Made by a program: the position numbers and the translations under genes. From positions 2,260,267 through 2,324,266 of the forward strand of contig NZ_CP030287.1 in the NCBI RefSeq assembly GCF_003287935.1: a stretch of DNA of 64,000 nt. The letters are read 5' to 3'. This document shows, in pieces, positions 1 to 64,000 of the stretch. The notes beneath the pieces are model-generated. The model did no database searches. It worked only from the letters and a program-made list of their open reading frames with translations, and was not told the DNA's origin. Within the stretch, counting starts at the first letter, position 1. Each line of letters begins with the position of its first letter. This DNA is from Streptomyces sp. ICC1 (GTDB lineage: Bacteria > Actinomycetota > Actinomycetes > Streptomycetales > Streptomycetaceae).

Positions 1-2
1 TC

Positions 3-314
3 GACGCCGACGGTTACACCCTGAAGGTCATCCCGTGGAACTTGGAACCGCTGGAGTTGAAGTCCACCGACACCGCCTCCAGGGTCCTCAGCGTGCCCGA
101 CCTGAACCCCGCGGACGCGGAGATCGTGGCCCAGATCGCAGCACAGCAGATCAACTGGCCACACCAGTACGTCGCGAACGGCTCTCTGTACCTGCGCTGG
201 AGCCTCGACGGCAAGAAGGTCACCTACCGCAAGACCGAGGGCTTCCCCACCAACATGGCGATCAAGCAAGAAGACGACACCTCTCTCACCCTCAGCCTCG
301 TCAGCCTCCTGTAG
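3..314 (+). CDS. Hypothetical protein, 5' end outside window
   Basis: The frame is open from base 3 through a TAG stop at 312-314, so the start lies outside the window; the TTG at 42 is only an internal possibility. The visible 103 residues are soluble and mixed in composition, with WP/YL segments and no membrane segment or motif I recognise. A perfect hairpin terminator follows within 20 bases, which supports this being a real gene end. Function unknown. Confidence 0.6.
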   Translation, partial: DADGYTLKVIPWNLEPLELKSTDTASRVLSVPDLNPADAEIVAQIAAQQINWPHQYVANGSLYLRWSLDGKKVTYRKTEGFPTNMAIKQEDDTSLTLSLVSLL

Positions 315-332
315 GCCTTTGGTAGAGATACG

Positions 333-366
333 CCTCAAGGGCGCCCCCGTAGGGGCGCCCTTGAGG
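333..366. terminator. Perfect 15-bp hairpin terminator
   Basis: The arms at 333-347 and 352-366 are perfect reverse complements with a 4-nt loop. It lies between the end of the partial gene (314) and the 3' end of the convergent DUF6131-like gene (368), so it can serve both strands. Confidence 0.8.
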
Positions 367-367
367 G

Positions 368-646
368 TCATGACGTGATGCCTCCTGGGACGGAACAGAG
401 CCGCGGGACATACTGCGCCTGAGGCCCTGCTCGACGTCGCATCGTATGAGGAACGATCGGGCGGCCCGGCGCGCGCCGGGCCCAGGGCCGATACCAGTAG
501 TGCCGGCGTCCGCCGATGGCGTGTCCAACAGATCCCAGGATCCACAGGATGATGCCGATGACGACCAGGACGATCCCGATGGTCCACAGGATGGCGATGC
601 CGGCCACGTAGCCGACGACGAGCAGGATGACTCCGAGGGCGATCAC
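368..646 (-). CDS. Small DUF6131-like membrane protein
   Basis: A 92-residue protein starting at GTG 646 with a GGAGGA ribosome site six bases upstream. Residues 1-40 form two closely spaced hydrophobic helices with a G/I/L/V pattern, followed by GGRRHYW. This matches what I remember of the DUF6131 family of tiny actinobacterial membrane proteins, which usually end near the HYW motif. Here the frame continues about 40 residues as an Arg/Pro-rich tail that looks non-conserved, so an ancestral stop may have been lost. Convergent with the upstream partial gene. Function unknown; streptomycetes often carry such proteins in stress islands. Confidence 0.7.
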   Translation of the reverse strand: MIALGVILLVVGYVAGIAILWTIGIVLVVIGIILWILGSVGHAIGGRRHYWYRPWARRAPGRPIVPHTMRRRAGPQAQYVPRLCSVPGGITS

Positions 647-770
647 GATGTCCTCCGATCGCGGACTGAGTCAGTTCCCCTTCTTTCCAGAGTGGGTCCG
701 GCCCGTGGCGGTGGCTTCCCGGGCAGGCCAGTCCTACCGTGGAGGGAGCAGCAGATCCCTGGAGCGCGTC

Positions 771-1196
771 ATGTTCGTCATCCTCGGGCTCATCATCCTC
801 ATTGCCGCACTCGTCGTCGGCGTGGCTGGTGTCTTCGCCAACGCCGGCAGCGCACACGACCTCACCGGCGGATTCTCTGTCTTCGGCTACCACGTGACCG
901 GCTCCACCGGCACGCTCTTCCTCTACGGCATCATCGTCGGAGCCGCCGCCCTGCTCGGACTGGCCATGCTCCTTGCCGGAGCCCGCCGCACCGCCCGCCG
1001 CGGCAGCGCCGCACGCCACGGACAGAGGCAGTCACGGCGCGAGCAGGCCGTGGTCGACCGCGAACGCGAAGACCTGATCGACCAACGCGACGACGCCCGC
1101 GCGCAGGCGGCAGCACAGCAGACGGGCCACAACCCCGACCGACCGGGCGCCCACCGAGGCAGACACTGGTTCGGTCACCGATCCGCCCCCCGATGA
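771..1196 (+). CDS. Small two-helix membrane protein
   Basis: A 141-residue protein. The ATG at 771 is chosen because GGAG lies eight bases upstream and the first helix begins immediately (MFVILGLIILIAALVVG). A second hydrophobic segment spans residues 45-65, and the C-terminal half is a charged Arg/Gln/Asp-rich, probably coiled, cytoplasmic tail. This is a common streptomycete layout of unknown function. Divergent from the DUF6131-like gene with about 125 bases between them. Confidence 0.7.
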   Translation: MFVILGLIILIAALVVGVAGVFANAGSAHDLTGGFSVFGYHVTGSTGTLFLYGIIVGAAALLGLAMLLAGARRTARRGSAARHGQRQSRREQAVVDREREDLIDQRDDARAQAAAQQTGHNPDRPGAHRGRHWFGHRSAPR

Positions 1197-1259
1197 GCCA
1201 CCGCTTCCCGCATCCCGCAGCCGCGCGTTCCTCGGATCAACAGCGCGGTCCTCGGCCTG

Positions 1260-1497
1260 TTAGTTCGACACCACGGCAAGTGCCGCTGACACGACGGTGA
1301 CTACGGACAAGGCCAGCATCCAGTTGCGAGCTCTTCCGGCCAGCAGGACCAACCGATCCGGGACGCCCCCCCACGCCCGGCTCGTCAAGCTGCCGCAGCT
1401 CCAGACGCCCCCCGTATTCGTCGCCGTGCACCAGCACGTCCCGCCAGTGGTCGCCATTGAGTGGTGCCTGCGCGAACAGCGTGCTTTGAGCGTCCAT
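1260..1497 (-). pseudogene. Frameshifted small membrane-anchored protein
   Basis: Two minus-strand frames join into one plausible protein of about 78 residues. The first runs from ATG 1497 through HWRDVLVHGDEYGG and LELRQLDEPGV; the second continues VPDRLVLLAGRARNW and a C-terminal hydrophobic helix to a TAA at 1260-1262. The switch falls at a run of seven G (minus strand, 1366-1372). A one-base indel, real or a sequencing error, explains the split. No clear ribosome site precedes the ATG, so the start is weak. I do not recognise the family. Confidence 0.4.
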
Positions 1498-1984
1498 ATC
1501 CGGACAACGGTGCAGACGGCATCGAGCCACTGGCAGGGGGCAATTCGAGATCCAACCGTTGCTGATACTGGCCGCCCTCGGACGAAGCACGGCTGCTGGA
1601 CCCGCGATCACCCGTACCCGTGAGCGCCCCGGGCTGGAAGGGTTGCGGTCCACACCGCGCGTCTTCAAAGGTGAACTCGGCACCGGCGAGGCGGTGGCGG
1701 ACGCGGTTGCCTTGGCATGTCACCGAGCGCGACCCGGCCGCCCGGCGTCGGCGCTCACCACGTGGGAGGGCTCCGACGCCGGGCGCGGAGTCGGGGCCGT
1801 GACGGCGCGTTTTCCGCCGTGGGGGCCGGCTGCGGGCCTTCCTGTCCTGCGCGAGCGATGGACACACCCCTTTCCTGGCCAGGCGGTTTGTCTGGCGCGC
1901 CTCGTACCGGCTGCCGGGAGGCAGGGGCCAGGATGAGGGCTTCTGGGGTACGGCCCCGGGGCAGTGGAAGGAAGGGAGCCCGTA
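1498..1984. other. 487-bp gap, no supported gene
   Basis: Apart from the upstream region of the STAS gene that starts at 1985, I see nothing with coding character here. Overlapping long frames are arginine- and proline-rich in a way typical of GC-rich shadows. Confidence 0.4.
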
Positions 1985-2386
1985 TTGACCACCACGGAGG
2001 TCCAGCGGTGTGGGAGCACGTTCCTGATCGGCGTGAGCGGGGAACTCGACGCGGCAGCCGCGCCGGTTCTCCAGCAGGCACTGGATCAGGTCACCGTGCA
2101 GGAGCGGGTCCTCATGATCGATGTTCACGGTGTGGTGTTCATGGATTCCGCCGGCCTGCTGCTGCTTTTGGACCTGCACCGGCGGGCGGAGTGCCTGGGC
2201 CTGCGGGTTCTTGTCGTCGGCTGGCAGCCCCAGCCCCAGCGGCTGATGGCGCAGGTCGCCGGGATGCCGGGAGGTGGCTCGTCCACCGGTGACCGCTTCG
2301 CTCTGGCGGGTTTCCGCCGCCTGATCGAAGAACGAGCCCGGCGCGAGAGTTTCGCGGACTTCGGGGACGTTCTTCCTCACCTGTAG
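1985..2386 (+). CDS. STAS-domain anti-sigma factor antagonist
   Basis: A 133-residue STAS protein. I chose TTG 1985 over GTG 1964 because the purine-rich GGAAGGAAGGGAG sits about seven bases before it. The motif around MDSAGLL places the phosphorylatable serine near residue 55. In this family the dephosphorylated protein binds a Ser/Thr anti-sigma kinase (RsbW/SpoIIAB type) and releases a stress sigma factor; no such kinase lies in the window. The C-terminal 30 residues extend beyond the core domain. Its 3' end overlaps the convergent STAS gene by ten bases. Confidence 0.8.
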   Translation: MTTTEVQRCGSTFLIGVSGELDAAAAPVLQQALDQVTVQERVLMIDVHGVVFMDSAGLLLLLDLHRRAECLGLRVLVVGWQPQPQRLMAQVAGMPGGGSSTGDRFALAGFRRLIEERARRESFADFGDVLPHL

Positions 2387-2835
2387 CGGGACGGCAGATC
2401 GCCGGCGGGGAGAGCAGGCGGCCGGTGGCCGGCCCTCGCCGGGTGCGAGGCACGGCCCGGTGCCTGCGCCTGCGCCTGGCGGAGCGTGCGGCGCAGTATT
2501 CGGGTTGGCGCCAGGCGGTTGCCTGTGCCCGGCCGGGCCTGGTCGAGGCGGTCGGTGAGGTCCAGGAGCCGCAGGGGCTGGCGCTGCCAGTTGTAGGCGA
2601 AGAAGGCGATGCCGCGAGTGTGGATGTGGGCGGCGAGGCCGAGGAGGCGGTGCAGGCCGGTGACGTCGATGAACGTCAGTCGGAGCATGTCGCAGGCCAC
2701 CACCGCGACCTGGTCGTCCAGGGCCAGCCACACCTGCTCGAAGGCCGGGCCGGTGTCCAGGTCCAGCTCTCCTGCCGGGGTGAGGTGCAGGGTCGGCCCG
2801 TAGCGCCGGATCGTGATGTGGAAGTCGCCCTGCAT
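2377..2835 (-). CDS. STAS-domain protein with Thr at the phospho-site
   Basis: A 152-residue protein whose first 100 residues form a STAS domain (GELDLDTGPAFEQ, then LTFIDVTGLHRLL). The usual DSxG phospho-site reads DVTG, so a threonine would be the acceptor. After the domain comes an Arg/Ala/Pro-rich tail of about 50 residues. Convergent with the other STAS gene and overlapping it by ten bases, so read-through could make mutual antisense RNA. Likely role: antagonist in a partner-switching stress pathway, possibly opposed to the SpoIIE phosphatase at 5159. Confidence 0.75.
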   Translation of the reverse strand: MQGDFHITIRRYGPTLHLTPAGELDLDTGPAFEQVWLALDDQVAVVACDMLRLTFIDVTGLHRLLGLAAHIHTRGIAFFAYNWQRQPLRLLDLTDRLDQARPGTGNRLAPTRILRRTLRQAQAQAPGRASHPARAGHRPPALPAGDLPSRYR

Positions 2836-3028
2836 GCCCTCTCACCTCGCCACCATGAGCGGTTTGATGCGTGGCCGGCCCCCGGCGTGCCGGGGTGATG
2901 GCCCGTTTCGATACTCGCCCTGACCCGACTCCGGCCGCAAGCCCGGCCGGGCAGGCTACTGCTGGCAACCGTTCGGGCCGCCCCGCACTAGCGGGGTGAT
3001 GCGGCCGGCCCCTGGCCGGGCACATGAC

Positions 3029-3074
3029 AGGACCCGGCCGGGGTGATGGTGACTACGGGCCCCGGCCGGGTCCT
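3029..3074. terminator. Perfect 15-bp inverted repeat
   Basis: The arms at 3029-3043 and 3060-3074 are perfect complements with a 16-nt loop. It lies just past the stop of the minus-strand gene at 3104-3307 and is its likely terminator. Confidence 0.65.
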
Positions 3075-3103
3075 GCGTGCGTGGGCGGACGGCTCTGCCG
3101 TGC

Positions 3104-3307
3104 TCAGAGCTCGTCGTCGCGCGGCTCGTCCTCGTCGCGCTCGCGCGTCATCTCGTCCTGGCGGCGCCGCTTGAGCTCCTCGGGGCTCTTGCCCCGCTCC
3201 TCCTGGCCGGCGCCGGGGTGGACGGGATCCTGGCCCGGGTGGCGCAGGCGCTCCTGCTCCTCGCGGCCCTTGCCCGGTTCCTGGCGCTTGTCCTGCATAC
3301 CGTCCAT
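3104..3307 (-). CDS. Small highly charged protein
   Basis: A 67-residue protein of almost only E, R, Q, K, D, G and P, with no hydrophobic core; predicted disordered. ATG at 3307 is followed by MDGMQDKRQEPGKG, and an in-frame second Met at residue 4 is an alternative start. Purine-rich AAGGAG precedes it. Similar tiny acidic/basic proteins are common in streptomycete stress islands. No function can be assigned. Confidence 0.6.
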   Translation of the reverse strand: MDGMQDKRQEPGKGREEQERLRHPGQDPVHPGAGQEERGKSPEELKRRRQDEMTRERDEDEPRDDEL

Positions 3308-3511
3308 GACGGCGACTCCTTGATGCGTGGGGTCAGGGATTCCTCTCCCTCACGCTCACACGGACAGTCACGATCCGCACCATTCCGGCTACGGATCGTG
3401 GCGCAGGGGTGACGCCGTGCGCCGGGGCGGGGCGTCGGAACGCGGACCAGGCCCGCGGCGCCGAGGATGAGCGCGATCCCCGCCCGCCCACGCCATCAGG
3501 AGCCGACCGCC

Positions 3512-3787
3512 ATGTTGGAGCGCACGCTGCGCAAGGACCGCACCGAGGTCACCTTCATCCTGCCCGCCGACACCCCGCCCGGCCCGGTCAGCGTGGTGGG
3601 CGACTTCAACGACTGGCAGCCCGGCGTCCACACCCTGAAGCCCCGCAAGGACGGCAAGCGGGCTGTCACGGTCGAGCTGCCATCCGAGAGCACCCACTCC
3701 TTCCGGTATCTGGCCGCCGGGGACTACTGGTTCAACGACGAGAGCGCCGGCGACCAGGAAGGCCCCAACAGCCGCCTGCACACCTGA
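3512..3787 (+). CDS. CBM48-like (isoamylase early-set) protein
   Basis: A 91-residue protein starting at ATG 3512 with AGGAG ten bases upstream; an earlier in-frame start at 3467 lacks a ribosome site. It is a single immunoglobulin-like early-set domain: VTFILP, then VSVVGDFNDWQPGVHTL, then FRYLAAGDYWFND. The GDFNDWQ and FRY/YWFND signatures are those of glycogen-binding CBM48/AMPK-beta modules. Free-standing copies are common in actinobacteria. Carbohydrate binding is the family expectation, with no catalytic part. Confidence 0.8.
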   Translation: MLERTLRKDRTEVTFILPADTPPGPVSVVGDFNDWQPGVHTLKPRKDGKRAVTVELPSESTHSFRYLAAGDYWFNDESAGDQEGPNSRLHT

Positions 3788-4031
3788 TCAACCCAACCGG
3801 CGTGACCCGCGGCCGCCTGTGCCGTTGAACCCGACAACACACGCCGACGCCCCACACCCCACGGGCAGGCGGCGCTGGCGGCCCGCTGATTCCACGCCCA
3901 GCGTCAGGGGGCCGCGTTGTATCGCCCGACGGCCTGGGGCGGCTGACGTCGGCAGGCGCCGGTTTCGGCCCGGGATGCTGGGCTGTGTTCTGCTGGGGCG
4001 GTGACCTGTGGCGGGGGCAAAGGGGGAGCGG

Positions 4032-4223
4032 ATGACGCACGAGTGGAGCGATTCGGCGGGCGGTGCTCCGCAGGCCAGGCAGACGGTCGAGCGGATCGTT
4101 GAGGCGGTCGACGCGCGTGATGACCGCCGGATCCGGGCCCTGCTGACGGAGCTGGCCGAGGTCGCAGACACCGCGGCACTGTTGTACCTGCGCAAGCGGC
4201 TCCTGGAGGGCCGGGAGGACTGA
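4032..4223 (+). CDS. Small hypothetical helical protein
   Basis: A 63-residue protein from ATG 4032, preceded by GGGGGAG at a good distance; GTG 4008 is the alternative. The sequence is predicted mostly alpha-helical (TVERIVEAVDARDD..IRALLTELAEVADTAALLYLRKRLLEG) and acidic. No motif is recognised. Confidence 0.6.
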   Translation: MTHEWSDSAGGAPQARQTVERIVEAVDARDDRRIRALLTELAEVADTAALLYLRKRLLEGRED

Positions 4224-4368
4224 GCGGCCTTTCGGGCCTACCCGCCCGGGCGCGGACCCAATCACGTTATGCCGCTCCGGCAGCCCGGGAGCGTGTGTCG
4301 CTGCCGCGAGGACTCCTCCGGGGTGGGGTACAGCGGCTGGAAGGGGCCGCACCGGGGGTCTTTGAAAG

Positions 4369-4400
4369 AGCCCGGCCGGCAGTTACGACCCGGCCGGGCT
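4369..4400 (-). terminator. Cold-shock gene terminator
   Basis: Arms at 4369-4379 and 4390-4400 pair perfectly (11 bp) with a 10-nt loop. On the minus strand the stem is followed by a CTCTTTC pyrimidine tract, as expected after the csp gene ending at 4453. Confidence 0.7.
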
Positions 4401-4452
4401 TTCACACGGTGGACGCCGCAGATGCAGCGGCTTCCGTGAAGGAGGCAAAGGA

Positions 4453-4656
4453 TCAGGCGGGGGTGATGTTCTCCGCCTGGGGGCCCTTCTGGCCCTGGGT
4501 GACGTCGAAGTTCACCTTCTGGCCTTCCTGAAGCTCGCGGAAGCCGGAGCTGGCGATGTTCGAGTAGTGGGCGAAGACGTCCGGACCGCCGCCCTCCTGC
4601 TCGATGAAACCGAAGCCCTTTTCTGCGTTGAACCACTTCACGGTTCCGGTGGCCAT
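4453..4656 (-). CDS. Cold-shock protein (CspA family)
   Basis: A 67-residue single cold-shock domain, the usual family length. RNP1 reads KGFGFI and RNP2 reads DVFAHY. The start [10 protein letters not shown] at ATG 4656 is fixed by a GGAGG four bases upstream. It is expected to bind single-stranded RNA/DNA in the cytoplasm as an RNA chaperone. The gene is monocistronic, with its own terminator and a long leader containing a strong hairpin. Confidence 0.95.
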
Positions 4657-4683
4657 GTGTCCTCCAAGGGGACTAGGAATCGG

Positions 4684-4700
4684 TCCCGCACCGTGCGGGA
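4684..4700 (-). promoter_or_regulatory. Hairpin in the csp leader
   Basis: A perfect 8-bp inverted repeat (4684-4691 and 4693-4700, one central base) lies 28 bases upstream of the csp start. Leader structures of this kind govern cold-dependent translation in other csp genes; here that is inference. Confidence 0.4.
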
Positions 4701-5158
4701 GCCGGAGGTGATCGCCCTGGTCCTCAGAGACTGTGAACAGCAAAATCGCCCATGAATGTTGCGCTCACGGGCGACCGGTACTTCGGAACCATGACAGCTG
4801 CCGCTGACGCTACACCGGCCGTCCTACTCGTACCACGAGAACACTCCTACGCCGTGGTTCGCGGGCGTTCAGTCAGGATGTGTCGCTGCTCCCGACGTGG
4901 AGGCTGAGGCGGAGATCCGAGTTCCCTGCAGAGCAGACCGGGCGGGCTTCGTGGGCGGGCCGCTCTTGACGCGCCACCTCCACCGGGCAGCGGCCTCCGC
5001 ACGCCTCCGCCCTGGGGTCCTGTCCGCCCGGCAGCCGCTGGCGGAGGCTGCCGCCCGGGCGGGGCGGGAGGAGGATGAGAGGACGGGCGACAAGGGCGTG
5101 CGGAGGACCGGATGGTCGGACCGAGGCCGCCGCAGTGGGTGAAGGAGGAGGTCCGGTC
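4701..5158. other. Intergenic region between csp and the phosphatase
   Basis: This stretch should hold the divergent promoters of csp (minus) and the PAS/GAF/SpoIIE gene (plus). I see no convincing -35/-10 pair, repeat or small gene. A purine-rich GAAGGAGGAGG at its right edge is the ribosome site of the phosphatase. Confidence 0.4.
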
Positions 5159-7315
5159 ATGGTCGCGTCCGAGGGGTTCGGGGCCGGGCCCGGCCCCATG
5201 GGAGTGGTTCCCTCCGAGCCCGGCGGTCTGCTGGATGTGCTGAGCGTGGCCGCGGTGGTGCTGGACGCTGAGGGACGGATCACGTTGTGGAGCCCTCAGG
5301 CCCAGGATCTGTTCGGCTGGTCCGCCAAGGAGGCGCTGGGCCGGTACGCGGCCAAGCTGCTGGTCGACGACGAGTACGTCAACCTGGTTCTCGAACTGTT
5401 CGCCAAGGTCATGGCGGGGGGCGGTTCCTGGGCCGGGGTGTTCCCCGTGCGGCACAAGGACGGCTCCACGAGGCTGGTGGAGTTCCACAACATGCGGCTG
5501 CTCGACGAGCAGGGGGGCGTGTACGCCCTGGGGATCGCCTGCGACGAGGCCGTTCTGCGCGGTGTGGAGCGGGACCTGGCGCTGTCGGTGCGGCTGGTGG
5601 CGCAGTCCCCGCTCGGGCTCGCGGTGCTGGACACCGACCTGCGCTACGTCCTGGTCAACCCGACGCTGGAGCGGATCAACGGTCTGGCCGCCGAGAAGCA
5701 CCTGGGCCACACCGTCCGCGAGGCACTGCCGTTCCTGAACACCGAGGTGATCGAAGCCTCCATGCAGCAGGTTCTGGAGACCGGCGTACCCCTGCTGGAC
5801 CAGTTCGCCATCGGGCGTACCCCCGCCGACCCGGACCATGAGCATGCCTGGTCGGGCTCGTACTTCCGGCTGGAGGATCCCGGCGGGCGGGTGATCGGTA
5901 TCGCCTTGTCGGTGGTGGATGTTACCGACCGCCACCGCGCGGCCACCGAGGCCGCCGAAGCACGCCGGCGCCTGGACCTGATCGCCAGGGCGTCCGTCAC
6001 CGTGGGCACCACCTTGGACCTGGCGTGCACGGCCCGCGAACTTGCCGGCCTGGTCGTGGCCGACCTGGCCGACGTCGCTACGGTCGACGTCCTCGAATCC
6101 GTTCTGGAAGGCGGCACGACGACGGGGCGCGGCCCAGCGTCGGACCAGGCTCTTTTCAGGGCCCTGGCCATAGAGGCGGCCTACGAGACGGACGTCGTCC
6201 ACGCGGCTGACCCGGTGGGCGAGCGCGCCACCTATCCGGTCGACCGTATGGTCACGCGCTGCGTGAGCACCGGGCGTCCCGTCTTGATGGCGCACGTCAC
6301 GCGCCCCGATCTGGCGTACATCGCACGCGACGAGGCCGCTGCAGTAGTCCTCGCCGAGGAGGGCGTGCACTCGTACCTGGCCGTGCCGCTGACCGCTCGC
6401 GGCCAGGTCCTCGGCGTCCTTGGCCTCGTGCGCGCCCGCAATCCACTCCCCTTCAGCCGCGACGACGTCACTCTGGCCAGCGAACTGGCCACCCGCGCCG
6501 CCATCGCGATCGACAACGCCCGCTGGTACCAGCACGCCAACGGCACCGCCCTCACCCTCCAGCGCCACCTTCTGCCGCACCCCCCTCCCCAGGCCGCCGG
6601 CCTGGAGATCGCCTACCGTTACCAGCCCGCGGCAGCGGCCAGCGGGATCGGCGGCGACTGGTTCGACGCGATCCCCCAGAACGGGGACATGACCGCCCTC
6701 GTGGTCGGCGACGTCATGGGACACGGAGTCCACGCCGCCGCCACCATGGGACAACTGCGCACCGCCACCCGCACGCTGGCTGAACTCGGCCTCGACCCGG
6801 CCCGCGTCCTGCGCCACCTCGACCACATCACCGCCGGACTCGACCAGACCATCGCGACCTGCGTCTACGCCGCCTACGACCCGCACCGCTCCCGCTGCCG
6901 CATCGCCCTCGCCGGCCACCTGCCCCCCGTCCTCATCCGCGCAGGACAGGCACCAGAACTGCTCGACCTGCCCACCGGCGTTCCGCTCGGCGCAGGCGGC
7001 CTCGGCGGCGCCCGGTTCGAGACCAGCGTCCTCGACCTGATCCCAGGCGACCGGCTCGTCATGTACACCGACGGCCTCGTCGAAACCCGCGACGACGCCC
7101 TGGACAACCGCCTGGGCCTCCTCCTCAGCCTCCTCACCGATCCCAGCCTCCCCTCGGAGGCGACCTGCGACCGACTCCTGGCCGCGCTACGCCACCCCGA
7201 CGCCGCCGACGACGTCGCCCTCGTCATCGCCCACGTGCGACCCCACCCGCCCGCCGACGAGGCGCGGGACGACGGCCTGACCGGCCAACCACACGCGCCG
7301 ATCCCCGCCCCTTAA
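5159..7315 (+). CDS. PAS-PAS-GAF-SpoIIE (PP2C) phosphatase
   Basis: A 718-residue cytoplasmic sensor phosphatase. ATG 5159 follows GAAGGAGGAGG; the longer frame back to 5075 lacks a ribosome site. Order: PAS (about 20-130, LFGWSAKEALG), second PAS (140-260), GAF (290-465, ending FSRDDVTLASELATRAAIAIDNARWY), then a SpoIIE/PP2C domain (about 500-700) with GGDWFDAI, VVGDVMGHG and the late MYTDGLVETR metal-site motif. Such proteins dephosphorylate STAS antagonists in response to ligand, redox or light signals. Three STAS genes lie within 3.5 kb either side, so one or more are likely substrates. No membrane segments. Confidence 0.93.
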   Translation: MVASEGFGAGPGPMGVVPSEPGGLLDVLSVAAVVLDAEGRITLWSPQAQDLFGWSAKEALGRYAAKLLVDDEYVNLVLELFAKVMAGGGSWAGVFPVRHKDGSTRLVEFHNMRLLDEQGGVYALGIACDEAVLRGVERDLALSVRLVAQSPLGLAVLDTDLRYVLVNPTLERINGLAAEKHLGHTVREALPFLNTEVIEASMQQVLETGVPLLDQFAIGRTPADPDHEHAWSGSYFRLEDPGGRVIGIALSVVDVTDRHRAATEAAEARRRLDLIARASVTVGTTLDLACTARELAGLVVADLADVATVDVLESVLEGGTTTGRGPASDQALFRALAIEAAYETDVVHAADPVGERATYPVDRMVTRCVSTGRPVLMAHVTRPDLAYIARDEAAAVVLAEEGVHSYLAVPLTARGQVLGVLGLVRARNPLPFSRDDVTLASELATRAAIAIDNARWYQHANGTALTLQRHLLPHPPPQAAGLEIAYRYQPAAAASGIGGDWFDAIPQNGDMTALVVGDVMGHGVHAAATMGQLRTATRTLAELGLDPARVLRHLDHITAGLDQTIATCVYAAYDPHRSRCRIALAGHLPPVLIRAGQAPELLDLPTGVPLGAGGLGGARFETSVLDLIPGDRLVMYTDGLVETRDDALDNRLGLLLSLLTDPSLPSEATCDRLLAALRHPDAADDVALVIAHVRPHPPADEARDDGLTGQPHAPIPAP

Positions 7316-7324
7316 GGGCGGGGC
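7304..7324. terminator. Bidirectional terminator containing both stop codons
   Basis: CCCCGCCC and GGGCGGGG flank CTTAA. The stops of the phosphatase (7313-7315) and of the convergent small gene (7312-7314) overlap in the loop, so one hairpin ends both transcripts. Confidence 0.65.
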
Positions 7325-7512
7325 CAGGGGTAGCGGCGGATGAGGATGGCCCATTCCTCGTCGTGCCGGCCCGGGACGAGGCGTCCGGCGCTCTCCCACC
7401 GCTGCGCGAGTTCGGTGAAGATCGGCTCCAGCCCGGGGCGGTGAACCGTTTCTCCGCCGCCCGGCCGGACGCCGGTGGCGGGGGTGAGCCGCCTCGTCGT
7501 CGTGGTGGTCAT
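7312..7512 (-). CDS. Small conserved-looking hypothetical protein
   Basis: A 66-residue soluble protein with a basic, flexible N-terminus and a structured C-terminal half (LFTELAQRWESAGRL-like, then VPGRHDEEWAILI and a PWPRP end). The ending resembles small streptomycete proteins I have seen in stress and regulatory clusters, but I cannot name a family. Convergent with the phosphatase. Confidence 0.65.
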   Translation of the reverse strand: MTTTTTRRLTPATGVRPGGGETVHRPGLEPIFTELAQRWESAGRLVPGRHDEEWAILIRRYPWPRP

Positions 7513-7791
7513 GCGGGGTTCAACGCCTGCGCGCCCCGCGGGGTTACCCGCGCCAGGCGCGATTCCCCCGGGATGGTGCAGGGGTGGGGCCTGCGGCTGA
7601 CGCAGGCCCCACTCCTGCCCTTGTCTACGCCGTGGAGCACAGGAGTGGGGGCGCCAGGTGGCAGTGGATCAGGGTCCTGCGGGGTGCGGCCTGAGGCGGC
7701 GGTCCGGGCCGGCGGTGCCGTGTTTCGCGCGGCTCCCAGCGCAGAAGAAGGACGGCGGCGAGCATCGGGGTGCAGGTCAGGAGTACGAACG

Positions 7792-8211
7792 TCATGACGC
7801 GGCCACCCTCAGCGCGGCCGGCCGGGCCGGCTGCTGTGCCGACGCGGCGGCGTGCAGCAGACGCATCACTGCGCGGGAGCGGTTCGTGAGCCTGAGGCGG
7901 CGTCCGTGCCGGGGCCACCACTCGAGGACGGCCAGGAAGCCGGAGTCGCAGAACGTGACCCGGGAGGTGTCGAGGACGAGGCCGGTGTAGCCGTCGGCGG
8001 CCGCCGAGGCCAGGACAGCCCGCAGCGGGGCGGCGCTGAAGTGGTCGATCTCGCCGCTGAGGTAAACGACCAGGGTCGCGCCGAGAGTGGTGCACGAGTG
8101 GACGACTATGACCCCGGGCGCGGTGTCCGCGCCCGAGTCGTGCACGGCAGGAGGGGCCACCAGCGGCGCGAGGGCGGCGGGCAGTATCGGGGCGATGCTT
8201 GAGCTACTCAC
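7792..8211 (-). CDS. STAS-domain anti-sigma factor antagonist
   Basis: About 139 residues from GTG 8211; the start is uncertain because no strong ribosome site is visible and the frame is open further upstream. The STAS core runs from LGATLVVYLSGEIDHFSAAPLRAVL to VTFCDSGFLAVLEWW, with the phospho-serine in DSG. The C-terminus is Ala/Arg-rich. It sits beside the SpoIIE phosphatase and is a likely substrate. Confidence 0.8.
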   Translation of the reverse strand: MSSSSIAPILPAALAPLVAPPAVHDSGADTAPGVIVVHSCTTLGATLVVYLSGEIDHFSAAPLRAVLASAAADGYTGLVLDTSRVTFCDSGFLAVLEWWPRHGRRLRLTNRSRAVMRLLHAAASAQQPARPAALRVAAS

Positions 8212-8411
8212 ATCCCCATCAACGCCGCCCGCCCGGCGCCGGGACACGAGCCACGCCACCCTTTCACCCCATCTGACCAGCACAGATCCACGACAGGGGG
8301 AAAGAATCCACCCAGATGAGGCAGTCAGGCGCCTGCGGCGCGACCGGTATCGACGCTCCGGGACGTCACCCCACGGAGGCCGCCAGGGTGCCGCGCTCGT
8401 GACGAGACGGA

Positions 8412-8801
8412 TCAGCTGACGGGTTCCGCCGGTGCGTGAGCTGCGTGCCAGGCTTCGGCGCTGACCTCCCGGATCTCGTCCCGATCGAGGTAGGGCATCG
8501 GGTAGTTGCCGTACGTCCACTCGGTGTCGATCTCCTCCTGGAGCGACGGGGTGATCTCCACCGTCGCGCCCTCGATGCGCAGGGCTCGCGCGGCCTGGTC
8601 GGCGTAGTAGGGCTCTTCGTGGTCGATGCGGGCCAGGACGAGGGTCATGAGGTCGACCCAGCGGAAGCCGCGGCTGGACAGGGCGGTTTCCGCGAGGTGC
8701 CGGCTGGACTCGGGGCCGGTGAGGGTGGCGGTCACGGCGCTGCTGTGGTCGGGGTGGCGGGCGAGGAGGATGTGGGCTTCTGCGAGGCCGGGCTGGGGCA
8801 T
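8412..8801 (-). CDS. Conserved-looking hypothetical protein
   Basis: A 129-residue soluble protein. ATG 8801 (MPQPGLAEAHILLARHPDHS) is preferred over the longer frame from 8870, whose first 23 residues look non-coding. Features: an N-terminal alpha/beta stretch ending with a repeated LTGP..LAETAL pattern, then VLARIDHEEPYYADQAARALRIEGATVEITPSLQEEIDTEW. The last segment is acidic and aromatic. I believe similar proteins occur in many streptomycetes but know no function. Confidence 0.65.
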   Translation of the reverse strand: MPQPGLAEAHILLARHPDHSSAVTATLTGPESSRHLAETALSSRGFRWVDLMTLVLARIDHEEPYYADQAARALRIEGATVEITPSLQEEIDTEWTYGNYPMPYLDRDEIREVSAEAWHAAHAPAEPVS

Positions 8802-9452
8802 GGGACTCGATTCCGGGGCCCGGCCGGTGTGCTGCCGGCCGGGCCCGCCTTTCCGGTGAACCAGCGCCACGGGTTCCGCGCCCTCGCGTACGGCGGCCTA
8901 CCGCGACCAGCTCGGCCAGTACTACGGCCGCGACATCGGCATCTGACCTCCACCAGGCAGCGAGGCGGATCGACGGCGAAGAGGCCCGCGCCGGATGGCC
9001 CGGGTCTGGTCTAGGCCCAGCAGGAGCCGATCCGCCCCAGCCTCCGACCGCGGACGCACCGCAGCCCGAACCACTGCTTTGGTTCGGGGCCGCAGCGCAT
9101 CGCGACTGCTTCCGAGCCGCCTGTCAGGAGCGTCAGACGGGCGAGCAGCGGGCAGCCGGCAGCGGTGCGCCGTCGGCATCCGGGTGATCGCCTCCGTCGG
9201 CTCGGCGCGGTGGACGGTCGGCATGACACCGGTTGTTGTGAAGTGGCAGGGCCTGGTCGTCCCGGGAAAGGTCGGCTGCGGCTCACCGCCCCCCGCTCTG
9301 GGGCTTGCCGTCACGTCGCCGGCCTCAGAGCGGGGAGAGCGAACCGCAGGACCAAGGGTTCGACGCAGGATGGACGACTGGCTTGTCCGCTGCCGTCGGA
9401 CGGCCAAGGGCCGTGCTGCGCGAACCGGGCAGGCATGGTCGGATCAGCTTTC
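8802..9452. other. 651-bp gap with a possible gene-end remnant
   Basis: No complete gene is supported. At 8888-8946 (plus) a frame reads TAAYRDQLGQYYGRDIGI followed by TGA, which looks like the C-terminus of a lost gene. The rest has only Arg/Pro-rich shadow frames. Confidence 0.3.
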
Positions 9453-9650
9453 ATGGACCACGAGCACGACGACACCGTCCTCACCGGCACTAGCCTCCAA
9501 CGCCACGCCGCCAAGAAGAAATTGGCCTCGCACGCAACGGACCCCGGTGAGCTCGCGCTATTCCTGGACATGCTTGATCTCCACGACTGCGACATGCCCC
9601 GCAGTTCAGGAGCCGATGGCAACCTGCAGAGTTTCAACGTCATCCTCTGA
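9453..9650 (+). CDS. Small acidic hypothetical protein
   Basis: A 65-residue frame from ATG 9453 (MDHEHDDTVLTG) with a coherent soluble composition: AAKKKLASHA, then PGELALFLDMLDLHDCDMP. Only a weak GG-rich ribosome site precedes it. It may be a small regulator or toxin/antitoxin-like protein, but there is no motif to show that. Confidence 0.4.
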   Translation: MDHEHDDTVLTGTSLQRHAAKKKLASHATDPGELALFLDMLDLHDCDMPRSSGADGNLQSFNVIL

Positions 9651-10264
9651 CGCAGCGGTGCCGTTCTGATCACGGTGGGACGACGCGAGCGGGGCAAGTC
9701 CCCAGGTTCCATCATCACCGCGGCAACCATGAGGCCCGGCCTACGCCAGTCGGTCGTGGTGCCGGAGCGGTGCGAGCAAGGCGGGCAGCCCGTGAGCTTG
9801 TTTCTGAACCCGCATCGGCAGGCCGCGACACCCATCACTGCTGGTGATGTCACCGTCGAAGCCACACTTCGTCATCGCGGGTGAGGTGACCGGGCCGGCC
9901 GGCGACGTGCCCGGTCCCCGACGAAGCAGGAGCTGCGGACTGGGGGCATGGCTGGAAGGGAGTGTGTGTCCCCGAGTACAGGTCCAATCAGTCTGATCAA
10001 AGGTGCGGATCCGGCGATTTCATGTTCGGCTGGAAAGTGTTGATGTGGCACCGGCCGCAGTCTGATCCGAAGATGAAAGCTCCGCAGGGCGTGCGTCGTC
10101 GCCCCGTAAGTCGGTGGTTACGGCGGCCTGCGGGTCTGCGGCGACGTTGGTGGACTCAGGCAGCGTGCCGCGGGGCGCCAGCACCTGTGCGGCTAAGGCT
10201 TGCGCGCCCTCGGTGCGGTTACCCCTCCGGACGAAGGCGTCCGGAACACAGAAAGGCCTGGCCT
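9651..10264. other. 614-bp gap, no supported gene
   Basis: No frame here has convincing coding character, and I see no strong inverted repeat. Its right end leads into a locally less GC-rich gene (10265), which fits foreign DNA. Confidence 0.35.
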
Positions 10265-10762
10265 GTGGCTCCCAAGAACAATGAGATTCGCTACTTCAGT
10301 AATCCGTGGAGGAGCGGCCAGGACGTCATCGGGTGCGACTACCGTGACGACTCCTCCGGCGAAATGACCTACGCGTCGTACCTGCTGTTCAGCAGCAAGA
10401 CCCCAAATTCTCCCGCCTCGCAGCGCTTCCTCTTCCACGATGTGGAGGAGGAAAAAGGGGAGTACACCTGCAGGTTGCAGTTCTCCGGCAGCCATTACGA
10501 CAAGTATTGGCTTGACGTGAGCGGCGACTACCTACGGCCCTACGGCTCGTCAAGCTGCCGTTGGCGGTTCGTCGACAAAGGCGACTACGTAGAGTGGAGA
10601 GTTCACGCGAGCGGCCGCATCGTGACGATGAAATACCACTCGTCATTGTTCGTCGCCAAAAGTAGGAAGCAAGACGGACTCTGCAGCAGCAGCTACCTGA
10701 CGGTGTCGGACGCGATCGACACGAGCAACCCGAGCGCAGCAAAGTTCCAGGCCAGAGCCTGA
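10265..10762 (+). CDS. Hypothetical protein, atypical codon use
   Basis: A 165-residue soluble protein from GTG 10265 (preceded by AAAGG). It is rich in S, Y, W, D and K, unusual for this genome, with codons such as AAT, AGT and AAA that neighbours avoid. Alternating beta patterns (RFLFHDVEEEKGEYTCRLQF, YWLDVSGDYLRPYG, WRFVDKGDYVEWRVH) suggest an all-beta, possibly beta-trefoil or lectin-like fold; this is inference from pattern only. There is no signal peptide. Its position between decayed IS and gene remnants suggests horizontal acquisition. Confidence 0.6.
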   Translation: MAPKNNEIRYFSNPWRSGQDVIGCDYRDDSSGEMTYASYLLFSSKTPNSPASQRFLFHDVEEEKGEYTCRLQFSGSHYDKYWLDVSGDYLRPYGSSSCRWRFVDKGDYVEWRVHASGRIVTMKYHSSLFVAKSRKQDGLCSSSYLTVSDAIDTSNPSAAKFQARA

Positions 10763-10798
10763 CTGGGCAGAGTGGAATACACGAGCCTGGACAGGGTG

Positions 10799-10920
10799 CT
10801 CATGCGCGGTTGGCGCGGTTGGCGCGGCTGGTGAGGTAGGCGCGGGCGATCAGGAGGGCGCTGCGGGCGGCTGGCGGCAGCATGTCCGGGTCTTTGATCG
10901 CGTGCTTGTCCCAGGATGTC
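10799..10920 (-). pseudogene. C-terminal remnant of a minus-strand gene
   Basis: Reading the minus strand gives TSWDKHAIKDPDM, then LPPAARSALLIARAYLTSR and a TGA at 10799-10801. The frame has clear coding character but is cut off by the IS end near 10930. The original gene is not recognisable. Confidence 0.45.
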
Positions 10921-10929
10921 GGCGATGCC

Positions 10930-11635
10930 TAAGGGTTGTCCCGTAAATGATCTTCGGGTCGTCCTGGGCAGGGTCAGTCGCGGTGTGATCCGCTGGCCTA
11001 TCCGGCGAGGGCGAGGTTGTGCAGTCGGGCGATGCCGAGCATGGCGTGGTGGACGCCGTCGCCTTTGAGGCGGCAGTCGCGGAGGATCTTCCAGGTCTTC
11101 ATGCGGGCGAAGACGTGCTCGACGCGTGCACGGACCTGCTTGTGGGACTTCTTGTGTTCCTGCTTCCAGTCGGGCAGGTCTTCGCCTTTGCGCCGGCGGT
11201 GTGGCATGAGGAGTCCGGTGCCGGGATAGCCGCCGTCGGCGATCGTGAGTGTTCTGCCGACGGCGGCTTTGGCGCCGGATTCCTCCCAGGCCTTGCAGTC
11301 GTTGCGGTTTCCGGCAAGCGGCCGGCCGACCACGACGACCAGGCGGGTGTCGGCGTCGATGACGATCTGGTGGTTGGTGGAGTACCGGTAGTTCTTCGAC
11401 TGCGCGGCGATGGTGTGGTCGCGGGTGGGGACCAGGGTGCCGTCCACGATGAGCACGGTGTCCTTGGCGAACCGCTTTCGGGGCTGGAGCGCAAGCATCG
11501 GCCCGAGATGGTCGATGATGCGGTCCGCCGCCGACTTCGAGACCCCGAACAGCGGGGCGAGCTGTCGCATCGTCAAGTTCGTCCGCCAGTACGCCGCGAC
11601 CAGCAGTGAGGTGACCCCTGGGGTGTGGACACTCT
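10930..11635 (-). mobile_element. IS5-like element, left part truncated
   Basis: The right end carries GGGTTGTCCCGTAA (10933-10946), which I recognise as an end typical of streptomycete IS5-group elements. The element contains the DDE transposase at 10998-11576. Its other end is lost: the transposase frame runs into IS3-type sequence near 11615-11640, so a later IS3 insertion or deletion removed it. Confidence 0.7.
10998..11576 (-). pseudogene. IS5-family DDE transposase, N-terminus lost
   Basis: 192 residues remain from the first internal start (TMRQLAPLFGVSKSAADRIIDHLGP). The upstream frame is still coding (AAYWRTNL) before it meets the neighbouring IS3 sequence, so about 70-80 N-terminal residues are missing relative to full-length relatives of roughly 270 residues. 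The DDE domain is largely present: VDGTLVP, TIADGGYPGTGL, and the C-terminal HVFARMKTWKILRD. It probably no longer catalyses transposition on its own. Confidence 0.8.
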
Positions 11636-11722
11636 GACAATGGATCTTGTGGGTCCGAGGAAGGGTGTCCTGGTGGACGTAGGTCCCCGTATCCGGAGGA
11701 GTTCAGGAACGACGCGGTCGCG

Positions 11723-11998
11723 TTGTGGCGTGCGGCCGTTGGCCGGCGTACGTACTCGGCGGTCGCGGCGGATGTCGGGGTGACCGGCGAGACGCTGCGG
11801 AGCCGGGTGCGGCAGGCCGACGAGCAGGCCGGCCGCGGGCCCGCCCTTGGCGGCGAGGCGGCCGAAGGCCGGGATGAGGAGCTGGTTCGGCTGCGGGCGG
11901 AGCTCGGCCGGCTGCGCAAGGCCGAGAAGGAGTGGGAGCTCGAGCGGGAGATCCTGCGGCGGGCGGCCCAGTATTTCGCGAAGGAGATGAGGGCATGA
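11723..11998 (+). pseudogene. IS3 orfA (helix-turn-helix and leucine zipper)
   Basis: 91 residues from TTG 11723; coding continues upstream (SPYPEEFRNDAVA) without a usable start in frame. The HTH region RRTYSAVAADVGVTGETLR precedes a heptad coiled coil (LVRLRAELGRLRKAEKEWELEREILRRAAQYFAKE), the classic IS3 OrfA layout that mediates DNA binding and multimerisation. It overlaps orfB (11995) in the usual frameshift arrangement. Confidence 0.7.
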
Positions 11999-12096
11999 CC
12001 GGCCGCTGGGACTTCATCTCCGCCTACCGCGCCGAGTTCGGCGTGCAGCGGATATGCCGGGTCCTGGGCATGTCGCGCTCGGGCTACTACCAGTGA
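11995..12096 (+). pseudogene. IS3 orfB fragment
   Basis: 33 codons (MTGRWDFISAYRAEFGVQRI, then CRVLGMSRSGYYQ, stop). This is the N-terminal signature of IS3 OrfB, about 30 of roughly 280 residues; everything catalytic is gone. Confidence 0.65.
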
Positions 12097-12245
12097 GCCC
12101 TTTTCAACCTGACGGTGGGGCTGTGGTGTTGGTCGGTGTGGGCTGTACGGAACGACGAAGCTCCTGGTAGACGGGTTCTCGACCAAGATCACCCGTGTCC
12201 GCCAGGAGCTTCGCGTGCTTGGGGTGAGGTGCCAGATGGGGGCGC
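12097..12245. mobile_element. Second IS-end remnant with inverted repeat
   Basis: CGAAGCTCCTGG with CTACCCGTT-like flank (about 12159-12180) is repeated in inverted orientation as CCAGGAGCTTCG (about 12200-12215). This looks like an IS or MITE end; its right edge is fused to the 3' end of the epimerase gene. Confidence 0.45.
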
Positions 12246-13089
12246 TCTGCTGGTGGTAGTCACGGGCCAGCAGGCTGAACTGGCGTTCCGTCACCACGCC
12301 CGGGTGGGCGTGGAGGGCGGTGACGCAGCGGTCCCACGGCCAGTCCTCCTCCACCGGGGGGACGATGCCGTGCGCGGTCAGTGCCGACATCAGGTCGCCG
12401 ATCGTCACGGGAGTGGGGTGGCTCGCGTGGTGGATCCCGGCCGGGAAGGGGTCCGAGGTGGTCGCCAGGGCCTCGATCAGGCGGGCCAGTTCCGTGACGC
12501 CGACCACCGACAGCAGCGCGCGGCCGCCGTCCCAGCGGGCCGGGACGCGGCTGACCAGTTCGGCCAGGGCCGGGACCACCCAGCGGTCGCCCGCGCCGAG
12601 CACCAGGCCCGGGCGCAGAACGACCCCGCCGGCGGCCAGGGCGGGGGCCTCCGCGGCCAGGCGGGTGCGGCTCGCGGGGGACACCGGATCCGGGACGATG
12701 CCGTCGACCTCGATGTCCCGGTGCGGCCGGTTGCCGTAGACCGCGGCGGTCGAGAGGTGGACCACGCGTTTCACGCCCGCCCGCGCGACCTCCGCCAACA
12801 GGGAAGCGGTACCCGCGACGTTGACCGCGCGGCACCGTTCCTCGTCCCGCCCGATGTAGGAGGCCAGGTGCACCAGCGCGGACGCGTCCTCGCAGACCCC
12901 CCGCAGCGAGCCGGGGTCGGTCAGGTCGGCGCGCACCCACTCCACGCCTTCGCGTTCGGCGCCGGGGACCCGCGCGAGGGCCCGTACACGGACACCGGGG
13001 CGGCCGGCCAGGGCCTCCAGCGTGGCGGAGCCGATGAAACCGGTGGCTCCCGTCAGAACGATCACGCTGGGCACGCCGGATATCTGCAT
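12240..13089 (-). pseudogene. NAD-dependent epimerase/dehydratase, 3' truncated
   Basis: From ATG 13089 the protein reads as an extended SDR: glycine motif TGATGFIGSATLE near residue 12, then DLTDPGSLRGVCEDASALVHLAS, then LSTAAVYGN. The YxxxK lysine is not obvious (SRTRLAAEA in its place), so catalysis is doubtful. Normal sequence ends near DYHQQSAPIWHLTP, where the frame enters IS-remnant DNA and continues as non-homologous sequence. It has thus lost perhaps 20-40 C-terminal residues. It is divergent from the RiPP precursor and may be a former member of that cluster. Confidence 0.7.
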
Positions 13090-13170
13090 GCCGCCGATTT
13101 TATCTAGGTGATCATCTGGGTATCTGCTGGGGTCCTCAACTGGGGCGCGTGTGACGGGAGTTGATGAATG

Positions 13171-13292
13171 TGTTCAACCGCGGCAGCGTTGCGGTTGAAC
13201 ACGTTGACCCGGATCGGGAGGTCCGGGCATTCTTCTGCCATCGCCGGGGAAAACCCCGGTGGGAATGACCAGGCAGATGGGAAGTGAATCTC
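13171..13292 (+). promoter_or_regulatory. Palindromic operator, promoter and leader hairpin, precursor copy 1
   Basis: A perfect 11-bp inverted repeat (13171-13181 and 13191-13201, core GTTCAAC..GTTGAAC) is followed directly by TTGACC (13204-13209) and, after 18 bases, CATTCT (13228-13233), a plausible -35/-10 pair. The leader holds CCGGGG-AAAA-CCCCGG (13244-13259) and a GGGAAG ribosome site. The same ordered elements recur before copy 2, so the arrangement is selected. Confidence 0.65.
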
Positions 13293-13379
13293 ATGGAGAA
13301 CGTCGACTTCGACGACATCGAGTTCATCGAGACCGCCGAGGAGCTCCTCGCGACCTCGTACTACAAGAACATCCAGTAA
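13293..13379 (+). CDS. Candidate RiPP precursor peptide, copy 1
   Basis: A 28-residue peptide starting MENVDFDDIE and ending SYYKNIQ, then TAA. The acidic, helix-prone first 20 residues (FDDIEFIETAEELLA) look like a leader. The polar C-terminus with two Tyr, Lys, Asn and Gln looks like a core. Copy 2 at 14218 encodes exactly the same 28 residues with four synonymous changes (ACC/ACG, CTC/CTG, GCG/GCC, TCG/TCC) and no replacement, which is strong evidence for translation and selection. The ribosome site GGGAAGTGAATCTC is shared. It is a separate transcription unit with its own terminator. The tandem oxygenases downstream of copy 2 are the likely modifying enzymes; the cleavage site cannot be read from two identical copies. 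Confidence 0.85.
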   Translation: MENVDFDDIEFIETAEELLATSYYKNIQ

Positions 13380-13406
13380 TTCCTGTTCTTGCAGTAATGC
13401 CTGCGT

Positions 13407-13439
13407 GAAGGGCGGCGTCGATTCAGACGCCGCCCCTTC
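13407..13439 (+). terminator. Terminator of precursor copy 1
   Basis: GGGCGGCGTC (13410-13419) pairs with GACGCCGCCC (13426-13435) around a 6-nt loop, with flanking GAA/TTC extending the stem over one bulge. It ends the precursor as a monocistronic message. Confidence 0.7.
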
Positions 13440-13490
13440 GCGGTTGTGTGGACCGATGCGTTGGATCAGTGGGATGGGTGGTGTTCCGTG

Positions 13491-14009
13491 ATGGTGGGAT
13501 CGGTTGGATCGGATTGGGAAGAGCGTGTCGGTGCTCTCTGGGAGCAGCTGGACGAGCATGAGGAAGAGAAATTCATCGCCGCGGTGGAAGCGCTCGTCGG
13601 CGAGCTGCCCGCCGGGGACGCGCGGGGCCCCTTCGAGCGGGCCTGCGCCTATGACTCGACCGGGTACAGCGACCTGGCCGCGCCCCTGTACCGCGAGGCG
13701 CTCGCCGCCGGGCTGACCGGGGTGCGGCGCCGGCGTGCCGTCATCCAGCTGGCCAGCTCGATCCGCAACCTCGGCCGGGCGGCCGAGAGCGCAGCCCTGC
13801 TGGAGGACGAGCGAGCGGCGGGGACGGACCTCCTCGACGACGCCGTGACCGGGTTCCTCGCCCTCGCGCTGGCCGACACCGGGCGGGAGCGCGAGGCGCT
13901 GTCGCTCGCGCTCGTCGCGCTCGCCCGCCACCTCCCGCGCTACAACCGCTCGCTCGCCAACTACGCCCGCGAGCTGTCCGAGCCGGAGACCGGCCCGACC
14001 CCCTCCTGA
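13491..14009 (+). CDS. Tetratricopeptide-repeat protein between the precursors
   Basis: 172 residues from ATG 13491; GTG 13446 is possible but has no ribosome site. It is entirely helical with TPR-like helix pairs (YSDLAAPLYREALAAG, then RRRAVIQLASSIRNLGRAAESAALLEDE, then ALADTGREREALSLALVALARHL). It resembles the TPR_5-type small actinobacterial family. Such folds bind peptides. Its placement between two identical precursor genes suggests a chaperone or leader-binding role, which is inference. Confidence 0.75.
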   Translation: MVGSVGSDWEERVGALWEQLDEHEEEKFIAAVEALVGELPAGDARGPFERACAYDSTGYSDLAAPLYREALAAGLTGVRRRRAVIQLASSIRNLGRAAESAALLEDERAAGTDLLDDAVTGFLALALADTGREREALSLALVALARHLPRYNRSLANYARELSEPETGPTPS

Positions 14010-14095
14010 GGAGCCCGCGGGCGCCCGGGCGCCCGCTCCGCTGCCCCCGTGCGGCCCCGACCCACCGGTCGGGGCCGCTCTGCTTTTGCCGGTCC

Positions 14096-14217
14096 GTTCA
14101 ACCGCGTTGGCGTGCAGTTGAACGCCGTTGACCCTTTTCCCGGGTGCGGGCATTCTCATTTCACCGGCCGGGAAAACCCGGACGGTGGGAGAAGGAAACC
14201 GAAGGGAAGTGAATCTC
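14096..14217 (+). promoter_or_regulatory. Palindromic operator, promoter and leader hairpin, precursor copy 2
   Basis: GTTCAAC (14096-14102) and GTTGAAC (14117-14123) form the same palindrome as in copy 1 with a 14-nt spacer. TTGACC (14128-14133) and CATTCT (14151-14156) follow at 17 bases. The leader hairpin CCGGG-AAAA-CCCGG (14168-14181) is one base pair shorter than in copy 1 but has the same tetraloop, so structure is kept while sequence drifts. Confidence 0.65.
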
Positions 14218-14304
14218 ATGGAGAACGTCGACTTCGACGACATCGAGTTCATCGAGACGGCCGAGGAGCTGCTCGCCACCTCCTACTACAAGAACATCCA
14301 GTAA
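14218..14304 (+). CDS. Candidate RiPP precursor peptide, copy 2
   Basis: The encoded 28 residues are identical to copy 1 (start MENVDFDDIE, end SYYKNIQ). The ribosome site and 14 bases before the ATG are also identical. It lies 88 bases upstream of the first cupin oxygenase, separated by a strong hairpin at 14332-14355. Partial read-through would give low enzyme and high precursor expression, as in many RiPP operons. No Cys or Trp is present, and Ser/Thr are few, so lanthionine, thioether or azoline chemistry is not suggested. Confidence 0.85.
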   Translation: MENVDFDDIEFIETAEELLATSYYKNIQ

Positions 14305-14331
14305 TTGTTCTTGAAGTAGCGCTGTGGCGGA

Positions 14332-14355
14332 GGGCGGCGCCGGAAGGCGCCGCCC
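14332..14355 (+). terminator. Attenuator-like hairpin between precursor 2 and the oxygenases
   Basis: GGGCGGCGCC (14332-14341) pairs perfectly with GGCGCCGCCC (14346-14355), loop GGAA. It lies 27 bases after the precursor stop. It is likely a partial terminator setting the ratio of peptide to enzyme. Confidence 0.65.
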
Positions 14356-14392
14356 CTCCCCCGGCCTGATTTTCTTTCGAGGAGAGCTCGGT

Positions 14393-15583
14393 ATGGCGAA
14401 CTACGCATTCGCAGATCTGGTGGGAGACGAGCAGGTCTTCTTCACCGAATACTTCAACAAGAAGCCCATGCTGCGGAAGAGCGCCGTGCCGGGGGACCCG
14501 CGCGACATCCTCTCGCACCGCAAACTGGACCAGCTGGTCAACCTGGAGGTCGTCCGGCCGCCCTACATCAAGGTCAACCTCAAGGGCAACGGCGTCCCCG
14601 AGCAGGGGTACACCCGCAACGTGGTCGTCCAGGGCCAGACCATCACCGACGTGGTCGACCCCGAGAAGATCTACGAGCTGTTCCGGGCCGGCGCGACCGT
14701 CACCTGGTGCTCGCTCAACCAGATCGTCCCGGAACTGCGCGACTTCACCCGCGTCATCAGCGAGCGCATGGCGGTGCGCACCGACTCGGTGGCGTTCCTG
14801 ACGCCCACCGGCAAGAAGGGCTACCCGCCGCACCACGACCCGGTCGACCTCTTCATCGTCCAGCTCGAGGGCACCAAGCACTGGAAGCTGTGGAACCCGC
14901 CGGCCGAGCGCCTCGGGGACAACGCCCAGTACACCCTCGAAGGACTGGGGGAGCCGGACATCGAGGTCTCGCTGCAGCCCGGCGACGTCCTCTACCTCCC
15001 CTACGGCACCCCGCACGCCGCGGCCGCCGAGGGCAAGGCCTCGCTGCACCTGTCCGTCATGATGCGCCCGCGCATGTGGAAGGACCTGCTGCGCCAGACC
15101 GTCGAGGAGCTCATCGCCGCCGACGAGTTCAATGCGTACCCCTACATCGGGGAACTGCGCTCGTCCGACGTGGAGACCGGCTTCGGCGAGAAGGTCGCCG
15201 CCCTCGCCGCGCGGCTGCAGACCGTGGCCGCCGGCGCAGAACTGGACCGCCTCGCCGACCTCGGCCGGCACATGGAGGGCAGCTCCGAGGGCCACACCTT
15301 CCAGTCCATCGCGGACATGGACGAACTCGGCCCGGACGCCCGCCTGCGGCGCGGCAGCGCGCCCCTGGAGTTCGGTGTCAGCGACAACGGCCGGACCCAG
15401 ATGACCGTCAACGGTCACAAGATCGCGGTACCCACACCGATCGCCGAAACCCTGGCCGCGCTCGGCCCGGACGCGTCGATCGCGGCGTCCCTCATCTTCC
15501 CCGGAGTGGACGCGCTCCGTTCGACGAAGGCCGCGCAAGGACTCACCCGCCTGGGTGTGTTCGAACTGGCCGCGGCCGGCTGA
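14393..15583 (+). CDS. Cupin/JmjC (ROX-like) Fe(II)/2OG oxygenase 1
   Basis: 396 residues from ATG 14393 with GAGGAGAG upstream. It is a cupin_4/JmjC-type protein of the ribosomal-oxygenase (YcfD/RoxA) class: N-terminal FTEYFNKKPMLRKS, the metal motif H147-x-D149 in GYPPHHDPVD and the third ligand H208 in LPYGTPHAA. A helical dimerisation part and a C-terminal winged-helix-like domain (from about 300) follow. Family members hydroxylate residues of proteins with iron, O2 and 2-oxoglutarate. The gene directly follows the precursor, so the SYYKNIQ segment is the expected substrate. Paralogous to the next gene. Confidence 0.88.
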   Translation: MANYAFADLVGDEQVFFTEYFNKKPMLRKSAVPGDPRDILSHRKLDQLVNLEVVRPPYIKVNLKGNGVPEQGYTRNVVVQGQTITDVVDPEKIYELFRAGATVTWCSLNQIVPELRDFTRVISERMAVRTDSVAFLTPTGKKGYPPHHDPVDLFIVQLEGTKHWKLWNPPAERLGDNAQYTLEGLGEPDIEVSLQPGDVLYLPYGTPHAAAAEGKASLHLSVMMRPRMWKDLLRQTVEELIAADEFNAYPYIGELRSSDVETGFGEKVAALAARLQTVAAGAELDRLADLGRHMEGSSEGHTFQSIADMDELGPDARLRRGSAPLEFGVSDNGRTQMTVNGHKIAVPTPIAETLAALGPDASIAASLIFPGVDALRSTKAAQGLTRLGVFELAAAG

Positions 15584-15682
15584 CGAGCTGCCGGTACCGG
15601 ACCTGTCCCGTCGCGGACCACCGGACCATCCCCCCGGTGGTCCGCGACGGGCGTCCCCGTGCACGACTGGAGGCAAGAGACG

Positions 15683-16993
15683 GTGGAGACGTACTCCTTC
15701 GAGGATTTCGTCGGCGACCGGGACGTGTTCCTCGCCGAGCATTTCGACAAGAAGCCGCTGCTGCGCAAGGGGGCACTGGCGGGCCGGCTCGACGGCCTCC
15801 CCTCCGTGCGGCAGCTCGACGACGTACTGGCCCTGGAGACGACTCCGCCCTCCTACCTCCGGGTGACCAAGGGCGGCAAAGGCGTGCCCAGCGGCGCCTA
15901 CACGCGGACGGTGGCGCGCGGAGCCGCGCTCGCCGAGGCGGTCAACCCGGAGAAGGTCTACGAGCTGTTCCGCTCGGGCTCCACCGTCACCTGGAACTCC
16001 CTGCACCACGTGCTGCCCTCGGCCCGCCGGCTGCTCGCGCCGTTCACCGACACCTTCGCCTGCGAGGGCGAAGTGGTCCTCTTCGTCACGCCCGCGCGCA
16101 ACGACGGCTTCTCCCCGCACCACGACTCGATCGACGTGTACGTCGTCCAGGTCGACGGCACCAAGACCTGGCGGGTGTGGGCCACCCCCGAGGTCCGCCG
16201 GGGCGACGAGGGCTCGTACACGCCCGAGGAGCTCGGCGAGCCCGTCATCGAGGTGACGCTGGCCCCCGGCGACGTGCTGTACGTGCCGCACGGCACCCCG
16301 CACGCGGCCGCCGCGAAGAGCGAGCTGTCCCTGCACCTGTCCGTCGGGGTCGAACCCCGGCGCTGGCGCGACCTGCTGAAGGACACCGTCGCGGCCGTGG
16401 TCGAGGACGAGGCCTTCCACGCCTTCCCGTACCTCGCCGACGGGGAGGACGGCACGGCCGCCGCCGGCCTGGGCCGGCAGATCGAACTCCTCCGGGACCG
16501 GCTCGCCCACCTGGAGCCCGTCTCGGAGGCCAAGCGCCTCGCACGGGTGGGGCGCGAGCGGTCCGGAGGCGGCCGCACCCGGGAGTTCGCCCGGCTGCAC
16601 GCCGTCGACGCGCTGACCACCGACTCGCTGGTGCGGCGCAGCGACGCCCCCGTGGAGATCGGCGACAGCGACGGGACGAAGACCGGGATCCGGGTGGGCG
16701 GGCGCCGGCTCGCGGTGCCCGACGCCGTCGCCCGTTCGCTGCGCGACCTCGACGGCGGGCGCCCGGTCGCCACCTCCGAGTTCTTCCCCGGCGTGGACCC
16801 CGCCCGCTCGCTGAGCGCGGCCCGGGGGCTGGCCCGGATCGGGGTCCTCGAAGCCGCCGAGCACGCCGTGTTCCCCGTACCGCGGGAGAACGGCCCACCG
16901 CCGGGCCAACCGGGCAACCCGAGCAGCCCGAGCAGCCCGACCAACCCGAGCGTCCCGCACACCGCCACCCACACCGACGACCAGGGGAAGTGA
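15683..16993 (+). CDS. Cupin/JmjC (ROX-like) Fe(II)/2OG oxygenase 2
   Basis: 436 residues from GTG 15683, where METYSFEDFVGDRD aligns with MANYAFADLVGDEQ of the first oxygenase; GGAGG lies nine bases upstream. Metal ligands are intact: H146-x-D148 (SPHHDSID) and H207 (PHGTPHAA). The domain plan is the same as oxygenase 1, but with a 35-residue Pro/Ser/Asn-rich C-terminal tail (QPGNPSSPSSPTNPS). Two diverged yet intact copies imply two oxidation steps or sites on the same peptide, or a heterodimer. The stop is nine bases before the MFS start. Confidence 0.88.
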   Translation: METYSFEDFVGDRDVFLAEHFDKKPLLRKGALAGRLDGLPSVRQLDDVLALETTPPSYLRVTKGGKGVPSGAYTRTVARGAALAEAVNPEKVYELFRSGSTVTWNSLHHVLPSARRLLAPFTDTFACEGEVVLFVTPARNDGFSPHHDSIDVYVVQVDGTKTWRVWATPEVRRGDEGSYTPEELGEPVIEVTLAPGDVLYVPHGTPHAAAAKSELSLHLSVGVEPRRWRDLLKDTVAAVVEDEAFHAFPYLADGEDGTAAAGLGRQIELLRDRLAHLEPVSEAKRLARVGRERSGGGRTREFARLHAVDALTTDSLVRRSDAPVEIGDSDGTKTGIRVGGRRLAVPDAVARSLRDLDGGRPVATSEFFPGVDPARSLSAARGLARIGVLEAAEHAVFPVPRENGPPPGQPGNPSSPSSPTNPSVPHTATHTDDQGK

Positions 16994-17001
16994 GCCACGA
17001 G

Positions 17002-18300
17002 ATGGCCATCGACACCCGAACTCCGGCCACCACCGAGGCCTCCCCGCCCCCCTCCCGGCGGGCCTGGCGCGAGGTGTACATCCTCGCCGGGATGCGCGGC
17101 CTGTCCTTCGCGGGCGACATCGCCGCCGAGACGGCCATCGCCCTCCAGCTCCAGGCCCAGGGCGCCGGCTCCTACGCCATCATGGCGCTGCTGCTGTCCG
17201 CGACCGTCCCGCCCGTCCTGCTGTCGCCGCTGACCGGCCGGTTCGCCGACCGCTTCGACAGCCGCAACCTCATCGTGGTCGTCGGCGCGCTGCAGGCCCT
17301 GATCTGCGTGGCCATGACGATCTGGACCTCGCCGGTGGTCCTCATCGGGCTCTCCGCGCTGCTGTCCTCCGGACTCGCCTTCACCCACCCGGTGTTCGGC
17401 GCCCTGCCCAGCGCGATCGTCGGCAAGGAGAACGTGCCGCGCGCCTCCTCGATCTCGCAGACCACCGCCATGGCGGGCATGGTCGCCGCGCCCGGCATCG
17501 CCGGCATCCTCATCGGCCGCTTCGGGATCTCCATCCCGCTGCTGATCGACGCCCTGAGCTTCGGGGCGGTCGTCGTCGGCGGACTGCTGATCAAGACCCG
17601 GCTGCACAAGGACCGGGGCTCCGCGAAGTCCGCCGCCGGGGACGGCGACGAACCCGCGAAGGCCCCGTACAAGGTGACGTCCGACCGCTTCCTGACCGCC
17701 GTGCTCATCCTCAGCGGCGCCGTGATGGCGGCCGCGAGCATCATCAACGTCCTCATCGTCTTCTACGTCCGCGAGGACTTCGGGGCCTCCGAGGAGACCT
17801 TCGGGCTGATCATGTCGGCCTGGATGCTGGGCCTGATCCCGGGCGGGATGCTGGTGCGCCGCGCGAAGAACCTGCGCCACGAGACCGTCCTGATCGGCAC
17901 GTTCGTGTGCATCGCCGTGGCCATCCTGGGCACGGGCCTCGCGCCGGGCGTCTGGTGGATCGTCCCCTTCTACGTCCTCGGCGGCATCGGCAACGGCGCC
18001 CAGGCCACCGTGACGCACATCCTGCTCAACGTCCGGGTCCCCGACACGCACCGCGGCCGCGCCTTCGCCGCGCTGGGCGCCGTCTCCAACACCGGTCCCG
18101 CCATCGGCTACGTGGTCGGCGGCGCGGCGATGACCCTGATGGCCCCGCGCTACGGGTTCCTCGCCGCCGGGGTGTTCTGCCTGATCGCGCTGGCCCTCTT
18201 CAGCGGGCGGGTCCTGAAGTCGGCCGACGCGGACCGGGCCGACGCGGACCGGGCCGACGCCGACCGGGCCGACGCGGGCCTCAAGGCGGAGACCGTCTGA
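17002..18300 (+). CDS. MFS exporter
   Basis: A 432-residue major facilitator with 12 predicted helices. ATG 17002 (ribosome site AGGGGAAG) is preferred to GTG 16990, which overlaps the oxygenase stop. The motif GRFADRFDSRNLI after helix 2 is motif A-like. It resembles MFS_3/enterobactin-exporter-type drug exporters. The C-terminus carries four tandem copies of a RADAD repeat (15-bp DNA repeat at about 18220-18270). It is translationally linked to the M13 peptidase (TGATG overlap). Likely exports the mature peptide or gives self-immunity. Confidence 0.88.
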   Translation: MAIDTRTPATTEASPPPSRRAWREVYILAGMRGLSFAGDIAAETAIALQLQAQGAGSYAIMALLLSATVPPVLLSPLTGRFADRFDSRNLIVVVGALQALICVAMTIWTSPVVLIGLSALLSSGLAFTHPVFGALPSAIVGKENVPRASSISQTTAMAGMVAAPGIAGILIGRFGISIPLLIDALSFGAVVVGGLLIKTRLHKDRGSAKSAAGDGDEPAKAPYKVTSDRFLTAVLILSGAVMAAASIINVLIVFYVREDFGASEETFGLIMSAWMLGLIPGGMLVRRAKNLRHETVLIGTFVCIAVAILGTGLAPGVWWIVPFYVLGGIGNGAQATVTHILLNVRVPDTHRGRAFAALGAVSNTGPAIGYVVGGAAMTLMAPRYGFLAAGVFCLIALALFSGRVLKSADADRADADRADADRADAGLKAETV

Positions 18301-20282
18301 TGACGGTGGTCTCGGAACCGGCCGCGGGCGCCCCCGCCCTCCCGGACGACGTGGAACTCGACCTCTCCGTACGACCCCAGGACGACTTCTACCGGTTCGT
18401 GAACGGGCACTGGACGGACCACCACGTCCTGCCCGCCCACCGGGCCGAGGCCACCACCCTGACCCTCCTGTCCGACCGGGCGGAGGCCGACGCGGAGGCC
18501 GTGATCCTGCGCGCGGCCTCCCGCGCCGGGTCCGCCGCCGACCCGGCCGGCCGCCGCATCGCCGCCCTGTACGCGAGCTTCATGGACGAGGACCGCATCG
18601 AGGACCTCGGCGCCGCCGGGGCTTTCGCCGCCGACCTCCGGGCGGTCGAAGCGGCCGCCACCCCGGCCGGACTCGCCGCGGTACTGGGCCGGCTGCAGGC
18701 CCAGGGCATCGGCGGGGCGGTGGACTTCACGGTCGCCGTGGACACCGCCGACGCCGACGGCTACGTCCTGGTCCTCTCCCAGGCCGGGCTCGGCCTGCCC
18801 GCCGCCGCCTACGGCGACGACCGGGACGGCGGGGAGCTGCGCGGGCGCTACCTCGGCCACCTCGCGGTGATGTGGGCGCACGCGGGACTCCCCGAGCCCG
18901 CCCGCGCGGCCGCCTCGGTCCTGGCGGCGGAGACCGGGCTCGCCGCCGGGCACACCGCGCCCCGGCCGGGCGCCGCGCCGCGACCGCTGTCGCTGACCGC
19001 CGCCGAACTGGCGTGCCGGGCCGGCGGGTTCCCGTGGGGGGCGTGGCTGGCCGCGCTGGGCGGCGTACCCCGGGAGGCGACCGTACGGATGCGCCAGCCG
19101 GGATTCCTCGACGCGCTCGACGCGTGGTGGACCGGGCACGGCCTGGACGAGCTCAAGCGGTGGGTGTGCTGGCGCTACGTGCACGAGATGGTGCCCTTCG
19201 GGCCGCGCCGGGTGTTCGCCGACAACTTCGCCTTCTACGGGCAGCTGCTCAACGGGTTCACCGAGCCGAGGCCGCGCCGCATCCGGGCCGTCTCCTTCGT
19301 CGAGACCTTCGCCGGCGACGCGGTGGGCGAGCGGTACGTCGCCGAACACCTGGCCCCGGGCACCGTGGCGGCCGTGCGCGAGCTGGCCGGGGAGCTGGCC
19401 GACGCCTACCGGCGGCGCCTGGAGCGGGCCGACTGGATGTCCCGGGCCACCCGGGACGCGGCCCTGGCCAAGCTCGACGCGATGGTGTTCGAGATCGGCG
19501 CCCCGCGCGGGAGCGCGGACGGCGCGGGCCCGGACCGCGAGCCGTTCGACCCGGCCGACCTGGCCGGCAACGTCAAGCGCGGACGGGCCCGGCGCATCGC
19601 CGGGGAACTGGCCCGCCTCGGCGGCCCCGTCGACCGCTCCGAGTGGAAGATCCACCCGCACCAGGTCACCGCGTACTACCGGCACGGGCTCAACCAGGTC
19701 GTCGTCCCCGCCGGACTGCTGCGGCCGCCTGTCTTCGACCCGGCGGGCGATCCGGCCCGCAACTTCGCGGTGCTCGGCTCGATCATCGGCCACGAGATGT
19801 CGCACGCCTTCGACAGCAAGGGCTCGCGCTACGACGGGCGGGGCCGGCTGCGCGACTGGTGGGCGCCGGCCGACCGGGCCGAATTCACCCGGCGCACCGC
19901 GCTCCTGGTCGCGCAGTACGACGGCTACGAGCCGGCCGGCCTGCCCGGACGGCGGGTCAGCGGCGCACGCACGGTCGGCGAGAACATGGCCGACATCGCC
20001 GGAGTCACCGTCGCCCTCGATGCGTTCGCCGCGCACGCGGGCGGCACCCCCGACACCGCCCGGACCAGGGAGTTCCTCCTGCACTGGGCCACGATGTGGC
20101 GGGCCCGGACCACCCCCGCCCGGCTCGCCGAGCGGCTCGCCTCGCCCCGGCACCCGCACCCGCCCGCCGAGTTCCGCTGCAACGGGGTCCTCGGCCACCT
20201 CGAAGCCTTCTACGAGGCGTTCGACGTGCGGCCCGGCGACGCGCTGTTCATCGACCCCGCTTCCCGCTTCTTCCTCCTGTGA
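18300..20282 (+). CDS. M13 family zinc metallopeptidase (neprilysin-like)
   Basis: 660 residues, starting at ATG 18300 within TGATG. Zinc site HEMSH at 498-502 and third ligand in ENMAD at 561-565 are intact. The substrate motif reads NFAFYGQLLNG and the C-terminus ends with FRCNGVLGHLEAFYEAFDV, as in PepO/neprilysin. There is no signal peptide or membrane helix, so it should act in the cytoplasm. M13 enzymes cut oligopeptides on the amino side of hydrophobic residues and fit only small substrates, so a 28-residue precursor or its leader is a reasonable target. Confidence 0.9.
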   Translation: MTVVSEPAAGAPALPDDVELDLSVRPQDDFYRFVNGHWTDHHVLPAHRAEATTLTLLSDRAEADAEAVILRAASRAGSAADPAGRRIAALYASFMDEDRIEDLGAAGAFAADLRAVEAAATPAGLAAVLGRLQAQGIGGAVDFTVAVDTADADGYVLVLSQAGLGLPAAAYGDDRDGGELRGRYLGHLAVMWAHAGLPEPARAAASVLAAETGLAAGHTAPRPGAAPRPLSLTAAELACRAGGFPWGAWLAALGGVPREATVRMRQPGFLDALDAWWTGHGLDELKRWVCWRYVHEMVPFGPRRVFADNFAFYGQLLNGFTEPRPRRIRAVSFVETFAGDAVGERYVAEHLAPGTVAAVRELAGELADAYRRRLERADWMSRATRDAALAKLDAMVFEIGAPRGSADGAGPDREPFDPADLAGNVKRGRARRIAGELARLGGPVDRSEWKIHPHQVTAYYRHGLNQVVVPAGLLRPPVFDPAGDPARNFAVLGSIIGHEMSHAFDSKGSRYDGRGRLRDWWAPADRAEFTRRTALLVAQYDGYEPAGLPGRRVSGARTVGENMADIAGVTVALDAFAAHAGGTPDTARTREFLLHWATMWRARTTPARLAERLASPRHPHPPAEFRCNGVLGHLEAFYEAFDVRPGDALFIDPASRFFLL

Positions 20283-20299
20283 CTCTGTGAGGCCACGCC

Positions 20300-22264
20300 A
20301 TGCTTCCTGCTGACATCGAGCTGCTGCCCGTGCTCGGGCCGCCCGCCCTCTCGCCCGACGGCCGCCACGTCGTCTTCGAGGTCACCCGCCCCGTCCTGGA
20401 GGCGGACGACTACACGACCGAGCTGCTGATCGCGGACACCGCCGGGGCGAGCGCGCCGCGCCGCCTCACCCAGGGCGCCTACGACGGCTGCCCGGCCTTC
20501 TCGCCCGACGGCCGCTTCCTCGCCTTCCAGCGCCCGGGCGCGCACGGCCGGGCCCAGATCCACCTCCTCCCGATGGACGGCGCCGGCGAGGCCTTCCCGG
20601 TCACCGACCACCCGATGGGCGCGGGCCAGCCCGTGTGGAGCCCCGACTCCACCCGGATCGCCTACACCAGTCGGATCCCCGAAGCGGGCCGTTACCAGGG
20701 CCCGGCCGAGGCGGAGGCACCGCGCCGGATCACCACGCTGCTCTACCAGATGGACGGGTTCGGCTACACGGCCGACCGGCCCCGGCAGGTCTTCGTGACG
20801 GACCCGTTCGCTCCGGCGGCCCCCGCCGTCCAGGTCACCGAAGGCCCGTACGACCACATGGACCTGGCGTGGAGCCCCGCCGGCGACCAGCTGGTCTTCG
20901 TCTGCGCCCGGCACGAGGAGGCGGGCGACGACTCCCGCAACGACATCTGGGCGTCGGCGCCCGACGGGAGCGGCCTGCGGCCCCTGACGCACGGCGGGAT
21001 GTACCTGTTCACCCCGCGCTTCGCCGCCGACGGAGCCTCCGTGGTCTTCGTCGGCTCCGAGCTCGACAAGTTCAACCACTCCTGCGCCACCGCCACCTAC
21101 GGCCTGTGGACGGTTCCGGTCAGCGCCCCCGGCGCCCTGCTCCCCGCCGCCGACGGGTCCGGCGCCCCGCGCCGGCTCACCGGCGGCGCCCACCACCTCA
21201 GCTTCGCCAGCCAGATGATCCGCCCGGCCGCCGACGGCGTGTACTTCGCGGGCGACCGGCGCGGCGAGGTCAACCTGGTCCTCGTCCCCTACGACGGCTC
21301 CGAGCCCGCGCCGGTCATCACCGGCCCCCGCCAGGTCAACGGCTACGCGGTCGCCGAGACCCCGGCGGGCCCCGTCATCGCGGCCGTGGTCACCAGCGCC
21401 GCGAGCGCCGGCGACCTGGTGGTGCTGAGCGGCGGCACCGAGCGCACGCTGACCTCCTACGGACGCGAGCTGACCGAGCGGACCTCCCTGCTGCCGATGC
21501 GGGAGTTCACCGCGACGGCGCCCGACGGCTACGAGCTCCAGGGCTGGGTGGTGCGCCCCGAGGGCCCCGGCCCGCACCCGGTGGTCTTCCAGGTCAAGGG
21601 CGGCCCCTTCACCCAGTGGGGCCACACCCTCAACGGCCCGGCCGCCTTCGACGAGGCGCAGGTGTACGCGGGCGCCGGCTACGCGGTCGTGCTCGGCAAC
21701 CCGCGCGGCACCTCCGGATACGGCGCCGAGCACGGCGCGTACGTACGGGACGACCTGCCCGGCAAGTCCGCCGTCGACCTCCTCGCCCTGCTGGACGCCG
21801 CGCTGGCCCAGCCCGAACTGGACGCCTCCCGCGTCGGGGTGATGGGCGGCTCCTTCGGCGGCTACATGGCGGCCTGGTTCAACGCCCACCACGGCGACCG
21901 CTTCAAGGCGATGATCGGCGAGCGCGGCCTGTACGCCATCGACAGCTACGCGGCCACCAGCGACGACGGCGTCGACCTCGCGGTCGCCCTGTACGGGGCG
22001 GACCGCGAAGGCTGGGCGCGCCAGTCCCCGCTCACCTACGCGGACCGGATGAGCACCCCGATGCTGATCATCCAGTCCGAGGAGGACCGGCACTGCCCGC
22101 CGGAGCAGGCGCAGCGCCTGTTCACCGAGCTGCGCATGCGCGGGGTCCCCGCCGAGATGCTCCTCTTCCCCGGCGAGGGGCACGACATGTCCCGCTCCGG
22201 ACTGCCCAGCCACCGCCTCGCCCGCTTCGCGGCGGTCCTGGAGTGGTGGGGGCGGCACCTGTGA
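20300..22264 (+). CDS. S9 family prolyl oligopeptidase-like serine peptidase
   Basis: 654 residues: a seven-blade WD40-like beta-propeller (about 1-390; SPDGRHVVFEV and SPDGRFLAFQ repeats), then an alpha/beta hydrolase domain. The nucleophile lies in MGGSFGGYMA (Ser518) and the catalytic His in GEGHDMSR (H628). No signal peptide. S9 enzymes act only on short peptides admitted through the propeller. It lies in the operon after M13 and may trim exopeptidase-style after leader removal. Confidence 0.9.
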   Translation: MLPADIELLPVLGPPALSPDGRHVVFEVTRPVLEADDYTTELLIADTAGASAPRRLTQGAYDGCPAFSPDGRFLAFQRPGAHGRAQIHLLPMDGAGEAFPVTDHPMGAGQPVWSPDSTRIAYTSRIPEAGRYQGPAEAEAPRRITTLLYQMDGFGYTADRPRQVFVTDPFAPAAPAVQVTEGPYDHMDLAWSPAGDQLVFVCARHEEAGDDSRNDIWASAPDGSGLRPLTHGGMYLFTPRFAADGASVVFVGSELDKFNHSCATATYGLWTVPVSAPGALLPAADGSGAPRRLTGGAHHLSFASQMIRPAADGVYFAGDRRGEVNLVLVPYDGSEPAPVITGPRQVNGYAVAETPAGPVIAAVVTSAASAGDLVVLSGGTERTLTSYGRELTERTSLLPMREFTATAPDGYELQGWVVRPEGPGPHPVVFQVKGGPFTQWGHTLNGPAAFDEAQVYAGAGYAVVLGNPRGTSGYGAEHGAYVRDDLPGKSAVDLLALLDAALAQPELDASRVGVMGGSFGGYMAAWFNAHHGDRFKAMIGERGLYAIDSYAATSDDGVDLAVALYGADREGWARQSPLTYADRMSTPMLIIQSEEDRHCPPEQAQRLFTELRMRGVPAEMLLFPGEGHDMSRSGLPSHRLARFAAVLEWWGRHL

Positions 22265-22323
22265 GCGGCGTCGTCGACCTGGCCGTACTCGAAGACCTCC
22301 GAACGGACCGGAAGGACACTGCC

Positions 22324-23703
22324 ATGACCAGCACGCTCGCCCAGCGGGCCGGCGGCCTGCGCGCCGACATCGACGGCGACCGGCTGCTGCGGCGCATCGC
22401 CCGGCTCGGCCGGATCGGGCTCGACCCCGAGACGGGCGGGATCACCCGCGAGGGCTTCGGAGCGGCCGACCGCGAGGCGCGCGCGTACCTGATGGACGAG
22501 GCGCGCGACGCGGGCCTCGTCCCGTCCGTGGACGCGGCGGGCAACATCGTCATCCGGCCGCGCCACACCCCGTACGGCGAGGGGCGCCAGGCCCTGATGA
22601 TGGGCTCGCACCTCGACACCGTGGTCAACGCGGGCCGCCTCGACGGCGCGTACGGGGTGCTCGCCGCGCTGGAGGTGCTGCAGACCTTCGAGGAGTGCGG
22701 GATCGAATCCCCCTACGAGCCCGTGGCCGTGGCCTTCGCCAACGAGGAGGGTGCGCTCTTCCCGCAGCCCTTCTGGGGCTCGATGGCGGTCGCCGGCCGC
22801 CTCGCGGGGCTGCCGCGCGAACCCCGCGACCACCAGGGGCGCCGGCTGCGCGAGGAGCTGCGCCTGGCCGGCGGGGACCTCGACGCGCTGGGCAGCGCGT
22901 GCTGGCCGCACGGATCGATCGCCGCCTACCTCGAACTGCACGTGGAGCAGGGCCCGGTGCTGGAGCGCAGCGGCCGCCGGATCGGAGTCGTCGACGCCAT
23001 CACCGGCCGCACCGTGCTGACCCTGGAGGTGCGCGGCGCCGCCGGGCACTCCGGGACCAGCCCGATGAAGGGCCGGCGCGACGCGATGGCCGCGGCGGCC
23101 CGGGTGGTGCTGGCCGCCGAGCACGTCGCCGGCGAGCGCGGGCTGTGCCGGGTGGCGACGGTCGGACGGATCGACCCCCACCCGAACACCCCGAACACGA
23201 TCGCCGGATCGGTCCGGATGACCGTGGACCTGCGGGACACGGACGTGTGGAAGGCCGCGGCCGCCGAGGAGACCCTGCGGCGGATGCTGGACGCGATCGC
23301 GCGGAGCACCGGCACCGAGATCGAGGTGGTCGCCGAGACCCGCTCCGACCCGGTCTCCACGAGCGAGGTGCTGCGCGCCGCGATCGAGCGGAGCGCGGAC
23401 GAACTGGGCCTGGCGCACGAGGTGCTGCCCAGCGGCGCCGGACACGACGCGCAGATGGTCGCGGACATCGCGCCCATCGGCATGATCTTCGTGCCGAGCC
23501 TGGGCGGCATCAGCCACGTGCCCGAGGAGGACACGGCTCCCGAGGACCTCGTCGCCGGGGCCCGCGTGCTCTTCCGTACGGCGCTGCGCACCATCGGGAT
23601 CAGCCCGCAGGCGCGGCCGGCGGAGCAGGACCTGGCGCCGTCAAGGCCGTCACCGTCGCGGCCGTCGCGGCCGTCGAACGAGCTCAATACCACCGGGAGT
23701 TGA
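22324..23703 (+). CDS. M20-type amidohydrolase (hydantoinase/carbamoylase family)
   Basis: 459 residues from ATG 22324 with GGAAGGA upstream. Metal motifs of the allantoate amidohydrolase/N-carbamoylase group are present: GSHLDTVVNAGRLDG, NEEGALF, LELHVEQGP, and GHDAQMVA near the C-terminus with PSLGGISHVPEE. Family reactions hydrolyse N-carbamoyl or amide bonds of small amino-acid derivatives. In this operon it could act on a peptide-derived amino acid or a carbamoyl/acyl cap. The C-terminus ends in a low-complexity RPSPSRPSRPS tail. Confidence 0.85.
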   Translation: MTSTLAQRAGGLRADIDGDRLLRRIARLGRIGLDPETGGITREGFGAADREARAYLMDEARDAGLVPSVDAAGNIVIRPRHTPYGEGRQALMMGSHLDTVVNAGRLDGAYGVLAALEVLQTFEECGIESPYEPVAVAFANEEGALFPQPFWGSMAVAGRLAGLPREPRDHQGRRLREELRLAGGDLDALGSACWPHGSIAAYLELHVEQGPVLERSGRRIGVVDAITGRTVLTLEVRGAAGHSGTSPMKGRRDAMAAAARVVLAAEHVAGERGLCRVATVGRIDPHPNTPNTIAGSVRMTVDLRDTDVWKAAAAEETLRRMLDAIARSTGTEIEVVAETRSDPVSTSEVLRAAIERSADELGLAHEVLPSGAGHDAQMVADIAPIGMIFVPSLGGISHVPEEDTAPEDLVAGARVLFRTALRTIGISPQARPAEQDLAPSRPSPSRPSRPSNELNTTGS

Positions 23704-23709
23704 GGAGCC

Positions 23710-24288
23710 ATGGAGACACTGGTCAAGAAGAGCGAGCGCATCGCGGTGTTCTGCGGCGCGCGGCCCGGGGTCCGTCAGGACCACGTGGACTTCGCGCACG
23801 GCTTCGGCCGGGCGCTCGCCGGGCGCGGTCTCGACCTGGTCTACGGCGCCGGCGGCGTCGGGGTCATGGGTGCCGTCGCGGACGGGGTGCTGAGCGGGGG
23901 CGGGGCGGTGACCGGGGTCGTGCCGCGCGCGCTGCACGAGCGGGAGCGGGCCGACCGGGCGCGCGGGGCGATTTTCATCGTGCGGTCCATGCACGAGCGC
24001 AAGGCGCTCATGTACCGGCTGTCGAACGGCTTCGCCGTGCTGCCGGGCGGGATCGGGACGCTGGACGAGCTGATGGAGGTGGCCACGTGGAACCAGCTCT
24101 CCCTGATGGAGAAGCCGATCGTGGTGGTCAACCACGCCGGCTTCTACGACCCGATGCTCGCGATGCTCGACCACCTCGTGGCCGAGGGGTTCCTGACGGC
24201 GGCCGAGCGCCGGCTGATCCGGTGCGCGGACAGTGCCGAGGAGGCCCTGGACCTGCTGGGCGCGCCCGGGGTGCTGGCCGCGGCATGA
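23710..24288 (+). CDS. LOG family protein (TIGR00730)
   Basis: 192 residues from ATG 23710 with GAGGAG upstream, six bases after the previous stop. It has the Rossmann-like lysine-decarboxylase-lookalike fold, FCGARPG at the N-terminus and the diagnostic PGGIGTLDELMEV nucleotide motif. LOG enzymes are N6-substituted AMP phosphoribohydrolases releasing cytokinin-type bases. In this gene set no prenyl transferase is visible, so its substrate may be another nucleotide. Last gene of the run of plus-strand genes from 14393. Confidence 0.9.
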   Translation: METLVKKSERIAVFCGARPGVRQDHVDFAHGFGRALAGRGLDLVYGAGGVGVMGAVADGVLSGGGAVTGVVPRALHERERADRARGAIFIVRSMHERKALMYRLSNGFAVLPGGIGTLDELMEVATWNQLSLMEKPIVVVNHAGFYDPMLAMLDHLVAEGFLTAAERRLIRCADSAEEALDLLGAPGVLAAA

Positions 24289-24317
24289 CCGGCCGGGCCG
24301 GCCGGCGGGCCCCCGGA

Positions 24318-25316
24318 CTATTCGGGGGCGGTCGGCAGGTAGCCGCGCTGCACCGCGTGGACCCCGGCCTGGAAGCGGCTCTGCGCGCCGAGGTAGGTCA
24401 TCAGCCCGGAGGCGATGCGCCGGGCGGTGCGCGAGGAGACGCCCAGGCGGTGGGCGATGGTCTCGTCCGTGCAGCCCTGCGCGAGCAGCTTCAGCGCCTC
24501 GGCCTGCTGGCGGGTGAGCTCGCCCGGATCCGGCCTGGCCCGGGTGTCGAGGCAGTCGCCGGACTGCCAGACGCTCTCGAAGAGCGTGTACAAGGTGGCC
24601 ACCATCCCCTGGGAGGTGACCTCGACCGCGCCGGCCGCGGTGTTGCCGGTGTCCGCCGCGATGATCGCCGAGGTGCGGTCGTAGATGATCATCCGGTTGG
24701 GCAGCGAGGGGACGGTACGGACCTGCGAGCCCTGGGCGACGAGCCAGCGCGCGTACTCCATGGTCTGCAGACAGCCGCGGATGGAGTCCAGGTAGACCGT
24801 GCGCATCTGCACGCCGCGCTCCAGCAACTGCTGGTTGAGCGGTCTGGAGGCGTTCATGTTCTCCGCGGTCTGGGGGCCGCCGGGCGCGAAGGTCAGGAGC
24901 TCCTGGGTGACCTGGCCGCGCAGGTTGGCGAGGTGGTCGCGGATGGAGTCGAGCCCGTCGAGGTAGCGCACCCCCGGGTCGACGGCGCTGCCCGTGTCCC
25001 GGCCGTCGTACTCCAGGATGAGCTGCGCCGCGGCCGCCCGGCTCGCCTCCAGCCGCTGCTGGCGGCTCGCGAGGTCCGCCTGCTGGCGGGCGAGCAGGAT
25101 CTCCATGCCGACGTGCGGGCTGACCGCGTGCAGCCGGCTGCCGCCCTCCGTGGAGGCGCGCACGAGCGCCATCTCGCTGAGCCGGTCCAGGGCGGCGCGG
25201 ACCGCGTCCGGCGTCAGATCGAGCTGACGGCTCAGATCTGCGACGTCCCGGGGTTTGGCGAGAATTCCCCGGTAGACGGATTCGGCGACTGCGTCGAGGC
25301 CGAGGAGATCAAGCAT
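24318..25316 (-). CDS. TrmB-like/LuxR-type transcriptional regulator
   Basis: 332 residues from ATG 25316 (GGAG ten bases upstream; TTG 25325 is the alternative). N-terminal winged helix of TrmB type (LLGLDAVAESVYRGIL..DVADLSRQLDLTPDAV). A central effector region with PLNQQLLERGVQMRTVYLDS follows. The C-terminal LuxR HTH reads LTRQQAEALKLLAQGCTDETIAHRLGVSSRTARRIASGLM. This architecture is frequent beside streptomycete peptide clusters. It is transcribed toward the operon end and is a candidate binder of the GTTCAAC palindromes. Confidence 0.85.
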   Translation of the reverse strand: MLDLLGLDAVAESVYRGILAKPRDVADLSRQLDLTPDAVRAALDRLSEMALVRASTEGGSRLHAVSPHVGMEILLARQQADLASRQQRLEASRAAAAQLILEYDGRDTGSAVDPGVRYLDGLDSIRDHLANLRGQVTQELLTFAPGGPQTAENMNASRPLNQQLLERGVQMRTVYLDSIRGCLQTMEYARWLVAQGSQVRTVPSLPNRMIIYDRTSAIIAADTGNTAAGAVEVTSQGMVATLYTLFESVWQSGDCLDTRARPDPGELTRQQAEALKLLAQGCTDETIAHRLGVSSRTARRIASGLMTYLGAQSRFQAGVHAVQRGYLPTAPE

Positions 25317-25523
25317 CGATGGCAACTCCGGTTCAGAGCCCGGATCCCGCGGGGATTTCAGGCACTGGTGGGGGCACTGGGCTGCGTAATTGCCCTGACG
25401 GTACGGGTCGATCGGACCCTCGGCAAGACGGCATCCGGAATCTCTCGGATCACGTTCCCCAGGGCCTTTTCCTGACCCTCGTTTTCGGAAAACTCATTCC
25501 ACTACGGATCCGGACTCCCTCCC

Positions 25524-25832
25524 ATGTATCTGGTTCACGTCCACCTGCGGCCCCCGCGCTCCGGCGCCCGCCTGCCCGCGCCGACGGCGGCGGCCATCGC
25601 CCGCAGCGCGGCGGGGCACGACGGCCTGGTCCACGTCAGCGTCCACCCGGATCCCGAAGCGGCTCCCGTGGTCGGGCTGTACGTACGGGCTCCGTCGCTG
25701 GCCGCGGCGGAAGCGGCCGCCCGGCGGCTGTGGCTGCACGCGGCCTCGGCGCACTCATCGCTGGGGGAGTGGGAACTGGAGCGGGCCGAGGTGCCGCTGC
25801 TGCCCGGCAGCGACCCGTGGAGCACGATCTGA
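25524..25832 (+). CDS. Conserved-looking hypothetical protein, 102 residues
   Basis: From ATG 25524 (MYLVHVHLRPP). The beta-alpha-beta pattern with VHVSVHPDPEAAPVVGLYVRAPSLAAAEAAARRLW suggests a small ferredoxin-like alpha/beta fold. No strong ribosome site. It ends 180 bases before the small secreted peptide. It occurs, as far as I recall, next to similar regulators in other streptomycetes; function unknown. Confidence 0.65.
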   Translation: MYLVHVHLRPPRSGARLPAPTAAAIARSAAGHDGLVHVSVHPDPEAAPVVGLYVRAPSLAAAEAAARRLWLHAASAHSSLGEWELERAEVPLLPGSDPWSTI

Positions 25833-26011
25833 CGCCGCCCGCAGCCGAATGGCGAGCTGTTTGCCGGGATCTGACGGTTCCGTGGACGAAGCTGGACTGA
25901 GTATGCCAAGGCCGGATTGCCCGTCCCGGCGCCCCTTTCCCCGCCGCTCGCACCGGCCGCAGACTCCTGCCTGTCAGCGAAACACAGGCCGGCTGAAAAG
26001 GCGGAAACCAC

Positions 26012-26197
26012 ATGTCTTTCGAAAACGCTCGCAGAATCGTCCGGGGCGCGATCCTCTCCGGAATTCTCGCCGCCTGCACCACCGTCGGAGCGGCCGCCGC
26101 CCACGCCGACACCACCACCCCCGCCGGCGGCCCGGCCTCCGCCGCCGTCCAGAACGCGCCCGGCCGGGCCGGACTGGACGACCTCGGCTGGCAGTGA
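26012..26197 (+). CDS. Small secreted peptide
   Basis: 61 residues with a clear Sec signal: basic MSFENARRIVRG, hydrophobic AILSGILAACTTVGAAAA, cleavage most likely after AHA near residue 32. That leaves about 29 residues rich in Thr, Pro, Ala and Gly and ending LDDLGWQ. AAGGCGG precedes the ATG. A lipobox is not present because the Cys is inside the hydrophobic stretch. It lies between two regulators, so a signalling peptide or second product precursor is possible; neither is shown. Confidence 0.65.
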   Translation: MSFENARRIVRGAILSGILAACTTVGAAAAHADTTTPAGGPASAAVQNAPGRAGLDDLGWQ

Positions 26198-26238
26198 CCC
26201 CACCCCCTCATCCGCACCCGATCACCGAGGGGAAGACG

Positions 26239-27312
26239 ATGGACGCAGAGAGCGCCGACCACCTGATCAGGTTCCGCGACCGGGGATATCTCGACCAGCC
26301 CGTGGAAAGCGTGGCCACGGACCGGATCACGGCCGGATTCTCGCCCCGCACGGGCGGCGAGGACGGGGAGTACGCGAAGACCCTCGCGGAAGCCGACGGC
26401 GAATTGCCGCCCATCCTGGTCCACCTGCAGACCATGCGCGTGATCGACGGCGCCCACCGGCTCCGCGCCGCGGCCCTCCGTGGCGAAACCCACATCCTCG
26501 TACGGTACTTCGACGGAGACCAGGGCGAGGCCGAGCTCCTGGCGGTCGCGGCCAACGTCACCCACGGGCGGCCCCTGACCGCCGCCGAGCGCACCGCCGC
26601 CGCGGGACGCGTCTTCGCCGCCCACCCCCACTGGTCGGACCGCGCGGTCGCGGCCGTCACCGGACTCTCCGCCCGGAGGATCTCCCAGCTCCGCAAGGGC
26701 ACCGCCGCGGCCGAGACCGGCCACCGCGTCGGCCGCGACGGCCGGGCCCGGCCCGTCGATCCCTCCCGCGGCCGTGAACTGGCCGGCGAACTGCTGCGCA
26801 GCAACCCCGGCGCCTCGCTGCGCCGGATCGCAGCCGAGGCCGGGCTGTCCCCGGCGACCGTGGCCGACGTACGCGACCGGATCCGGCGCGGGGAGGATCC
26901 CGTACCGGCCCGTCGCACGGACGCCGCGACCGTCCGCCGGCGCCCTTCCGCCGCCTCCGCGTCCCCTTCTTCTCCGGCCCCGTTCCCGGCCGCCGACCCG
27001 ATCTCGCTCGCCGCCCGGCGCGGCGCCTCTCCGCGCCGCCCCGCCGCCGACCAGCAGCACGCCCCCGACCGGCTGCTGCGCATCTTCGAATCGCTGCGCC
27101 GGGACCCCTCCCTGCGGCTGAGCGAGTCCGGCCGCGACGTGCTGCGGATGCTCGGGGCCTGCGCGCTGGTCGCCCAGCACCGGGAGAAGATCGCGGCGAG
27201 CCTGCCGACGCACTGCAAGGAGCCGATGGCCCAGCTCGTCCAGGGCTACGCGGGTCTGTGGGGGCTGCTGGCCGACGAACTGGCCTGCGCGGGGGCGGCC
27301 GAGGCCTCGTGA
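26239..27312 (+). CDS. ParB-like nuclease-domain transcriptional regulator
   Basis: 357 residues from ATG 26239 with GAGGGGAAG upstream. N-terminal ParB/Sulfiredoxin-like domain ([23 protein letters not shown], then [20 protein letters not shown]), then an HTH ([22 protein letters not shown]), a second HTH-like unit ([21 protein letters not shown]), a low-complexity linker and a C-terminal helical part. The layout matches StrR/NovG-type pathway activators of antibiotic clusters. It probably activates part of this locus. Confidence 0.85.
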
Positions 27313-27436
27313 GCACGGAAATCGGCTGAACGGCGGAGCACGGGCGCCCTACAGTGGCGCCGCCCTCCCGCCCGCCACGCCCCGCCGCGCCGCGTCTCGT
27401 AGGGAACGCCGGCACGCAGCAGCAAGGAAGACGCAC

Positions 27437-28933
27437 ATGTGGGACATCATCAGGCTCACCGCCGCCGAGACCGCCGGGAAGATCGCCTCCGGGGAGCTCA
27501 CCGCGGTACGGGTCACCGAGGCGCATCTGGCCCGGATCGAGCAGACCGACGAGAAGGTACGCGCCTTCCTGCACGTGGACCGCGAGGGAGCCCTCGCACA
27601 GGCGGCCGCCGTCGACGCCCGGCGGGCAGCCGGCGCGCGGCTCGGCCCGCTGGCCGGCGTACCGCTCGCCCTCAAGGACGCCTTCACCACCGTCGGCATC
27701 CCCACGACCTGCGGCTCGAAGATCCTCGAGGGGTGGATCCCGCCCTACGACGCCACGTTGACGCGCAAGCTGAAGGAGGCCGGCGTCGTCATCCTCGGCA
27801 AGACCAACATGGACGAGTTCGCCATGGGGTCCTCCACCGAGAACAGCGCCTACGGGCCGACGGGCAACCCCTGGGACCTCAACCGGGTCCCCGGCGGCTC
27901 CGGCGGCGGCTCGGCGGCCGCGCTGGCCGCCTTCCAGGCACCGCTCGCCGTCGGCACGGACACCGGCGGCTCGATCCGCCAGCCCGCCGCGCTCACCGGC
28001 ACCGTCGGGGTGAAGCCCACGTACGGCGGGGTCTCCCGCTACGGGCTGGTGTCCTACTCCTCCTCCCTCGACCAGGGCGGCCCGTGCGCCCGCACCGTCC
28101 TGGACACCGCGCTCCTGCACGAGGTGATCGCCGGCCACGACCCGCTCGACTCCACCTCCATCGACGCCCCGGTCCCGCCGGTCGTCGAGGCGGCCCGGTC
28201 CGGATCGGTCGAGGGCATGCGGGTGGGCGTCGTCAAGCAGTTCGCCGGCGAGGGCTACCAGGATGGCGTGATCTTGAGGTTCCGGGAGTCGGTGGAACTG
28301 CTGGAGGAGCTCGGTGCCGAGATCGTGGAGCTGGACTGCCCGTCCTTCGACCTCGCGTTGGCCGCCTACTACCTGATCGCCCCCTCCGAGGCCTCCTCCA
28401 ACCTCGCCCGCTTCGACGCCCTGCGCTACGGCCTGCGCCTCGGCGACGACACCGCGCTGTCCGCCGAGGAGGTCACCTCGCTGACCCGCGGGGCCGGCTT
28501 CGGACCGGAGGTCAAGCGCCGGATCATCCTCGGCACGTACGCGCTCAGTTCCGGCTACTACGACGCGTACTACGGCTCCGCCCAGAAGGTCCGCACGCTC
28601 ATCATGCGGGACTTCGACCGGGCGTTCACCGAGGTGGACGTGATCGTCTCCCCGACGATGCCGACCACCGCCTTCCCGATCGGCGAGCGGGTCGACGACC
28701 CGCTCGCCATGTACCTCGCCGACCTGTGCACCATCCCGACCAACCTGGCCGGCAACTGCGCCATGTCGCTGCCCTGCGGCCTGGCCCCGCGCGACGGCCT
28801 CCCGGTCGGACTGCAGATCATCGCCCCGGCCATGAAGGACGACCGGCTGTACAAGGTCGGCGCCGCCGTCGAGGCGGCCTTCGTCCGGCGCTGGGGCCGG
28901 CCGCTGCTCGACGAGGCCCCGTCACTCGCCTGA
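27437..28933 (+). CDS. GatA-like amidase, orphan paralogue
   Basis: 498 residues, full length for GatA. The Ser-cisSer-Lys triad is intact: Lys80 (PLALKDAF), Ser155 (PGGSGGGSA), Ser179 (TDTGGSIRQ). It reads almost like the housekeeping glutamyl-tRNA(Gln) amidotransferase subunit A, but gatC and gatB, normally flanking, are absent here. The small gene after it is not GatC-like. It may be a resistance duplicate, or an amidase using glutamine or another amide for a tailoring step. ATG 27437 follows AAGGAAG. Confidence 0.88.
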
Positions 28934-28954
28934 CCCACCAGGAGGATGCCCGCC

Positions 28955-29230
28955 ATGACCGTCATGACCACCGCACACGTCCGCCAGATCGAAGCCCTGC
29001 TCTCCCACGACATATCCGGTGTCGTCGACGCGGTGGTCACCACCTCCCGCGACGAGGCCGGGGCGCTCGCCTTCCACCTCGTGGTCGGCCCGCCCGACCG
29101 CCCGCGGGAGTGCGACCGCATCGAGTTCACCCTCGATCCGGAGCACGCCCGGGCGCTCCTCGCGGGCGGGCCCGGGCGGCCGGCGCCGGTGCCCTGCCGG
29201 GTCGGAGTCGAGTTCGGGGCGGCCCGCTGA
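28955..29230 (+). CDS. Hypothetical protein following the GatA paralogue
   Basis: 91 residues from ATG 28955, with AGGAGG nine bases upstream; ATG 28946 is too close to the ribosome site. Mixed alpha/beta, soluble (IEALLSHDISGVVDAVVTTSRDE..LAFHLVVGP..CDRIEFTLDPEHARALLAG). Only 21 bases from the GatA stop, so co-transcribed. No family recognised. Confidence 0.65.
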   Translation: MTVMTTAHVRQIEALLSHDISGVVDAVVTTSRDEAGALAFHLVVGPPDRPRECDRIEFTLDPEHARALLAGGPGRPAPVPCRVGVEFGAAR

Positions 29231-29266
29231 CGCGGCCCTCAACGGGCGGTCCCCAACGGGCGGTCC

Positions 29267-30049
29267 TCAGCGGGCCGTCCAGCCGCCGTCCACCGGGACG
29301 GTCGCGCCGACGACGAAGGACGCCTGGTCGCTCAGGAGCCACGCCGCCGCGTACGCGATCTCGCGCGGGTCCGCCGTGCGCGGCAGCGGGGCCCTGGAGT
29401 GCAAGTGCTCCTCCAGGCCCGGGTTCAGGTCGAACCACTGGCCCATCATCTCGCTGCGCGTGGTGCCGGGCGCGATGGCGTTGACCCGGATCCCCTGGGC
29501 GGCGTACCCGCAGGCGGCCTTCGTCAGACCGATGACCGCGTGCTTCGACGCGATGTACGGGGCGCCCGCCGGGGTGCCGACCAGTCCCGCGACGCTGCTG
29601 TTGTTCACGATCGCCCCGCCGCCGGGCAGCATCGCGGCGATCTCGTGCTTCATGCAGTTCCAGGTGCCGAGCACGTTGGTGGCCATCACGGCCTCGAAGT
29701 CCGCGTCCGGCGTCAGGTGCAGCGGCTCCGGAACGGTCCCCAGCCCCGCGTTGTTGAAGGCGGCGTCCAGCCCTCCGAAGAGCTCCACCGCCCTGGCCAC
29801 CGCCCGCTCGACCTCCTCGCCGCGCGACACGTCGGCGACCGCGTAGTCGGCGGTGTGGCCCTGGTCCGTCAACTCTCGGGTCAGCGCGACCAGTTCCTCC
29901 TCGCGCCGGGCGGTGACGAGCACCGATGCGCCCTGTTCGCAGAACACCCGGGCCGCGGCCGCGCCGATTCCGCTGCTCGCGCCGGTGATCAGGGCGCGCC
30001 TGCCCGTGAGGAGGCCGGTCTGTTCCTTCATCGGGAAGCTCCGCATCAT
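29267..30049 (-). CDS. Short-chain dehydrogenase/reductase
   Basis: 260 residues, classical SDR: TGASSGIG near residue 23, NNAG, catalytic Ser in NNSSVAG, YIASK (Tyr/Lys), and C-terminal DGGW. Its ATG overlaps the stop of the P450 (ATGATG), so the two are translationally coupled. In gamma-butyrolactone pathways an SDR of this kind (BarS1 of S. virginiae) reduces the 6-keto group of the hormone precursor, which fits the afsA homologue upstream in the same orientation. Confidence 0.88.
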   Translation of the reverse strand: MMRSFPMKEQTGLLTGRRALITGASSGIGAAAARVFCEQGASVLVTARREEELVALTRELTDQGHTADYAVADVSRGEEVERAVARAVELFGGLDAAFNNAGLGTVPEPLHLTPDADFEAVMATNVLGTWNCMKHEIAAMLPGGGAIVNNSSVAGLVGTPAGAPYIASKHAVIGLTKAACGYAAQGIRVNAIAPGTTRSEMMGQWFDLNPGLEEHLHSRAPLPRTADPREIAYAAAWLLSDQASFVVGATVPVDGGWTAR

Positions 30050-31299
30050 TGGCTGGAAACAGCTCCCTTGGGAGCACCCAGCAGCACGGGCAGGGTGCGG
30101 TGGCCGTTCGAGACGAACGAGAACTTGGGCCGCAGTTCCCCGGCCGGCACGGCCAGGGCGAGATCGGGGAAGCGGTCGAAGAGGCCCGACAGCGCGATGG
30201 AGACCTCCATGCGGGCCAGGTTCAGACCGAGGCAGTGATGCGCTCCGTGACCGAACGACACGTGGTCGGCGCGGGTGGCGCGGGTGATGTCGAAGGCGTC
30301 CGCGTCGGCTCCGTGGGCCGCGGGGTCGCGCCCCGAACCCGCGAAGCAGATGACGATCGGGTCGCCCTGCGGGATCCGCACGTCGTCGTCGATCTCGATC
30401 GCCTCGACGGCGTAGCGCAGGATGCTGTGCGCGCCGGGCGGGTCCACGCGCAGGGATTCGTCGATCACGTCCTGCCAGGAGGCCCGGCCGGTGCGTACGA
30501 GCGCGAGCTGCTCGGGGTGGGTGAGCAGGGAGGCGACCGCGTTGTCGATGAGGTTCGCGGTCGTCTCGTACCCGGCGGTGAACAGCAGGATGAGGTTGTC
30601 GAGGAGTTCCTTCTCGCTGATTTCCGCCGAGCCGGAGTCGCGCGCGGAGATGAGTCCCGAGGTCAGGTCATCGGCGGGATTCTTCCTTTTGTAAGCGACG
30701 AGCTCGTTCATGGTCTCGTACATGGCGACCCCGTTCGCCATCGCGTCTTCGGGGGTGATCGAAGTGGCGAAGAACCCCGCGATGATCCGCTGTAGGGGAT
30801 CCCGGGCGGAATTGGGTATTCCGAATAGCTCGCAGACCACGGCGTTCGGCAGTATTTGGGCGAATTCGGCGCAGAGGTCCACGGGAAGGCCGGCCGGAGC
30901 GAGCTCCAGCCGGTCGAGCAGACCGGCGGTGATCTCCTCGACCCGCGGGCGCAGGGCCGCGACCCGGCGCGTGGTGAACTCCCCCGCCACGGGCTTGCGC
31001 AGGCGTGCGTGCTCCTCGCCGTAGGCCGTGACCATGTTCTGGACCGAGACCCAGATGGCCAGCGGCCACTCCTGGGAAACCTCCCCGCTGATCCATGCGG
31101 GCCAGTGCCTGTACGCGTCCTTCGACACCCGGGGATCGGTGAGCAGCCGTTTGACGAGCGCGTAGTCGGTGATCGACCACGCCTCCACCCCGCCGGGGAG
31201 CACGACCCTCACGGCTCGGCCCCGAGACCGGATTTCCTTGATCTCTCCGTGGATGTCCTGGCCGAGCGGATCGATGACGAACGGGCACTGCCTGCTCAC
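30046..31299 (-). CDS. Cytochrome P450
   Basis: 417 residues from GTG 31299 with AGGAGGG upstream. I-helix oxygen motif AGYETT, K-helix ESLR, and haem-binding FGHGAHHCLG with Cys356 are intact; soluble bacterial class, no membrane anchor. P450s sit in hormone loci such as those for avenolide and SRB. The order afsA-P450-SDR on one strand makes an oxidative step in autoregulator synthesis the best guess. The redox partner is not in the window. Confidence 0.9.
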   Translation of the reverse strand: MSRQCPFVIDPLGQDIHGEIKEIRSRGRAVRVVLPGGVEAWSITDYALVKRLLTDPRVSKDAYRHWPAWISGEVSQEWPLAIWVSVQNMVTAYGEEHARLRKPVAGEFTTRRVAALRPRVEEITAGLLDRLELAPAGLPVDLCAEFAQILPNAVVCELFGIPNSARDPLQRIIAGFFATSITPEDAMANGVAMYETMNELVAYKRKNPADDLTSGLISARDSGSAEISEKELLDNLILLFTAGYETTANLIDNAVASLLTHPEQLALVRTGRASWQDVIDESLRVDPPGAHSILRYAVEAIEIDDDVRIPQGDPIVICFAGSGRDPAAHGADADAFDITRATRADHVSFGHGAHHCLGLNLARMEVSIALSGLFDRFPDLALAVPAGELRPKFSFVSNGHRTLPVLLGAPKGAVSSQ

Positions 31300-31451
31300 A
31301 GGAGTATCCCTCCTACAGCTTCTTCCGGTGTGGAGTCACGACGACGTCACAGGCTGGCATGTTGGAGGTCTTACCGCCACTTCGCACACACGGAGTCTCG
31401 CCGACTGGATCGGCAGATACCGCTTGGGGTTTTGCTGTAAAGGGGAGGAGA

Positions 31452-32396
31452 TCAGGCGGAAACGGGAATTCCCTCGAGAAGGGCGAGGAAGACCCGCTGG
31501 CCGCTCTGATGGCCCGTGACACTCAAGGAGAGGACGTTGTCCCCCGTCCGGGTAACCGGCTGCGCCTGGATCAGACAGGGCGTGTTGAACTCCGCGTAGC
31601 GGTCGAAGGACAGGCGCAGCGAAGTGGGGTACAGGCGGGTGCTGCCGGCGACGGCGAAGGCGGCCTGGTGCGTCGCCTCCATGAGGACCATCCCCGGTAT
31701 GTGGTCGTTGGGGCGCGCGAAGAGCGTCGTGTTGCTGGTGTGTGCCCGCAGGGTCCAGCACCGGGGGTCCCTGGTGGGCGCCAGCAGGACATCGCTCGGG
31801 TCGGTTCGCAGGACGAGGGAGGGGTGCACCGGCTCGGGTACCGGAAGGAGCGGGCGGGCGTCCGCGTAGGCGCCCCGCATCCGACGGTACGCGGCGGGGG
31901 ACGTGCAGGTCAGGCTGCCGTCGCCGGTGGCTATGACCCGGTCGTCCCGGACGAGGGCCATGTGGCAGGTCATTCCGGCGAACCGGGTGCCGCGGCGCCG
32001 GATCTCCGAGCAGGTCACTTCTATGTGCACCGGGGAGTCGTCGTTCGCGTCGACGAGACCGGGCTCGATCGTGTAGTTGAGGTCGGACATCAGGAAGTGG
32101 TGGCCGAGCGGGACGCCGAACTCGGCGTGGGAGATGAGGATCCCCGCCTGCCGGATGGCCTCCGCGATGAGGGTGGGGGAGCGAAAACCGTGCAGCGCGG
32201 TATGGAACGGGTGGTTTTCCGGCCAGCGCAGCGACACGGTGAAACGGTCGGTTCCGGTGCGTTCCCAGCTGGACAAGAAGACTTCTGAGGTCGCTGGACG
32301 GTGCACAAGCCAGTTGGGAACGGCCGAAGGCCTTGCTTCTGCGACCCCTGCTGGCTGTCTTTGGGTGCTTGTGTCCGCATATGACGTAATTAACAT
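31452..32396 (-). CDS. AfsA/ScbA-type gamma-butyrolactone synthase
   Basis: 314 residues. ATG 32396 is chosen over the frame start at 32486 because GGAGAGGGAG lies just upstream. Two AfsA hot-dog repeats: VHRPATSEVFLSSWERTG..FTVSLRWPENHPFH in the first and HTSNTTLFARPNDHIPGMVLMEATHQAA in the second. The enzyme condenses a beta-ketoacyl chain with dihydroxyacetone phosphate. The second codon is TTA, rare in Streptomyces and read by the bldA tRNA, so hormone synthesis is probably tied to development. Divergent from the receptor. Confidence 0.9.
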   Translation of the reverse strand: MLITSYADTSTQRQPAGVAEARPSAVPNWLVHRPATSEVFLSSWERTGTDRFTVSLRWPENHPFHTALHGFRSPTLIAEAIRQAGILISHAEFGVPLGHHFLMSDLNYTIEPGLVDANDDSPVHIEVTCSEIRRRGTRFAGMTCHMALVRDDRVIATGDGSLTCTSPAAYRRMRGAYADARPLLPVPEPVHPSLVLRTDPSDVLLAPTRDPRCWTLRAHTSNTTLFARPNDHIPGMVLMEATHQAAFAVAGSTRLYPTSLRLSFDRYAEFNTPCLIQAQPVTRTGDNVLSLSVTGHQSGQRVFLALLEGIPVSA

Positions 32397-32562
32397 GGTC
32401 TCCCTCTCCGGGCTCAAGTCAAATTCGAGCCAGCGATGGTATGTCCCAGTCGCCGCAAGATACGTGCTGCCTGGTATAATTTGCAACGGCTGTTTTCGGT
32501 GACATGCTCAGTACCTCCGAGGAGGTGGAATATTGGCCGCCAGGAACGTGGAAGGAGCGAAG
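32397..32562. promoter_or_regulatory. afsA-receptor divergent promoter region
   Basis: On the plus strand TATAAT at 32475-32480 is a consensus -10 about 85 bases before the receptor start. GGTATGT at 32438-32444 matches one half of an autoregulator-responsive element (ACATACC on the other strand), but its partner half is weak. ATAC..GTAT at 32461 and 32474 is a second imperfect dyad. Autoregulation through these is inference. Confidence 0.4.
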
Positions 32563-33264
32563 GTGTCCCAGAAGGAGCATTCCCGGCGAACCCGGCAATC
32601 GATCGTCGAGGCCGCCGGCGCGGTGTTCGCGGAGAAGGGCTTCAACGGGGCCACGATCGCCGACGTCTACCAGCGGCTCGGGCTGACCAAGGGCGCTTTC
32701 TACTACTACTTCAAGGGCAAGGAAGAGCTCGCCCAGGCCGTGCTGGCCAGCCAGATCGACACGGTCGGCTACCCGCTCGTGCCCCGGAGCACCCGGCTCC
32801 AGGAGATGATCGACTCGGGGATGCTCTTCGCCGTCCAGATCCGCACGGATCCGATCGTGCAGGGCAGTCTGCGGCTCTCGCTGGAGCGGGGCACCCATCA
32901 TGCGGACCGCCTGCGCCCCTACCAGGACTGGATCGATCACAACCGGGCCGCGCTGGGCCAGGCCCGGGAGTGCGGCGAACTCCACGCGCACGTCGACCTG
33001 GACTCGGTCGCCGAGCTCTTCGTCGGCGCGTTCACCGGGATCCAGGTGCTCTCGGAAGTGCTGTGCGACTGGGACGACTTGGAAACGCGTACGTCCGTCC
33101 TCCTCAAGCACATCCTGCCGATCATCGCGCTGCCGGGAGTCCTGGCCGAGCTGGACATGGCCCCGGGCCGTGCCGAACGGGTCGTCGCCGACCTCGACCG
33201 GGTGCTCAAGGAACGGGCCGAAGCGCAGGTCGAGGCCGAGGAACAGGTCGTGGTCCGGGCCTAG
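32563..33264 (+). CDS. ScbR-type gamma-butyrolactone receptor (TetR family)
   Basis: 233 residues from GTG 32563 (GGAAGGAG upstream), giving the family start MSQKEHSRRTRQSIVEAAG; TTG 32533 with AGGAGG is an alternative. N-terminal TetR HTH: ATIADVYQRLGLTKGAFYYYF. The ligand domain continues with LAQAVLASQIDT..RLQEMIDSGMLFA, as in ScbR/BarA. It is divergent from afsA, the standard receptor-synthase pairing, and expected to repress its targets until hormone binds. Confidence 0.9.
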   Translation: MSQKEHSRRTRQSIVEAAGAVFAEKGFNGATIADVYQRLGLTKGAFYYYFKGKEELAQAVLASQIDTVGYPLVPRSTRLQEMIDSGMLFAVQIRTDPIVQGSLRLSLERGTHHADRLRPYQDWIDHNRAALGQARECGELHAHVDLDSVAELFVGAFTGIQVLSEVLCDWDDLETRTSVLLKHILPIIALPGVLAELDMAPGRAERVVADLDRVLKERAEAQVEAEEQVVVRA

Positions 33265-33305
33265 CCCGTACGGGCAACCCCGTTCTCCCAAACCCGTTCT
33301 CCCAA

Positions 33306-33330
33306 CGCCGGGCGTCATCGACGCCCGGCG
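33306..33330 (+). terminator. Receptor gene terminator
   Basis: Perfect 11-bp arms (33306-33316 and 33320-33330) with a 3-nt loop, 41 bases after the receptor stop. Confidence 0.7.
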
Positions 33331-33474
33331 GAGCTGTTTCCGGGGCGGGGCCGGCGCGAGTTCCGGACGACATCAGAACTTCCGATGACGGTTGCGTACC
33401 TTCATGCAGGTTTGTTTCCATGGGCGCGGCCCCGAGCCACACCACGAGGCTCTTGACCGACCACGGAGACCCAC

Positions 33475-35091
33475 ATGATCAAGCTCGATGACATCCGCCG
33501 GCACGCGGCGGGCGGCGTGACGCGGGATGCCTTGGTCGACGGCCAGGTGCGGCTGACCTGGGGCCAGTTCGCGGAGACCGTGGAGCGGACGGCGGCCGGA
33601 CTCACCGAGCACCTGCCCGCCGAGGGCCCGGTCCGCGCGGTCTTCCTCGCCGGCAACAGCTGGCAGCTCACCGTGGCGATGAGCGCCTGCGCGACGCTCG
33701 GAGTCTCCTGCACCGGGCTCGACCCGCAGAGCGGCGCCGAAGACCTGGGCCAGGTGCTCACCTGGCTGGAGCCCGCGGTCGTGTTCGTGACCTCGGAGCA
33801 CCGGGCCACCCTCGACCGGCTGGTCTGGCCGAGCGGCCCGCAGGCCGTGCACGTCCTGCTGGACGGAGTCTCGGCCCCCGGGGGGGCGCCGGCCGCCCCC
33901 GGTCCGCACCAGGCCCTCAACTTCGACCTCCTGACCTCGGCCGAGGCCCTGCGCACCCTGCCCGCGCCCCGGCCGTACGAGTCCTTCGCGGTCAGCGCGC
34001 GCAGCGAAGGCCCGTCCCGGATCGCCGTGCGCCGCACCCCCTCCGAGGGCCGCCACCTCGTCGACCTCGTCGACGAGTTCGGCCTCAACCGGGACGACGT
34101 GCACCTGGCCTCCGCACCGCCGACCGAGTCCACGGCCCTCGCGCTGGCCCGCACGATGCTCGGCATCGGCGCCACCGTCGTCCTCGCGGACGGGGCAGGC
34201 CCCGAGAGCCTGAGCGCGCTGCTCGTCGCCGAGCGCGTGAGCACCGGCGTGATCACCCCGTCCTCCCTGCACGGCGTGCTCGGGCTGCCGGAGACCGCCG
34301 AGCCCTCGCCGCGCACCCGCCACCTGCGGTTCCTCCTCACCCCGGGCGCCCACCTGGGCCGATGGACCGTCAACACCGCCTGGGAGCGGCTCGGCCCGGT
34401 GCTGCACACCGCGCTCGGCAGCCCGGAGACCGGGCTGACCGCCGTCATGGGACCCGAGGAGCTGCTGGTCTCGCCGCCGCGCTCGGGCCACGCCACGCTC
34501 GGCACCAACGTCGCCGTCCTCGGCGAGGACGGGCAGCCGGTGGAGCAGGGCGAGACCGGGCGCCTGGCCTACGCCGGCCACCAGGTGATGGACGGGTACC
34601 TGGACGGCGAGACCCTGACGGCCGGCCTGGACCTCGGCTGGGGCGAGGAGCGCTTCCTGATCACCGACGAGGCCGGGCACATCGACGAGACCGGCCGGCT
34701 GCTGGTCACCGGGCGCGTCACCGAAGTGCCCGTGGTGGTCCGCGATTCGGCGGTCGACACCGAGCTGTTCCGGCTGGAGTCGGACCTGCTCAACCTGCCC
34801 TGCCTGCGCGACACCGCCGTCATGCGGGTCAGCAACGCGGTGCTGGGGGACGCGATCGTGGTGCCCTTCATCGCGGTCGCGGTCGGCCGGGAGGCCACCG
34901 GCTACCAGGCGCTCGGCGCGGCCTGCGCCCGCCGGGTCCCGTCGCTGCCCGCGCACGTCATCGCGGTCGACACCATCCCGTACAGCCCCACGGGCCGCAT
35001 TCGCACGGGGGACCTGCTGGACGCCGTACTGCCCATCATCACTCTGAACCTGCAGCTTGAGCAGTCGATGCAACAGGAGATGTCCGCGTGA
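33475..35091 (+). CDS. Degenerate adenylate-forming (AMP-binding) protein
   Basis: 538 residues with the ANL fold: N-terminal LTWGQFAETVERTAAGL, middle LGPVLHTALGSPETGL, GETGRLAYAGHQVMDGYL, ITDEAGHIDETGRLLVTGR hinge, C-terminal domain ending PYSPTGRIRTGDLLD. Key motifs are broken. The P-loop TSGTTGxPK is replaced by SARSEGPSRIAVRR, the hinge lacks the usual GR.D/K, and the catalytic A10 lysine (NGK) is Arg (TGR). Adenylation is therefore doubtful; it may be a structural or binding protein. Four-base overlap with the next gene. Confidence 0.8.
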   Translation: MIKLDDIRRHAAGGVTRDALVDGQVRLTWGQFAETVERTAAGLTEHLPAEGPVRAVFLAGNSWQLTVAMSACATLGVSCTGLDPQSGAEDLGQVLTWLEPAVVFVTSEHRATLDRLVWPSGPQAVHVLLDGVSAPGGAPAAPGPHQALNFDLLTSAEALRTLPAPRPYESFAVSARSEGPSRIAVRRTPSEGRHLVDLVDEFGLNRDDVHLASAPPTESTALALARTMLGIGATVVLADGAGPESLSALLVAERVSTGVITPSSLHGVLGLPETAEPSPRTRHLRFLLTPGAHLGRWTVNTAWERLGPVLHTALGSPETGLTAVMGPEELLVSPPRSGHATLGTNVAVLGEDGQPVEQGETGRLAYAGHQVMDGYLDGETLTAGLDLGWGEERFLITDEAGHIDETGRLLVTGRVTEVPVVVRDSAVDTELFRLESDLLNLPCLRDTAVMRVSNAVLGDAIVVPFIAVAVGREATGYQALGAACARRVPSLPAHVIAVDTIPYSPTGRIRTGDLLDAVLPIITLNLQLEQSMQQEMSA

Positions 35092-35471
35092 ACCTGCCCT
35101 CCTTCGACGACCAGCCGTACGACGAGGAGCCGGTGGAGGACTTCGAGGCGGCCTTCTTCGCGCTCGAGCTCGAACTCCTCGACCTGCCCTGCGTCCAGGA
35201 CATCGCCCTGATGCGCACCCGGCTGCCCGAGGTGGGCGAGACGCTGGTCGTGGCCTTCGTGCCCCTCGCCGAGGAGGACCAGGAGGCCGGCGGCCGGCAG
35301 GCCGCGCTGGCCGCCTGCGAGCGGCGGATGCCCTGGCGGCTCTCGCACGCGGTGGCTGTGGACGCGATCCCGCGCGCGGCCGACGGATCCGCGCGCACGG
35401 GCGTCCTGATCGACCGTCTGCTCCCGCAGATCGCAAGGGACCTCCTCTCCCCGATGGAGATGTCCGACTAG
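35088..35471 (+). CDS. Free-standing ANL C-terminal-domain paralogue
   Basis: 127 residues that align end to end with the last 115 residues of the preceding protein: ALELELLDLPCVQDIALMR matches RLESDLLNLPCLRDTAVMR, and AVDAIPRAADGSARTGVLIDRLLP matches AVDTIPYSPTGRIRTGDLLDAVLP. It is thus a lone C-terminal subdomain of an adenylate-forming enzyme, made by partial duplication. The A10 lysine position is again not Lys. The ATG overlaps the previous stop, implying coupled, probably 1:1 expression and a complex. Confidence 0.8.
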   Translation: MNLPSFDDQPYDEEPVEDFEAAFFALELELLDLPCVQDIALMRTRLPEVGETLVVAFVPLAEEDQEAGGRQAALAACERRMPWRLSHAVAVDAIPRAADGSARTGVLIDRLLPQIARDLLSPMEMSD

Positions 35472-35513
35472 TCCACTCCGCAAGACCCGCTGTCAACCAC
35501 TAAGCGGCGGCTG

Positions 35514-35552
35514 ACCTGTGGCCATGCCCTTCCTGAGGGCATGGCCACAGGT
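35514..35552. terminator. Perfect 17-bp hairpin terminator
   Basis: Arms 35514-35530 and 35536-35552 are exact complements with loop TCCTG, 43 bases after the ANL fragment. It is among the strongest hairpins in the window and isolates the two ANL genes from the LysR gene. Confidence 0.8.
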
Positions 35553-35667
35553 ATGTCCGCGGAAGGCCGAGGAGCGAACCGGGCAGATTCCCCTGCTGCA
35601 GTTATACCTGCACCGTGGTATGTTTCTTTCCTCCGGGGCTTGAGCCTCGCAGAAGGGAGCCCCTGCC

Positions 35668-35946
35668 GTGCAGTTCCAGCAGCTACGCTCGTTCCGCGAA
35701 GTGGCCGCCGAGATGAGTTTCACTCGCGCCGCCAGGAACCTCCACTACTCGCAGCCCAGCGTCACAGCCCACATCAAGAACCTCGAGGACTACATCGGGG
35801 CGCCGCTGTTCCATCGCGCAGGCGGCCGGGTCCAGCTCACCGAGGCGGGCATGCGACTGCTGCCGCACGCCGAGAAGATCATTCTGATCGCCGAGGCGGC
35901 CTGTATCGACGCCGCCTCGGCCGGGCGCACCCGTCCGGCCGCCTGA
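35668..35946 (+). CDS. HTH-only LysR-type protein
   Basis: 92 residues containing only the LysR winged helix (MQFQQLRSFREVAAEMSFTR, then NLHYSQPSVTAHIKNLEDYIGAPLF and RVQLTEAGMRLLPHAEKI). The 200-residue effector domain is missing; the frame ends 20 residues into the linker helix. The downstream DNA does not encode the rest, so this is a stable short form or a decayed gene. It could still dimerise through the linker helix and bind DNA without ligand control. Confidence 0.8.
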   Translation: MQFQQLRSFREVAAEMSFTRAARNLHYSQPSVTAHIKNLEDYIGAPLFHRAGGRVQLTEAGMRLLPHAEKIILIAEAACIDAASAGRTRPAA

Positions 35947-36322
35947 CCGGCCGCCGGACCGGACCGGACCGGCCGCCCGACCGGCCGCCGGACACGTTCC
36001 CGCAATTTACTTTTCATACGGCCCGGCTGTGTATCCGAATTTCCTGGATCCACGCCGGGCCAGACCTTTTTCAGGGCATTCGGAATTCACTGTTCCGCAA
36101 TATGTGAACAGTTTTCCGAGCCTTCTCCGGAATGACAACAGGCGTGCGTCGCCTACCCGTTGACAGGGTGTCAAGCACGTGATCGCGCCAGAGTTGGCGT
36201 AGATGGGCAATTGTTCGTGCGCGGCCCCGCAAGAGCTGATGGGAAGCCGAGCCTACGCTCGGGGCAATCGAACTGTGCGCCCGGCAGCGGTCGCGTGTAT
36301 TACCCCTGGAGAGGACACCAAA
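35947..36322 (+). promoter_or_regulatory. HpaB upstream region with LysR-type site
   Basis: TTGACAGGGTGTCAA (36160-36174) is a perfect dyad containing TGACA-N3-TGTCA, a T-N11-A motif typical of LysR regulators; TTGACA also resembles a -35 box. The region starts with CCGGACCGGACCGG direct repeats and has a locally AT-richer stretch (36000-36150). CTGGAGAGGA before 36323 is the ribosome site. I see no gene here. Confidence 0.5.
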
Positions 36323-37861
36323 ATGGGTCAGGTCCCGATAGTGGATCAGTCGGCCGGCGAGGCTCCGAACGACCTCATGACGGGCGACTCCTACCTGGAG
36401 AGCCTGCGTGACGGTCGCCAGGTCTTCGTGGACGGCGAGCTCGTCAAGGACGTGACGACGCACCCGGCGTTCGCCAACGCCGCGAGGTCGACCGCGCACC
36501 TCTACGACGCGCTCCACCACCCGGACACCAAAGACCTGATGACGACGGTCGACCGGTACACGGGTTACCGCGTCCACCGCTTCTTCACTCCGGCGCACTC
36601 GCCCGAGGAGCTCATCAAGGCCCGTGACGCCATCGAGCACTGGGCCCGCCTGAGCTACGGCTTCATGAACCGCACGCCCGACTACAAGGCGTCGTTCATG
36701 GCCGGACTGGCCGTGACCCACGACTTCTACGAGCCCTTCGGCGACAACGCCCGCGCCTGGTACGAGAAGTACGCCCGCCAGGGCCTCTCGATCAGCCACG
36801 CGATCGTCAACCCGCCGGTCGACCGCAACAAGCCGGCGCACGAGATCCGCGACGTCTACCTGAAGGTCGTCGAGGAGCGCGAGGACGGCATCGTCGTCGA
36901 GGGCGCCAAGCTCATGGCCACCGCCTCGGCACTGAGCAACGTCGCCTTCGTCGGCCAGATCCACCTGGCCAACCTGGAAGCCGGCAAGGCCGAGGACATG
37001 GCGCTGGCCTTCATGGCGCCGCTGAACACCCCGGGCATGAAGGTCGTCTGCCGCACCTCGTACGAGGGCAAGGCCACCAGCCCGTTCGACAACCCGCTCT
37101 CCAGCCGGTTCGACGAGAACGACGCCGTGCTGGTCTTCGACAAGGCGTTCATCCCGTGGGAGAACGTGCTGATCTACCGGGACACCGAGAAGATCCACCA
37201 GTACTTCCCGCGCTCCGGCCTGCTCTCCCGCGGCTTCTTCCAGGGCGCGATCCGCATGTCGGTCAAGCTCGAGTTCATGGCGGGCATCCTCGACAAGGGC
37301 ACCCGCATCAACGGCACGGACGGCTTCCGCGGCGTCCAGGCCGGCCTCGGCGAACTGCTGGCCTGGCGCCACCAGACCTGGGCCGTCACCAGCGCCATGG
37401 CCCTGGACCCGGAGGCCGGCCCGGCCGGCACCGTCCTGCCGCGCATGGACTACTCGGCCGGCTACCGCGCGCTCGCCCCGCTCAGCTGGGAGCGCACGCA
37501 CCGCTTCTTCGAGGAGCACCTCGCGGGCGCGCTGCTGATGACCCCGTCCAGCGCCAAGGACCTGCAGAACCCCGAGCTGCGCCCGCTGCTCGACCGCTAC
37601 TACCGCGGCACCGGCGCCACGGCCGAGGAGCGCACCAAGCTCTTCAAGCTGGCCTGGGACGCGATCGGCACCGAGTTCGGCGCCCGCCACGAGCTGTACG
37701 AGCTCAACTACGCCGGCGGCCCCGACCAGGTGCGGCTCGACACCCTGAACTGGTCCCGCGGCGCCGGTCTCCTCGACAACTACGGCGACCTCGTCCAGAG
37801 GGCCATGGACGACTACGACCTCGACGGCTGGACCCGCGGCCGCTGGGCCCAGGACAACTGA
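36323..37861 (+). CDS. HpaB-type flavin-dependent aromatic hydroxylase
   Basis: 512 residues from ATG 36323 after GGAGAGGA; full length for 4-hydroxyphenylacetate 3-monooxygenase/tyrosine-type two-component hydroxylases. Recognisable parts: MTGDSYLESLRDGRQVFVDGE-type start, RTPDYKASFMAGLA, ISHAIVNPPVDRNK, RFDENDAVLVFDKAFIPWENVLIYRD and the C-terminal helical bundle. It uses FADH2 from a partner reductase (next gene) to ortho-hydroxylate a phenol. With the tyrosine-precursor cassette downstream, the substrate is probably tyrosine, 4-hydroxyphenylpyruvate or a derivative. Confidence 0.92.
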   Translation: MGQVPIVDQSAGEAPNDLMTGDSYLESLRDGRQVFVDGELVKDVTTHPAFANAARSTAHLYDALHHPDTKDLMTTVDRYTGYRVHRFFTPAHSPEELIKARDAIEHWARLSYGFMNRTPDYKASFMAGLAVTHDFYEPFGDNARAWYEKYARQGLSISHAIVNPPVDRNKPAHEIRDVYLKVVEEREDGIVVEGAKLMATASALSNVAFVGQIHLANLEAGKAEDMALAFMAPLNTPGMKVVCRTSYEGKATSPFDNPLSSRFDENDAVLVFDKAFIPWENVLIYRDTEKIHQYFPRSGLLSRGFFQGAIRMSVKLEFMAGILDKGTRINGTDGFRGVQAGLGELLAWRHQTWAVTSAMALDPEAGPAGTVLPRMDYSAGYRALAPLSWERTHRFFEEHLAGALLMTPSSAKDLQNPELRPLLDRYYRGTGATAEERTKLFKLAWDAIGTEFGARHELYELNYAGGPDQVRLDTLNWSRGAGLLDNYGDLVQRAMDDYDLDGWTRGRWAQDN

Positions 37862-37941
37862 CCCGTCAGCCCGCGTACGGACGGGTGCCCGCGGCCGAAG
37901 CGCCGCGCGCACCCGCCCGCGCCCAGCAGAGAGGCCCGGCC

Positions 37942-38439
37942 ATGAACCACGACCTGCGCGATGTGATGCGCTCCTTCGCCACCGGGGTCTGCGTCGTCAG
38001 CACGTACACCGACGAAGACGGCGTGCGCACCCACAACGCGATCACCGTCAACTCGCTCACCTCCGTCTCACTGGAACCGCCGCTCATCTCCCTGAGCTTC
38101 CGCCACGACTCGGAGTTCTTCACGGAGCTGCTGCGCACCGGCGTCGTCGGGATCTCGATCCTCGGAGCCGAGGGCGAGTCCACCGCCCGCGCGTTCGCGC
38201 GCCGCCGGCCCGAGCGCGACCAGGCACTGACCGAGGTGCCCGGAGCTCCGGGCGAGGCCACCGGGACGCTCCTGTTCGAGGCGGCGGCCTGGATGGAGTG
38301 CAGCCTGCGCGACCACGTGGTGGCGGGTGACCACGTCATGGTCATCGGCGAAGTCCTCGCGATGGGCGCCCGTGAGACCACGACCCCCCTGATCTTCCTT
38401 CAGGGCGGATTCCACAGATTCGAACTGGAACAGGTGTGA
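37942..38439 (+). CDS. Flavin reductase (HpaC-like)
   Basis: 165 residues from ATG 37942 with AGAGAGG upstream. FMN-binding split-barrel: MRSFATGVCVVSTYT, NAITVNSLTSVSLEPPLISLSF, FRHDSEFF, and the C-terminal GGFHRFE. It supplies reduced flavin to the HpaB homologue 80 bases upstream, the normal two-component arrangement. Confidence 0.92.
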   Translation: MNHDLRDVMRSFATGVCVVSTYTDEDGVRTHNAITVNSLTSVSLEPPLISLSFRHDSEFFTELLRTGVVGISILGAEGESTARAFARRRPERDQALTEVPGAPGEATGTLLFEAAAWMECSLRDHVVAGDHVMVIGEVLAMGARETTTPLIFLQGGFHRFELEQV

Positions 38440-38440
38440 C

Positions 38441-39484
38441 GTGCGAGCGAAGAAGTTCCTGAGCTGGCGGGCGCTCCTCGGAGCGGCGCTGGCCATATCC
38501 GGTCTGACCCTGTTGATCTGGCCGACCATTCCGGCACAGGCGACGGGGTCGGGCCCGGAGGCGGCGGCCGCCTCCAGGGGATCGGTGAGCATCTGTCTGG
38601 TGACCGCGAACGCCCCGACCCGTGAGCGCGGCATCCAGGTCGCGCAGTGGGCGGCGCAGGTCCTGCTCGAGCAGACGCCGTCCTACCGCGGACCGTGCGC
38701 CTCGTACGGCACCCCCAGCGCGCTCGGCAACGGCACGGTGCGCACGTACGCGCAGATCTCCGGCAACAAGCCGCAGACCGTCGGCATCGTCTTCCCCAAG
38801 TCGATGCTGACCAACCTGCCGACCACCATGACGGACGGCAACCACTGCTACGACATGAACGGCAACGGCACCGTCGACCAGCACACCGAGTGCGTCGGCG
38901 GCCACGAGCGTCCCCTGGACCTGCCCGCGCAGCTGACCGCGCTGCCCGGCATGCCGCTCAAGTGGGCCCTGGTGAACTTCAACCCGATGGGTCACGGCCC
39001 CGAGCACATCTACGACATGGCGCACTTCGACTTCCACTTCTACACGCAGTCGAAGGCGGAGCGCGACGCGATCCGCAGCGGACCGTGCGGCCTGGCCATC
39101 AACTGCGACGACTTCGTGACGGCGACCAAGCCGATCCCCCCGCAGTACCTGCCGCAGGACTACGTGAACAACAACGTGGCCGAGGCGGCCATGGGCAACC
39201 ACCTGATCGACCTGAACTCGCCCGAGTGGAGCTCCATCGCCTTCACCCAGACCTTCATCTACGGCGCCTACGACGCCAAGATCAGCTTCCTTGAGCCGAT
39301 GATCACGAAGGCCTGGTTCGAGGGCATCGAGGCCGGGGTCAACCCGAGCCGCTGCTGGCCCATCAAGCAGCCGCAGCAGTGGCAGATCGGTGGCTGGTAC
39401 CCGCAGGAGTACTGCATCGACTACCGCGCCAACCGCGGTGACTACACCGTCTCGATGAAGAACTTCAAGAACTCCGCCGCCTGA
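38441..39484 (+). CDS. Secreted metal-site protein (DUF5602/TTHB210-like)
   Basis: 347 residues from GTG 38441, one base after the reductase stop. N-terminal signal or anchor (basic RAKKF, hydrophobic LLGAALAISGLTLLIW, cleavage near AQA). The mature part contains HGPEHIYDMAHFDFHFY, a His-rich motif of the type I associate with DUF5602/TTHB210 proteins, plus several Cys pairs (CYDMNGNG..CVGG; CGLAINCDD). This is an extracellular protein inside an aromatic biosynthetic operon, possibly oxidising or binding the exported catechol; that role is inference. Confidence 0.65.
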   Translation: MRAKKFLSWRALLGAALAISGLTLLIWPTIPAQATGSGPEAAAASRGSVSICLVTANAPTRERGIQVAQWAAQVLLEQTPSYRGPCASYGTPSALGNGTVRTYAQISGNKPQTVGIVFPKSMLTNLPTTMTDGNHCYDMNGNGTVDQHTECVGGHERPLDLPAQLTALPGMPLKWALVNFNPMGHGPEHIYDMAHFDFHFYTQSKAERDAIRSGPCGLAINCDDFVTATKPIPPQYLPQDYVNNNVAEAAMGNHLIDLNSPEWSSIAFTQTFIYGAYDAKISFLEPMITKAWFEGIEAGVNPSRCWPIKQPQQWQIGGWYPQEYCIDYRANRGDYTVSMKNFKNSAA

Positions 39485-39653
39485 GCAAAGCGGCGAACCC
39501 CATCGGCTGACCGGCTCACCCCCGACGCACCGGGGGTGGCCGGCGGCCTCCACTGAATCCCCGGAGTAGGCGAGGAAGGGCCCCGTGATCGCGGACAGCA
39601 AGGCCGGCGCACGACGACCCAGCGCCTTCCACGAATTGATAGGTGACTGACAC

Positions 39654-41198
39654 ATGTCCCGTGGATTCTCGATCGGCATCGTCGGAGGAGGCGCGGCTGC
39701 AGTCTGCTTGATCGACGCGTTGTCCCGCACACGGAGCGAACCAGGCAGCCTCACGGTCTTCGAACCGTCACCGCACCTGTGGCGCGGTCGCGCCTACCAG
39801 GTCGACACCGAGACCCTCAAGGTCAACGCGACGCCCGACGACATGTCCGTGCGCGCCGGCGACCTCCAGCACTTCGAGAACTGGCTGGAGACACGGGACA
39901 AGGTCATCGGGGTCCGCACCGGAGTCGACAGGTGGTCCGGAAGCCGCTTCGCGCCCCGCACCGTCTACGGCGAGTACCTGGAGCAGACGGCGTACGCCGC
40001 GCTCGGTGAACTGCGCCGCCAGGGCTGGCGGGTCGACCTCGTGGGCGAGGGCGTCACCTCCGCCAGCCGCGCGGCCAACCGGGTGCTGCTGCGCACCGGC
40101 AACGGCCGCGCCCGCGCCTTCGACTACGCCATCCTGTGCGTCGGCGGCGACAGCCCCAAGGACGTCTACGGACTGGCCGGCACCGAGGGCTTCGTCGGGG
40201 ACCCGTACCCGATCGTCAACAAGCTGGCGGACGTCGGCGAGAACGACCACGTCGCCGTCATCGGCAGCGGCCTCACCGCCATCGACATCATCCTGTCCCT
40301 GGCCGCCCAGGGCCACCAGGGCCGCATCAGCCTGATGTCCCGCCGCGGCGTCCTGCCGGGCGTACGGCAGAAGGCGGTCCCCTTCGAGCTGCGGCACTTC
40401 ACCCCGCACCGGATGGAGGTCCTGGCGACGACCCACCCCGAGATCACCCTCGAGGACATCGCCACCATCATGCGGGCCGAGTTCCGCGACGTGGGCGCCG
40501 ACCTCGACGCGGTGGTCTCCGAGATCATCCGCGTCGACCTGGAGGACCCGGTCGACCGGCTGCGCCGGCAGATCGAAGAGGTCGACTCCCCGCACATGGG
40601 CCTGCGGATCCTGCAGCGCGCCGTCCCCGAGACCGGACCCGACGTCTGGCCGATGCTGCGCGAGCAGGACAAGGTCCAGCTGCTGCGCGCCCACTACCGC
40701 ACGATCATGAGCCTGTGCTGCCCCATGCCCCCGGGCAGCGCCGGAGTCCTCCTCGAACTCGTCGAGGCGGGCAAGCTCGACATCGTCGCCGGACTGCAGA
40801 ACATCACCCCGAACCCCGAGGCGGGATTCGACGTCGTCACCGCCGAGGGACACGACTTCACGGCCGACCGCGTCGTCAGCGCCGTGAACGCCTCCGAGGG
40901 GCGCATCCCCACCAGCGCCGCGCCCCTGGTCACCTCGCTCATGCGCAGCCGGGTCGCCAGCCGGCACCCCCACGGCGGCCTGCACATAGCCCGGCCGACC
41001 AGCCAGCTGACGACCAACGGCAGACCCGACCCGCGCCTCTACGGGCTCGGCAACATCGCCGCCGGGTCGCTCTTCTTCACCTTCGGCATCCCTTCGCTGG
41101 TCGACCGCAGCCAGGACATCGTCGGCGCGATCCTGCAGCACGCCGAGACCGTCACCGCCGCGAGCCAGGAGACCGAGGACGTCCTGCTCACGGTGTAG
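39654..41198 (+). CDS. FAD/NAD(P)-binding oxidoreductase (NAD_binding_9 type)
   Basis: 514 residues. N-terminal dinucleotide motif GIVGGGAAAVCLIDAL at residue 7, then WRGRAYQVDTETLKVNATPDDMSV. A second nucleotide fold reads VAVIGSGLTAIDIILSLAAQG near residue 200. The C-terminal LYGLGNIAAGSLFFTFGIPSLVDRS is the family's FAD-contacting end. It resembles HI0933/SidA-like N-hydroxylase relatives and PF13454 proteins whose substrates are mostly unknown. It probably performs a redox tailoring step. Confidence 0.8.
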   Translation: MSRGFSIGIVGGGAAAVCLIDALSRTRSEPGSLTVFEPSPHLWRGRAYQVDTETLKVNATPDDMSVRAGDLQHFENWLETRDKVIGVRTGVDRWSGSRFAPRTVYGEYLEQTAYAALGELRRQGWRVDLVGEGVTSASRAANRVLLRTGNGRARAFDYAILCVGGDSPKDVYGLAGTEGFVGDPYPIVNKLADVGENDHVAVIGSGLTAIDIILSLAAQGHQGRISLMSRRGVLPGVRQKAVPFELRHFTPHRMEVLATTHPEITLEDIATIMRAEFRDVGADLDAVVSEIIRVDLEDPVDRLRRQIEEVDSPHMGLRILQRAVPETGPDVWPMLREQDKVQLLRAHYRTIMSLCCPMPPGSAGVLLELVEAGKLDIVAGLQNITPNPEAGFDVVTAEGHDFTADRVVSAVNASEGRIPTSAAPLVTSLMRSRVASRHPHGGLHIARPTSQLTTNGRPDPRLYGLGNIAAGSLFFTFGIPSLVDRSQDIVGAILQHAETVTAASQETEDVLLTV

Positions 41199-41290
41199 CC
41201 ACCGCCAGCCACCGCCACCGCCCGCACCCGTATCCGTATCCGTACCGCCACCCCTACCGGAAAACGATCCGGAGATGAGGACCCCCGAGC

Positions 41291-42103
41291 ATGAGCGTCA
41301 CCGAGACCGACCGGCCCGCCTACCTGGCAGACACCCACACCGGACTGCCCATTCCCAGCGAGCCGGTCTTCGCCACCCACGAGGAGACCCGGCGCCACCG
41401 CAAGCAGCGGCTCGCCGCCGCGCTGCGGCTGTTCGGCAAGTACGGCTTCGGTGAAGGCATCTCGGGCCACATCTCGGTCCGCGACCCGGAGCACGAGGAC
41501 CGGTTCTGGGTGAACCCCTTCGGCGTCTCCTTCAACCTGGTCCGCGTCGCCGACCTCATCTGCGTGGACTCCGCGGGCAACGTCGTGGAGGGCAAGCACC
41601 GGGTCAACCCCAGCGCCTTCGTCATCCACTCGGCCATCCACGAGCTCTCGCCGGGAGCCACCGCGGCCGCACACGGCCACACCGCGCACTCCCGCGCGCT
41701 GGGCGCCCTGGGCCGGCTGCTGGACCCCATCGACCAGGAGTCCGCCGCCTTCTACAACCGCCAGGTCCTCTACGAGGAGTACGAGGGCCCCTCGGTCTCG
41801 GCCGAACTCGGCCGCGACATCGCGGAGAAGCTCGGCGACAACCGCGCGATCCTGCTGCGCCACCACGGCCTCATAACCGTCGGCGGATCGCTCGACGAGG
41901 CCGTGCACTGGTTCTTCACCTACGACAGCTGCGCCCAGGTGCAGCTGCTCGCCCGGGCGGCGGGCACGCCCAAGAGCTTCACCCATGAGCAGGCCGTGGC
42001 CGCGGGGGACGGCTTCGGCAACGAGCAGCTGGGCTGGTTCAGCTTCCAGCTGCTCTGGGACGAGATCATCCGCGAGCAGCCCGACTTCCTCGAAGAGGAC
42101 TAG
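41291..42103 (+). CDS. Class II aldolase/adducin family protein
   Basis: 270 residues. Zinc ligands expected in HGHTAHSRALG and HHGLITVGGSLDEAV; ISVRDPEHEDRFWVNP is the usual N-terminal signature. The family includes fuculose-phosphate aldolase and many decarboxylase or aldolase-like enzymes used in secondary metabolism. GATGAGGA precedes ATG 41291. A retro-aldol or decarboxylation on an aromatic side chain is possible. Confidence 0.85.
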   Translation: MSVTETDRPAYLADTHTGLPIPSEPVFATHEETRRHRKQRLAAALRLFGKYGFGEGISGHISVRDPEHEDRFWVNPFGVSFNLVRVADLICVDSAGNVVEGKHRVNPSAFVIHSAIHELSPGATAAAHGHTAHSRALGALGRLLDPIDQESAAFYNRQVLYEEYEGPSVSAELGRDIAEKLGDNRAILLRHHGLITVGGSLDEAVHWFFTYDSCAQVQLLARAAGTPKSFTHEQAVAAGDGFGNEQLGWFSFQLLWDEIIREQPDFLEED

Positions 42104-42166
42104 CCCGCGGACCCCGTCCCTCGCGACAACTCCCCGCGAGAAACACCCAAGTAGAAGAGGCACACC

Positions 42167-42814
42167 ATGAACATCCTGCTTTTCGGAGCGAGCGGACACA
42201 TCGGCAGCGCCATCGCCGGTGAGCTGCTCTCCCGTGGGCACTCGGTCACCGGCGTGACCCGCACCGGCGAGATCGCGGGCAACAGCCACGAGGGCCTGAA
42301 CGTCGTCGCAGGCGACGCCACCAGCGCCGACACCGTGGCCGGACTGTCGGCGCAGGGCTACGACGCGGTGGCCTCGGCCGTCGGTCCCAAGCTCGGCGTC
42401 GACGACGACCACAAGATCATCGTCGGTGCGGCCAACGCGCTCATCGAGGGCCTGACCCGCAGCGGCGTACGCCGCGTCGTGGTCCTCGGGGGCGCCGGCA
42501 GCCTCGAGGTGGCCCCGGGCGTCAAGGTCATCGACAACCCGAACTTCCCGGCCGTCTGGAAGCAGAACGCGCTCGCCCAGAGCGAGGCGCTGGGCCTCTA
42601 CCGCCAGGCCGACACCCTGGACTGGACGTTCATCTCCCCGGCCGCCCAGATCGAGCCCGGCGAGCGCACCGGCACCTACCGCGTGGGTGGTGACCAGCTC
42701 CTGGTGGACGCCGAAGGCCAGAGCCGCATCAGCATCGCGGACTACGCGGTCGCCTTCGCGGACGTACTGGAGCGCGGCGACGCGCTCCAGACCCGCATCA
42801 CCGTCGCCTACTGA
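42167..42814 (+). CDS. NmrA-like NAD(P)-binding reductase
   Basis: 215 residues, atypical SDR: GASGHIGSAIAGELLSRGH at residue 7, DATSADTVAGL, VVVLGGAGSLEV, WTFISPAAQIEPGERTG. Lacks the classical Tyr-Lys pair, as in NmrA/YwnB proteins. AGAGG precedes the ATG. It is co-transcribed with the aldolase. Confidence 0.85.
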   Translation: MNILLFGASGHIGSAIAGELLSRGHSVTGVTRTGEIAGNSHEGLNVVAGDATSADTVAGLSAQGYDAVASAVGPKLGVDDDHKIIVGAANALIEGLTRSGVRRVVVLGGAGSLEVAPGVKVIDNPNFPAVWKQNALAQSEALGLYRQADTLDWTFISPAAQIEPGERTGTYRVGGDQLLVDAEGQSRISIADYAVAFADVLERGDALQTRITVAY

Positions 42815-42841
42815 TCCGCGTTCCCCGGAGGGGATCCGACC

Positions 42842-44104
42842 ATGACTTCACCCGCCACACCGAAGGGCGCCGGGCTCGCCCGCTTCGCCATCATCCTCGG
42901 TGCGCTCACCGCCCTCGGACCGCTGGCCAACGACGCCTACCTGCCGGGTCTTCCGCAGATCGCCGAAGACCTGTCGACGAGCGCCTCCGCGGCCCAGCTC
43001 AGCCTCACGGCCTGCCTGCTGGGCCTCGGCATCGGCCAGCTCATCGCCGGCCCGGTCAGTGACGCGCTCGGCCGCCGCCGCCCGCTCATCGTCGGCCTCG
43101 CGCTGTTCGCGGTCACTGCGCTGCTCTGCGCCTTCGCCCCGAACATCTGGACCCTGGTCGGGCTGCGCGCGCTCCAGGGCCTGGGAGGCGCCACCGGCAT
43201 CGTCATCGCGTCCGCCGTCGTGCGCGACCGGCACACCGGGCCCGCCGCGGCCCGGTTCTTCGCCATGCTGATGCTCATCACCGGCATCGCGCCGATCCTG
43301 GCCCCCGTCCTCGGCGGCCAGCTGATGCTGCTCACCTCCTGGAAGGGCATCTTCATCGCCCTCTCCGTCATCGGTGCCGCGATGCTCTTCGGCGTCGCGG
43401 GCGCCCTGCCGGAGACGCACCCCGCCGAACGGCGCGTGCGCGGCGGCCTCAAGGCCACCGTGCCGATCTTCCGCCGGCTGCTCACCGACCGGGTGTTCGT
43501 CGGCTACAACCTGGCCTGCGGCTTCGCGTTCGCCGCGATGTTCGCGTACATCTCCGGCTCGACCTTCGTGCTCCAGTCCATCCACGGGATGTCCCCGCAG
43601 GGCTTCAGCGCGGTCTTCGCGGTCAACGCCCTCGGCCTGGTCATCGCCGCCCAGGTCAGCGGCCGCGTCGTGCACAAGACCGGCCCGCGCGCCCTGCTCG
43701 CGACCGGTCTGACCGTCTCCGCGGTCGGCGGCCTCGCGCTGCTCGCCGTCGTCCTCACCGACGCCGGCCTGGCCCCGATGCTCGTCGCACTGTTCCTGGT
43801 CGTCTCCAGCGTCGGCCTCGTCCTGCCGAACTCCTTCGCGCTGGCCCTGCAGGACCACGGTGACGTGGCCGGCTCGGCCGCCGCACTGCTGGGCCTGTCC
43901 CAGCACCTGATCGGCGCGGCCGTCGTCCCCCTCGTCGGCCTCGCCGGCGAGGACAGCGCCGTCCCGATGGGCATCGTCATCGCCGTCCTCGGCGTCGGCG
44001 GGCTCATCTTCTTCAGCCTCACCAAGGGCCACCAGGCCGCCGGTGCCGAGACCGGGGCCCCGGAGTCCGCGGCCGTGCCCGCCGAGGTGCGCGAGCCGGT
44101 CTAA
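42842..44104 (+). CDS. Bcr/CflA-type MFS drug exporter
   Basis: 420 residues, 12 helices. N-terminal LGALTALGPLANDAYLPGLPQIAEDL and motif A GPVSDALGRRRPLIVG are diagnostic of the Bcr/CflA subfamily. GGAGGGG lies upstream of ATG 42842. Probable exporter of the aromatic product, giving self-resistance. Confidence 0.9.
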   Translation: MTSPATPKGAGLARFAIILGALTALGPLANDAYLPGLPQIAEDLSTSASAAQLSLTACLLGLGIGQLIAGPVSDALGRRRPLIVGLALFAVTALLCAFAPNIWTLVGLRALQGLGGATGIVIASAVVRDRHTGPAAARFFAMLMLITGIAPILAPVLGGQLMLLTSWKGIFIALSVIGAAMLFGVAGALPETHPAERRVRGGLKATVPIFRRLLTDRVFVGYNLACGFAFAAMFAYISGSTFVLQSIHGMSPQGFSAVFAVNALGLVIAAQVSGRVVHKTGPRALLATGLTVSAVGGLALLAVVLTDAGLAPMLVALFLVVSSVGLVLPNSFALALQDHGDVAGSAAALLGLSQHLIGAAVVPLVGLAGEDSAVPMGIVIAVLGVGGLIFFSLTKGHQAAGAETGAPESAAVPAEVREPV

Positions 44105-44258
44105 CACCCGGCGAGAGCGGCTCGAGCAAACGGATTGCCCGCCGGGGGACCGTACGGCGACAGCGCCGTACGGTCCCCCGGCACCCCGGGCCGACACCCG
44201 GGCGGCGACAGGCCCACCCTCTTCCCTTTCCACCGAAACCGATCGAGGCACAGCCACC

Positions 44259-45650
44259 ATGACCCTCGCCACGCACGCCACGGCCGTCGACTCCTGGCGG
44301 CTGCTGCCCGCCGCCCAGCAGCCGGTCTACCCCGACCCGGTCGCCCTGCGCTCCGCGCTCGACGACCTCGCCTCCTACCCGCCCCTGGTCTTCGCCGGGG
44401 AGTGCGACCGCCTGCGCGAGCGCATCGCCGACGTCGCCCGCGGAGAGGCCTTCATCCTCCAGGGCGGCGACTGCGCCGAGACCTTCGACGCCGTCAGCTC
44501 CGACCAGGTCCGCGACAAGGTCCAGACCCTGCTCCAGATGGCCGCCGTCCTCACCTACGCGAGCTCCGTGCCCGTGGTGAAGATCGGCCGGATCGCGGGC
44601 CAGTACTCCAAGCCCCGCTCCAAGCCCACCGAGGTCCAGGGCGGCGTCGAACTGCCCGTCTACCGGGGCGACTCCGTCAACGGCCTCGCCTTCACCCCCG
44701 AGTCCCGCACCCCCGACCCCGAGCGGCTCAAGCGGATGTACCACTCCTCCGCCGCCACCTTGAACCTCGTACGGGCCTTCACCACCGGCGGCTACGCCGA
44801 CCTGCGCCAGGTCCACGAGTGGAACCGCGACTTCGTCGCCGCCTCCCCGGTCGGCGAGCGCTACGAGCGCCTCGCCGGCGACATCGACGACGCGCTCACC
44901 TTCCTCGCCGCCTGCGGCGCCGACCCGGCCGCCGTCCACTCCTCCGAGATCTTCGCCAGCCACGAGGCGCTGCTCCTGGACTACGAGGCCGCGCTGACCC
45001 GCACCGACGCCCGCACCGGCGAGCAGTACGACGTCTCCGGTCACATGATCTGGATCGGCGAGCGCACCCGCCAACTGGACGGCGCACACGTCGAGTTCGC
45101 CTCCAAGGTACGCAACCCCATCGGCGTCAAGCTCGGCCCCACCACCTCCGCCGAAGAGGCCCTGCGCCTCATCGACAAGCTCGACCCCCAGCGCGAGCCC
45201 GGCCGCCTCACCTTCATCACGCGCATGGGCGCCCGCAACATCCGCGAGATCCTGCCCGAGCTCGTCGCGAAGGTCACCGCCGAGGGCGCGCGCCCCGCGT
45301 GGATCTGCGACCCGATGCACGGCAACACCTTCGAGGCGCCCAGCGGCCACAAGACCCGCCACTTCGACGACGTGCTCGACGAGGTCACCGGCTTCTTCGA
45401 GGTGCACCGCACGCTCGGCACCCACCCCGGCGGCATCCACATCGAGCTGACCGGCGACGACGTCACCGAGTGCGTCGGCGGCGGCGCCGAGGTCCGCCTC
45501 ACCGACCTCGGTCAGCGCTACGAGTCCTCCTGCGACCCGCGCCTGAACCGCAAGCAGTCCCTCGACCTGGCCTTCCAGGTCGCCGAGCTGTACCGGGACC
45601 GCGACGCTTCCGGCGCCTCCCGCCGCGAAGCCGTACCCGCCGCCGCCTGA
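44259..45650 (+). CDS. Class II DAHP synthase
   Basis: 463 residues from ATG 44259, full length for the plant-type (class II) enzyme. Signatures: FAGECDRLRERIADVARGEAFILQGGDCAETF, GRIAGQYSKPRSKPTE, GERTRQLDGAHVEF, WICDPMHGNT, GGIHIELTGDDVTECVGGG. It condenses phosphoenolpyruvate and erythrose 4-phosphate, the entry to the shikimate pathway. The cluster context suggests a second, pathway-dedicated copy to raise flux. Confidence 0.93.
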   Translation: MTLATHATAVDSWRLLPAAQQPVYPDPVALRSALDDLASYPPLVFAGECDRLRERIADVARGEAFILQGGDCAETFDAVSSDQVRDKVQTLLQMAAVLTYASSVPVVKIGRIAGQYSKPRSKPTEVQGGVELPVYRGDSVNGLAFTPESRTPDPERLKRMYHSSAATLNLVRAFTTGGYADLRQVHEWNRDFVAASPVGERYERLAGDIDDALTFLAACGADPAAVHSSEIFASHEALLLDYEAALTRTDARTGEQYDVSGHMIWIGERTRQLDGAHVEFASKVRNPIGVKLGPTTSAEEALRLIDKLDPQREPGRLTFITRMGARNIREILPELVAKVTAEGARPAWICDPMHGNTFEAPSGHKTRHFDDVLDEVTGFFEVHRTLGTHPGGIHIELTGDDVTECVGGGAEVRLTDLGQRYESSCDPRLNRKQSLDLAFQVAELYRDRDASGASRREAVPAAA

Positions 45651-45697
45651 TCCCGCGCGACCGATCGACGTACCGTCCTCAGCCAAGGGAGAAGACC

Positions 45698-46075
45698 ATG
45701 TCCGTGCGTGCCCTGCGCGGTGCCATCCAGCTGGAAGTCGACGAGCGGGTCCACCTGCTGGACGGGGTCCGGACGCTGTTCCAGGAGATGCTCGCCGCCA
45801 ACGGGCTCGACCAGGACGACCTGGTCAGCGTGCTCTTCACGGCGACCCCGGACCTGGTCAGCGAGTTCCCGGCGGTCGCCGCCCGCGAACTGGGCGTGAC
45901 CGACGTGCCGCTGATGTGTGCGCAGGAACTGGACATCGCCGGGTCCCTGCCCCGCGTGGTCCGGATCCTCGCGTACGCCGAGACGGAACTGTCCAAGCCC
46001 GAGATCAAGCACGTCTACCTCGGTGGCGCGGCAACCCTGCGCAGGGACCTCGCCGCAGCCGGAGAACCGAGATGA
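45698..46075 (+). CDS. Chorismate mutase, AroH class
   Basis: 125 residues from ATG 45698 (AAGGGAGAAG upstream). The AroH fold is recognised by VRALRGAIQLEVDERVHLLDGVRTLF, VSVLFTATPDLVSEFPAVAAR and GVTDVPLMCAQELDIAGSLPR..RILAYAE. It converts chorismate to prephenate. AroH-type mutases are rarer than AroQ and unregulated, fitting a dedicated supply gene. ATGA overlap with the dehydrogenase. Confidence 0.93.
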   Translation: MSVRALRGAIQLEVDERVHLLDGVRTLFQEMLAANGLDQDDLVSVLFTATPDLVSEFPAVAARELGVTDVPLMCAQELDIAGSLPRVVRILAYAETELSKPEIKHVYLGGAATLRRDLAAAGEPR

Positions 46076-47208
46076 TCCGCTCCGCCGCGGTGGTGGGGAC
46101 CGGCCTCATCGGAACCTCCATCGCGCTGGCCCTCTCCCGGCGCGGGGTAGCCGTCCACCTCATCGACGAGAACGAGTCGGCCGCCCGCACCGCCGCCTCG
46201 CTCGGCGCCGGCACCCTCGGCGCCCCGAAGCACACCGTCGACCTGGCCGTACTGGCCGTCCCGCCGGCCCACGTCGGCACGGTCCTCGCCGCCCAGCAGA
46301 AGCTGGGCCTCGCCCGCTCCTACACCGACGTCGCCAGCGTCAAGACCGAACCCGAGATCGGGGTCCTGGCCGCCGGCGCCGACCCCGTCACCTTCATCGG
46401 CGGACATCCCATGGCCGGTCGGGAGCGCTCCGGCCCGCTCGCCGCCTGCGCCACCCTCTTCGAGGGCCGCTCCTGGGTCCTGACCCCCACGCCGGAGACC
46501 GGCCGTGAAGCGCTCAACATGGCACTGATGATGGTGTCCCTGTGCGGGGCGGTGCCCGTCGTGATGGACAGCGACGTGCACGACCGGGCCGTGGCCCGCG
46601 TCTCGCACACCCCGCACGTCGTCGCCTCGCTGATGGCCGCCCGCCTCCAGCACCTCCCCGAAGACGCCTGCCGCCTCGCCGGCCAGGGACTGCGCGACGT
46701 GACCCGGATCGCCGGGGGAGACCCCCGGCTGTGGAGCGACATCCTGGAGTCCAACGCCACCGCGGTGGCCGACGTGCTCACCGAACTCGCCGAGGACCTC
46801 CAGGTCACCGTGACCGCCCTGCGGGGCCTGGCCACCGACAACGCCGACGAACGGGCCCAGGGCACCACGCTCCTGGCCGACCTGCTCGGCCGCGGCATCA
46901 GCGGCCGCGACCGCATCCCCGGAAAGCACGGGCACCCCGTACCCGCGTGCGCGCCGGTCCGCGTACTGATCGGCGACCAGCCCGGCGAACTCGCCCGGCT
47001 GCTCGCGAGCGCCGCCGAACTCGGCGTCAACATCGAGGACATGACCATCGACCACTCGCCCGGCGACGAGAGCGGACTGGTCGAGCTGATGGTCGCCCGC
47101 GGCACCGCCGTCAGCATGGCCCAGCGCCTGATGAGCGCCGGCTGGAGGGTCCAGCGCATGGGCCCGATCGAGGCCCCACCGGCCCCACCGGTCGCGGTCG
47201 GCGTCTAG
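46072..47208 (+). CDS. Prephenate dehydrogenase with ACT domain
   Basis: 378 residues from ATG 46072 (overlapping the mutase stop). NAD-binding GTGLIGTSIALALSRRG at residue 8, catalytic region GGHPMAGRERSG, C-terminal ACT domain (VLIGDQPGELARLLASAAELGVNIEDM). It makes 4-hydroxyphenylpyruvate from prephenate. Together with the preceding two genes this commits carbon to tyrosine or 4-HPP for the HpaB hydroxylase. Its TAG stop is supplied by the first bases of the inverted-repeat element at 47205. Confidence 0.93.
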   Translation: MIRSAAVVGTGLIGTSIALALSRRGVAVHLIDENESAARTAASLGAGTLGAPKHTVDLAVLAVPPAHVGTVLAAQQKLGLARSYTDVASVKTEPEIGVLAAGADPVTFIGGHPMAGRERSGPLAACATLFEGRSWVLTPTPETGREALNMALMMVSLCGAVPVVMDSDVHDRAVARVSHTPHVVASLMAARLQHLPEDACRLAGQGLRDVTRIAGGDPRLWSDILESNATAVADVLTELAEDLQVTVTALRGLATDNADERAQGTTLLADLLGRGISGRDRIPGKHGHPVPACAPVRVLIGDQPGELARLLASAAELGVNIEDMTIDHSPGDESGLVELMVARGTAVSMAQRLMSAGWRVQRMGPIEAPPAPPVAVGV

Positions 47209-47369
47209 TGCTGTGACCGGAAAGGTTCACCGGGTCGCGGCGCCCGGCACGGCACCTCGCCGCGTTGTCGGACCACCGAAGTACGTCCAGTACAAGCGGC
47301 GGCCCTCCGCCTTGCGATGCACCGCACCGGACACCGCGACCCGGCAAACCTTCCCGGCCACAGCACTAG
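47205..47369. repeat. 165-bp MITE-like inverted-repeat element
   Basis: Starts CTAGTGCTGTGACCGG and ends with the inverted form CCGGCCACAGCACTAG. The terminal inverted repeats extend about 35 bp with four mismatches. The interior has no gene. From memory, near-identical elements with these ends are scattered through many Streptomyces genomes. It lies at the boundary between the accessory cluster and conserved genes. A solo end recurs at 52946-52961. Confidence 0.75.
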
Positions 47370-47406
47370 GCGGGGCCGGTGGCGGGGGCGGCCGTACCCT
47401 GGAGGC

Positions 47407-47598
47407 ATGAGCGACGCCCCCGCCACCGAACCGCAGGACCCGAAGCCCAGGCCGAAGCCGAGGCTGGTCTTCGACGACCCGCTGGACCAGCAGTCCTCGG
47501 ACGACACCGACCGGGGCTGGGGCGAGCGGCCGCCCGCCGGCGGAAGCGCGGCCGACCTGGCCCGCTTCCTCGACGAGAAGCCGCCGCACCACGTCTGA
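47407..47598 (+). CDS. Small acidic conserved-looking protein
   Basis: 63 residues from ATG 47407 (CTGGAGGC upstream). Pro/Asp/Lys-rich with PKPRPKPRLVFDDPLDQQS and the structured end AADLARFLDEKPPHHV. I believe such proteins are conserved next to mscL in streptomycetes. Function unknown. Confidence 0.7.
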   Translation: MSDAPATEPQDPKPRPKPRLVFDDPLDQQSSDDTDRGWGERPPAGGSAADLARFLDEKPPHHV

Positions 47599-47607
47599 GC
47601 CGACGCC

Positions 47608-47639
47608 CCGGCAGCGGCCGGGCGACCGGCCGCTGCCGG
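47608..47639. terminator. Bidirectional hairpin between small gene and mscL
   Basis: Perfect 14-bp arms 47608-47621 and 47626-47639 with loop GCGA, between convergent genes. Confidence 0.75.
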
Positions 47640-47647
47640 CGGACCGG

Positions 47648-48148
47648 CTAGAGCCGGGGGCCGGGGGCGCCGTAGGACGGGGCGCCGCCACCCGTGCCGC
47701 GCTGGGCGACCAGCTCGTCGCGGATCTCCTTGAGGACCTCCAGCTCGGTGATCTCCATCGTCTCCTGGACGCCTTCCTTGGCCTTGCGGCGCGCTTCCTG
47801 CCGGGCGAGGTACTTCGACATCGGCAGCACCATGAGGAAGTACACGACCGCCGCGGTGATCAGGAAGGTCAGCGCGGAGTTGAGCACCGAGCCCCAGAGG
47901 AGCTCCACGCCCGTCGGCTTGCCGTCCGCGCCGATCCCGCAGGGATCCTTGATGCAGCTCTTGTAGGCATCCAGACTCTGCGTGCCGGCGAGCCCGATCA
48001 CCGGGCTGATCAGGCCCTTCACGACCGAGTTCACGATGTTCGTGAACGCGGCGCCGATGACCACGGCCACCGCCAGGTCGACCACGTTGCCGCGCATCAG
48101 GAAGGTCTTGAAACCCGCCAGCACGCTCACCTTCTTCTTCTCGCTCAC
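47648..48148 (-). CDS. mscL: Large-conductance mechanosensitive channel
   Basis: 166 residues; GTG 48148 gives the canonical start MSEKKKVSVLAGFKTFLMRG. Two transmembrane helices (DLAVAVVIGAAFTNIVNSVV and ALTFLITAAVVYFLMVLPM) with a periplasmic loop longer than in E. coli that contains two Cys (YKSCIKDPCG). A C-terminal amphipathic helix and a G/P-rich tail follow. It acts as an osmotic safety valve in the membrane. Confidence 0.92.
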   Translation of the reverse strand: MSEKKKVSVLAGFKTFLMRGNVVDLAVAVVIGAAFTNIVNSVVKGLISPVIGLAGTQSLDAYKSCIKDPCGIGADGKPTGVELLWGSVLNSALTFLITAAVVYFLMVLPMSKYLARQEARRKAKEGVQETMEITELEVLKEIRDELVAQRGTGGGAPSYGAPGPRL

Positions 48149-48271
48149 CACTGAGCCTTTCTTCGCATCTGCCGAACATGGAGCCAACGGTTCCGAAAGC
48201 TACGGCAGTCCGGGCCCGGCGTGTCCAATCGACCCCCGTCTCACGGTGACTTGACCGTACGTCTGCACGAA

Positions 48272-48768
48272 TCAACACAGCGTCACCGCCAGTCGGGACA
48301 CGGCGCCCGCCCCCACGAGAGAGCGCGCGGTTTCCCGGGGCACGGACAGGACGACCAGGGCCCCGCCGTCCCCAACGCCCTTGTCCGGATCGGGTACTTC
48401 GGAGACCCGGGCCCCGGCCGCCACCACCCGCGGCGGCTCGCCGCGCTCCGCCGCGACGACATCGACCCGGTCGCCGGGGCGCAGCAGCCGCACCGTCGCC
48501 GCGTCGGCGATGCGCACCGGAGCCGACACCAGCCGCACCGCCGCCGCGGGCGGCGGCTTCGCGGAGGGCGGCGCGGAACCCCGAGAGGCCTGGGCCTCCG
48601 TGCCGCCCACCGCCAGCACGGCCGCCGCCACGGCCAGCCCGGCCGCGGCGCCGCGCCGCCGGCGCCGCACGGCCCTGCGCAGCCGGTCCCCGCCCCGGCC
48701 CACGCGAAGCGGGGGGAAGTGGGGAACGGGGCGCGCGGGCGGGCACGTGGCGGCGGCCGTGCTGGCGG
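48272..48768 (-). CDS. SAF-domain protein, 5' end cut at the adapter
   Basis: The coding frame covers an N-terminal Arg-rich stretch, a membrane helix (RRGAAAGLAVAAAVLAVGG) and an extracellular SAF-like domain (VRIADAATVRLLRPGDRVDVVAAERG..VLSVPRETARSLVGA). It resembles RcpC/CpaB-like SAF proteins found beside mscL in streptomycetes. GTG 48703 is a possible internal start, but coding sequence (ARPVPHFPPLRVGRGG) continues upstream to the adapter sequence at 48769, so the true start is missing. Confidence 0.65.
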
Positions 48769-48794
48769 CGTGGGCTGGGAGATGTGTATAAGAG
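48769..48794. other. Nextera adapter sequence, probable chimeric junction
   Basis: The 15-base transposon mosaic end AGATGTGTATAAGAG occurs exactly. It is preceded by CGTGGGCTGGG, which matches the Nextera index-side adapter except one base (25 of 26 overall). On the minus strand it encodes the notorious contaminant peptide LLYTSPSPR. Genes on both sides are truncated here. Confidence 0.9.
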
Positions 48795-50540
48795 CCACCC
48801 CCCTCGGCCGAGCCCGACCCCGGCCCCGGGCGGGCCGACCAGCCGTCGGCCTGGCTGCGCCGCCTGCGCGGGTTCGGCTACGCGCCGCCCGCCGACCCGG
48901 CGAAGCGGCCGTCGGACGTGCGCACCCGGCTTGTGCCCCCGTACGCGAAGCCGTCCGGGCAGCTCTGGGCTCAGCTGGGGGTCGCGCCGGCCGCGGCGGA
49001 GAACTGGCAGCGGGTGCTGGCGTGGGCCGGGCCGCTGCTGGTGGCGCTGGTCGCCGGGGTGCTGCGGTTCGCCCACCTGGGCACCCCGAAGGCGGTGATA
49101 TTCGACGAGACGTACTACGCGAAGGACGCGTGGGCCACGATCCGCCAGGGGTACGAGGCGAGCTGGCCCAAGGACATCGACAAGTCGGTCCTCGCCAACC
49201 CGAACGGGGTCTCCCTCCCCCTGGACCCGGGCTACGTCGTGCACCCGCCGATCGGCAAATGGGTGATCGGCCTGGGCGAGTGGATGTTCGGCTTCGATCC
49301 CTTCGGCTGGCGCTTCATGACCGCGCTGCTCGGGACCCTGTCGGTCCTGATGCTGTGCCGGATCGGCCGCCGGCTGTTCCGCTCCACGTTCCTGGGCTGC
49401 CTGGCGGGCACGCTGCTGGCCGTGGACGGCCTGCACCTGGTGATGAGCCGCACCGCGCTGCTCGACCTGGTGCTGATGTTCTTCGTGCTGGGCGCCTTCG
49501 GCGCGCTGGTGGTCGACCGGGACAAGGCGCGGGCCCGGCTCGCGGCGGCGCTCCCGGTGGACGGGGACGGGCGGACCCGTCCGGACGCGCGGATCGCGGA
49601 GACGCTGGGCCTGGGCTGGCGGCCGTACCGGCTCCTGGCCGGGGTGTGCCTGGGCCTGGCCTTCGGCACGAAGTGGAACGGCCTGATCGTGCTGGCCTTC
49701 TTCGGCGTCCTGACCGTGCTGTGGGACGCGGCCGCGCGCCGCACCGCCGGCGCGGGCTCCCCGTACGCGGCGATGCTGCGCCGGGACGCGCTGCCGGCCT
49801 TCCTGTCGACCGTGCCGGTGGCGGTCTCGGTCTACGTGGCCTCGTGGCTCGGCTGGATCCTGTCCCCCGACAACGGCAAGGGCGGGTACTTCCGGGACTG
49901 GGCCGCCAAGAACGACCAGCACAGCTCGCTGTCGTTCCTGCCGGAGTGGCTGCGGAGCATGTGGCACTACGAGACGGAGGTCTACAAGTTCCACGTGGGC
50001 CTGACCTCGGGCCACACCTACGAGTCGAACCCGTGGAGCTGGCTGGTCCTGGGCCGTCCCGTCTCCTTCTTCTACGAGTCTCCGTCGCCCGGCACCGACG
50101 GCTGCCCGGCGACGGAGACGGCCAAGTGCGCGCGCGAGGTGCTGGCGCTGGGCACCCCGCTGCTGTGGTGGACGGGCTGCTTCGCGCTGCTGTACGTGCT
50201 GTGGCGGTGGTTCTTCCGCCGCGACTGGCGGGCGGGCGCGATCGCGTGCGCGCTGGGCGCGGGCCTGCTGCCCTGGTTCAACTACCAGGAGCGGACCATC
50301 TTCTTCTTCTACGCGGTGGTCTTCGTCCCGTACCTGTGCCTGGCGGTGGCCATGATGATCGGCGCCCTGCTGGGCCCGGCCGGCTCCTCGGAACGCCGCC
50401 GCGCCCTGGGCTCGGTGGCGGCGGGCGTCCTGGTGCTCCTGATCGTCTGGAACTTCATCTATTTCTGGCCGATCTACACGGGCCAGTCCATCCCGATGGA
50501 CTCGTGGAGAAACCGCATGTGGCTGGACACCTGGGTCTAG
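48795..50540 (+). CDS. Protein O-mannosyltransferase (PMT family), 5' truncated
   Basis: The frame is open from the first base after the adapter (PSAWLRRLRGFGYAPPADP, then VRTRLVPPYAKP). The start is missing, probably by 10-30 residues; GTG 48918 is internal. A GT39 enzyme with about 10 helices: first-loop DETYYAKDAW with the catalytic Asp-Glu, HPPIGKWVIGLGEWMFG, FGTKWNGL, WNFIYFWPIYTG near the end. It transfers mannose from polyprenyl phosphate to exported proteins. Confidence 0.88.
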   Translation, partial: PPPSAEPDPGPGRADQPSAWLRRLRGFGYAPPADPAKRPSDVRTRLVPPYAKPSGQLWAQLGVAPAAAENWQRVLAWAGPLLVALVAGVLRFAHLGTPKAVIFDETYYAKDAWATIRQGYEASWPKDIDKSVLANPNGVSLPLDPGYVVHPPIGKWVIGLGEWMFGFDPFGWRFMTALLGTLSVLMLCRIGRRLFRSTFLGCLAGTLLAVDGLHLVMSRTALLDLVLMFFVLGAFGALVVDRDKARARLAAALPVDGDGRTRPDARIAETLGLGWRPYRLLAGVCLGLAFGTKWNGLIVLAFFGVLTVLWDAAARRTAGAGSPYAAMLRRDALPAFLSTVPVAVSVYVASWLGWILSPDNGKGGYFRDWAAKNDQHSSLSFLPEWLRSMWHYETEVYKFHVGLTSGHTYESNPWSWLVLGRPVSFFYESPSPGTDGCPATETAKCAREVLALGTPLLWWTGCFALLYVLWRWFFRRDWRAGAIACALGAGLLPWFNYQERTIFFFYAVVFVPYLCLAVAMMIGALLGPAGSSERRRALGSVAAGVLVLLIVWNFIYFWPIYTGQSIPMDSWRNRMWLDTWV

Positions 50541-50706
50541 GGGCCGGGCCGCCGGGCGGCCCGGCGCCCACGAACGGGGCATGTTCCGGTCCGGTAACAA
50601 GGCCGTCTCCCGTGCGTCCGTTCGACGTAGGGTCTGCATCAAGGGCCCTTTGAACGCGTTCAGCGGTCGGGGAAGGGGCCGTCGTACGGGGGACGGGGAC
50701 TGTGGA

Positions 50707-52341
50707 GTGAACGGGGCTGCCAAGGGCGCCATCATCGGCGGGGTGTTCCTCGCGATGCTGGGCGGAGCCGGGTACGGGGTGTACGCGCTGGTGGGGGACG
50801 CCGGCGCGAGCGAGAGCAAGAGCGCGTCCGGACCGTCGGCGCCGGCCAAGGGCACGGGGCCGGTCAGCGACAAGGACGCGGCGCGGACCGCCGCGGCCTT
50901 CCTGGCCGCGTGGGCGTCGGGGGACGCCCGGGCCGCCGCCGACCTGACGAACAACCCTGCGGCCGCGCAGGCCGCCGTCGGGGACTACAAGAGCGCGGCG
51001 GGCGTGGCCAAGGCCGTGATCACCCCCGGTGCGCAGACCGGGGCCACGGTGACGTACTCCGTCGCCGCCGAGGTGACGCTCGCGGGGGTCACCAAGCCGC
51101 TGGCCTACGAGTCCAAGCTCACCGTGGTGCGCGGCAACACCACCGGACTGCCGCTGGTCGACTGGCAGCCCTCGGTGATCCACCCGGAGCTCCAGAAGGG
51201 CGACCGGCTGCGCGGGGGCACCCCGGACAACCCGCCGGTCAAGGCCGTGGACCGCAACGGCAAGGAGCTGACGGCCGAGAAGTACCCCTCGCTGCGCGCG
51301 GTGCTCGACAAGCTGCGCGCGACGTACGGGGAGAAGCTGGGCGGCACGAGCGGCACCGAGCTGTGGATCCAGCCGGACAGCGCGGACGCCCCCAAGCGGA
51401 GCCTGCTGACGCTGGCCGAGGGCACCCCGGGGCGGATCGAGACCGTGCTGGACGCCGATGTGCAGGAGGCGGCCGAGAAGGCGGTCCTGAAGTTCCCGCA
51501 GGCCTCGGTCGTCGCCGTGCAGCCCAGCACCGGAAACGTCCTGGCCCTCGCCGACCACCGCGGGGACGGCTTCCCCGCGTCCATCAGCGGTGCCCGCGCA
51601 CCGGGCTCCACGATGAAGATCGTGACCGCCGCGATGCTGCTGGACCGGGGCCTGGTGTCGGCGGACAAGGTCGCCGAGTGCCCGGCCGACGTGTCGTGGG
51701 AAGGCCGGACCTTCAAGAACCTGAAGGGCTTCAAGCTCGACAACGAGCCCTTCTCCACGAGCTTCGCGCAGTCCTGCAACACCGCCTTCATCAAGCAGAT
51801 CAAGCCGGTCAACGACATCGGCGCGCTGCCGAAGGAGGCCCGCGAGGTCTTCGGCATCGGCGTCGAGTGGAAGGTCGGCGTGCCCACCGTCGACGGGAAG
51901 GTCCCGCCGGCCACCGGGCCGTCGGCGGCCGCCGCGTACATCGGGCAGGGCGAGGTCCAGATGAACCCGCTGACCATGGCCTCGATCACGGCGACGGCCC
52001 GGACCGGGGTGTTCCGCCAGCCGGTCGTCGTCAAGTCCTCGCTGGACGGGCGCACGCTCGCGAAGGCCACCCGGTCGATGAAGCCGTCGGTGACGGCGCA
52101 ACTGGTGCGGATGATGAAGCTGACGGCGACCGAGGGGACGGCCCGGGGTGCGATGGCCTCGGTCGGCGGCTCCGACAAGGGCGCGAAGACCGGCTCGGCG
52201 GAGGTCGACGGCGCGCAGAACCCGGACAGCTGGTTCACCGGCTTCAGCGGTGACGTCGCGGCCGCCGCGATGGTCGAGGGCGGCGGCCACGGCGTCGACG
52301 CGGCGGGCCCGATCGTGGCGGCGGTGCTGAACGCGGGCTGA
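50707..52341 (+). CDS. Penicillin-binding protein (transpeptidase)
   Basis: 544 residues from GTG 50707. N-terminal membrane anchor (GAIIGGVFLAMLGGAGYGVYAL), an NTF2-like MecA_N domain (about 60-160), dimerisation part, then the transpeptidase with S301-TMK, SCN (QSCNTAF) and KTG (GAKTGSAEV). The active site faces outside the membrane and cross-links peptidoglycan. In streptomycetes PBPs of this type are often developmentally used. Confidence 0.92.
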   Translation: MNGAAKGAIIGGVFLAMLGGAGYGVYALVGDAGASESKSASGPSAPAKGTGPVSDKDAARTAAAFLAAWASGDARAAADLTNNPAAAQAAVGDYKSAAGVAKAVITPGAQTGATVTYSVAAEVTLAGVTKPLAYESKLTVVRGNTTGLPLVDWQPSVIHPELQKGDRLRGGTPDNPPVKAVDRNGKELTAEKYPSLRAVLDKLRATYGEKLGGTSGTELWIQPDSADAPKRSLLTLAEGTPGRIETVLDADVQEAAEKAVLKFPQASVVAVQPSTGNVLALADHRGDGFPASISGARAPGSTMKIVTAAMLLDRGLVSADKVAECPADVSWEGRTFKNLKGFKLDNEPFSTSFAQSCNTAFIKQIKPVNDIGALPKEAREVFGIGVEWKVGVPTVDGKVPPATGPSAAAAYIGQGEVQMNPLTMASITATARTGVFRQPVVVKSSLDGRTLAKATRSMKPSVTAQLVRMMKLTATEGTARGAMASVGGSDKGAKTGSAEVDGAQNPDSWFTGFSGDVAAAAMVEGGGHGVDAAGPIVAAVLNAG

Positions 52342-52359
52342 GCCCCGCCCGGGTCAGCT

Positions 52360-52409
52360 CCCGTCAGCGCGCCGTCAGCACCCGGTCAGCGCGCCCGTCA
52401 GCGCCCCGG
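52360..52409. repeat. Short GTCAGCGC direct repeats
   Basis: Five imperfect copies of C(C/G)GTCAGCGC lie between 52360 and 52409, after the PBP stop and before the YbaK 3' end. Probably simple slippage; no function is visible. Confidence 0.4.
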
Positions 52410-52883
52410 TCAGCGCTCCCGTACGTCGGCCAGGTCGGCGCCCGCGTGGGCGATCAGCTCGCGCGGGGCCATCGGGAACACCGTGTGCGGGGTCCCGGCG
52501 GCCGCCCAGACCACCTCGTGGACGAGCAGGGAGCGGTCCGCCAGGACGCGGGTGCGGGTGCGGTGGCCGAAGGGCGGGACCCCGCCGATGGCGTAGCCCG
52601 TGGTCTCGCGGACCAGCGCCGCGTCGGCCCGGGTCACGGCGCCGGCGTCCAGTTCCCGGCGCACCGCCTCGACGTCGACCCGCGAGGCCCCGTCCATGAG
52701 CACGAGGACGGGCACCCCGTCGGCCGCGAAGATCAGTGACTTCACGATCTGGCTGAGCTCGCACCCGATGGCGGCGGCCGCGTCGGCGGCGGTCCGCGTC
52801 CCGTCGGGGAAGCTCCGTACGTCCGGCGCCAGGCCCAGGGAGGCGAGGGCTTCGGCGAAGAGGGGATGTGCGGTGGTCGTCAT
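52410..52883 (-). CDS. YbaK/EbsC-type aminoacyl-tRNA deacylase
   Basis: 157 residues from ATG 52883. YbaK fold: GCELSQIVKSLIFAADG with the conserved Lys, then ETTGYAIGGVPPFGH. It hydrolyses mischarged tRNAs, typically Cys- or Ala-tRNA(Pro), in the cytoplasm. Stand-alone editing protein, usual length. Confidence 0.9.
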   Translation of the reverse strand: MTTTAHPLFAEALASLGLAPDVRSFPDGTRTAADAAAAIGCELSQIVKSLIFAADGVPVLVLMDGASRVDVEAVRRELDAGAVTRADAALVRETTGYAIGGVPPFGHRTRTRVLADRSLLVHEVVWAAAGTPHTVFPMAPRELIAHAGADLADVRER

Positions 52884-52945
52884 ACGGGCACGCTAACGCG
52901 GGACCCCGTACCGGACACCGGATTTCCCCGGGGCGGAACCCGCCC

Positions 52946-52961
52946 CCGGTCACAGCACTAG
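52946..52961. repeat. Solo end of the MITE-like repeat
   Basis: The 16-base end CTAGTGCTGTGACCGG (minus strand) is identical to the left end of the element at 47205. It again supplies the TAG stop of the adjacent gene (52958-52960). The rest of the element is absent. Confidence 0.6.
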
Positions 52962-54121
52962 AGCGCCGAGCGGACCGCCCGGACCAGGGCCTGGGCCCGG
53001 GGGTCGGCCGTGACCGACTTGGCCAGGGCGTTCGTGACGTAGCCGAAGCCGATGCCCGCCTCCGGGTCCGCGAAGGCCAGCGAGCCGCCGCGGCCCGGGT
53101 GGCCGAAGGAGGCCGGGGACAGCAGCGGGGAGGCCGGGCCGTGCAGCATGTGGCCCGGGCCGAAGCGGGTGTTGACCACCAGCACCCGGTCCGGGCCGGC
53201 GGACAGTTCGCGGCCCGCCAGGGCGGTGGTGTCCGGCGCGAACAGCCGCGCGCCGTCCTGCGTGTCGGACAGCAGCGCGGCGTAGAGGCCCGCCAGGGCG
53301 CGCGCCGTGCCGATGCCCGCCGACGCGGGCAGCTCGGCCGCGCGGTACTCGGGGGCGTTCTCGTCCGGCAGCGGATCGATCGCCGCGAAGGCCCGGCGGG
53401 TCAGGGACCCGGGGTCCGCGTAGGCCTCCGAAACGTTCCTGCGCGGCCTGAGCTTCAGCGCTCCCGCCGACTGCGGCGCCTCCACCGGCGCGACCCGGCC
53501 CACCCGCGGGGCCTCCCCGTCCGGCAGGCCGATCCAGAAGTCCAGCCCCAGCGGCCCGGTCACCTCGCGCGCCAGCCACTGCCCCAGCGACTCCCCCGTC
53601 ACGCGCAGCACCAGCTCCGACAGCAGCCAGCTGAAGGTCTGCGCGTGGTAGCCGTGCGCACTGCCCGGCTCCCAGAAGGCCCGCTGCCCGGCGACCGCCC
53701 GCGCGCCCGAGTGCCCGTCCACCGCCTGCGCCGGGGTCAGCCCCCGGTCCAGCGCCGGCACCCCGGCACGGTGCGCGAGCAGGTCCCGCACGAGCGCCCG
53801 CTCCTTGCCGCCCGCCTTGAACTCCGGCCAGTAGGAGGACACCGGCGCGTCCAGGTCCAGCAGTCCGCGCTGGTGCAGCAGCAGTGGGACCACCGCCGCG
53901 ACGCCCTTGGTCGCCGAACGCACCACCTGCGCGGTGCCGGCGGTCCACGGCCCGGTGCCGTCCGCGTCCTTCGTACCGGCCCACAGGTCCACGACCCGCC
54001 GCCCGTCGCGGTAGACGGCCACGGCCGCGCCGCGGTCGCCGAGCGCCTCGAAGTTGCGTACGAAGGCCTCGCGGACGGCCTCGTAGCCCTCCGCCACCTC
54101 ACCCTGGATGTTGACGTTCAC
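52958..54121 (-). CDS. Serine hydrolase, class C beta-lactamase/EstB type
   Basis: 387 residues. Nucleophile motif S69-ATK72 (VVRSATKGV), Tyr in HGYHAQTFSWLLSEL, C-terminal HPGRGGSLAFADPEAGIGFGYV. No signal peptide, so likely a cytoplasmic esterase or peptidase rather than a secreted lactamase. Its stop codon lies in the repeat remnant. Confidence 0.88.
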   Translation of the reverse strand: MNVNIQGEVAEGYEAVREAFVRNFEALGDRGAAVAVYRDGRRVVDLWAGTKDADGTGPWTAGTAQVVRSATKGVAAVVPLLLHQRGLLDLDAPVSSYWPEFKAGGKERALVRDLLAHRAGVPALDRGLTPAQAVDGHSGARAVAGQRAFWEPGSAHGYHAQTFSWLLSELVLRVTGESLGQWLAREVTGPLGLDFWIGLPDGEAPRVGRVAPVEAPQSAGALKLRPRRNVSEAYADPGSLTRRAFAAIDPLPDENAPEYRAAELPASAGIGTARALAGLYAALLSDTQDGARLFAPDTTALAGRELSAGPDRVLVVNTRFGPGHMLHGPASPLLSPASFGHPGRGGSLAFADPEAGIGFGYVTNALAKSVTADPRAQALVRAVRSAL

Positions 54122-54185
54122 GGGCGGTCCAACAACCCGCGGTCCGCGCTTATGCCACCGCCGCCTGTGCCGCCTACGCCTACGC

Positions 54186-54947
<762 letters not shown>

Positions 54948-55065
54948 CTGATTCTCCTCACGGTATTGATTCCACTACGATGGGTCACCTGCACCAGCAG
55001 CGGTCAGGGCTTGGCCGTCATGCGCCTCCTCGGAGGCAAGTGAGAAGCCGCCCCAGGCGGAGGAG

Positions 55066-55833
55066 TCACCCGATCAGACAGACGGCTGTCAGCATGACGG
55101 CCAGTGCTGTCAAAGGGAGCGCAGAGGCGCGCGCCCACTCTGTGGGCGTGGCCGCGACTTCGTCGATCACCGGCATCGAGCCCGCGTAGCCGCGGCTGAC
55201 CATCGCGAGGTAGACCCGCTCGCCGCGCTCGTAGGACCGGATGAACAGGGCGCCGGCCGTTTTGGCGAGGACGCCCCAGTGCCGGATGCCGCGCGCCTCG
55301 AAACCGCGGGAGCGGCGGGCGATGGACATCCGGCGCAGCTCGTCGCTGATCACGTCGCCGTACCGGATCATGAAGGAGGCGATCTGCACGAGCAGCGGCG
55401 GCAGCTTGAGCCGCTGCAGGCCCAGCAGCAGGGCCCGCAGTTCGGTGGTGGAGGCGAGGAGTACGGAAGCGGCCACGCCCAGGGTGCCCTTGGCCAGCAC
55501 GTTCCAGGCGCCCCAGAGGCCGGAGACGCTCAGCGACATGCCGAGGAACTCCACCCGCTCGCCCTCGGCCACGAAGGGCATCAGGACGGCGAAGGCGACG
55601 AAGGGCACCTCGATCAGCAGCCGGCGCAGCAGGAAGCCGGCCGGGATCCGGGCCACGGCGGCCGCCGCCGCGAGGAGGACGGCGTAGAGCCCGAAGGCCC
55701 ACACGGCCTCGCGCGGTGTGGACACGACGACGATCACGAAGGCGAAGGTCGCGGCGAGCTTGCAGTGCGGCGGCAGGCCGTGGACCGGCGAGTGCCCGTG
55801 CCGGTAGAGCTTGTGGGCGTGGCCCGCACCCAT
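55066..55833 (-). CDS. cbiQ: ECF transporter membrane component CbiQ
   Basis: 255 residues with five to six helices. The CbiQ coupling segments are present (RGFEARGIRHW and the region RSYERGERVYLAMVSRGYAG). One base separates it from the CbiM stop, so the genes are coupled. About 118 bases without recognised structure lie between it and cbiO. Confidence 0.9.
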   Translation of the reverse strand: MGAGHAHKLYRHGHSPVHGLPPHCKLAATFAFVIVVVSTPREAVWAFGLYAVLLAAAAAVARIPAGFLLRRLLIEVPFVAFAVLMPFVAEGERVEFLGMSLSVSGLWGAWNVLAKGTLGVAASVLLASTTELRALLLGLQRLKLPPLLVQIASFMIRYGDVISDELRRMSIARRSRGFEARGIRHWGVLAKTAGALFIRSYERGERVYLAMVSRGYAGSMPVIDEVAATPTEWARASALPLTALAVMLTAVCLIG

Positions 55834-55834
55834 G

Positions 55835-56899
55835 TCAGGCCGTCGGTACGGCCGTGGAGGCGGCCGTGAGGTCGGCGCTGCGGCGGCGGCGGACGGTCCA
55901 GAAGACGCCGGTGCCCACGGCGACGGTCGCGCCGACGCCGATCATGCCGGCGAGGCCGCCGGAGAGTCGGGCGTCGGAGACGTCCTTGACGCCGTAGTCG
56001 GCGAGCGGGGAGTCGGCGACGGCGTGCTCCGTGACCTTCTGGTCGATGCCCTTGTCGGCGGCGACCTTCTCCAGGCCGTCGGGGCTGGCGGAGGCGTAGT
56101 AGGAGACGAAGCCGGCCAGCACGAGGGCGGTGACCAGGCCGGTGATCCACACGGGCTTCGTGGAGCGGGCGGCGAGGGCCGCCGGGGCCGCGGGCGCCGG
56201 GGCCGCCGGGGCGTCGACGAGCTCGCCGCCGACGCGCAGCTTCAGCGGGGCGGACAGGCCGCGGGCGCCGTGCACGAGGTCGGGGCGGACGGCGATCACG
56301 GCGCCGACGGTGGCGGCGGTGATCAGGGCCTCGCCGATGCCGATGAGGACGTGGACTCCCACCATGGCGCCGAACACCTTGGCCAGTGGGACGTCCGTGG
56401 TGCCGCCGAGGGCGAAGAGGAGGGTGAAGAAGGCGGCCGCGGCGGGCACCGAGAGCAGGGCTCCGGCGAAGGCGGCGACGGTGACCGAGCGGCGGCTGTC
56501 GGGCAGCAGCTTGACCAGCCCGCGGAAGACGGCGTAGGCGACGACCACGGTGACGACGCCCATGGTGACGATGTTGACGCCGAGGGCGGTCAGGCCGCCG
56601 TCGGCGAACAGCAGGCCCTGCATGAGCAGGACGACGGACACGCAGAGCACCCCGGTGTAGGGGCCGACGAGGATCGCGGCGAGCGCGCCGCCCAGCAGGT
56701 GGCCGCTGGTGCCGGCGGCGACCGGGAAGTTCAGCATCTGGACGGCGAAGATGAAGGCGGCGACGAGGCCGGCGAGCGGCGCGGTGCGCTCGTCGAGCTC
56801 CCGGCGGGCGCCACGGAGGCTGACCGCCACGGCTCCGGCGGCGGCGACACCTGCGGCGATGGAGACGGGGGCATCGATGAAGCCGTCGGGCACATGCAT
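55835..56899 (-). CDS. cbiM: CbiM-CbiN fusion, Ni/Co-binding S component
   Basis: 354 residues. The N-terminal MHVPDGFIDAP places the metal-binding amino-terminus and His2 as required; seven-helix CbiM core to about residue 230. A linker of Ala/Pro follows, then a CbiN/PDGLE-like domain (SPDGLEKVAADKGIDQKV, two helices). It selects Ni(II) or Co(II). The upstream Nur-like box favours nickel. Confidence 0.92.
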   Translation of the reverse strand: MHVPDGFIDAPVSIAAGVAAAGAVAVSLRGARRELDERTAPLAGLVAAFIFAVQMLNFPVAAGTSGHLLGGALAAILVGPYTGVLCVSVVLLMQGLLFADGGLTALGVNIVTMGVVTVVVAYAVFRGLVKLLPDSRRSVTVAAFAGALLSVPAAAAFFTLLFALGGTTDVPLAKVFGAMVGVHVLIGIGEALITAATVGAVIAVRPDLVHGARGLSAPLKLRVGGELVDAPAAPAPAAPAALAARSTKPVWITGLVTALVLAGFVSYYASASPDGLEKVAADKGIDQKVTEHAVADSPLADYGVKDVSDARLSGGLAGMIGVGATVAVGTGVFWTVRRRRSADLTAASTAVPTA

Positions 56900-56950
56900 G
56901 GTTTTGCTCCGCTTCCTGCGGTCCGTTGAACTGACAAAGTCTTTAACCGT

Positions 56951-56984
56951 TTAAGAATAGTGCCCAATTGCAAACGGTTGGCAA
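56951..56984 (-). promoter_or_regulatory. Nur-like box and promoter of cbiMQO
   Basis: TTGCAA-ACGGT-TGGCAA (56968-56984) fits the TTGCAA-N5-TTGCAA pattern reported for the nickel regulator Nur in S. coelicolor, with one mismatch. On the minus strand a TATTCT -10-like box (about 56953-56958) lies just downstream, so a bound repressor would cover the promoter. The plus-strand ssgA-like gene starts 99 bases away. Confidence 0.55.
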
Positions 56985-57082
56985 GAGCGTCAGCGTCACA
57001 AATAGACCCGCGCGGATTCGTGGGAATGTGCGAGGCTGGGGGCAATACGGACGCATATGTTCCGATTCGAGGAGTCTTGTCG

Positions 57083-57517
57083 ATGTCAGCCACCGCCGAG
57101 AATCCACCCGCCGGCCCGACCGCCACGGCCGCCGGCGGGTCCACCGCCACGGCGACCGCGCCCTTCGTCGAGGAGCGGGTGCGCGCCCGCGTGATCACCG
57201 ATGACCCGCTCTACCGGACCATTCCGGTTTCCCTGCGCTTCGTCCCCACCGAGCCCCTGGCCGTCCGGATCGTCTTCCCGGCGGACCTCTCCCCCGAGGG
57301 CACGGACAACGAGTGGGTCCTGCCCCGCGCCCTCCTGGAGGCCGGCCTCCAGGCGCCGACCGGGACCGGAGACGTGCGCGTCTGGCCCTGCGGGCGCGTC
57401 CAGGCCGTCGTCGAGTTCCACTCCCCCGAGGGTGTCGCGGTGGTCCAGTTCGACATCGCCGCGCTGCGCCGCTTCCTGCGCCGGGCGTACGCGCCCTCGC
57501 CCGCCGCCACCCGTTAG
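57083..57517 (+). CDS. SsgA-like sporulation/cell-division protein
   Basis: 144 residues from ATG 57083 with GAGGAG upstream. SsgA-family core: VPTEPLAVRIVFPADLS, EWVLPRALLEAGL, GDVRVWPCG..VVEFHSPEGVAVVQFDIAALRRFLRRAY. The family occurs only in sporulating actinobacteria and controls septum and spore-wall formation. It may be the SsgE subgroup, judged from its neighbours as I remember them in S. coelicolor. Confidence 0.9.
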   Translation: MSATAENPPAGPTATAAGGSTATATAPFVEERVRARVITDDPLYRTIPVSLRFVPTEPLAVRIVFPADLSPEGTDNEWVLPRALLEAGLQAPTGTGDVRVWPCGRVQAVVEFHSPEGVAVVQFDIAALRRFLRRAYAPSPAATR

Positions 57518-57540
57518 GCGGAGCCCCGGCCGTCCGCCCG

Positions 57541-57593
57541 AAACGGAGACGGGACCGGAGACGGAACCGGAAACGGAACCGGGACCGGAAACG
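57541..57593. repeat. GGAACCGGAAAC tandem-like repeat
   Basis: About five imperfect copies of a 12-base unit (GGRACCGGARAC) precede the terminator hairpin. Non-coding simple repeat. Confidence 0.5.
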
Positions 57594-57630
57594 GGACCGG
57601 CCCCGCACCGGTGAGGTGCGGGGCCGGTCC
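57594..57630. terminator. Perfect 16-bp bidirectional terminator
   Basis: Arms 57594-57609 and 57615-57630 with loop GGTGA, between the convergent ssgA-like and MMPL genes; followed by CTTCGTT on the plus strand. Confidence 0.8.
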
Positions 57631-57643
57631 TTCGTTCGGACGC

Positions 57644-59869
57644 TCAGACGTTGACCAGCTCGCGGTCCTTGTCCGGGCCTTCGGAGCCGTCGGAGCCGTC
57701 GGCGCCGTCGGCGGACTCGCCGAGGTGCTTGCGCAGGCTCTCGCCCTCCACGTCCACGTTCGGCAGGATCCGGTCGAGCCACTTCGGCAGCCACCAGGCC
57801 TTGTGGCCGAGCAGCGCGAGGACGGCCGGGACGATGGTCATCCGGACGACGAAGGCGTCGAAGAAGACCGCGATGGCCAGGCCGAAGCCGATCATCTTGA
57901 CCATCTGCTCGGTGGCGCCCATGAAGCCCGAGAACACCGCGATCATGATGACGGCCGCGGCCACGACCACCCGGGCGCTGTACTGGAAGCCGGTCACGAC
58001 GGCCTGGCCCGGCCGCTCGCCGTGGACGTACGCCTCACGCATGCGGGTGACCAGGAAGACCTCGTAGTCCATGGCCAGGCCGAAGACGACGCCCACCATG
58101 AAGATCGGCATCATCGACATGATCGGACCGGTCTGCTCCACCCCGAAGAGCGAGCCGAGCCAGCCCCACTGGAAGACCGCGACGACGGCGCCGAGGGCGG
58201 CGACCACCGAGAGCAGGAAGCCGAGGGCCGCCTTGAGCGGGACCAGGATCGAGCGGAAGACGAGCATCAGGAGCAGGAAGGCGAGGCCGACGACGAGGGC
58301 CAGGTAGGGCAGCAGCGCGTCGTTCATCTTCTGCGAGAAGTCGATGTTCATCGCGGTGGCGCCGGTGACGAGGACCTCGTCCCCGCTGCCGTCGCGGATC
58401 TCGTGGACCAGCGCCTCGGTCTGCTCGGAGGACGGGCGGTCCTTCGGGACGACCGTGATGACGGCGGCGTCGCCCTCCTTGTTGAGCGCGGGCGGGGTGA
58501 CCGCGGCCACGCCCTCCAGGCCCTTGATCCGCTCGGCGGTCTGGTCCGCGAGCGCCTTGTCGCCGTCCACGACGACCATCAGCGGGCCGTTGAAGCCCGG
58601 GCCGAAGCCCTCGGACAGCAGGTCGTACGCCTGGCGCTGCGTGGTGGACACCGGCTGGGAGCCGTCGTCCGGCAGGCCCATCTCCAGCTTGCCGGCCGGG
58701 ATGGCCACGGCGCCGAGGCCGATGACCGCGACCAGCAGCACCATGACCGGGCGGCGCAGGATGAAGCGGGCCCAGCGGGTGCCGCCGTTGGGCTTCTGCT
58801 CGGCGCCCTCGGCGACCGGCTTGCCCTTGCCGAACAGCTTGGACTTCGCGCCCGCCGGCAGCACCTTCTTGCCGGCGAACCCGAGGAGCGCGGGGACCAG
58901 CGTCAGGGCGACGAGGACGGCGATGACCACGGTGCCGGCCGCGGCGGCGCCCATCTTGGTGAGCATGGGGATGTTGACGACGGCCAGGCCCACGAGGGCG
59001 ATGACCACGGTCAGACCGGCGAAGACGACGGCGGAGCCGGCGGTTCCGACGGCCCGGCCCGCGGCCTCCTCGCGCTCGCGGCCCTCGGCGAGCTCCGAGC
59101 GGTAGCGGGAGACGATGAAGAGCGCGTAGTCGATGCCGACCGCGAGGCCGATCATCATCGCGAGGGTGGAGGTGGTGGAGCCCAGGTCCAGCACGTTGGC
59201 GAGCGCGGTGATGGAGGAGATGCCGATGCCGACGCCGATCAGCGCGGTCAGCAGCGGCAGCCCGGCCGCGATCAGCGAGCCGAAGGTGATGACCAGGACG
59301 ACCGCGGCGATGGCGATGCCGATGATCTCGCCGGAACCGGTCTCGGGGGTCGCCATCAGGGCGTCGCCGCCGATCTGGACGTTCAGGCCGGAGGCCTTCG
59401 CCTCGATGCCGGATTCCTTGAGGGCCTCACGCGTCGGGTCCGTCAGCTCCATGGAGCTGACCTTGTACTTGACGCTGATGTAGGCGGTGGAGCCGTCCTG
59501 GCTCACGGCCTGCGCCTCGAAGGGGTTCGCGACCGAGGCGATCTGGTCCCGGCCGACTCCGTCCTTCAGCTCGGAGACCATCTTCTCGACCTGCGGCTTG
59601 ACCGCGGCCGAGTCGACCTTCTCGCCCGCCGGGGCCTTGATCACGATGCGGGCGGTGGCGCCGTCGGCGGCCATCCCCGGGAAGCGCTGGTCCAGCAGGT
59701 CGAAGGCCTTCTGGGCCTCCGTGCCGGGTATGGAGAACGAGCCTGAGGTGGGTGCGGACGCGGAAGCCGCGCCGAAGCCTGCGACGAAGAGCAGCGCCAC
59801 CCAGAGGAGGGCGACGAATCGACGGCGCCGGAAGGCACCCCTGCCGAGTCGGTAAAGGAAGGTGGCCAC
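57644..59869 (-). CDS. MMPL/RND-family transporter
   Basis: 741 residues from GTG 59869 (GGGAG upstream). Two repeats, each a soluble extracytoplasmic domain plus a helical bundle: first helix RFVALLWVALLFVAGFG, GLAVGIDYALFIVSRYRSEL in repeat 1 and GLAMDYEVFLVTRMREAY in repeat 2, the proton-relay motifs. The MmpL/ActII-3 type exports lipids or drugs. Immediately controlled, by position, by the TetR gene upstream. Confidence 0.92.
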   Translation of the reverse strand: MATFLYRLGRGAFRRRRFVALLWVALLFVAGFGAASASAPTSGSFSIPGTEAQKAFDLLDQRFPGMAADGATARIVIKAPAGEKVDSAAVKPQVEKMVSELKDGVGRDQIASVANPFEAQAVSQDGSTAYISVKYKVSSMELTDPTREALKESGIEAKASGLNVQIGGDALMATPETGSGEIIGIAIAAVVLVITFGSLIAAGLPLLTALIGVGIGISSITALANVLDLGSTTSTLAMMIGLAVGIDYALFIVSRYRSELAEGREREEAAGRAVGTAGSAVVFAGLTVVIALVGLAVVNIPMLTKMGAAAAGTVVIAVLVALTLVPALLGFAGKKVLPAGAKSKLFGKGKPVAEGAEQKPNGGTRWARFILRRPVMVLLVAVIGLGAVAIPAGKLEMGLPDDGSQPVSTTQRQAYDLLSEGFGPGFNGPLMVVVDGDKALADQTAERIKGLEGVAAVTPPALNKEGDAAVITVVPKDRPSSEQTEALVHEIRDGSGDEVLVTGATAMNIDFSQKMNDALLPYLALVVGLAFLLLMLVFRSILVPLKAALGFLLSVVAALGAVVAVFQWGWLGSLFGVEQTGPIMSMMPIFMVGVVFGLAMDYEVFLVTRMREAYVHGERPGQAVVTGFQYSARVVVAAAVIMIAVFSGFMGATEQMVKMIGFGLAIAVFFDAFVVRMTIVPAVLALLGHKAWWLPKWLDRILPNVDVEGESLRKHLGESADGADGSDGSEGPDKDRELVNV

Positions 59870-60023
59870 GTCGGTGGTTCTCCCGTTCGGGTCGTGGGAT
59901 GGAATCAGGGCATGGAATGCCGGTCCGACGACGAGAGCGGCGTGTCAGGAGCAGCAGGAATCGAGCTCGGGCGCGGGGACGCCTCGGCGGAACAGCGGGG
60001 ACGGCGGGGAGCAGTGGGGAGGA

Positions 60024-60614
60024 TCAGACGCCGAGGGCGGGGAGGACCACGGCATCGATGAAGTCACCGAGGAAGCTCCGGTCGACGGACCGGTCCTCGA
60101 TGAGGGGAAGGGCGATGAACGCCCCGATGAGCATGTGCGGGACGAACGGCAGGGCCGGACAGTCCGGGGCGATCTCGCCTCGGTCCACCGCCCGCTGCAG
60201 CATCGCCTGCAGACCGGTGATCTCCGGGTCGACCAGCAATTCCCGTAGCGCCTTGTGGAGCTCGGGGCTCTCGTGCACCGCATGGGTCAGGCCCCGCATC
60301 AGCGCGGTGTCCTTCGCCATCTGGGCGTCGTCGGAGTTCTCGATCATGACCCCGAAGTCCCCGCGTAGGCTGCCCGTGTCGATCTCCCGGAGGGAGACCG
60401 GCTGGGTGCAGCGCAGAGCCTTCGCGACCAGCTCGGGCTTGCTCCCCCACTGGCGGTAGAGGGTGGCCTTGCTGGACTTCGTACGGGCGGCGACCGCGTC
60501 CATGGTCAGCGCCTCGTAGCCGACTTCGCGCAGGAGGTCGAGGACCGCCCCGTGGAGTTCGGCTTCCCGCTCGGGGGTGATCCGGCTGCGGCGCGACATG
60601 ACTTCTTCGACCAT
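60024..60614 (-). CDS. TetR-family repressor of the MMPL gene
   Basis: 196 residues; ATG 60614 is fixed by GGAGGAGG seven bases upstream. HTH: ALTMDAVAARTKSSKATLYRQWGSKPELVAKAL. A C-terminal ligand domain follows (TetR_C type, LPFVPHMLIGAFIALPL). Two palindromes with the same GAAAC..GTTTC core lie upstream, so it probably represses itself and the MMPL exporter. Confidence 0.88.
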   Translation of the reverse strand: MVEEVMSRRSRITPEREAELHGAVLDLLREVGYEALTMDAVAARTKSSKATLYRQWGSKPELVAKALRCTQPVSLREIDTGSLRGDFGVMIENSDDAQMAKDTALMRGLTHAVHESPELHKALRELLVDPEITGLQAMLQRAVDRGEIAPDCPALPFVPHMLIGAFIALPLIEDRSVDRSFLGDFIDAVVLPALGV

Positions 60615-60641
60615 CTCGGCGCCTCCTCCCGACCGTTCCAT

Positions 60642-60713
60642 CCGAACGAAACTGTTTCGTACGGATAGACCATACCCCCCTGTCAAGCGAAACGAAACCG
60701 TTCCGTTTCGCTT
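60642..60713 (-). promoter_or_regulatory. Two palindromic TetR operator candidates
   Basis: ACGAAAC-T-GTTTCGT (60646-60660) is perfect and extends with one mismatch to 60642-60664. AAGCGAAACG..CGTTTCGCTT (60685-60694, 60704-60713) is a perfect 10-bp dyad with a 9-base spacer. Both are 30-100 bases upstream of the TetR start. Confidence 0.6.
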
Positions 60714-60821
60714 GGGCAGTGGTGTCGGTCACCCGCTGAACGCCTCCGGGCGCCCCCGCGACACGCGCATGGATCACCTGTACGAGTTGCCAGCCCCCCT
60801 CGGCACGGAAAGCATTGGGGG

Positions 60822-63800
60822 GTGAGTCACGACGCGGCGTACCTCCGGTTCCCCCATCTCCACGACGATGTGCTGTGCTTCGCCACCGAGGACGACCTCT
60901 GGGTCGCACCCCTGGTTCCCCCCGGAGCGCCGGCGGGCCGTGCCTGGCGGATCACCGTCGACCGCACCCGGGTCGGCCACCCCCGCTTCTCCCCCGACGG
61001 CAAGCACATCGCCTTCACCACCTGGCGCAGCCTCGACCCGGAGATCCACCTGGCCCCGGTGTCGGGCGGCCCGGCCCGCCGCCTCACCTACTGGGGCTCC
61101 ACCGACACCCGGGTCTGCGGCTGGACCCCGCCCGACAAGGACGGCCGCAGCGACATCCTGGCCGTCTCCTCGCACGGGCAGCCCTTCTCCTACTTCTCCT
61201 GGGCCTACAGCCTGCCCACCGACGGCAGCCCCGGCGGCCGGCTCCCCTGGGGCCCCGTCTCCGACATCGCCGTCCACGACGACGCCCCGGGCGGTCCGGG
61301 CGCGGAGGGCGGCGCCGAGCGGCGCACCCTGCTGCTCAGCGGCAAGCCGCCGCACGAGCCCGCCGCGTGGAAGCGCTACCGCGGCGGCGCCACCGGCCGG
61401 CTCTGGCTGCACGGCGAGCGGCTGCTGGAGGGCATCGAGGGGCACCTGGACTCCCCGATGTTCGTGCAGGGCCGGATCGCCTTCCTCTCCGACCACGAGG
61501 GCATCGGCAACCTCTACTCCTGCCTGCCCGACGGCACGGACCTGCGCCGGCACACCGACCACGCGGAGTTCTACGCCCGGCACGCCTCCAGCGACGGCCG
61601 CCGCGTCGTCTACCAGTGCGCCGGGGACATCTGGCTCGTCGACTCACTGGCCCCCGACGCCTCCCCGCGCAAGCTGGAGGTCCGCCTCGGCGGCCCCCGC
61701 GCGGGGCGCCGCAGCTACCAGGTCCCGGCCGCCAGCCACGTCGACTCGCTCTCCGTCGACGCCACCGGGCGGGCCAGCGCCGTCGTCGTGCGCGGCAGCC
61801 TGTACTGGCTCACGCACCGCGACGGGCCCGCCCGCACCATCGCCGACACCCCGGGCGTACGGGTCCGTCTGCCCGAGATGCTCGGCAGCGGCGGGCAGGT
61901 GGCGTACGTGACCGACGCGGAGGGCGAGGACGCGATCGAGATCGCCTACCTGCCCCGGGCCTCGGGGGACCGGGAGCCGCGCCGCCTCGCCTCCGGCGCG
62001 CTGGGCCGCGTACTGGAGCTGCTCTCCGATCCGGACGGGGAGCGGCTCGCGATCGCCTCCAACGACGGGCGGCTGCTGCTCATCGACGCAACCGAGGAGT
62101 CCAACGGGGAGGCCAGCGAGCTGATCCGGTCCGACAACGGGCCCGTCACCGACCTCGCCTTCTCCCCCGACGGCTGCTGGCTCACCTGGTCGCACCCGGG
62201 CATCGGCCGCTCGCTGCGCCAGATCAAGATGGCCCGGATCTCCGGACCCGGCGCCCACACCGTCGTGGACGTCACCAACGGCCGCTTCGAGGACGAGAAC
62301 CCCGTCTTCACCCGGGACGGGCGCTACCTGGCCTTCCTGTCGTGGCGCGGTTTCGACCCCGTGTACGACGTCCACACCGGCGACCTGTCCTTCCCGCTGG
62401 GCTGCCGCCCGTACCTGGTGCCGCTCTCCTCGGCGACCCCCTCGCCCTTCGCCTTCTCCCCCGACGGCCGCCCGGCGGCGGGCGGGCTCGACCCGGTCGA
62501 GGGGGAAGCGGAGGCGGCCGACGGCGCGGTCACGGTGGAGGTGGAGGGGCTCGAGAGCCGGGTGACCCCCTTCCCGGTGTCGGCGTCCAAGTACTCGGCC
62601 CTGTATCCGGTGCACGGCGGCGGGCTGGTGTGGCTGCGCTGGCCGATCTCCGGCGCGCTCGGCGAGACCTTCGCCAATCCGGCCGACACCAGCGGCAAGC
62701 CGACCCTGGAGTACTTCGACCTCACCAAGGCCCGCAAGACGGAGCTGGCCTCCGGACTGGACTGGTTCGCCGTCAGCGGCGACGGCACCCGGCTCGTCGT
62801 CAACGACGACGGGGACCTGCGCGCGGTCCCGGCGACCGAGTCGGGCGACACCGACTCCACCGTCTACCTGGACCTGCGGCGCATCCTGCACGAGGTGGAC
62901 CCGGCGGCCGAATGGCGCCAGGCCTTCGAGGAGGCCGGGCGGCTCATCCGCGCGTACTTCTGGGAGCCGAAGATGTGCGGCATCGACTGGGACGGCGTAC
63001 TGCGCCAGTACCGACCCCTGGTCGAACGGGTCGCCTCCCCCGACGAGTTCGCCGACCTGATGCGCGAGGTCCTCGGCGAGCTCGGCACCTCGCACGCCTA
63101 CGTCTCCCCCGCCCGCCGCAACGAGGGCCCCCCGCACTACCAGCGGGCCATCGGCCTGCTCGGCGCCAACCTCTTCCCCCGCGACGGCGCCTGGGTCGTC
63201 GGCCGGATCCTGCCCGGCGAGTCCTCCGACTCCAAGGCCCGCTCCCCGCTCGCGGGCACCGGCATCCGGGAGGGCGCGGTCCTCACCCACGTCGACGGCC
63301 GGCCCGTCGACCCGGTCACCGGGCCGTACCCGCTGCTGTCGGCGGCCGGCGGCACCACCGTGGAGCTCACCTTCGAGCCCGCGGAAGGACAGGGCCGCGC
63401 CCGCCGGGTCGCGGTCGTGCCGCTGATCGACGAGCGTCCGCTGCGCTACCAGGACTGGGTGGCCAAGCGCCGCGCGGTGGCCCGCGAGGTCAGCGGCGGC
63501 CGGTGCGGCTACCTCCACATCCCCGACATGGGCGGCTCGGGCTGGGCGCAGTTCAACCGCGACCTGCGGGCGGAGATGTCGAAGCCCGCGCTGATCGTGG
63601 ACGTGCGCGGCAACGCGGGCGGGCACATCAGCGAGCTGGTGGTGGAGAAGCTGACCCGCTCGATCCTCGGCTGGGACCTGACCCGCAACGCGCAGCCGGT
63701 CTCCTACGCCTCCAACGCGCCCCGGGGCCCGATCGTGGCGCTGGCCGACGAGGCGACCTCCTCCGACGGCGACATGATCACCGCGGCCTTCAAGCTGCTG

Positions 63801-64000
63801 GGGCTCGGCCCGGTCATCGGCCAGCGCACCTGGGGCGGGGTCGTCGGCATGACCGGCCGGCACACCCTGGGCGACGGCACCGTGATCACGGTGCCGATGA
63901 ACGCGGCGTGGTTCCCCGAGTACGGCTGGTCGGTGGAGAACCAGGGCGTGGAGCCCGACCTGCCCATCCTGCGGACCCCGCTCGACTGGGCCGAGGGACG
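60822..64000 (+). CDS. Tricorn-type S41 peptidase, 3' end outside window
   Basis: About 1060 residues are visible from GTG 60822 (GGAAAG ten bases upstream). Layout as in tricorn protease: beta-propellers (SPDGKHIAFTTWRSLDPEIHLAPV-type repeats, about 1-660), a helical part, a PDZ-like domain (GIREGAVLTHVDGRPVDPVTG, about 810-850) and the S41 core with the catalytic serine in DEATSSDGD (Ser980/981). The core ends with GTVITVPMNAAWFPEYGWSVENQGVEPD. It is a cytoplasmic oligopeptidase acting after the proteasome. The C-terminal end runs off the window. Confidence 0.92.
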   Translation, partial: MSHDAAYLRFPHLHDDVLCFATEDDLWVAPLVPPGAPAGRAWRITVDRTRVGHPRFSPDGKHIAFTTWRSLDPEIHLAPVSGGPARRLTYWGSTDTRVCGWTPPDKDGRSDILAVSSHGQPFSYFSWAYSLPTDGSPGGRLPWGPVSDIAVHDDAPGGPGAEGGAERRTLLLSGKPPHEPAAWKRYRGGATGRLWLHGERLLEGIEGHLDSPMFVQGRIAFLSDHEGIGNLYSCLPDGTDLRRHTDHAEFYARHASSDGRRVVYQCAGDIWLVDSLAPDASPRKLEVRLGGPRAGRRSYQVPAASHVDSLSVDATGRASAVVVRGSLYWLTHRDGPARTIADTPGVRVRLPEMLGSGGQVAYVTDAEGEDAIEIAYLPRASGDREPRRLASGALGRVLELLSDPDGERLAIASNDGRLLLIDATEESNGEASELIRSDNGPVTDLAFSPDGCWLTWSHPGIGRSLRQIKMARISGPGAHTVVDVTNGRFEDENPVFTRDGRYLAFLSWRGFDPVYDVHTGDLSFPLGCRPYLVPLSSATPSPFAFSPDGRPAAGGLDPVEGEAEAADGAVTVEVEGLESRVTPFPVSASKYSALYPVHGGGLVWLRWPISGALGETFANPADTSGKPTLEYFDLTKARKTELASGLDWFAVSGDGTRLVVNDDGDLRAVPATESGDTDSTVYLDLRRILHEVDPAAEWRQAFEEAGRLIRAYFWEPKMCGIDWDGVLRQYRPLVERVASPDEFADLMREVLGELGTSHAYVSPARRNEGPPHYQRAIGLLGANLFPRDGAWVVGRILPGESSDSKARSPLAGTGIREGAVLTHVDGRPVDPVTGPYPLLSAAGGTTVELTFEPAEGQGRARRVAVVPLIDERPLRYQDWVAKRRAVAREVSGGRCGYLHIPDMGGSGWAQFNRDLRAEMSKPALIVDVRGNAGGHISELVVEKLTRSILGWDLTRNAQPVSYASNAPRGPIVALADEATSSDGDMITAAFKLLGLGPVIGQRTWGGVVGMTGRHTLGDGTVITVPMNAAWFPEYGWSVENQGVEPDLPILRTPLDWAEG

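Follow-up and report, generated by a model that had tools for sequence, protein, structure and literature searches.

We propose that a gene cluster of Streptomyces sp. ICC1 encodes a new RiPP family whose short peptide would be oxygenated near its C terminus, trimmed, exported, and probably aimed at GatCAB, a reading to which we give a probability of roughly 60% and whose chemistry, product, and target we infer. The cluster lies in a window (the whole stretch of DNA analyzed, 64,000 nucleotides), and its features are collected in Table 1.

Table 1. Features of the cluster, numbered by position in the window
Feature	Coordinates	Strand	Remarks
StrR-box-like inverted repeat	13172..13200	+	GTTCAACCG-N11-CGGTTGAAC; ends 92 bp before start codon of precursor gene 1
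Precursor peptide gene 1	13293..13379	+	28 aa; stop included
TPR_5 protein, between precursor genes	13446..14009	+	PF12688, E 1.8e-46
Second StrR-box-like repeat	14096..14123	+	GTTCAACCG-N10-CAGTTGAAC; precedes precursor gene 2
Precursor peptide gene 2	14218..14304	+	Product identical to that of gene 1; stop included
cup1, first JmjC_2/ROX oxygenase	14393..15583	+	PF08007, E 3.3e-26; catalytic cupin followed by RRE-like winged helix at C terminus
cup2, second JmjC_2/ROX oxygenase	15659..16993	+	PF08007, E 1.6e-25; 44% identical to cup1
MFS exporter	17002..18300	+	PF07690, E 1.7e-37
M13 family metallopeptidase	18300..20282	+	PF05649/PF01431
S9 family (prolyl oligopeptidase-type) peptidase	20300..22264	+	PF00326, E 1.8e-39
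M20/hydantoinase-carbamoylase-type amidohydrolase	22324..23703	+	PF01546; TIGR01879 above cut-off
TIGR00730 (LOG-type) protein	23710..24288	+	HMM match
Helix-turn-helix regulator, LuxR-type C terminus	24318..25325	-	PF00196; conserved in relatives
102-aa ORF	25524..25832	+	Conserved with cluster; no Pfam match at E 0.01
ParB/StrR-like regulator	26239..27312	+	Proposed binder of StrR-box-like repeats; ortholog annotation in NBC_00435
Second gatA	27437..28933	+	498 aa; TIGR00132 above cut-off; proposed self-resistance copy
93-aa ORF, at edge of several clusters	28946..29227	+	Conserved with cluster

Both precursor genes encode the same peptide, MENVDFDDIEFIETAEELLATSYYKNIQ, from ATG codons at 13293 and 14218 (925 bp start to start), each preceded by GGGAAGTGAATCTC. 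Codon comparison bore out the earlier note's description of two genes sharing one 28-residue product: 4 of the 84 coding bases differ, all of them synonymously. The peptide is not a chance reading frame, since its only two matches in the whole genome both fall at this locus (genome-wide search, E 2.2e-13) and since it was found in 7 of 392 Streptomyces genomes. Across the family the precursor is 27 to 29 residues long; its N-terminal part ([FYV][DE]DIEFIET...) hardly varies, and its C terminus takes the form [SA]Y[YH][KTV]NIQ, in which NIQ is invariant and the SYY part nearly so. The SYYKNIQ end that the earlier note singled out is real here but is one allele among several (SYYTNIQ, SYYVNIQ, and AYHVNIQ are others), and the invariant part is therefore Y-x-x-N-I-Q.

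The gene set is a conserved unit. About 45 cupins matched at 60% identity or more, including sequences from Streptacidiphilus (79%) and a Streptosporangiaceae MAG (64%). Fifteen loci whose first cupin reached this level were examined, and all of them held the peptide sequence, 14 with an intact start. Homologous cupin pairs without a conserved peptide, the observation that the earlier note had named as counting against its proposal, were thus not encountered at these loci. Both precursor genes of one relative (G060/L004) lack the usual in-frame start, which is absent in one and out of frame in the other; this is a draft genome, and an assembly error is possible. Among the 392 Streptomyces genomes, the seven that hold the peptide are also the seven whose first cupin is a close match (E 1.4e-160 or better), while the other two genomes with a cupin under 1e-60 gave E 2.6e-92 and 2.9e-85. 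No such peptide motif was found in 19.9 kb for the distant cup1 relatives G095 (49%) and G289 (39%). A conserved short precursor accompanied by dedicated modifying enzymes, the pattern expected of a RiPP, was found at 15 of 15 loci and in 7 of 7 cases among the 392 Streptomyces genomes. Relatives of cup1 at 60% identity or more also occur on five plasmid records, and the cluster is therefore accessory.

Following the peptide genes on the same strand are two cupin/JmjC oxygenases with PF08007 matches, an exporter, and peptidases, as the earlier note had described. In cup1, residues H147, D149, K162, and H208 were invariant in an 80-sequence alignment that had the window's cup2 outside it, giving the HxD...H site of the ROX/JmjC_2 family together with a lysine, K162, which we take to be the one that binds 2-oxoglutarate. 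The corresponding motif of cup2 was read by eye as PHHDS...HGTPH. Models of cup1, the only ones made of the pair, place a winged helix at residues of about 313 to 396, resembling both ROX enzymes and RiPP recognition elements, and so reproduce the ROX/JmjC_2 architecture of a catalytic cupin with a C-terminal winged helix; structural alignment to solved ROX-type chains gave 17 to 22% identity. By family, cup1 and cup2 are predicted to be Fe(II)/2-oxoglutarate enzymes. They differ from the ROX proteins YcfD, NO66, and MINA53 (PF08007) in being paired, beside a conserved 28-aa peptide and in a biosynthetic cluster, and their presumed substrate is the peptide rather than a ribosomal protein. ROX relatives bear the name of ribosomal-protein hydroxylases, and regulators and gamma-butyrolactone genes lie nearby, which would also suit a signal or regulatory peptide with oxygenases that act elsewhere, for example on a ribosomal protein. 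We regard this as improbable, given that all genomes in which the peptide was found also have the cupin pair, that the cluster is accessory, and that no secretion signal was seen by eye.

The RiPP reading has partial precedents. BipG, BpmG, and PbsQ are JmjC oxygenases of biphenomycin-type RiPPs, and ornithine hydroxylation has been shown for BipG and PbsQ, according to passages in PMC12707348 and PMC12257519. Those passages describe bip, bpm, and pbs clusters that share with ours a JmjC/cupin hydroxylase acting on a ribosomal precursor and an MFS gene. Those clusters are set apart by an FRF core and by enzymes of the MNIO, B12 radical SAM, and arginase types. No MNIO, B12 radical SAM, or arginase gene was found among the genes scanned at 13.3 to 32.5 kb or in the annotated ortholog region, and the core here is SYYKNIQ, not FRF-type. 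A section of PMC12710340 describes PF08007 proteins fused to an RRE-like domain, as is modelled for cup1, with bacterial homologs in RiPP-like contexts; no precursor, cluster, or organism resembling ours is named there. An alpha-ketoglutarate-dependent enzyme that crosslinks Cys and Tyr (Xia et al. 2025, as cited in a passage of PMC12636437) likewise modifies a RiPP precursor, but the present peptide has no Cys. The earlier note's claim of a new RiPP system thus holds for the RiPP-type pairing of a conserved peptide with two ROX-type enzymes, while the use of JmjC oxygenases in RiPP clusters has been seen before. Its statement that lanthionine synthetase, YcaO, radical SAM, and lasso genes are missing held for the genes scanned by HMM at 13.3 to 32.5 kb and for the annotated ortholog region. 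One relative, L130, has a YcaO gene in its vicinity. The PMC papers searched contained no occurrence of SYYKNIQ, SYYVNIQ, SYYTNIQ, YYVNIQ, or DDIEFIET, and the matches listed for JmjC/cupin or 2-oxoglutarate RiPPs brought up the biphenomycin work and PMC12710340; we did not find this RiPP family described in the literature searched.

The cluster extends further than the end at 24288 given in the earlier note, since the regulators, gatA, and the conserved 93-aa ORF carry it to about 29227. That note had also passed over the winged helix of cup1, the second gatA, and the StrR-type repeats with their ParB/StrR-like regulator. The TPR_5 gene is not in all clusters (it recurs in G082, L001, L002, L004, and L005), and a cytochrome P450 at 30046-31299 is common to G000, G082, and G208 and was not found in the searched stretches of G060, G116, G171, and G377. 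P450-crosslinked RiPPs such as aminopyruvatide would have a P450 conserved with the precursor; a match to ApyO in the HMM search was weak and far below the cut-off. Gamma-butyrolactone genes lie near the cluster, and an ortholog of the gene at about 12.0 to 13.1 kb, upstream of the peptides, is annotated as an NAD-dependent epimerase.

No signal peptide was seen by eye in the M13 or S9 proteins. Three peptidase/amidohydrolase genes beside an MFS gene, and an invariant C-terminal NIQ, raise the possibility that the peptide is a scaffold: only one or two residues at its C terminus (modified Asn, Ile, or Gln) would be set free to act as a small antimetabolite, and the remainder would be broken down by the M13, S9, and M20 enzymes. 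The pearlin and 3-thiaglutamate pathways are the model for such a route, and a glutamine analogue would suit a GatA target. However, the near invariance of SYY suggests that this part belongs to the product, and no amino-acid-appending gene was found among those scanned, so that we consider a scaffold rather unlikely.

Inverted repeats with StrR-box spacing appear to stand before the precursor genes. The repeat at 13172..13200 is the sole match in the window at 3 or fewer mismatches, where 0.04 would be expected, and related repeats precede other precursor genes in the relatives' loci scanned, L130 to L132 being outside the scan. None was found before the second peptide gene of L007, and the sequence of L003 has only about 50 bp 5' of the peptide, too little to contain the repeat region. 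The StrR consensus used for comparison is that given in a passage of PMC8306873. An ortholog of the proposed binder in NBC_00435 is annotated "ParB N-terminal domain-containing protein"; the Pfam matches of the regulator itself included no ParB family and only weak HTH matches. We assume that it resembles StrR.

The cluster gatA is a second copy of this tRNA amidotransferase subunit gene, its product sharing 88% identity with the other GatA of this genome. With at most seven candidates scored per genome, two GatAs were found in only 2 of 199 Streptomyces, both cluster-bearing, and in 5 of the 12 cluster-bearing genomes overall, counting G764, whose gatA is on a separate contig and only presumably linked to the cluster. 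A second copy of an essential gene in or at the cluster and rare elsewhere, the signature of target duplication, is thus seen in 5 of 12 genomes. The residues V151, L186, Y207, and M408 occur together in all five spare GatAs and in none of 41 others, and the catalytic Lys/Ser motifs are kept. In Kitasatospora an entire gatC-gatA-gatB (gatB positions from HMM search) lies between the StrR-like regulator and LOG/M20, and its cluster GatA is sister to its own housekeeping GatA yet has the four-residue set. The two Kitasatospora gatA genes are 98.6% identical over codons 193-215, with F207Y the sole difference, which makes import of codon 207 from another cluster copy unlikely; over codons 141-160, 182-192, and 401-420 they are 87%, 85%, and 90% identical, and gene conversion is possible for residues 151, 186, and 408.

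The spare GatA might alternatively be an amidase that works on the peptide during biosynthesis, or it might simply travel with the neighboring gamma-butyrolactone genes. It resembles many amidases in the HMM search, 7 of the 12 cluster-bearing genomes have no spare GatA (one of them, G060, has the damaged precursor starts), and the 93-aa ORF, an SDR, the P450, and AfsA lie directly past gatA in G000, G082, and G208. We nevertheless think these roles unlikely within a RiPP cluster, because the copy is still so close to the other GatA and keeps its catalytic motifs, because the full Kitasatospora operon is what would be expected of a spare target complex, and because a copy closely related to Kitasatospora's own gene shows the same four residues again. 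The spare GatA, present in part of the family and altered at residues probably near the kept catalytic motifs, is best read as a self-resistant copy; lying beside the cluster, it hints at GatA as the peptide's target, and GatCAB is probably the target of the product.

If the RiPP reading is correct, the N-terminal part of the precursor would serve as a leader, bound by the RRE-like winged helix at the C terminus of the oxygenases, and each oxygenase would oxygenate a core residue, the candidates being the invariant Tyr, the next residue (Tyr/His), Asn, and Gln. Action on SYYKNIQ, with beta-hydroxylation as the change, is plausible. The leader would be cut off in the cytosol by the M13 and S9 enzymes and perhaps by the M20 enzyme, the MFS protein would export the short peptide, and the ParB/StrR-like activator would read the GTTCAACYG/CRGTTGAAC repeats. 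The target would be GatA, the glutaminase subunit of GatCAB, in whose pocket the product may mimic glutamine. More tentatively, and at somewhat less than even odds, this would be the first ribosomal natural product to inhibit GatCAB, the tRNA-dependent amidotransferase. The short peptide, ending in glutamine and oxygenated by 2-oxoglutarate enzymes, would enter the GatA glutaminase site while the spare GatA (in Kitasatospora, an entire GatCAB) protects the producer, and the cluster would also represent the first RiPP family defined by a pair of ribosomal-oxygenase relatives with the winged helix as leader-recognition element.

Many bacteria need GatCAB to make Gln-tRNA. The GatCAB inhibitors named in a review passage (PMC4307249), aspartycin and glutamycin, mimic the 3' end of aminoacyl-tRNA; they share the target proposed here but are synthetic, not gene-cluster peptides. 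Among the matches listed, no title or abstract opening described a natural product aimed at GatCAB or self-resistance through gatA, and a term search of a review of translation-targeting RiPPs found neither amidotransferase nor GatCAB. If true, our reading would add a family of RiPPs founded on ROX-type oxygenases, would make a shared winged-helix domain the link between a protein-modification family and peptide natural products, and would name a testable target, GatCAB, an idea that comes from sequence alone. Genes that seem to make a novel type of modified short peptide are thereby described in a small group of soil bacteria.

As far as our searches go, the cluster described here is an undescribed RiPP-type system. 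The earlier note had proposed such a system on the basis of twin 28-residue peptides and two ROX-type oxygenases; its reading holds, in that the cluster is real and conserved and its kind was judged well. Scanning genome contigs for the first JmjC_2 oxygenase (first cupin) recovered seven loci, all seven of which carry the peptide sequence. Across 392 genomes of Streptomyces, the genus of strain ICC1 (G000; one contig, 9.03 Mb), the peptide was found in seven, and a close first cupin in those same seven. The peptide motif was not found in two more Streptomyces genomes with a distant cupin (49% and 39%). Some match to the first cupin occurred in 125 plasmid records, five of them at 60% or more; two of the five duplicate genomes already counted, and three (NBC_00503, S. 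yangpuensis, and S. lavendulae BP39) are new, each with the peptide. With duplicates removed, the peptide sequence was present in 15/15 loci with a first cupin at 60% or more and in 0/2 distant loci. At the family level, 4 of 297 genomes carry it, including one Kitasatospora (L002), and a class-wide scan of 394 genomes at an E value of 1e-60 or better matched only the genome of strain ICC1. The five cluster-bearing plasmid records span 178 to 410 kb, and each of the four examined is linear; since the cluster occurs on such records, we consider it accessory.

The gene neighborhood claimed previously (two oxygenases, MFS, and peptidases in one direction) was also recovered in the window, where two JmjC_2 oxygenases, an MFS protein, M13 and S9 peptidases, an M20-type amidohydrolase, and a TIGR00730 protein are all encoded on the + strand. 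Beyond the TIGR00730 gene, the cluster continues with a helix-turn-helix regulator, a 102-aa open reading frame (ORF), a ParB/StrR-like regulator, gatA, and a 93-aa ORF. New beyond the earlier note, the oxygenase carries a putative RRE-like domain. By analogy, we propose that the leader would be gripped, the peptide oxygenated and then trimmed, and the product exported; the oxygenation site on the precursor is a guess.

Genes for an SDR, a cytochrome P450, and an AfsA/ScbA-type gamma-butyrolactone synthase adjoin the cluster (window 29267-32486), likewise in the relatives G082 and G208, and ScbA/ScbR genes adjoin that of NBC_00503. By eye, window positions from about 33475 to 47208 hold genes resembling those for an AMP-dependent ligase, an HpaB-type flavin hydroxylase and reductase, a class II DAHP synthase, chorismate mutase, and prephenate dehydrogenase, possibly a tyrosine-derived pathway next to the cluster. 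Immediately upstream of the NBC_00503 copy lie YcaO, MFS, GNAT, and DUF885 genes (L130 11133-16817). In one lineage, the first cupin is preceded by a carbamoyltransferase-like gene and followed by a mycothiol-S-transferase/DinB-like gene (L037 12082-15988; L131 15959-19723).

Precursor genes and the repeat upstream of them
Feature	Position	Remark
Twin precursor genes, window	13293-13379 and 14218-14304	Same 28-residue peptide; four synonymous differences, zero others
Precursor genes, G060 draft genome	L004 8860-8970 and 9770-9875	No usual in-frame ATG: missing from one gene, out of frame in the second
Perfect repeat GTTCAACCG-N11-CGGTTGAAC, window	13172-13200	StrR-box-like

Precursor alleles end in SYYKNIQ, SYYTNIQ, SYYVNIQ, or AYHVNIQ. 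Nine aligned variants share M1, E2, F6, D8-T14, L18, A20, T21, Y23, and N26-Q28, and two variants found after that alignment replace F6 with V or Y. The usual in-frame ATG is present in 14/15 loci and missing from both copies in G060, which reflects either cluster decay or an assembly error in this draft genome. The two precursor genes of S. bauhiniae lie ~9.5 kb from each other, and their leaders differ slightly (L007 3997 and 13507).

The regions upstream of both window precursor genes are similar. With up to 3 mismatches allowed, the window holds no match other than the perfect repeat itself (0.04 expected). The StrR consensus is given in PMC8306873 as GTTCGActG(N)11CagTcGAAc. Related repeats, also new beyond the earlier note, start 103 to 279 bp upstream of the codons for DDIEFIET, part of the conserved N-terminal stretch, in 17/19 precursor genes at ≥14/18 arm bases and in 13/19 at ≥16/18, both counts made with no shuffled control. 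A ParB/StrR-like gene is present in G000, G082, G208, G060, G116, G171, G377, Kitasatospora (49%), and S. bauhiniae (40%), and we infer that its product binds these repeats. By eye, several clusters have a MocR-type regulator (GntR/aminotransferase-like) close to the StrR-like gene (L049 6872-8401; L038 about 5796-7382); that of G060 is flanked by the StrR-like gene and the 93-aa ORF, the position taken by gatA in other clusters.

The cluster gatA scores above the TIGR00132 cutoff and is 88% identical to the other gatA of its genome, which adjoins gatC and gatB. GatA was detected at an E value of 1e-160 or better in 197/199 Streptomyces genomes, and two GatAs only in G000 and G082; five of the 199 carry the cluster (association, Fisher P = 0.0005). 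Among 12 cluster-bearing genomes, five have a second GatA. G000, G082, and G208 have its gene next to the ParB/StrR-like gene, G764 has it on a separate contig together with the 93-aa ORF, and in Kitasatospora it is part of a gatC-gatA-gatB set flanked by the StrR-like gene on one side and LOG/M20 on the other. Deaminase, Rieske oxygenase, and nitroreductase genes also lie between that StrR-like gene and the extra gatCAB (L124 9861-12055). Occurrence divides by the precursor residue before NIQ, a split noticed after the fact: among six K/T-ended genomes, a second GatA is present in all five whose precursor starts are intact and absent from G060, whose starts are damaged, versus 0/6 V-ended genomes. 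Six of the seven cluster-bearing genomes lacking it have intact V-type precursors.

The Lys and Ser motifs, which we take to be catalytic, are retained in 17/17 aligned GatAs. V151, L186, Y207, and M408 are common to all five cluster GatAs, and the full set occurs in 0/41 other actinobacterial GatAs (12 housekeeping copies from the cluster-bearing genomes plus 29 from the class); residue 151 lies 4 positions from Ser155 and residue 186 lies 7 from Ser179. The Kitasatospora cluster GatA groups as sister to the housekeeping GatA of its own genome (support 1.0), from which it differs at 30 residues. At seven positions, the other four cluster GatAs have in common a residue that none of the 12 housekeeping copies shows, and the Kitasatospora cluster copy matches them at 5/7 (hypergeometric P = 1e-5, considering placement only). 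Over codons 193 to 215, the two Kitasatospora copies differ by F207Y alone; T408M results from one base change within a segment of 90% identity. Since identity between these two copies ranges from 85 to 100% by segment, exchange between them may blur this history. In either case, the four residues have been gained or retained. From these alignments, we read the cluster GatA as a putative insensitive target copy. This copy, a further addition to the earlier note, suggests that the product's target may be GatA.
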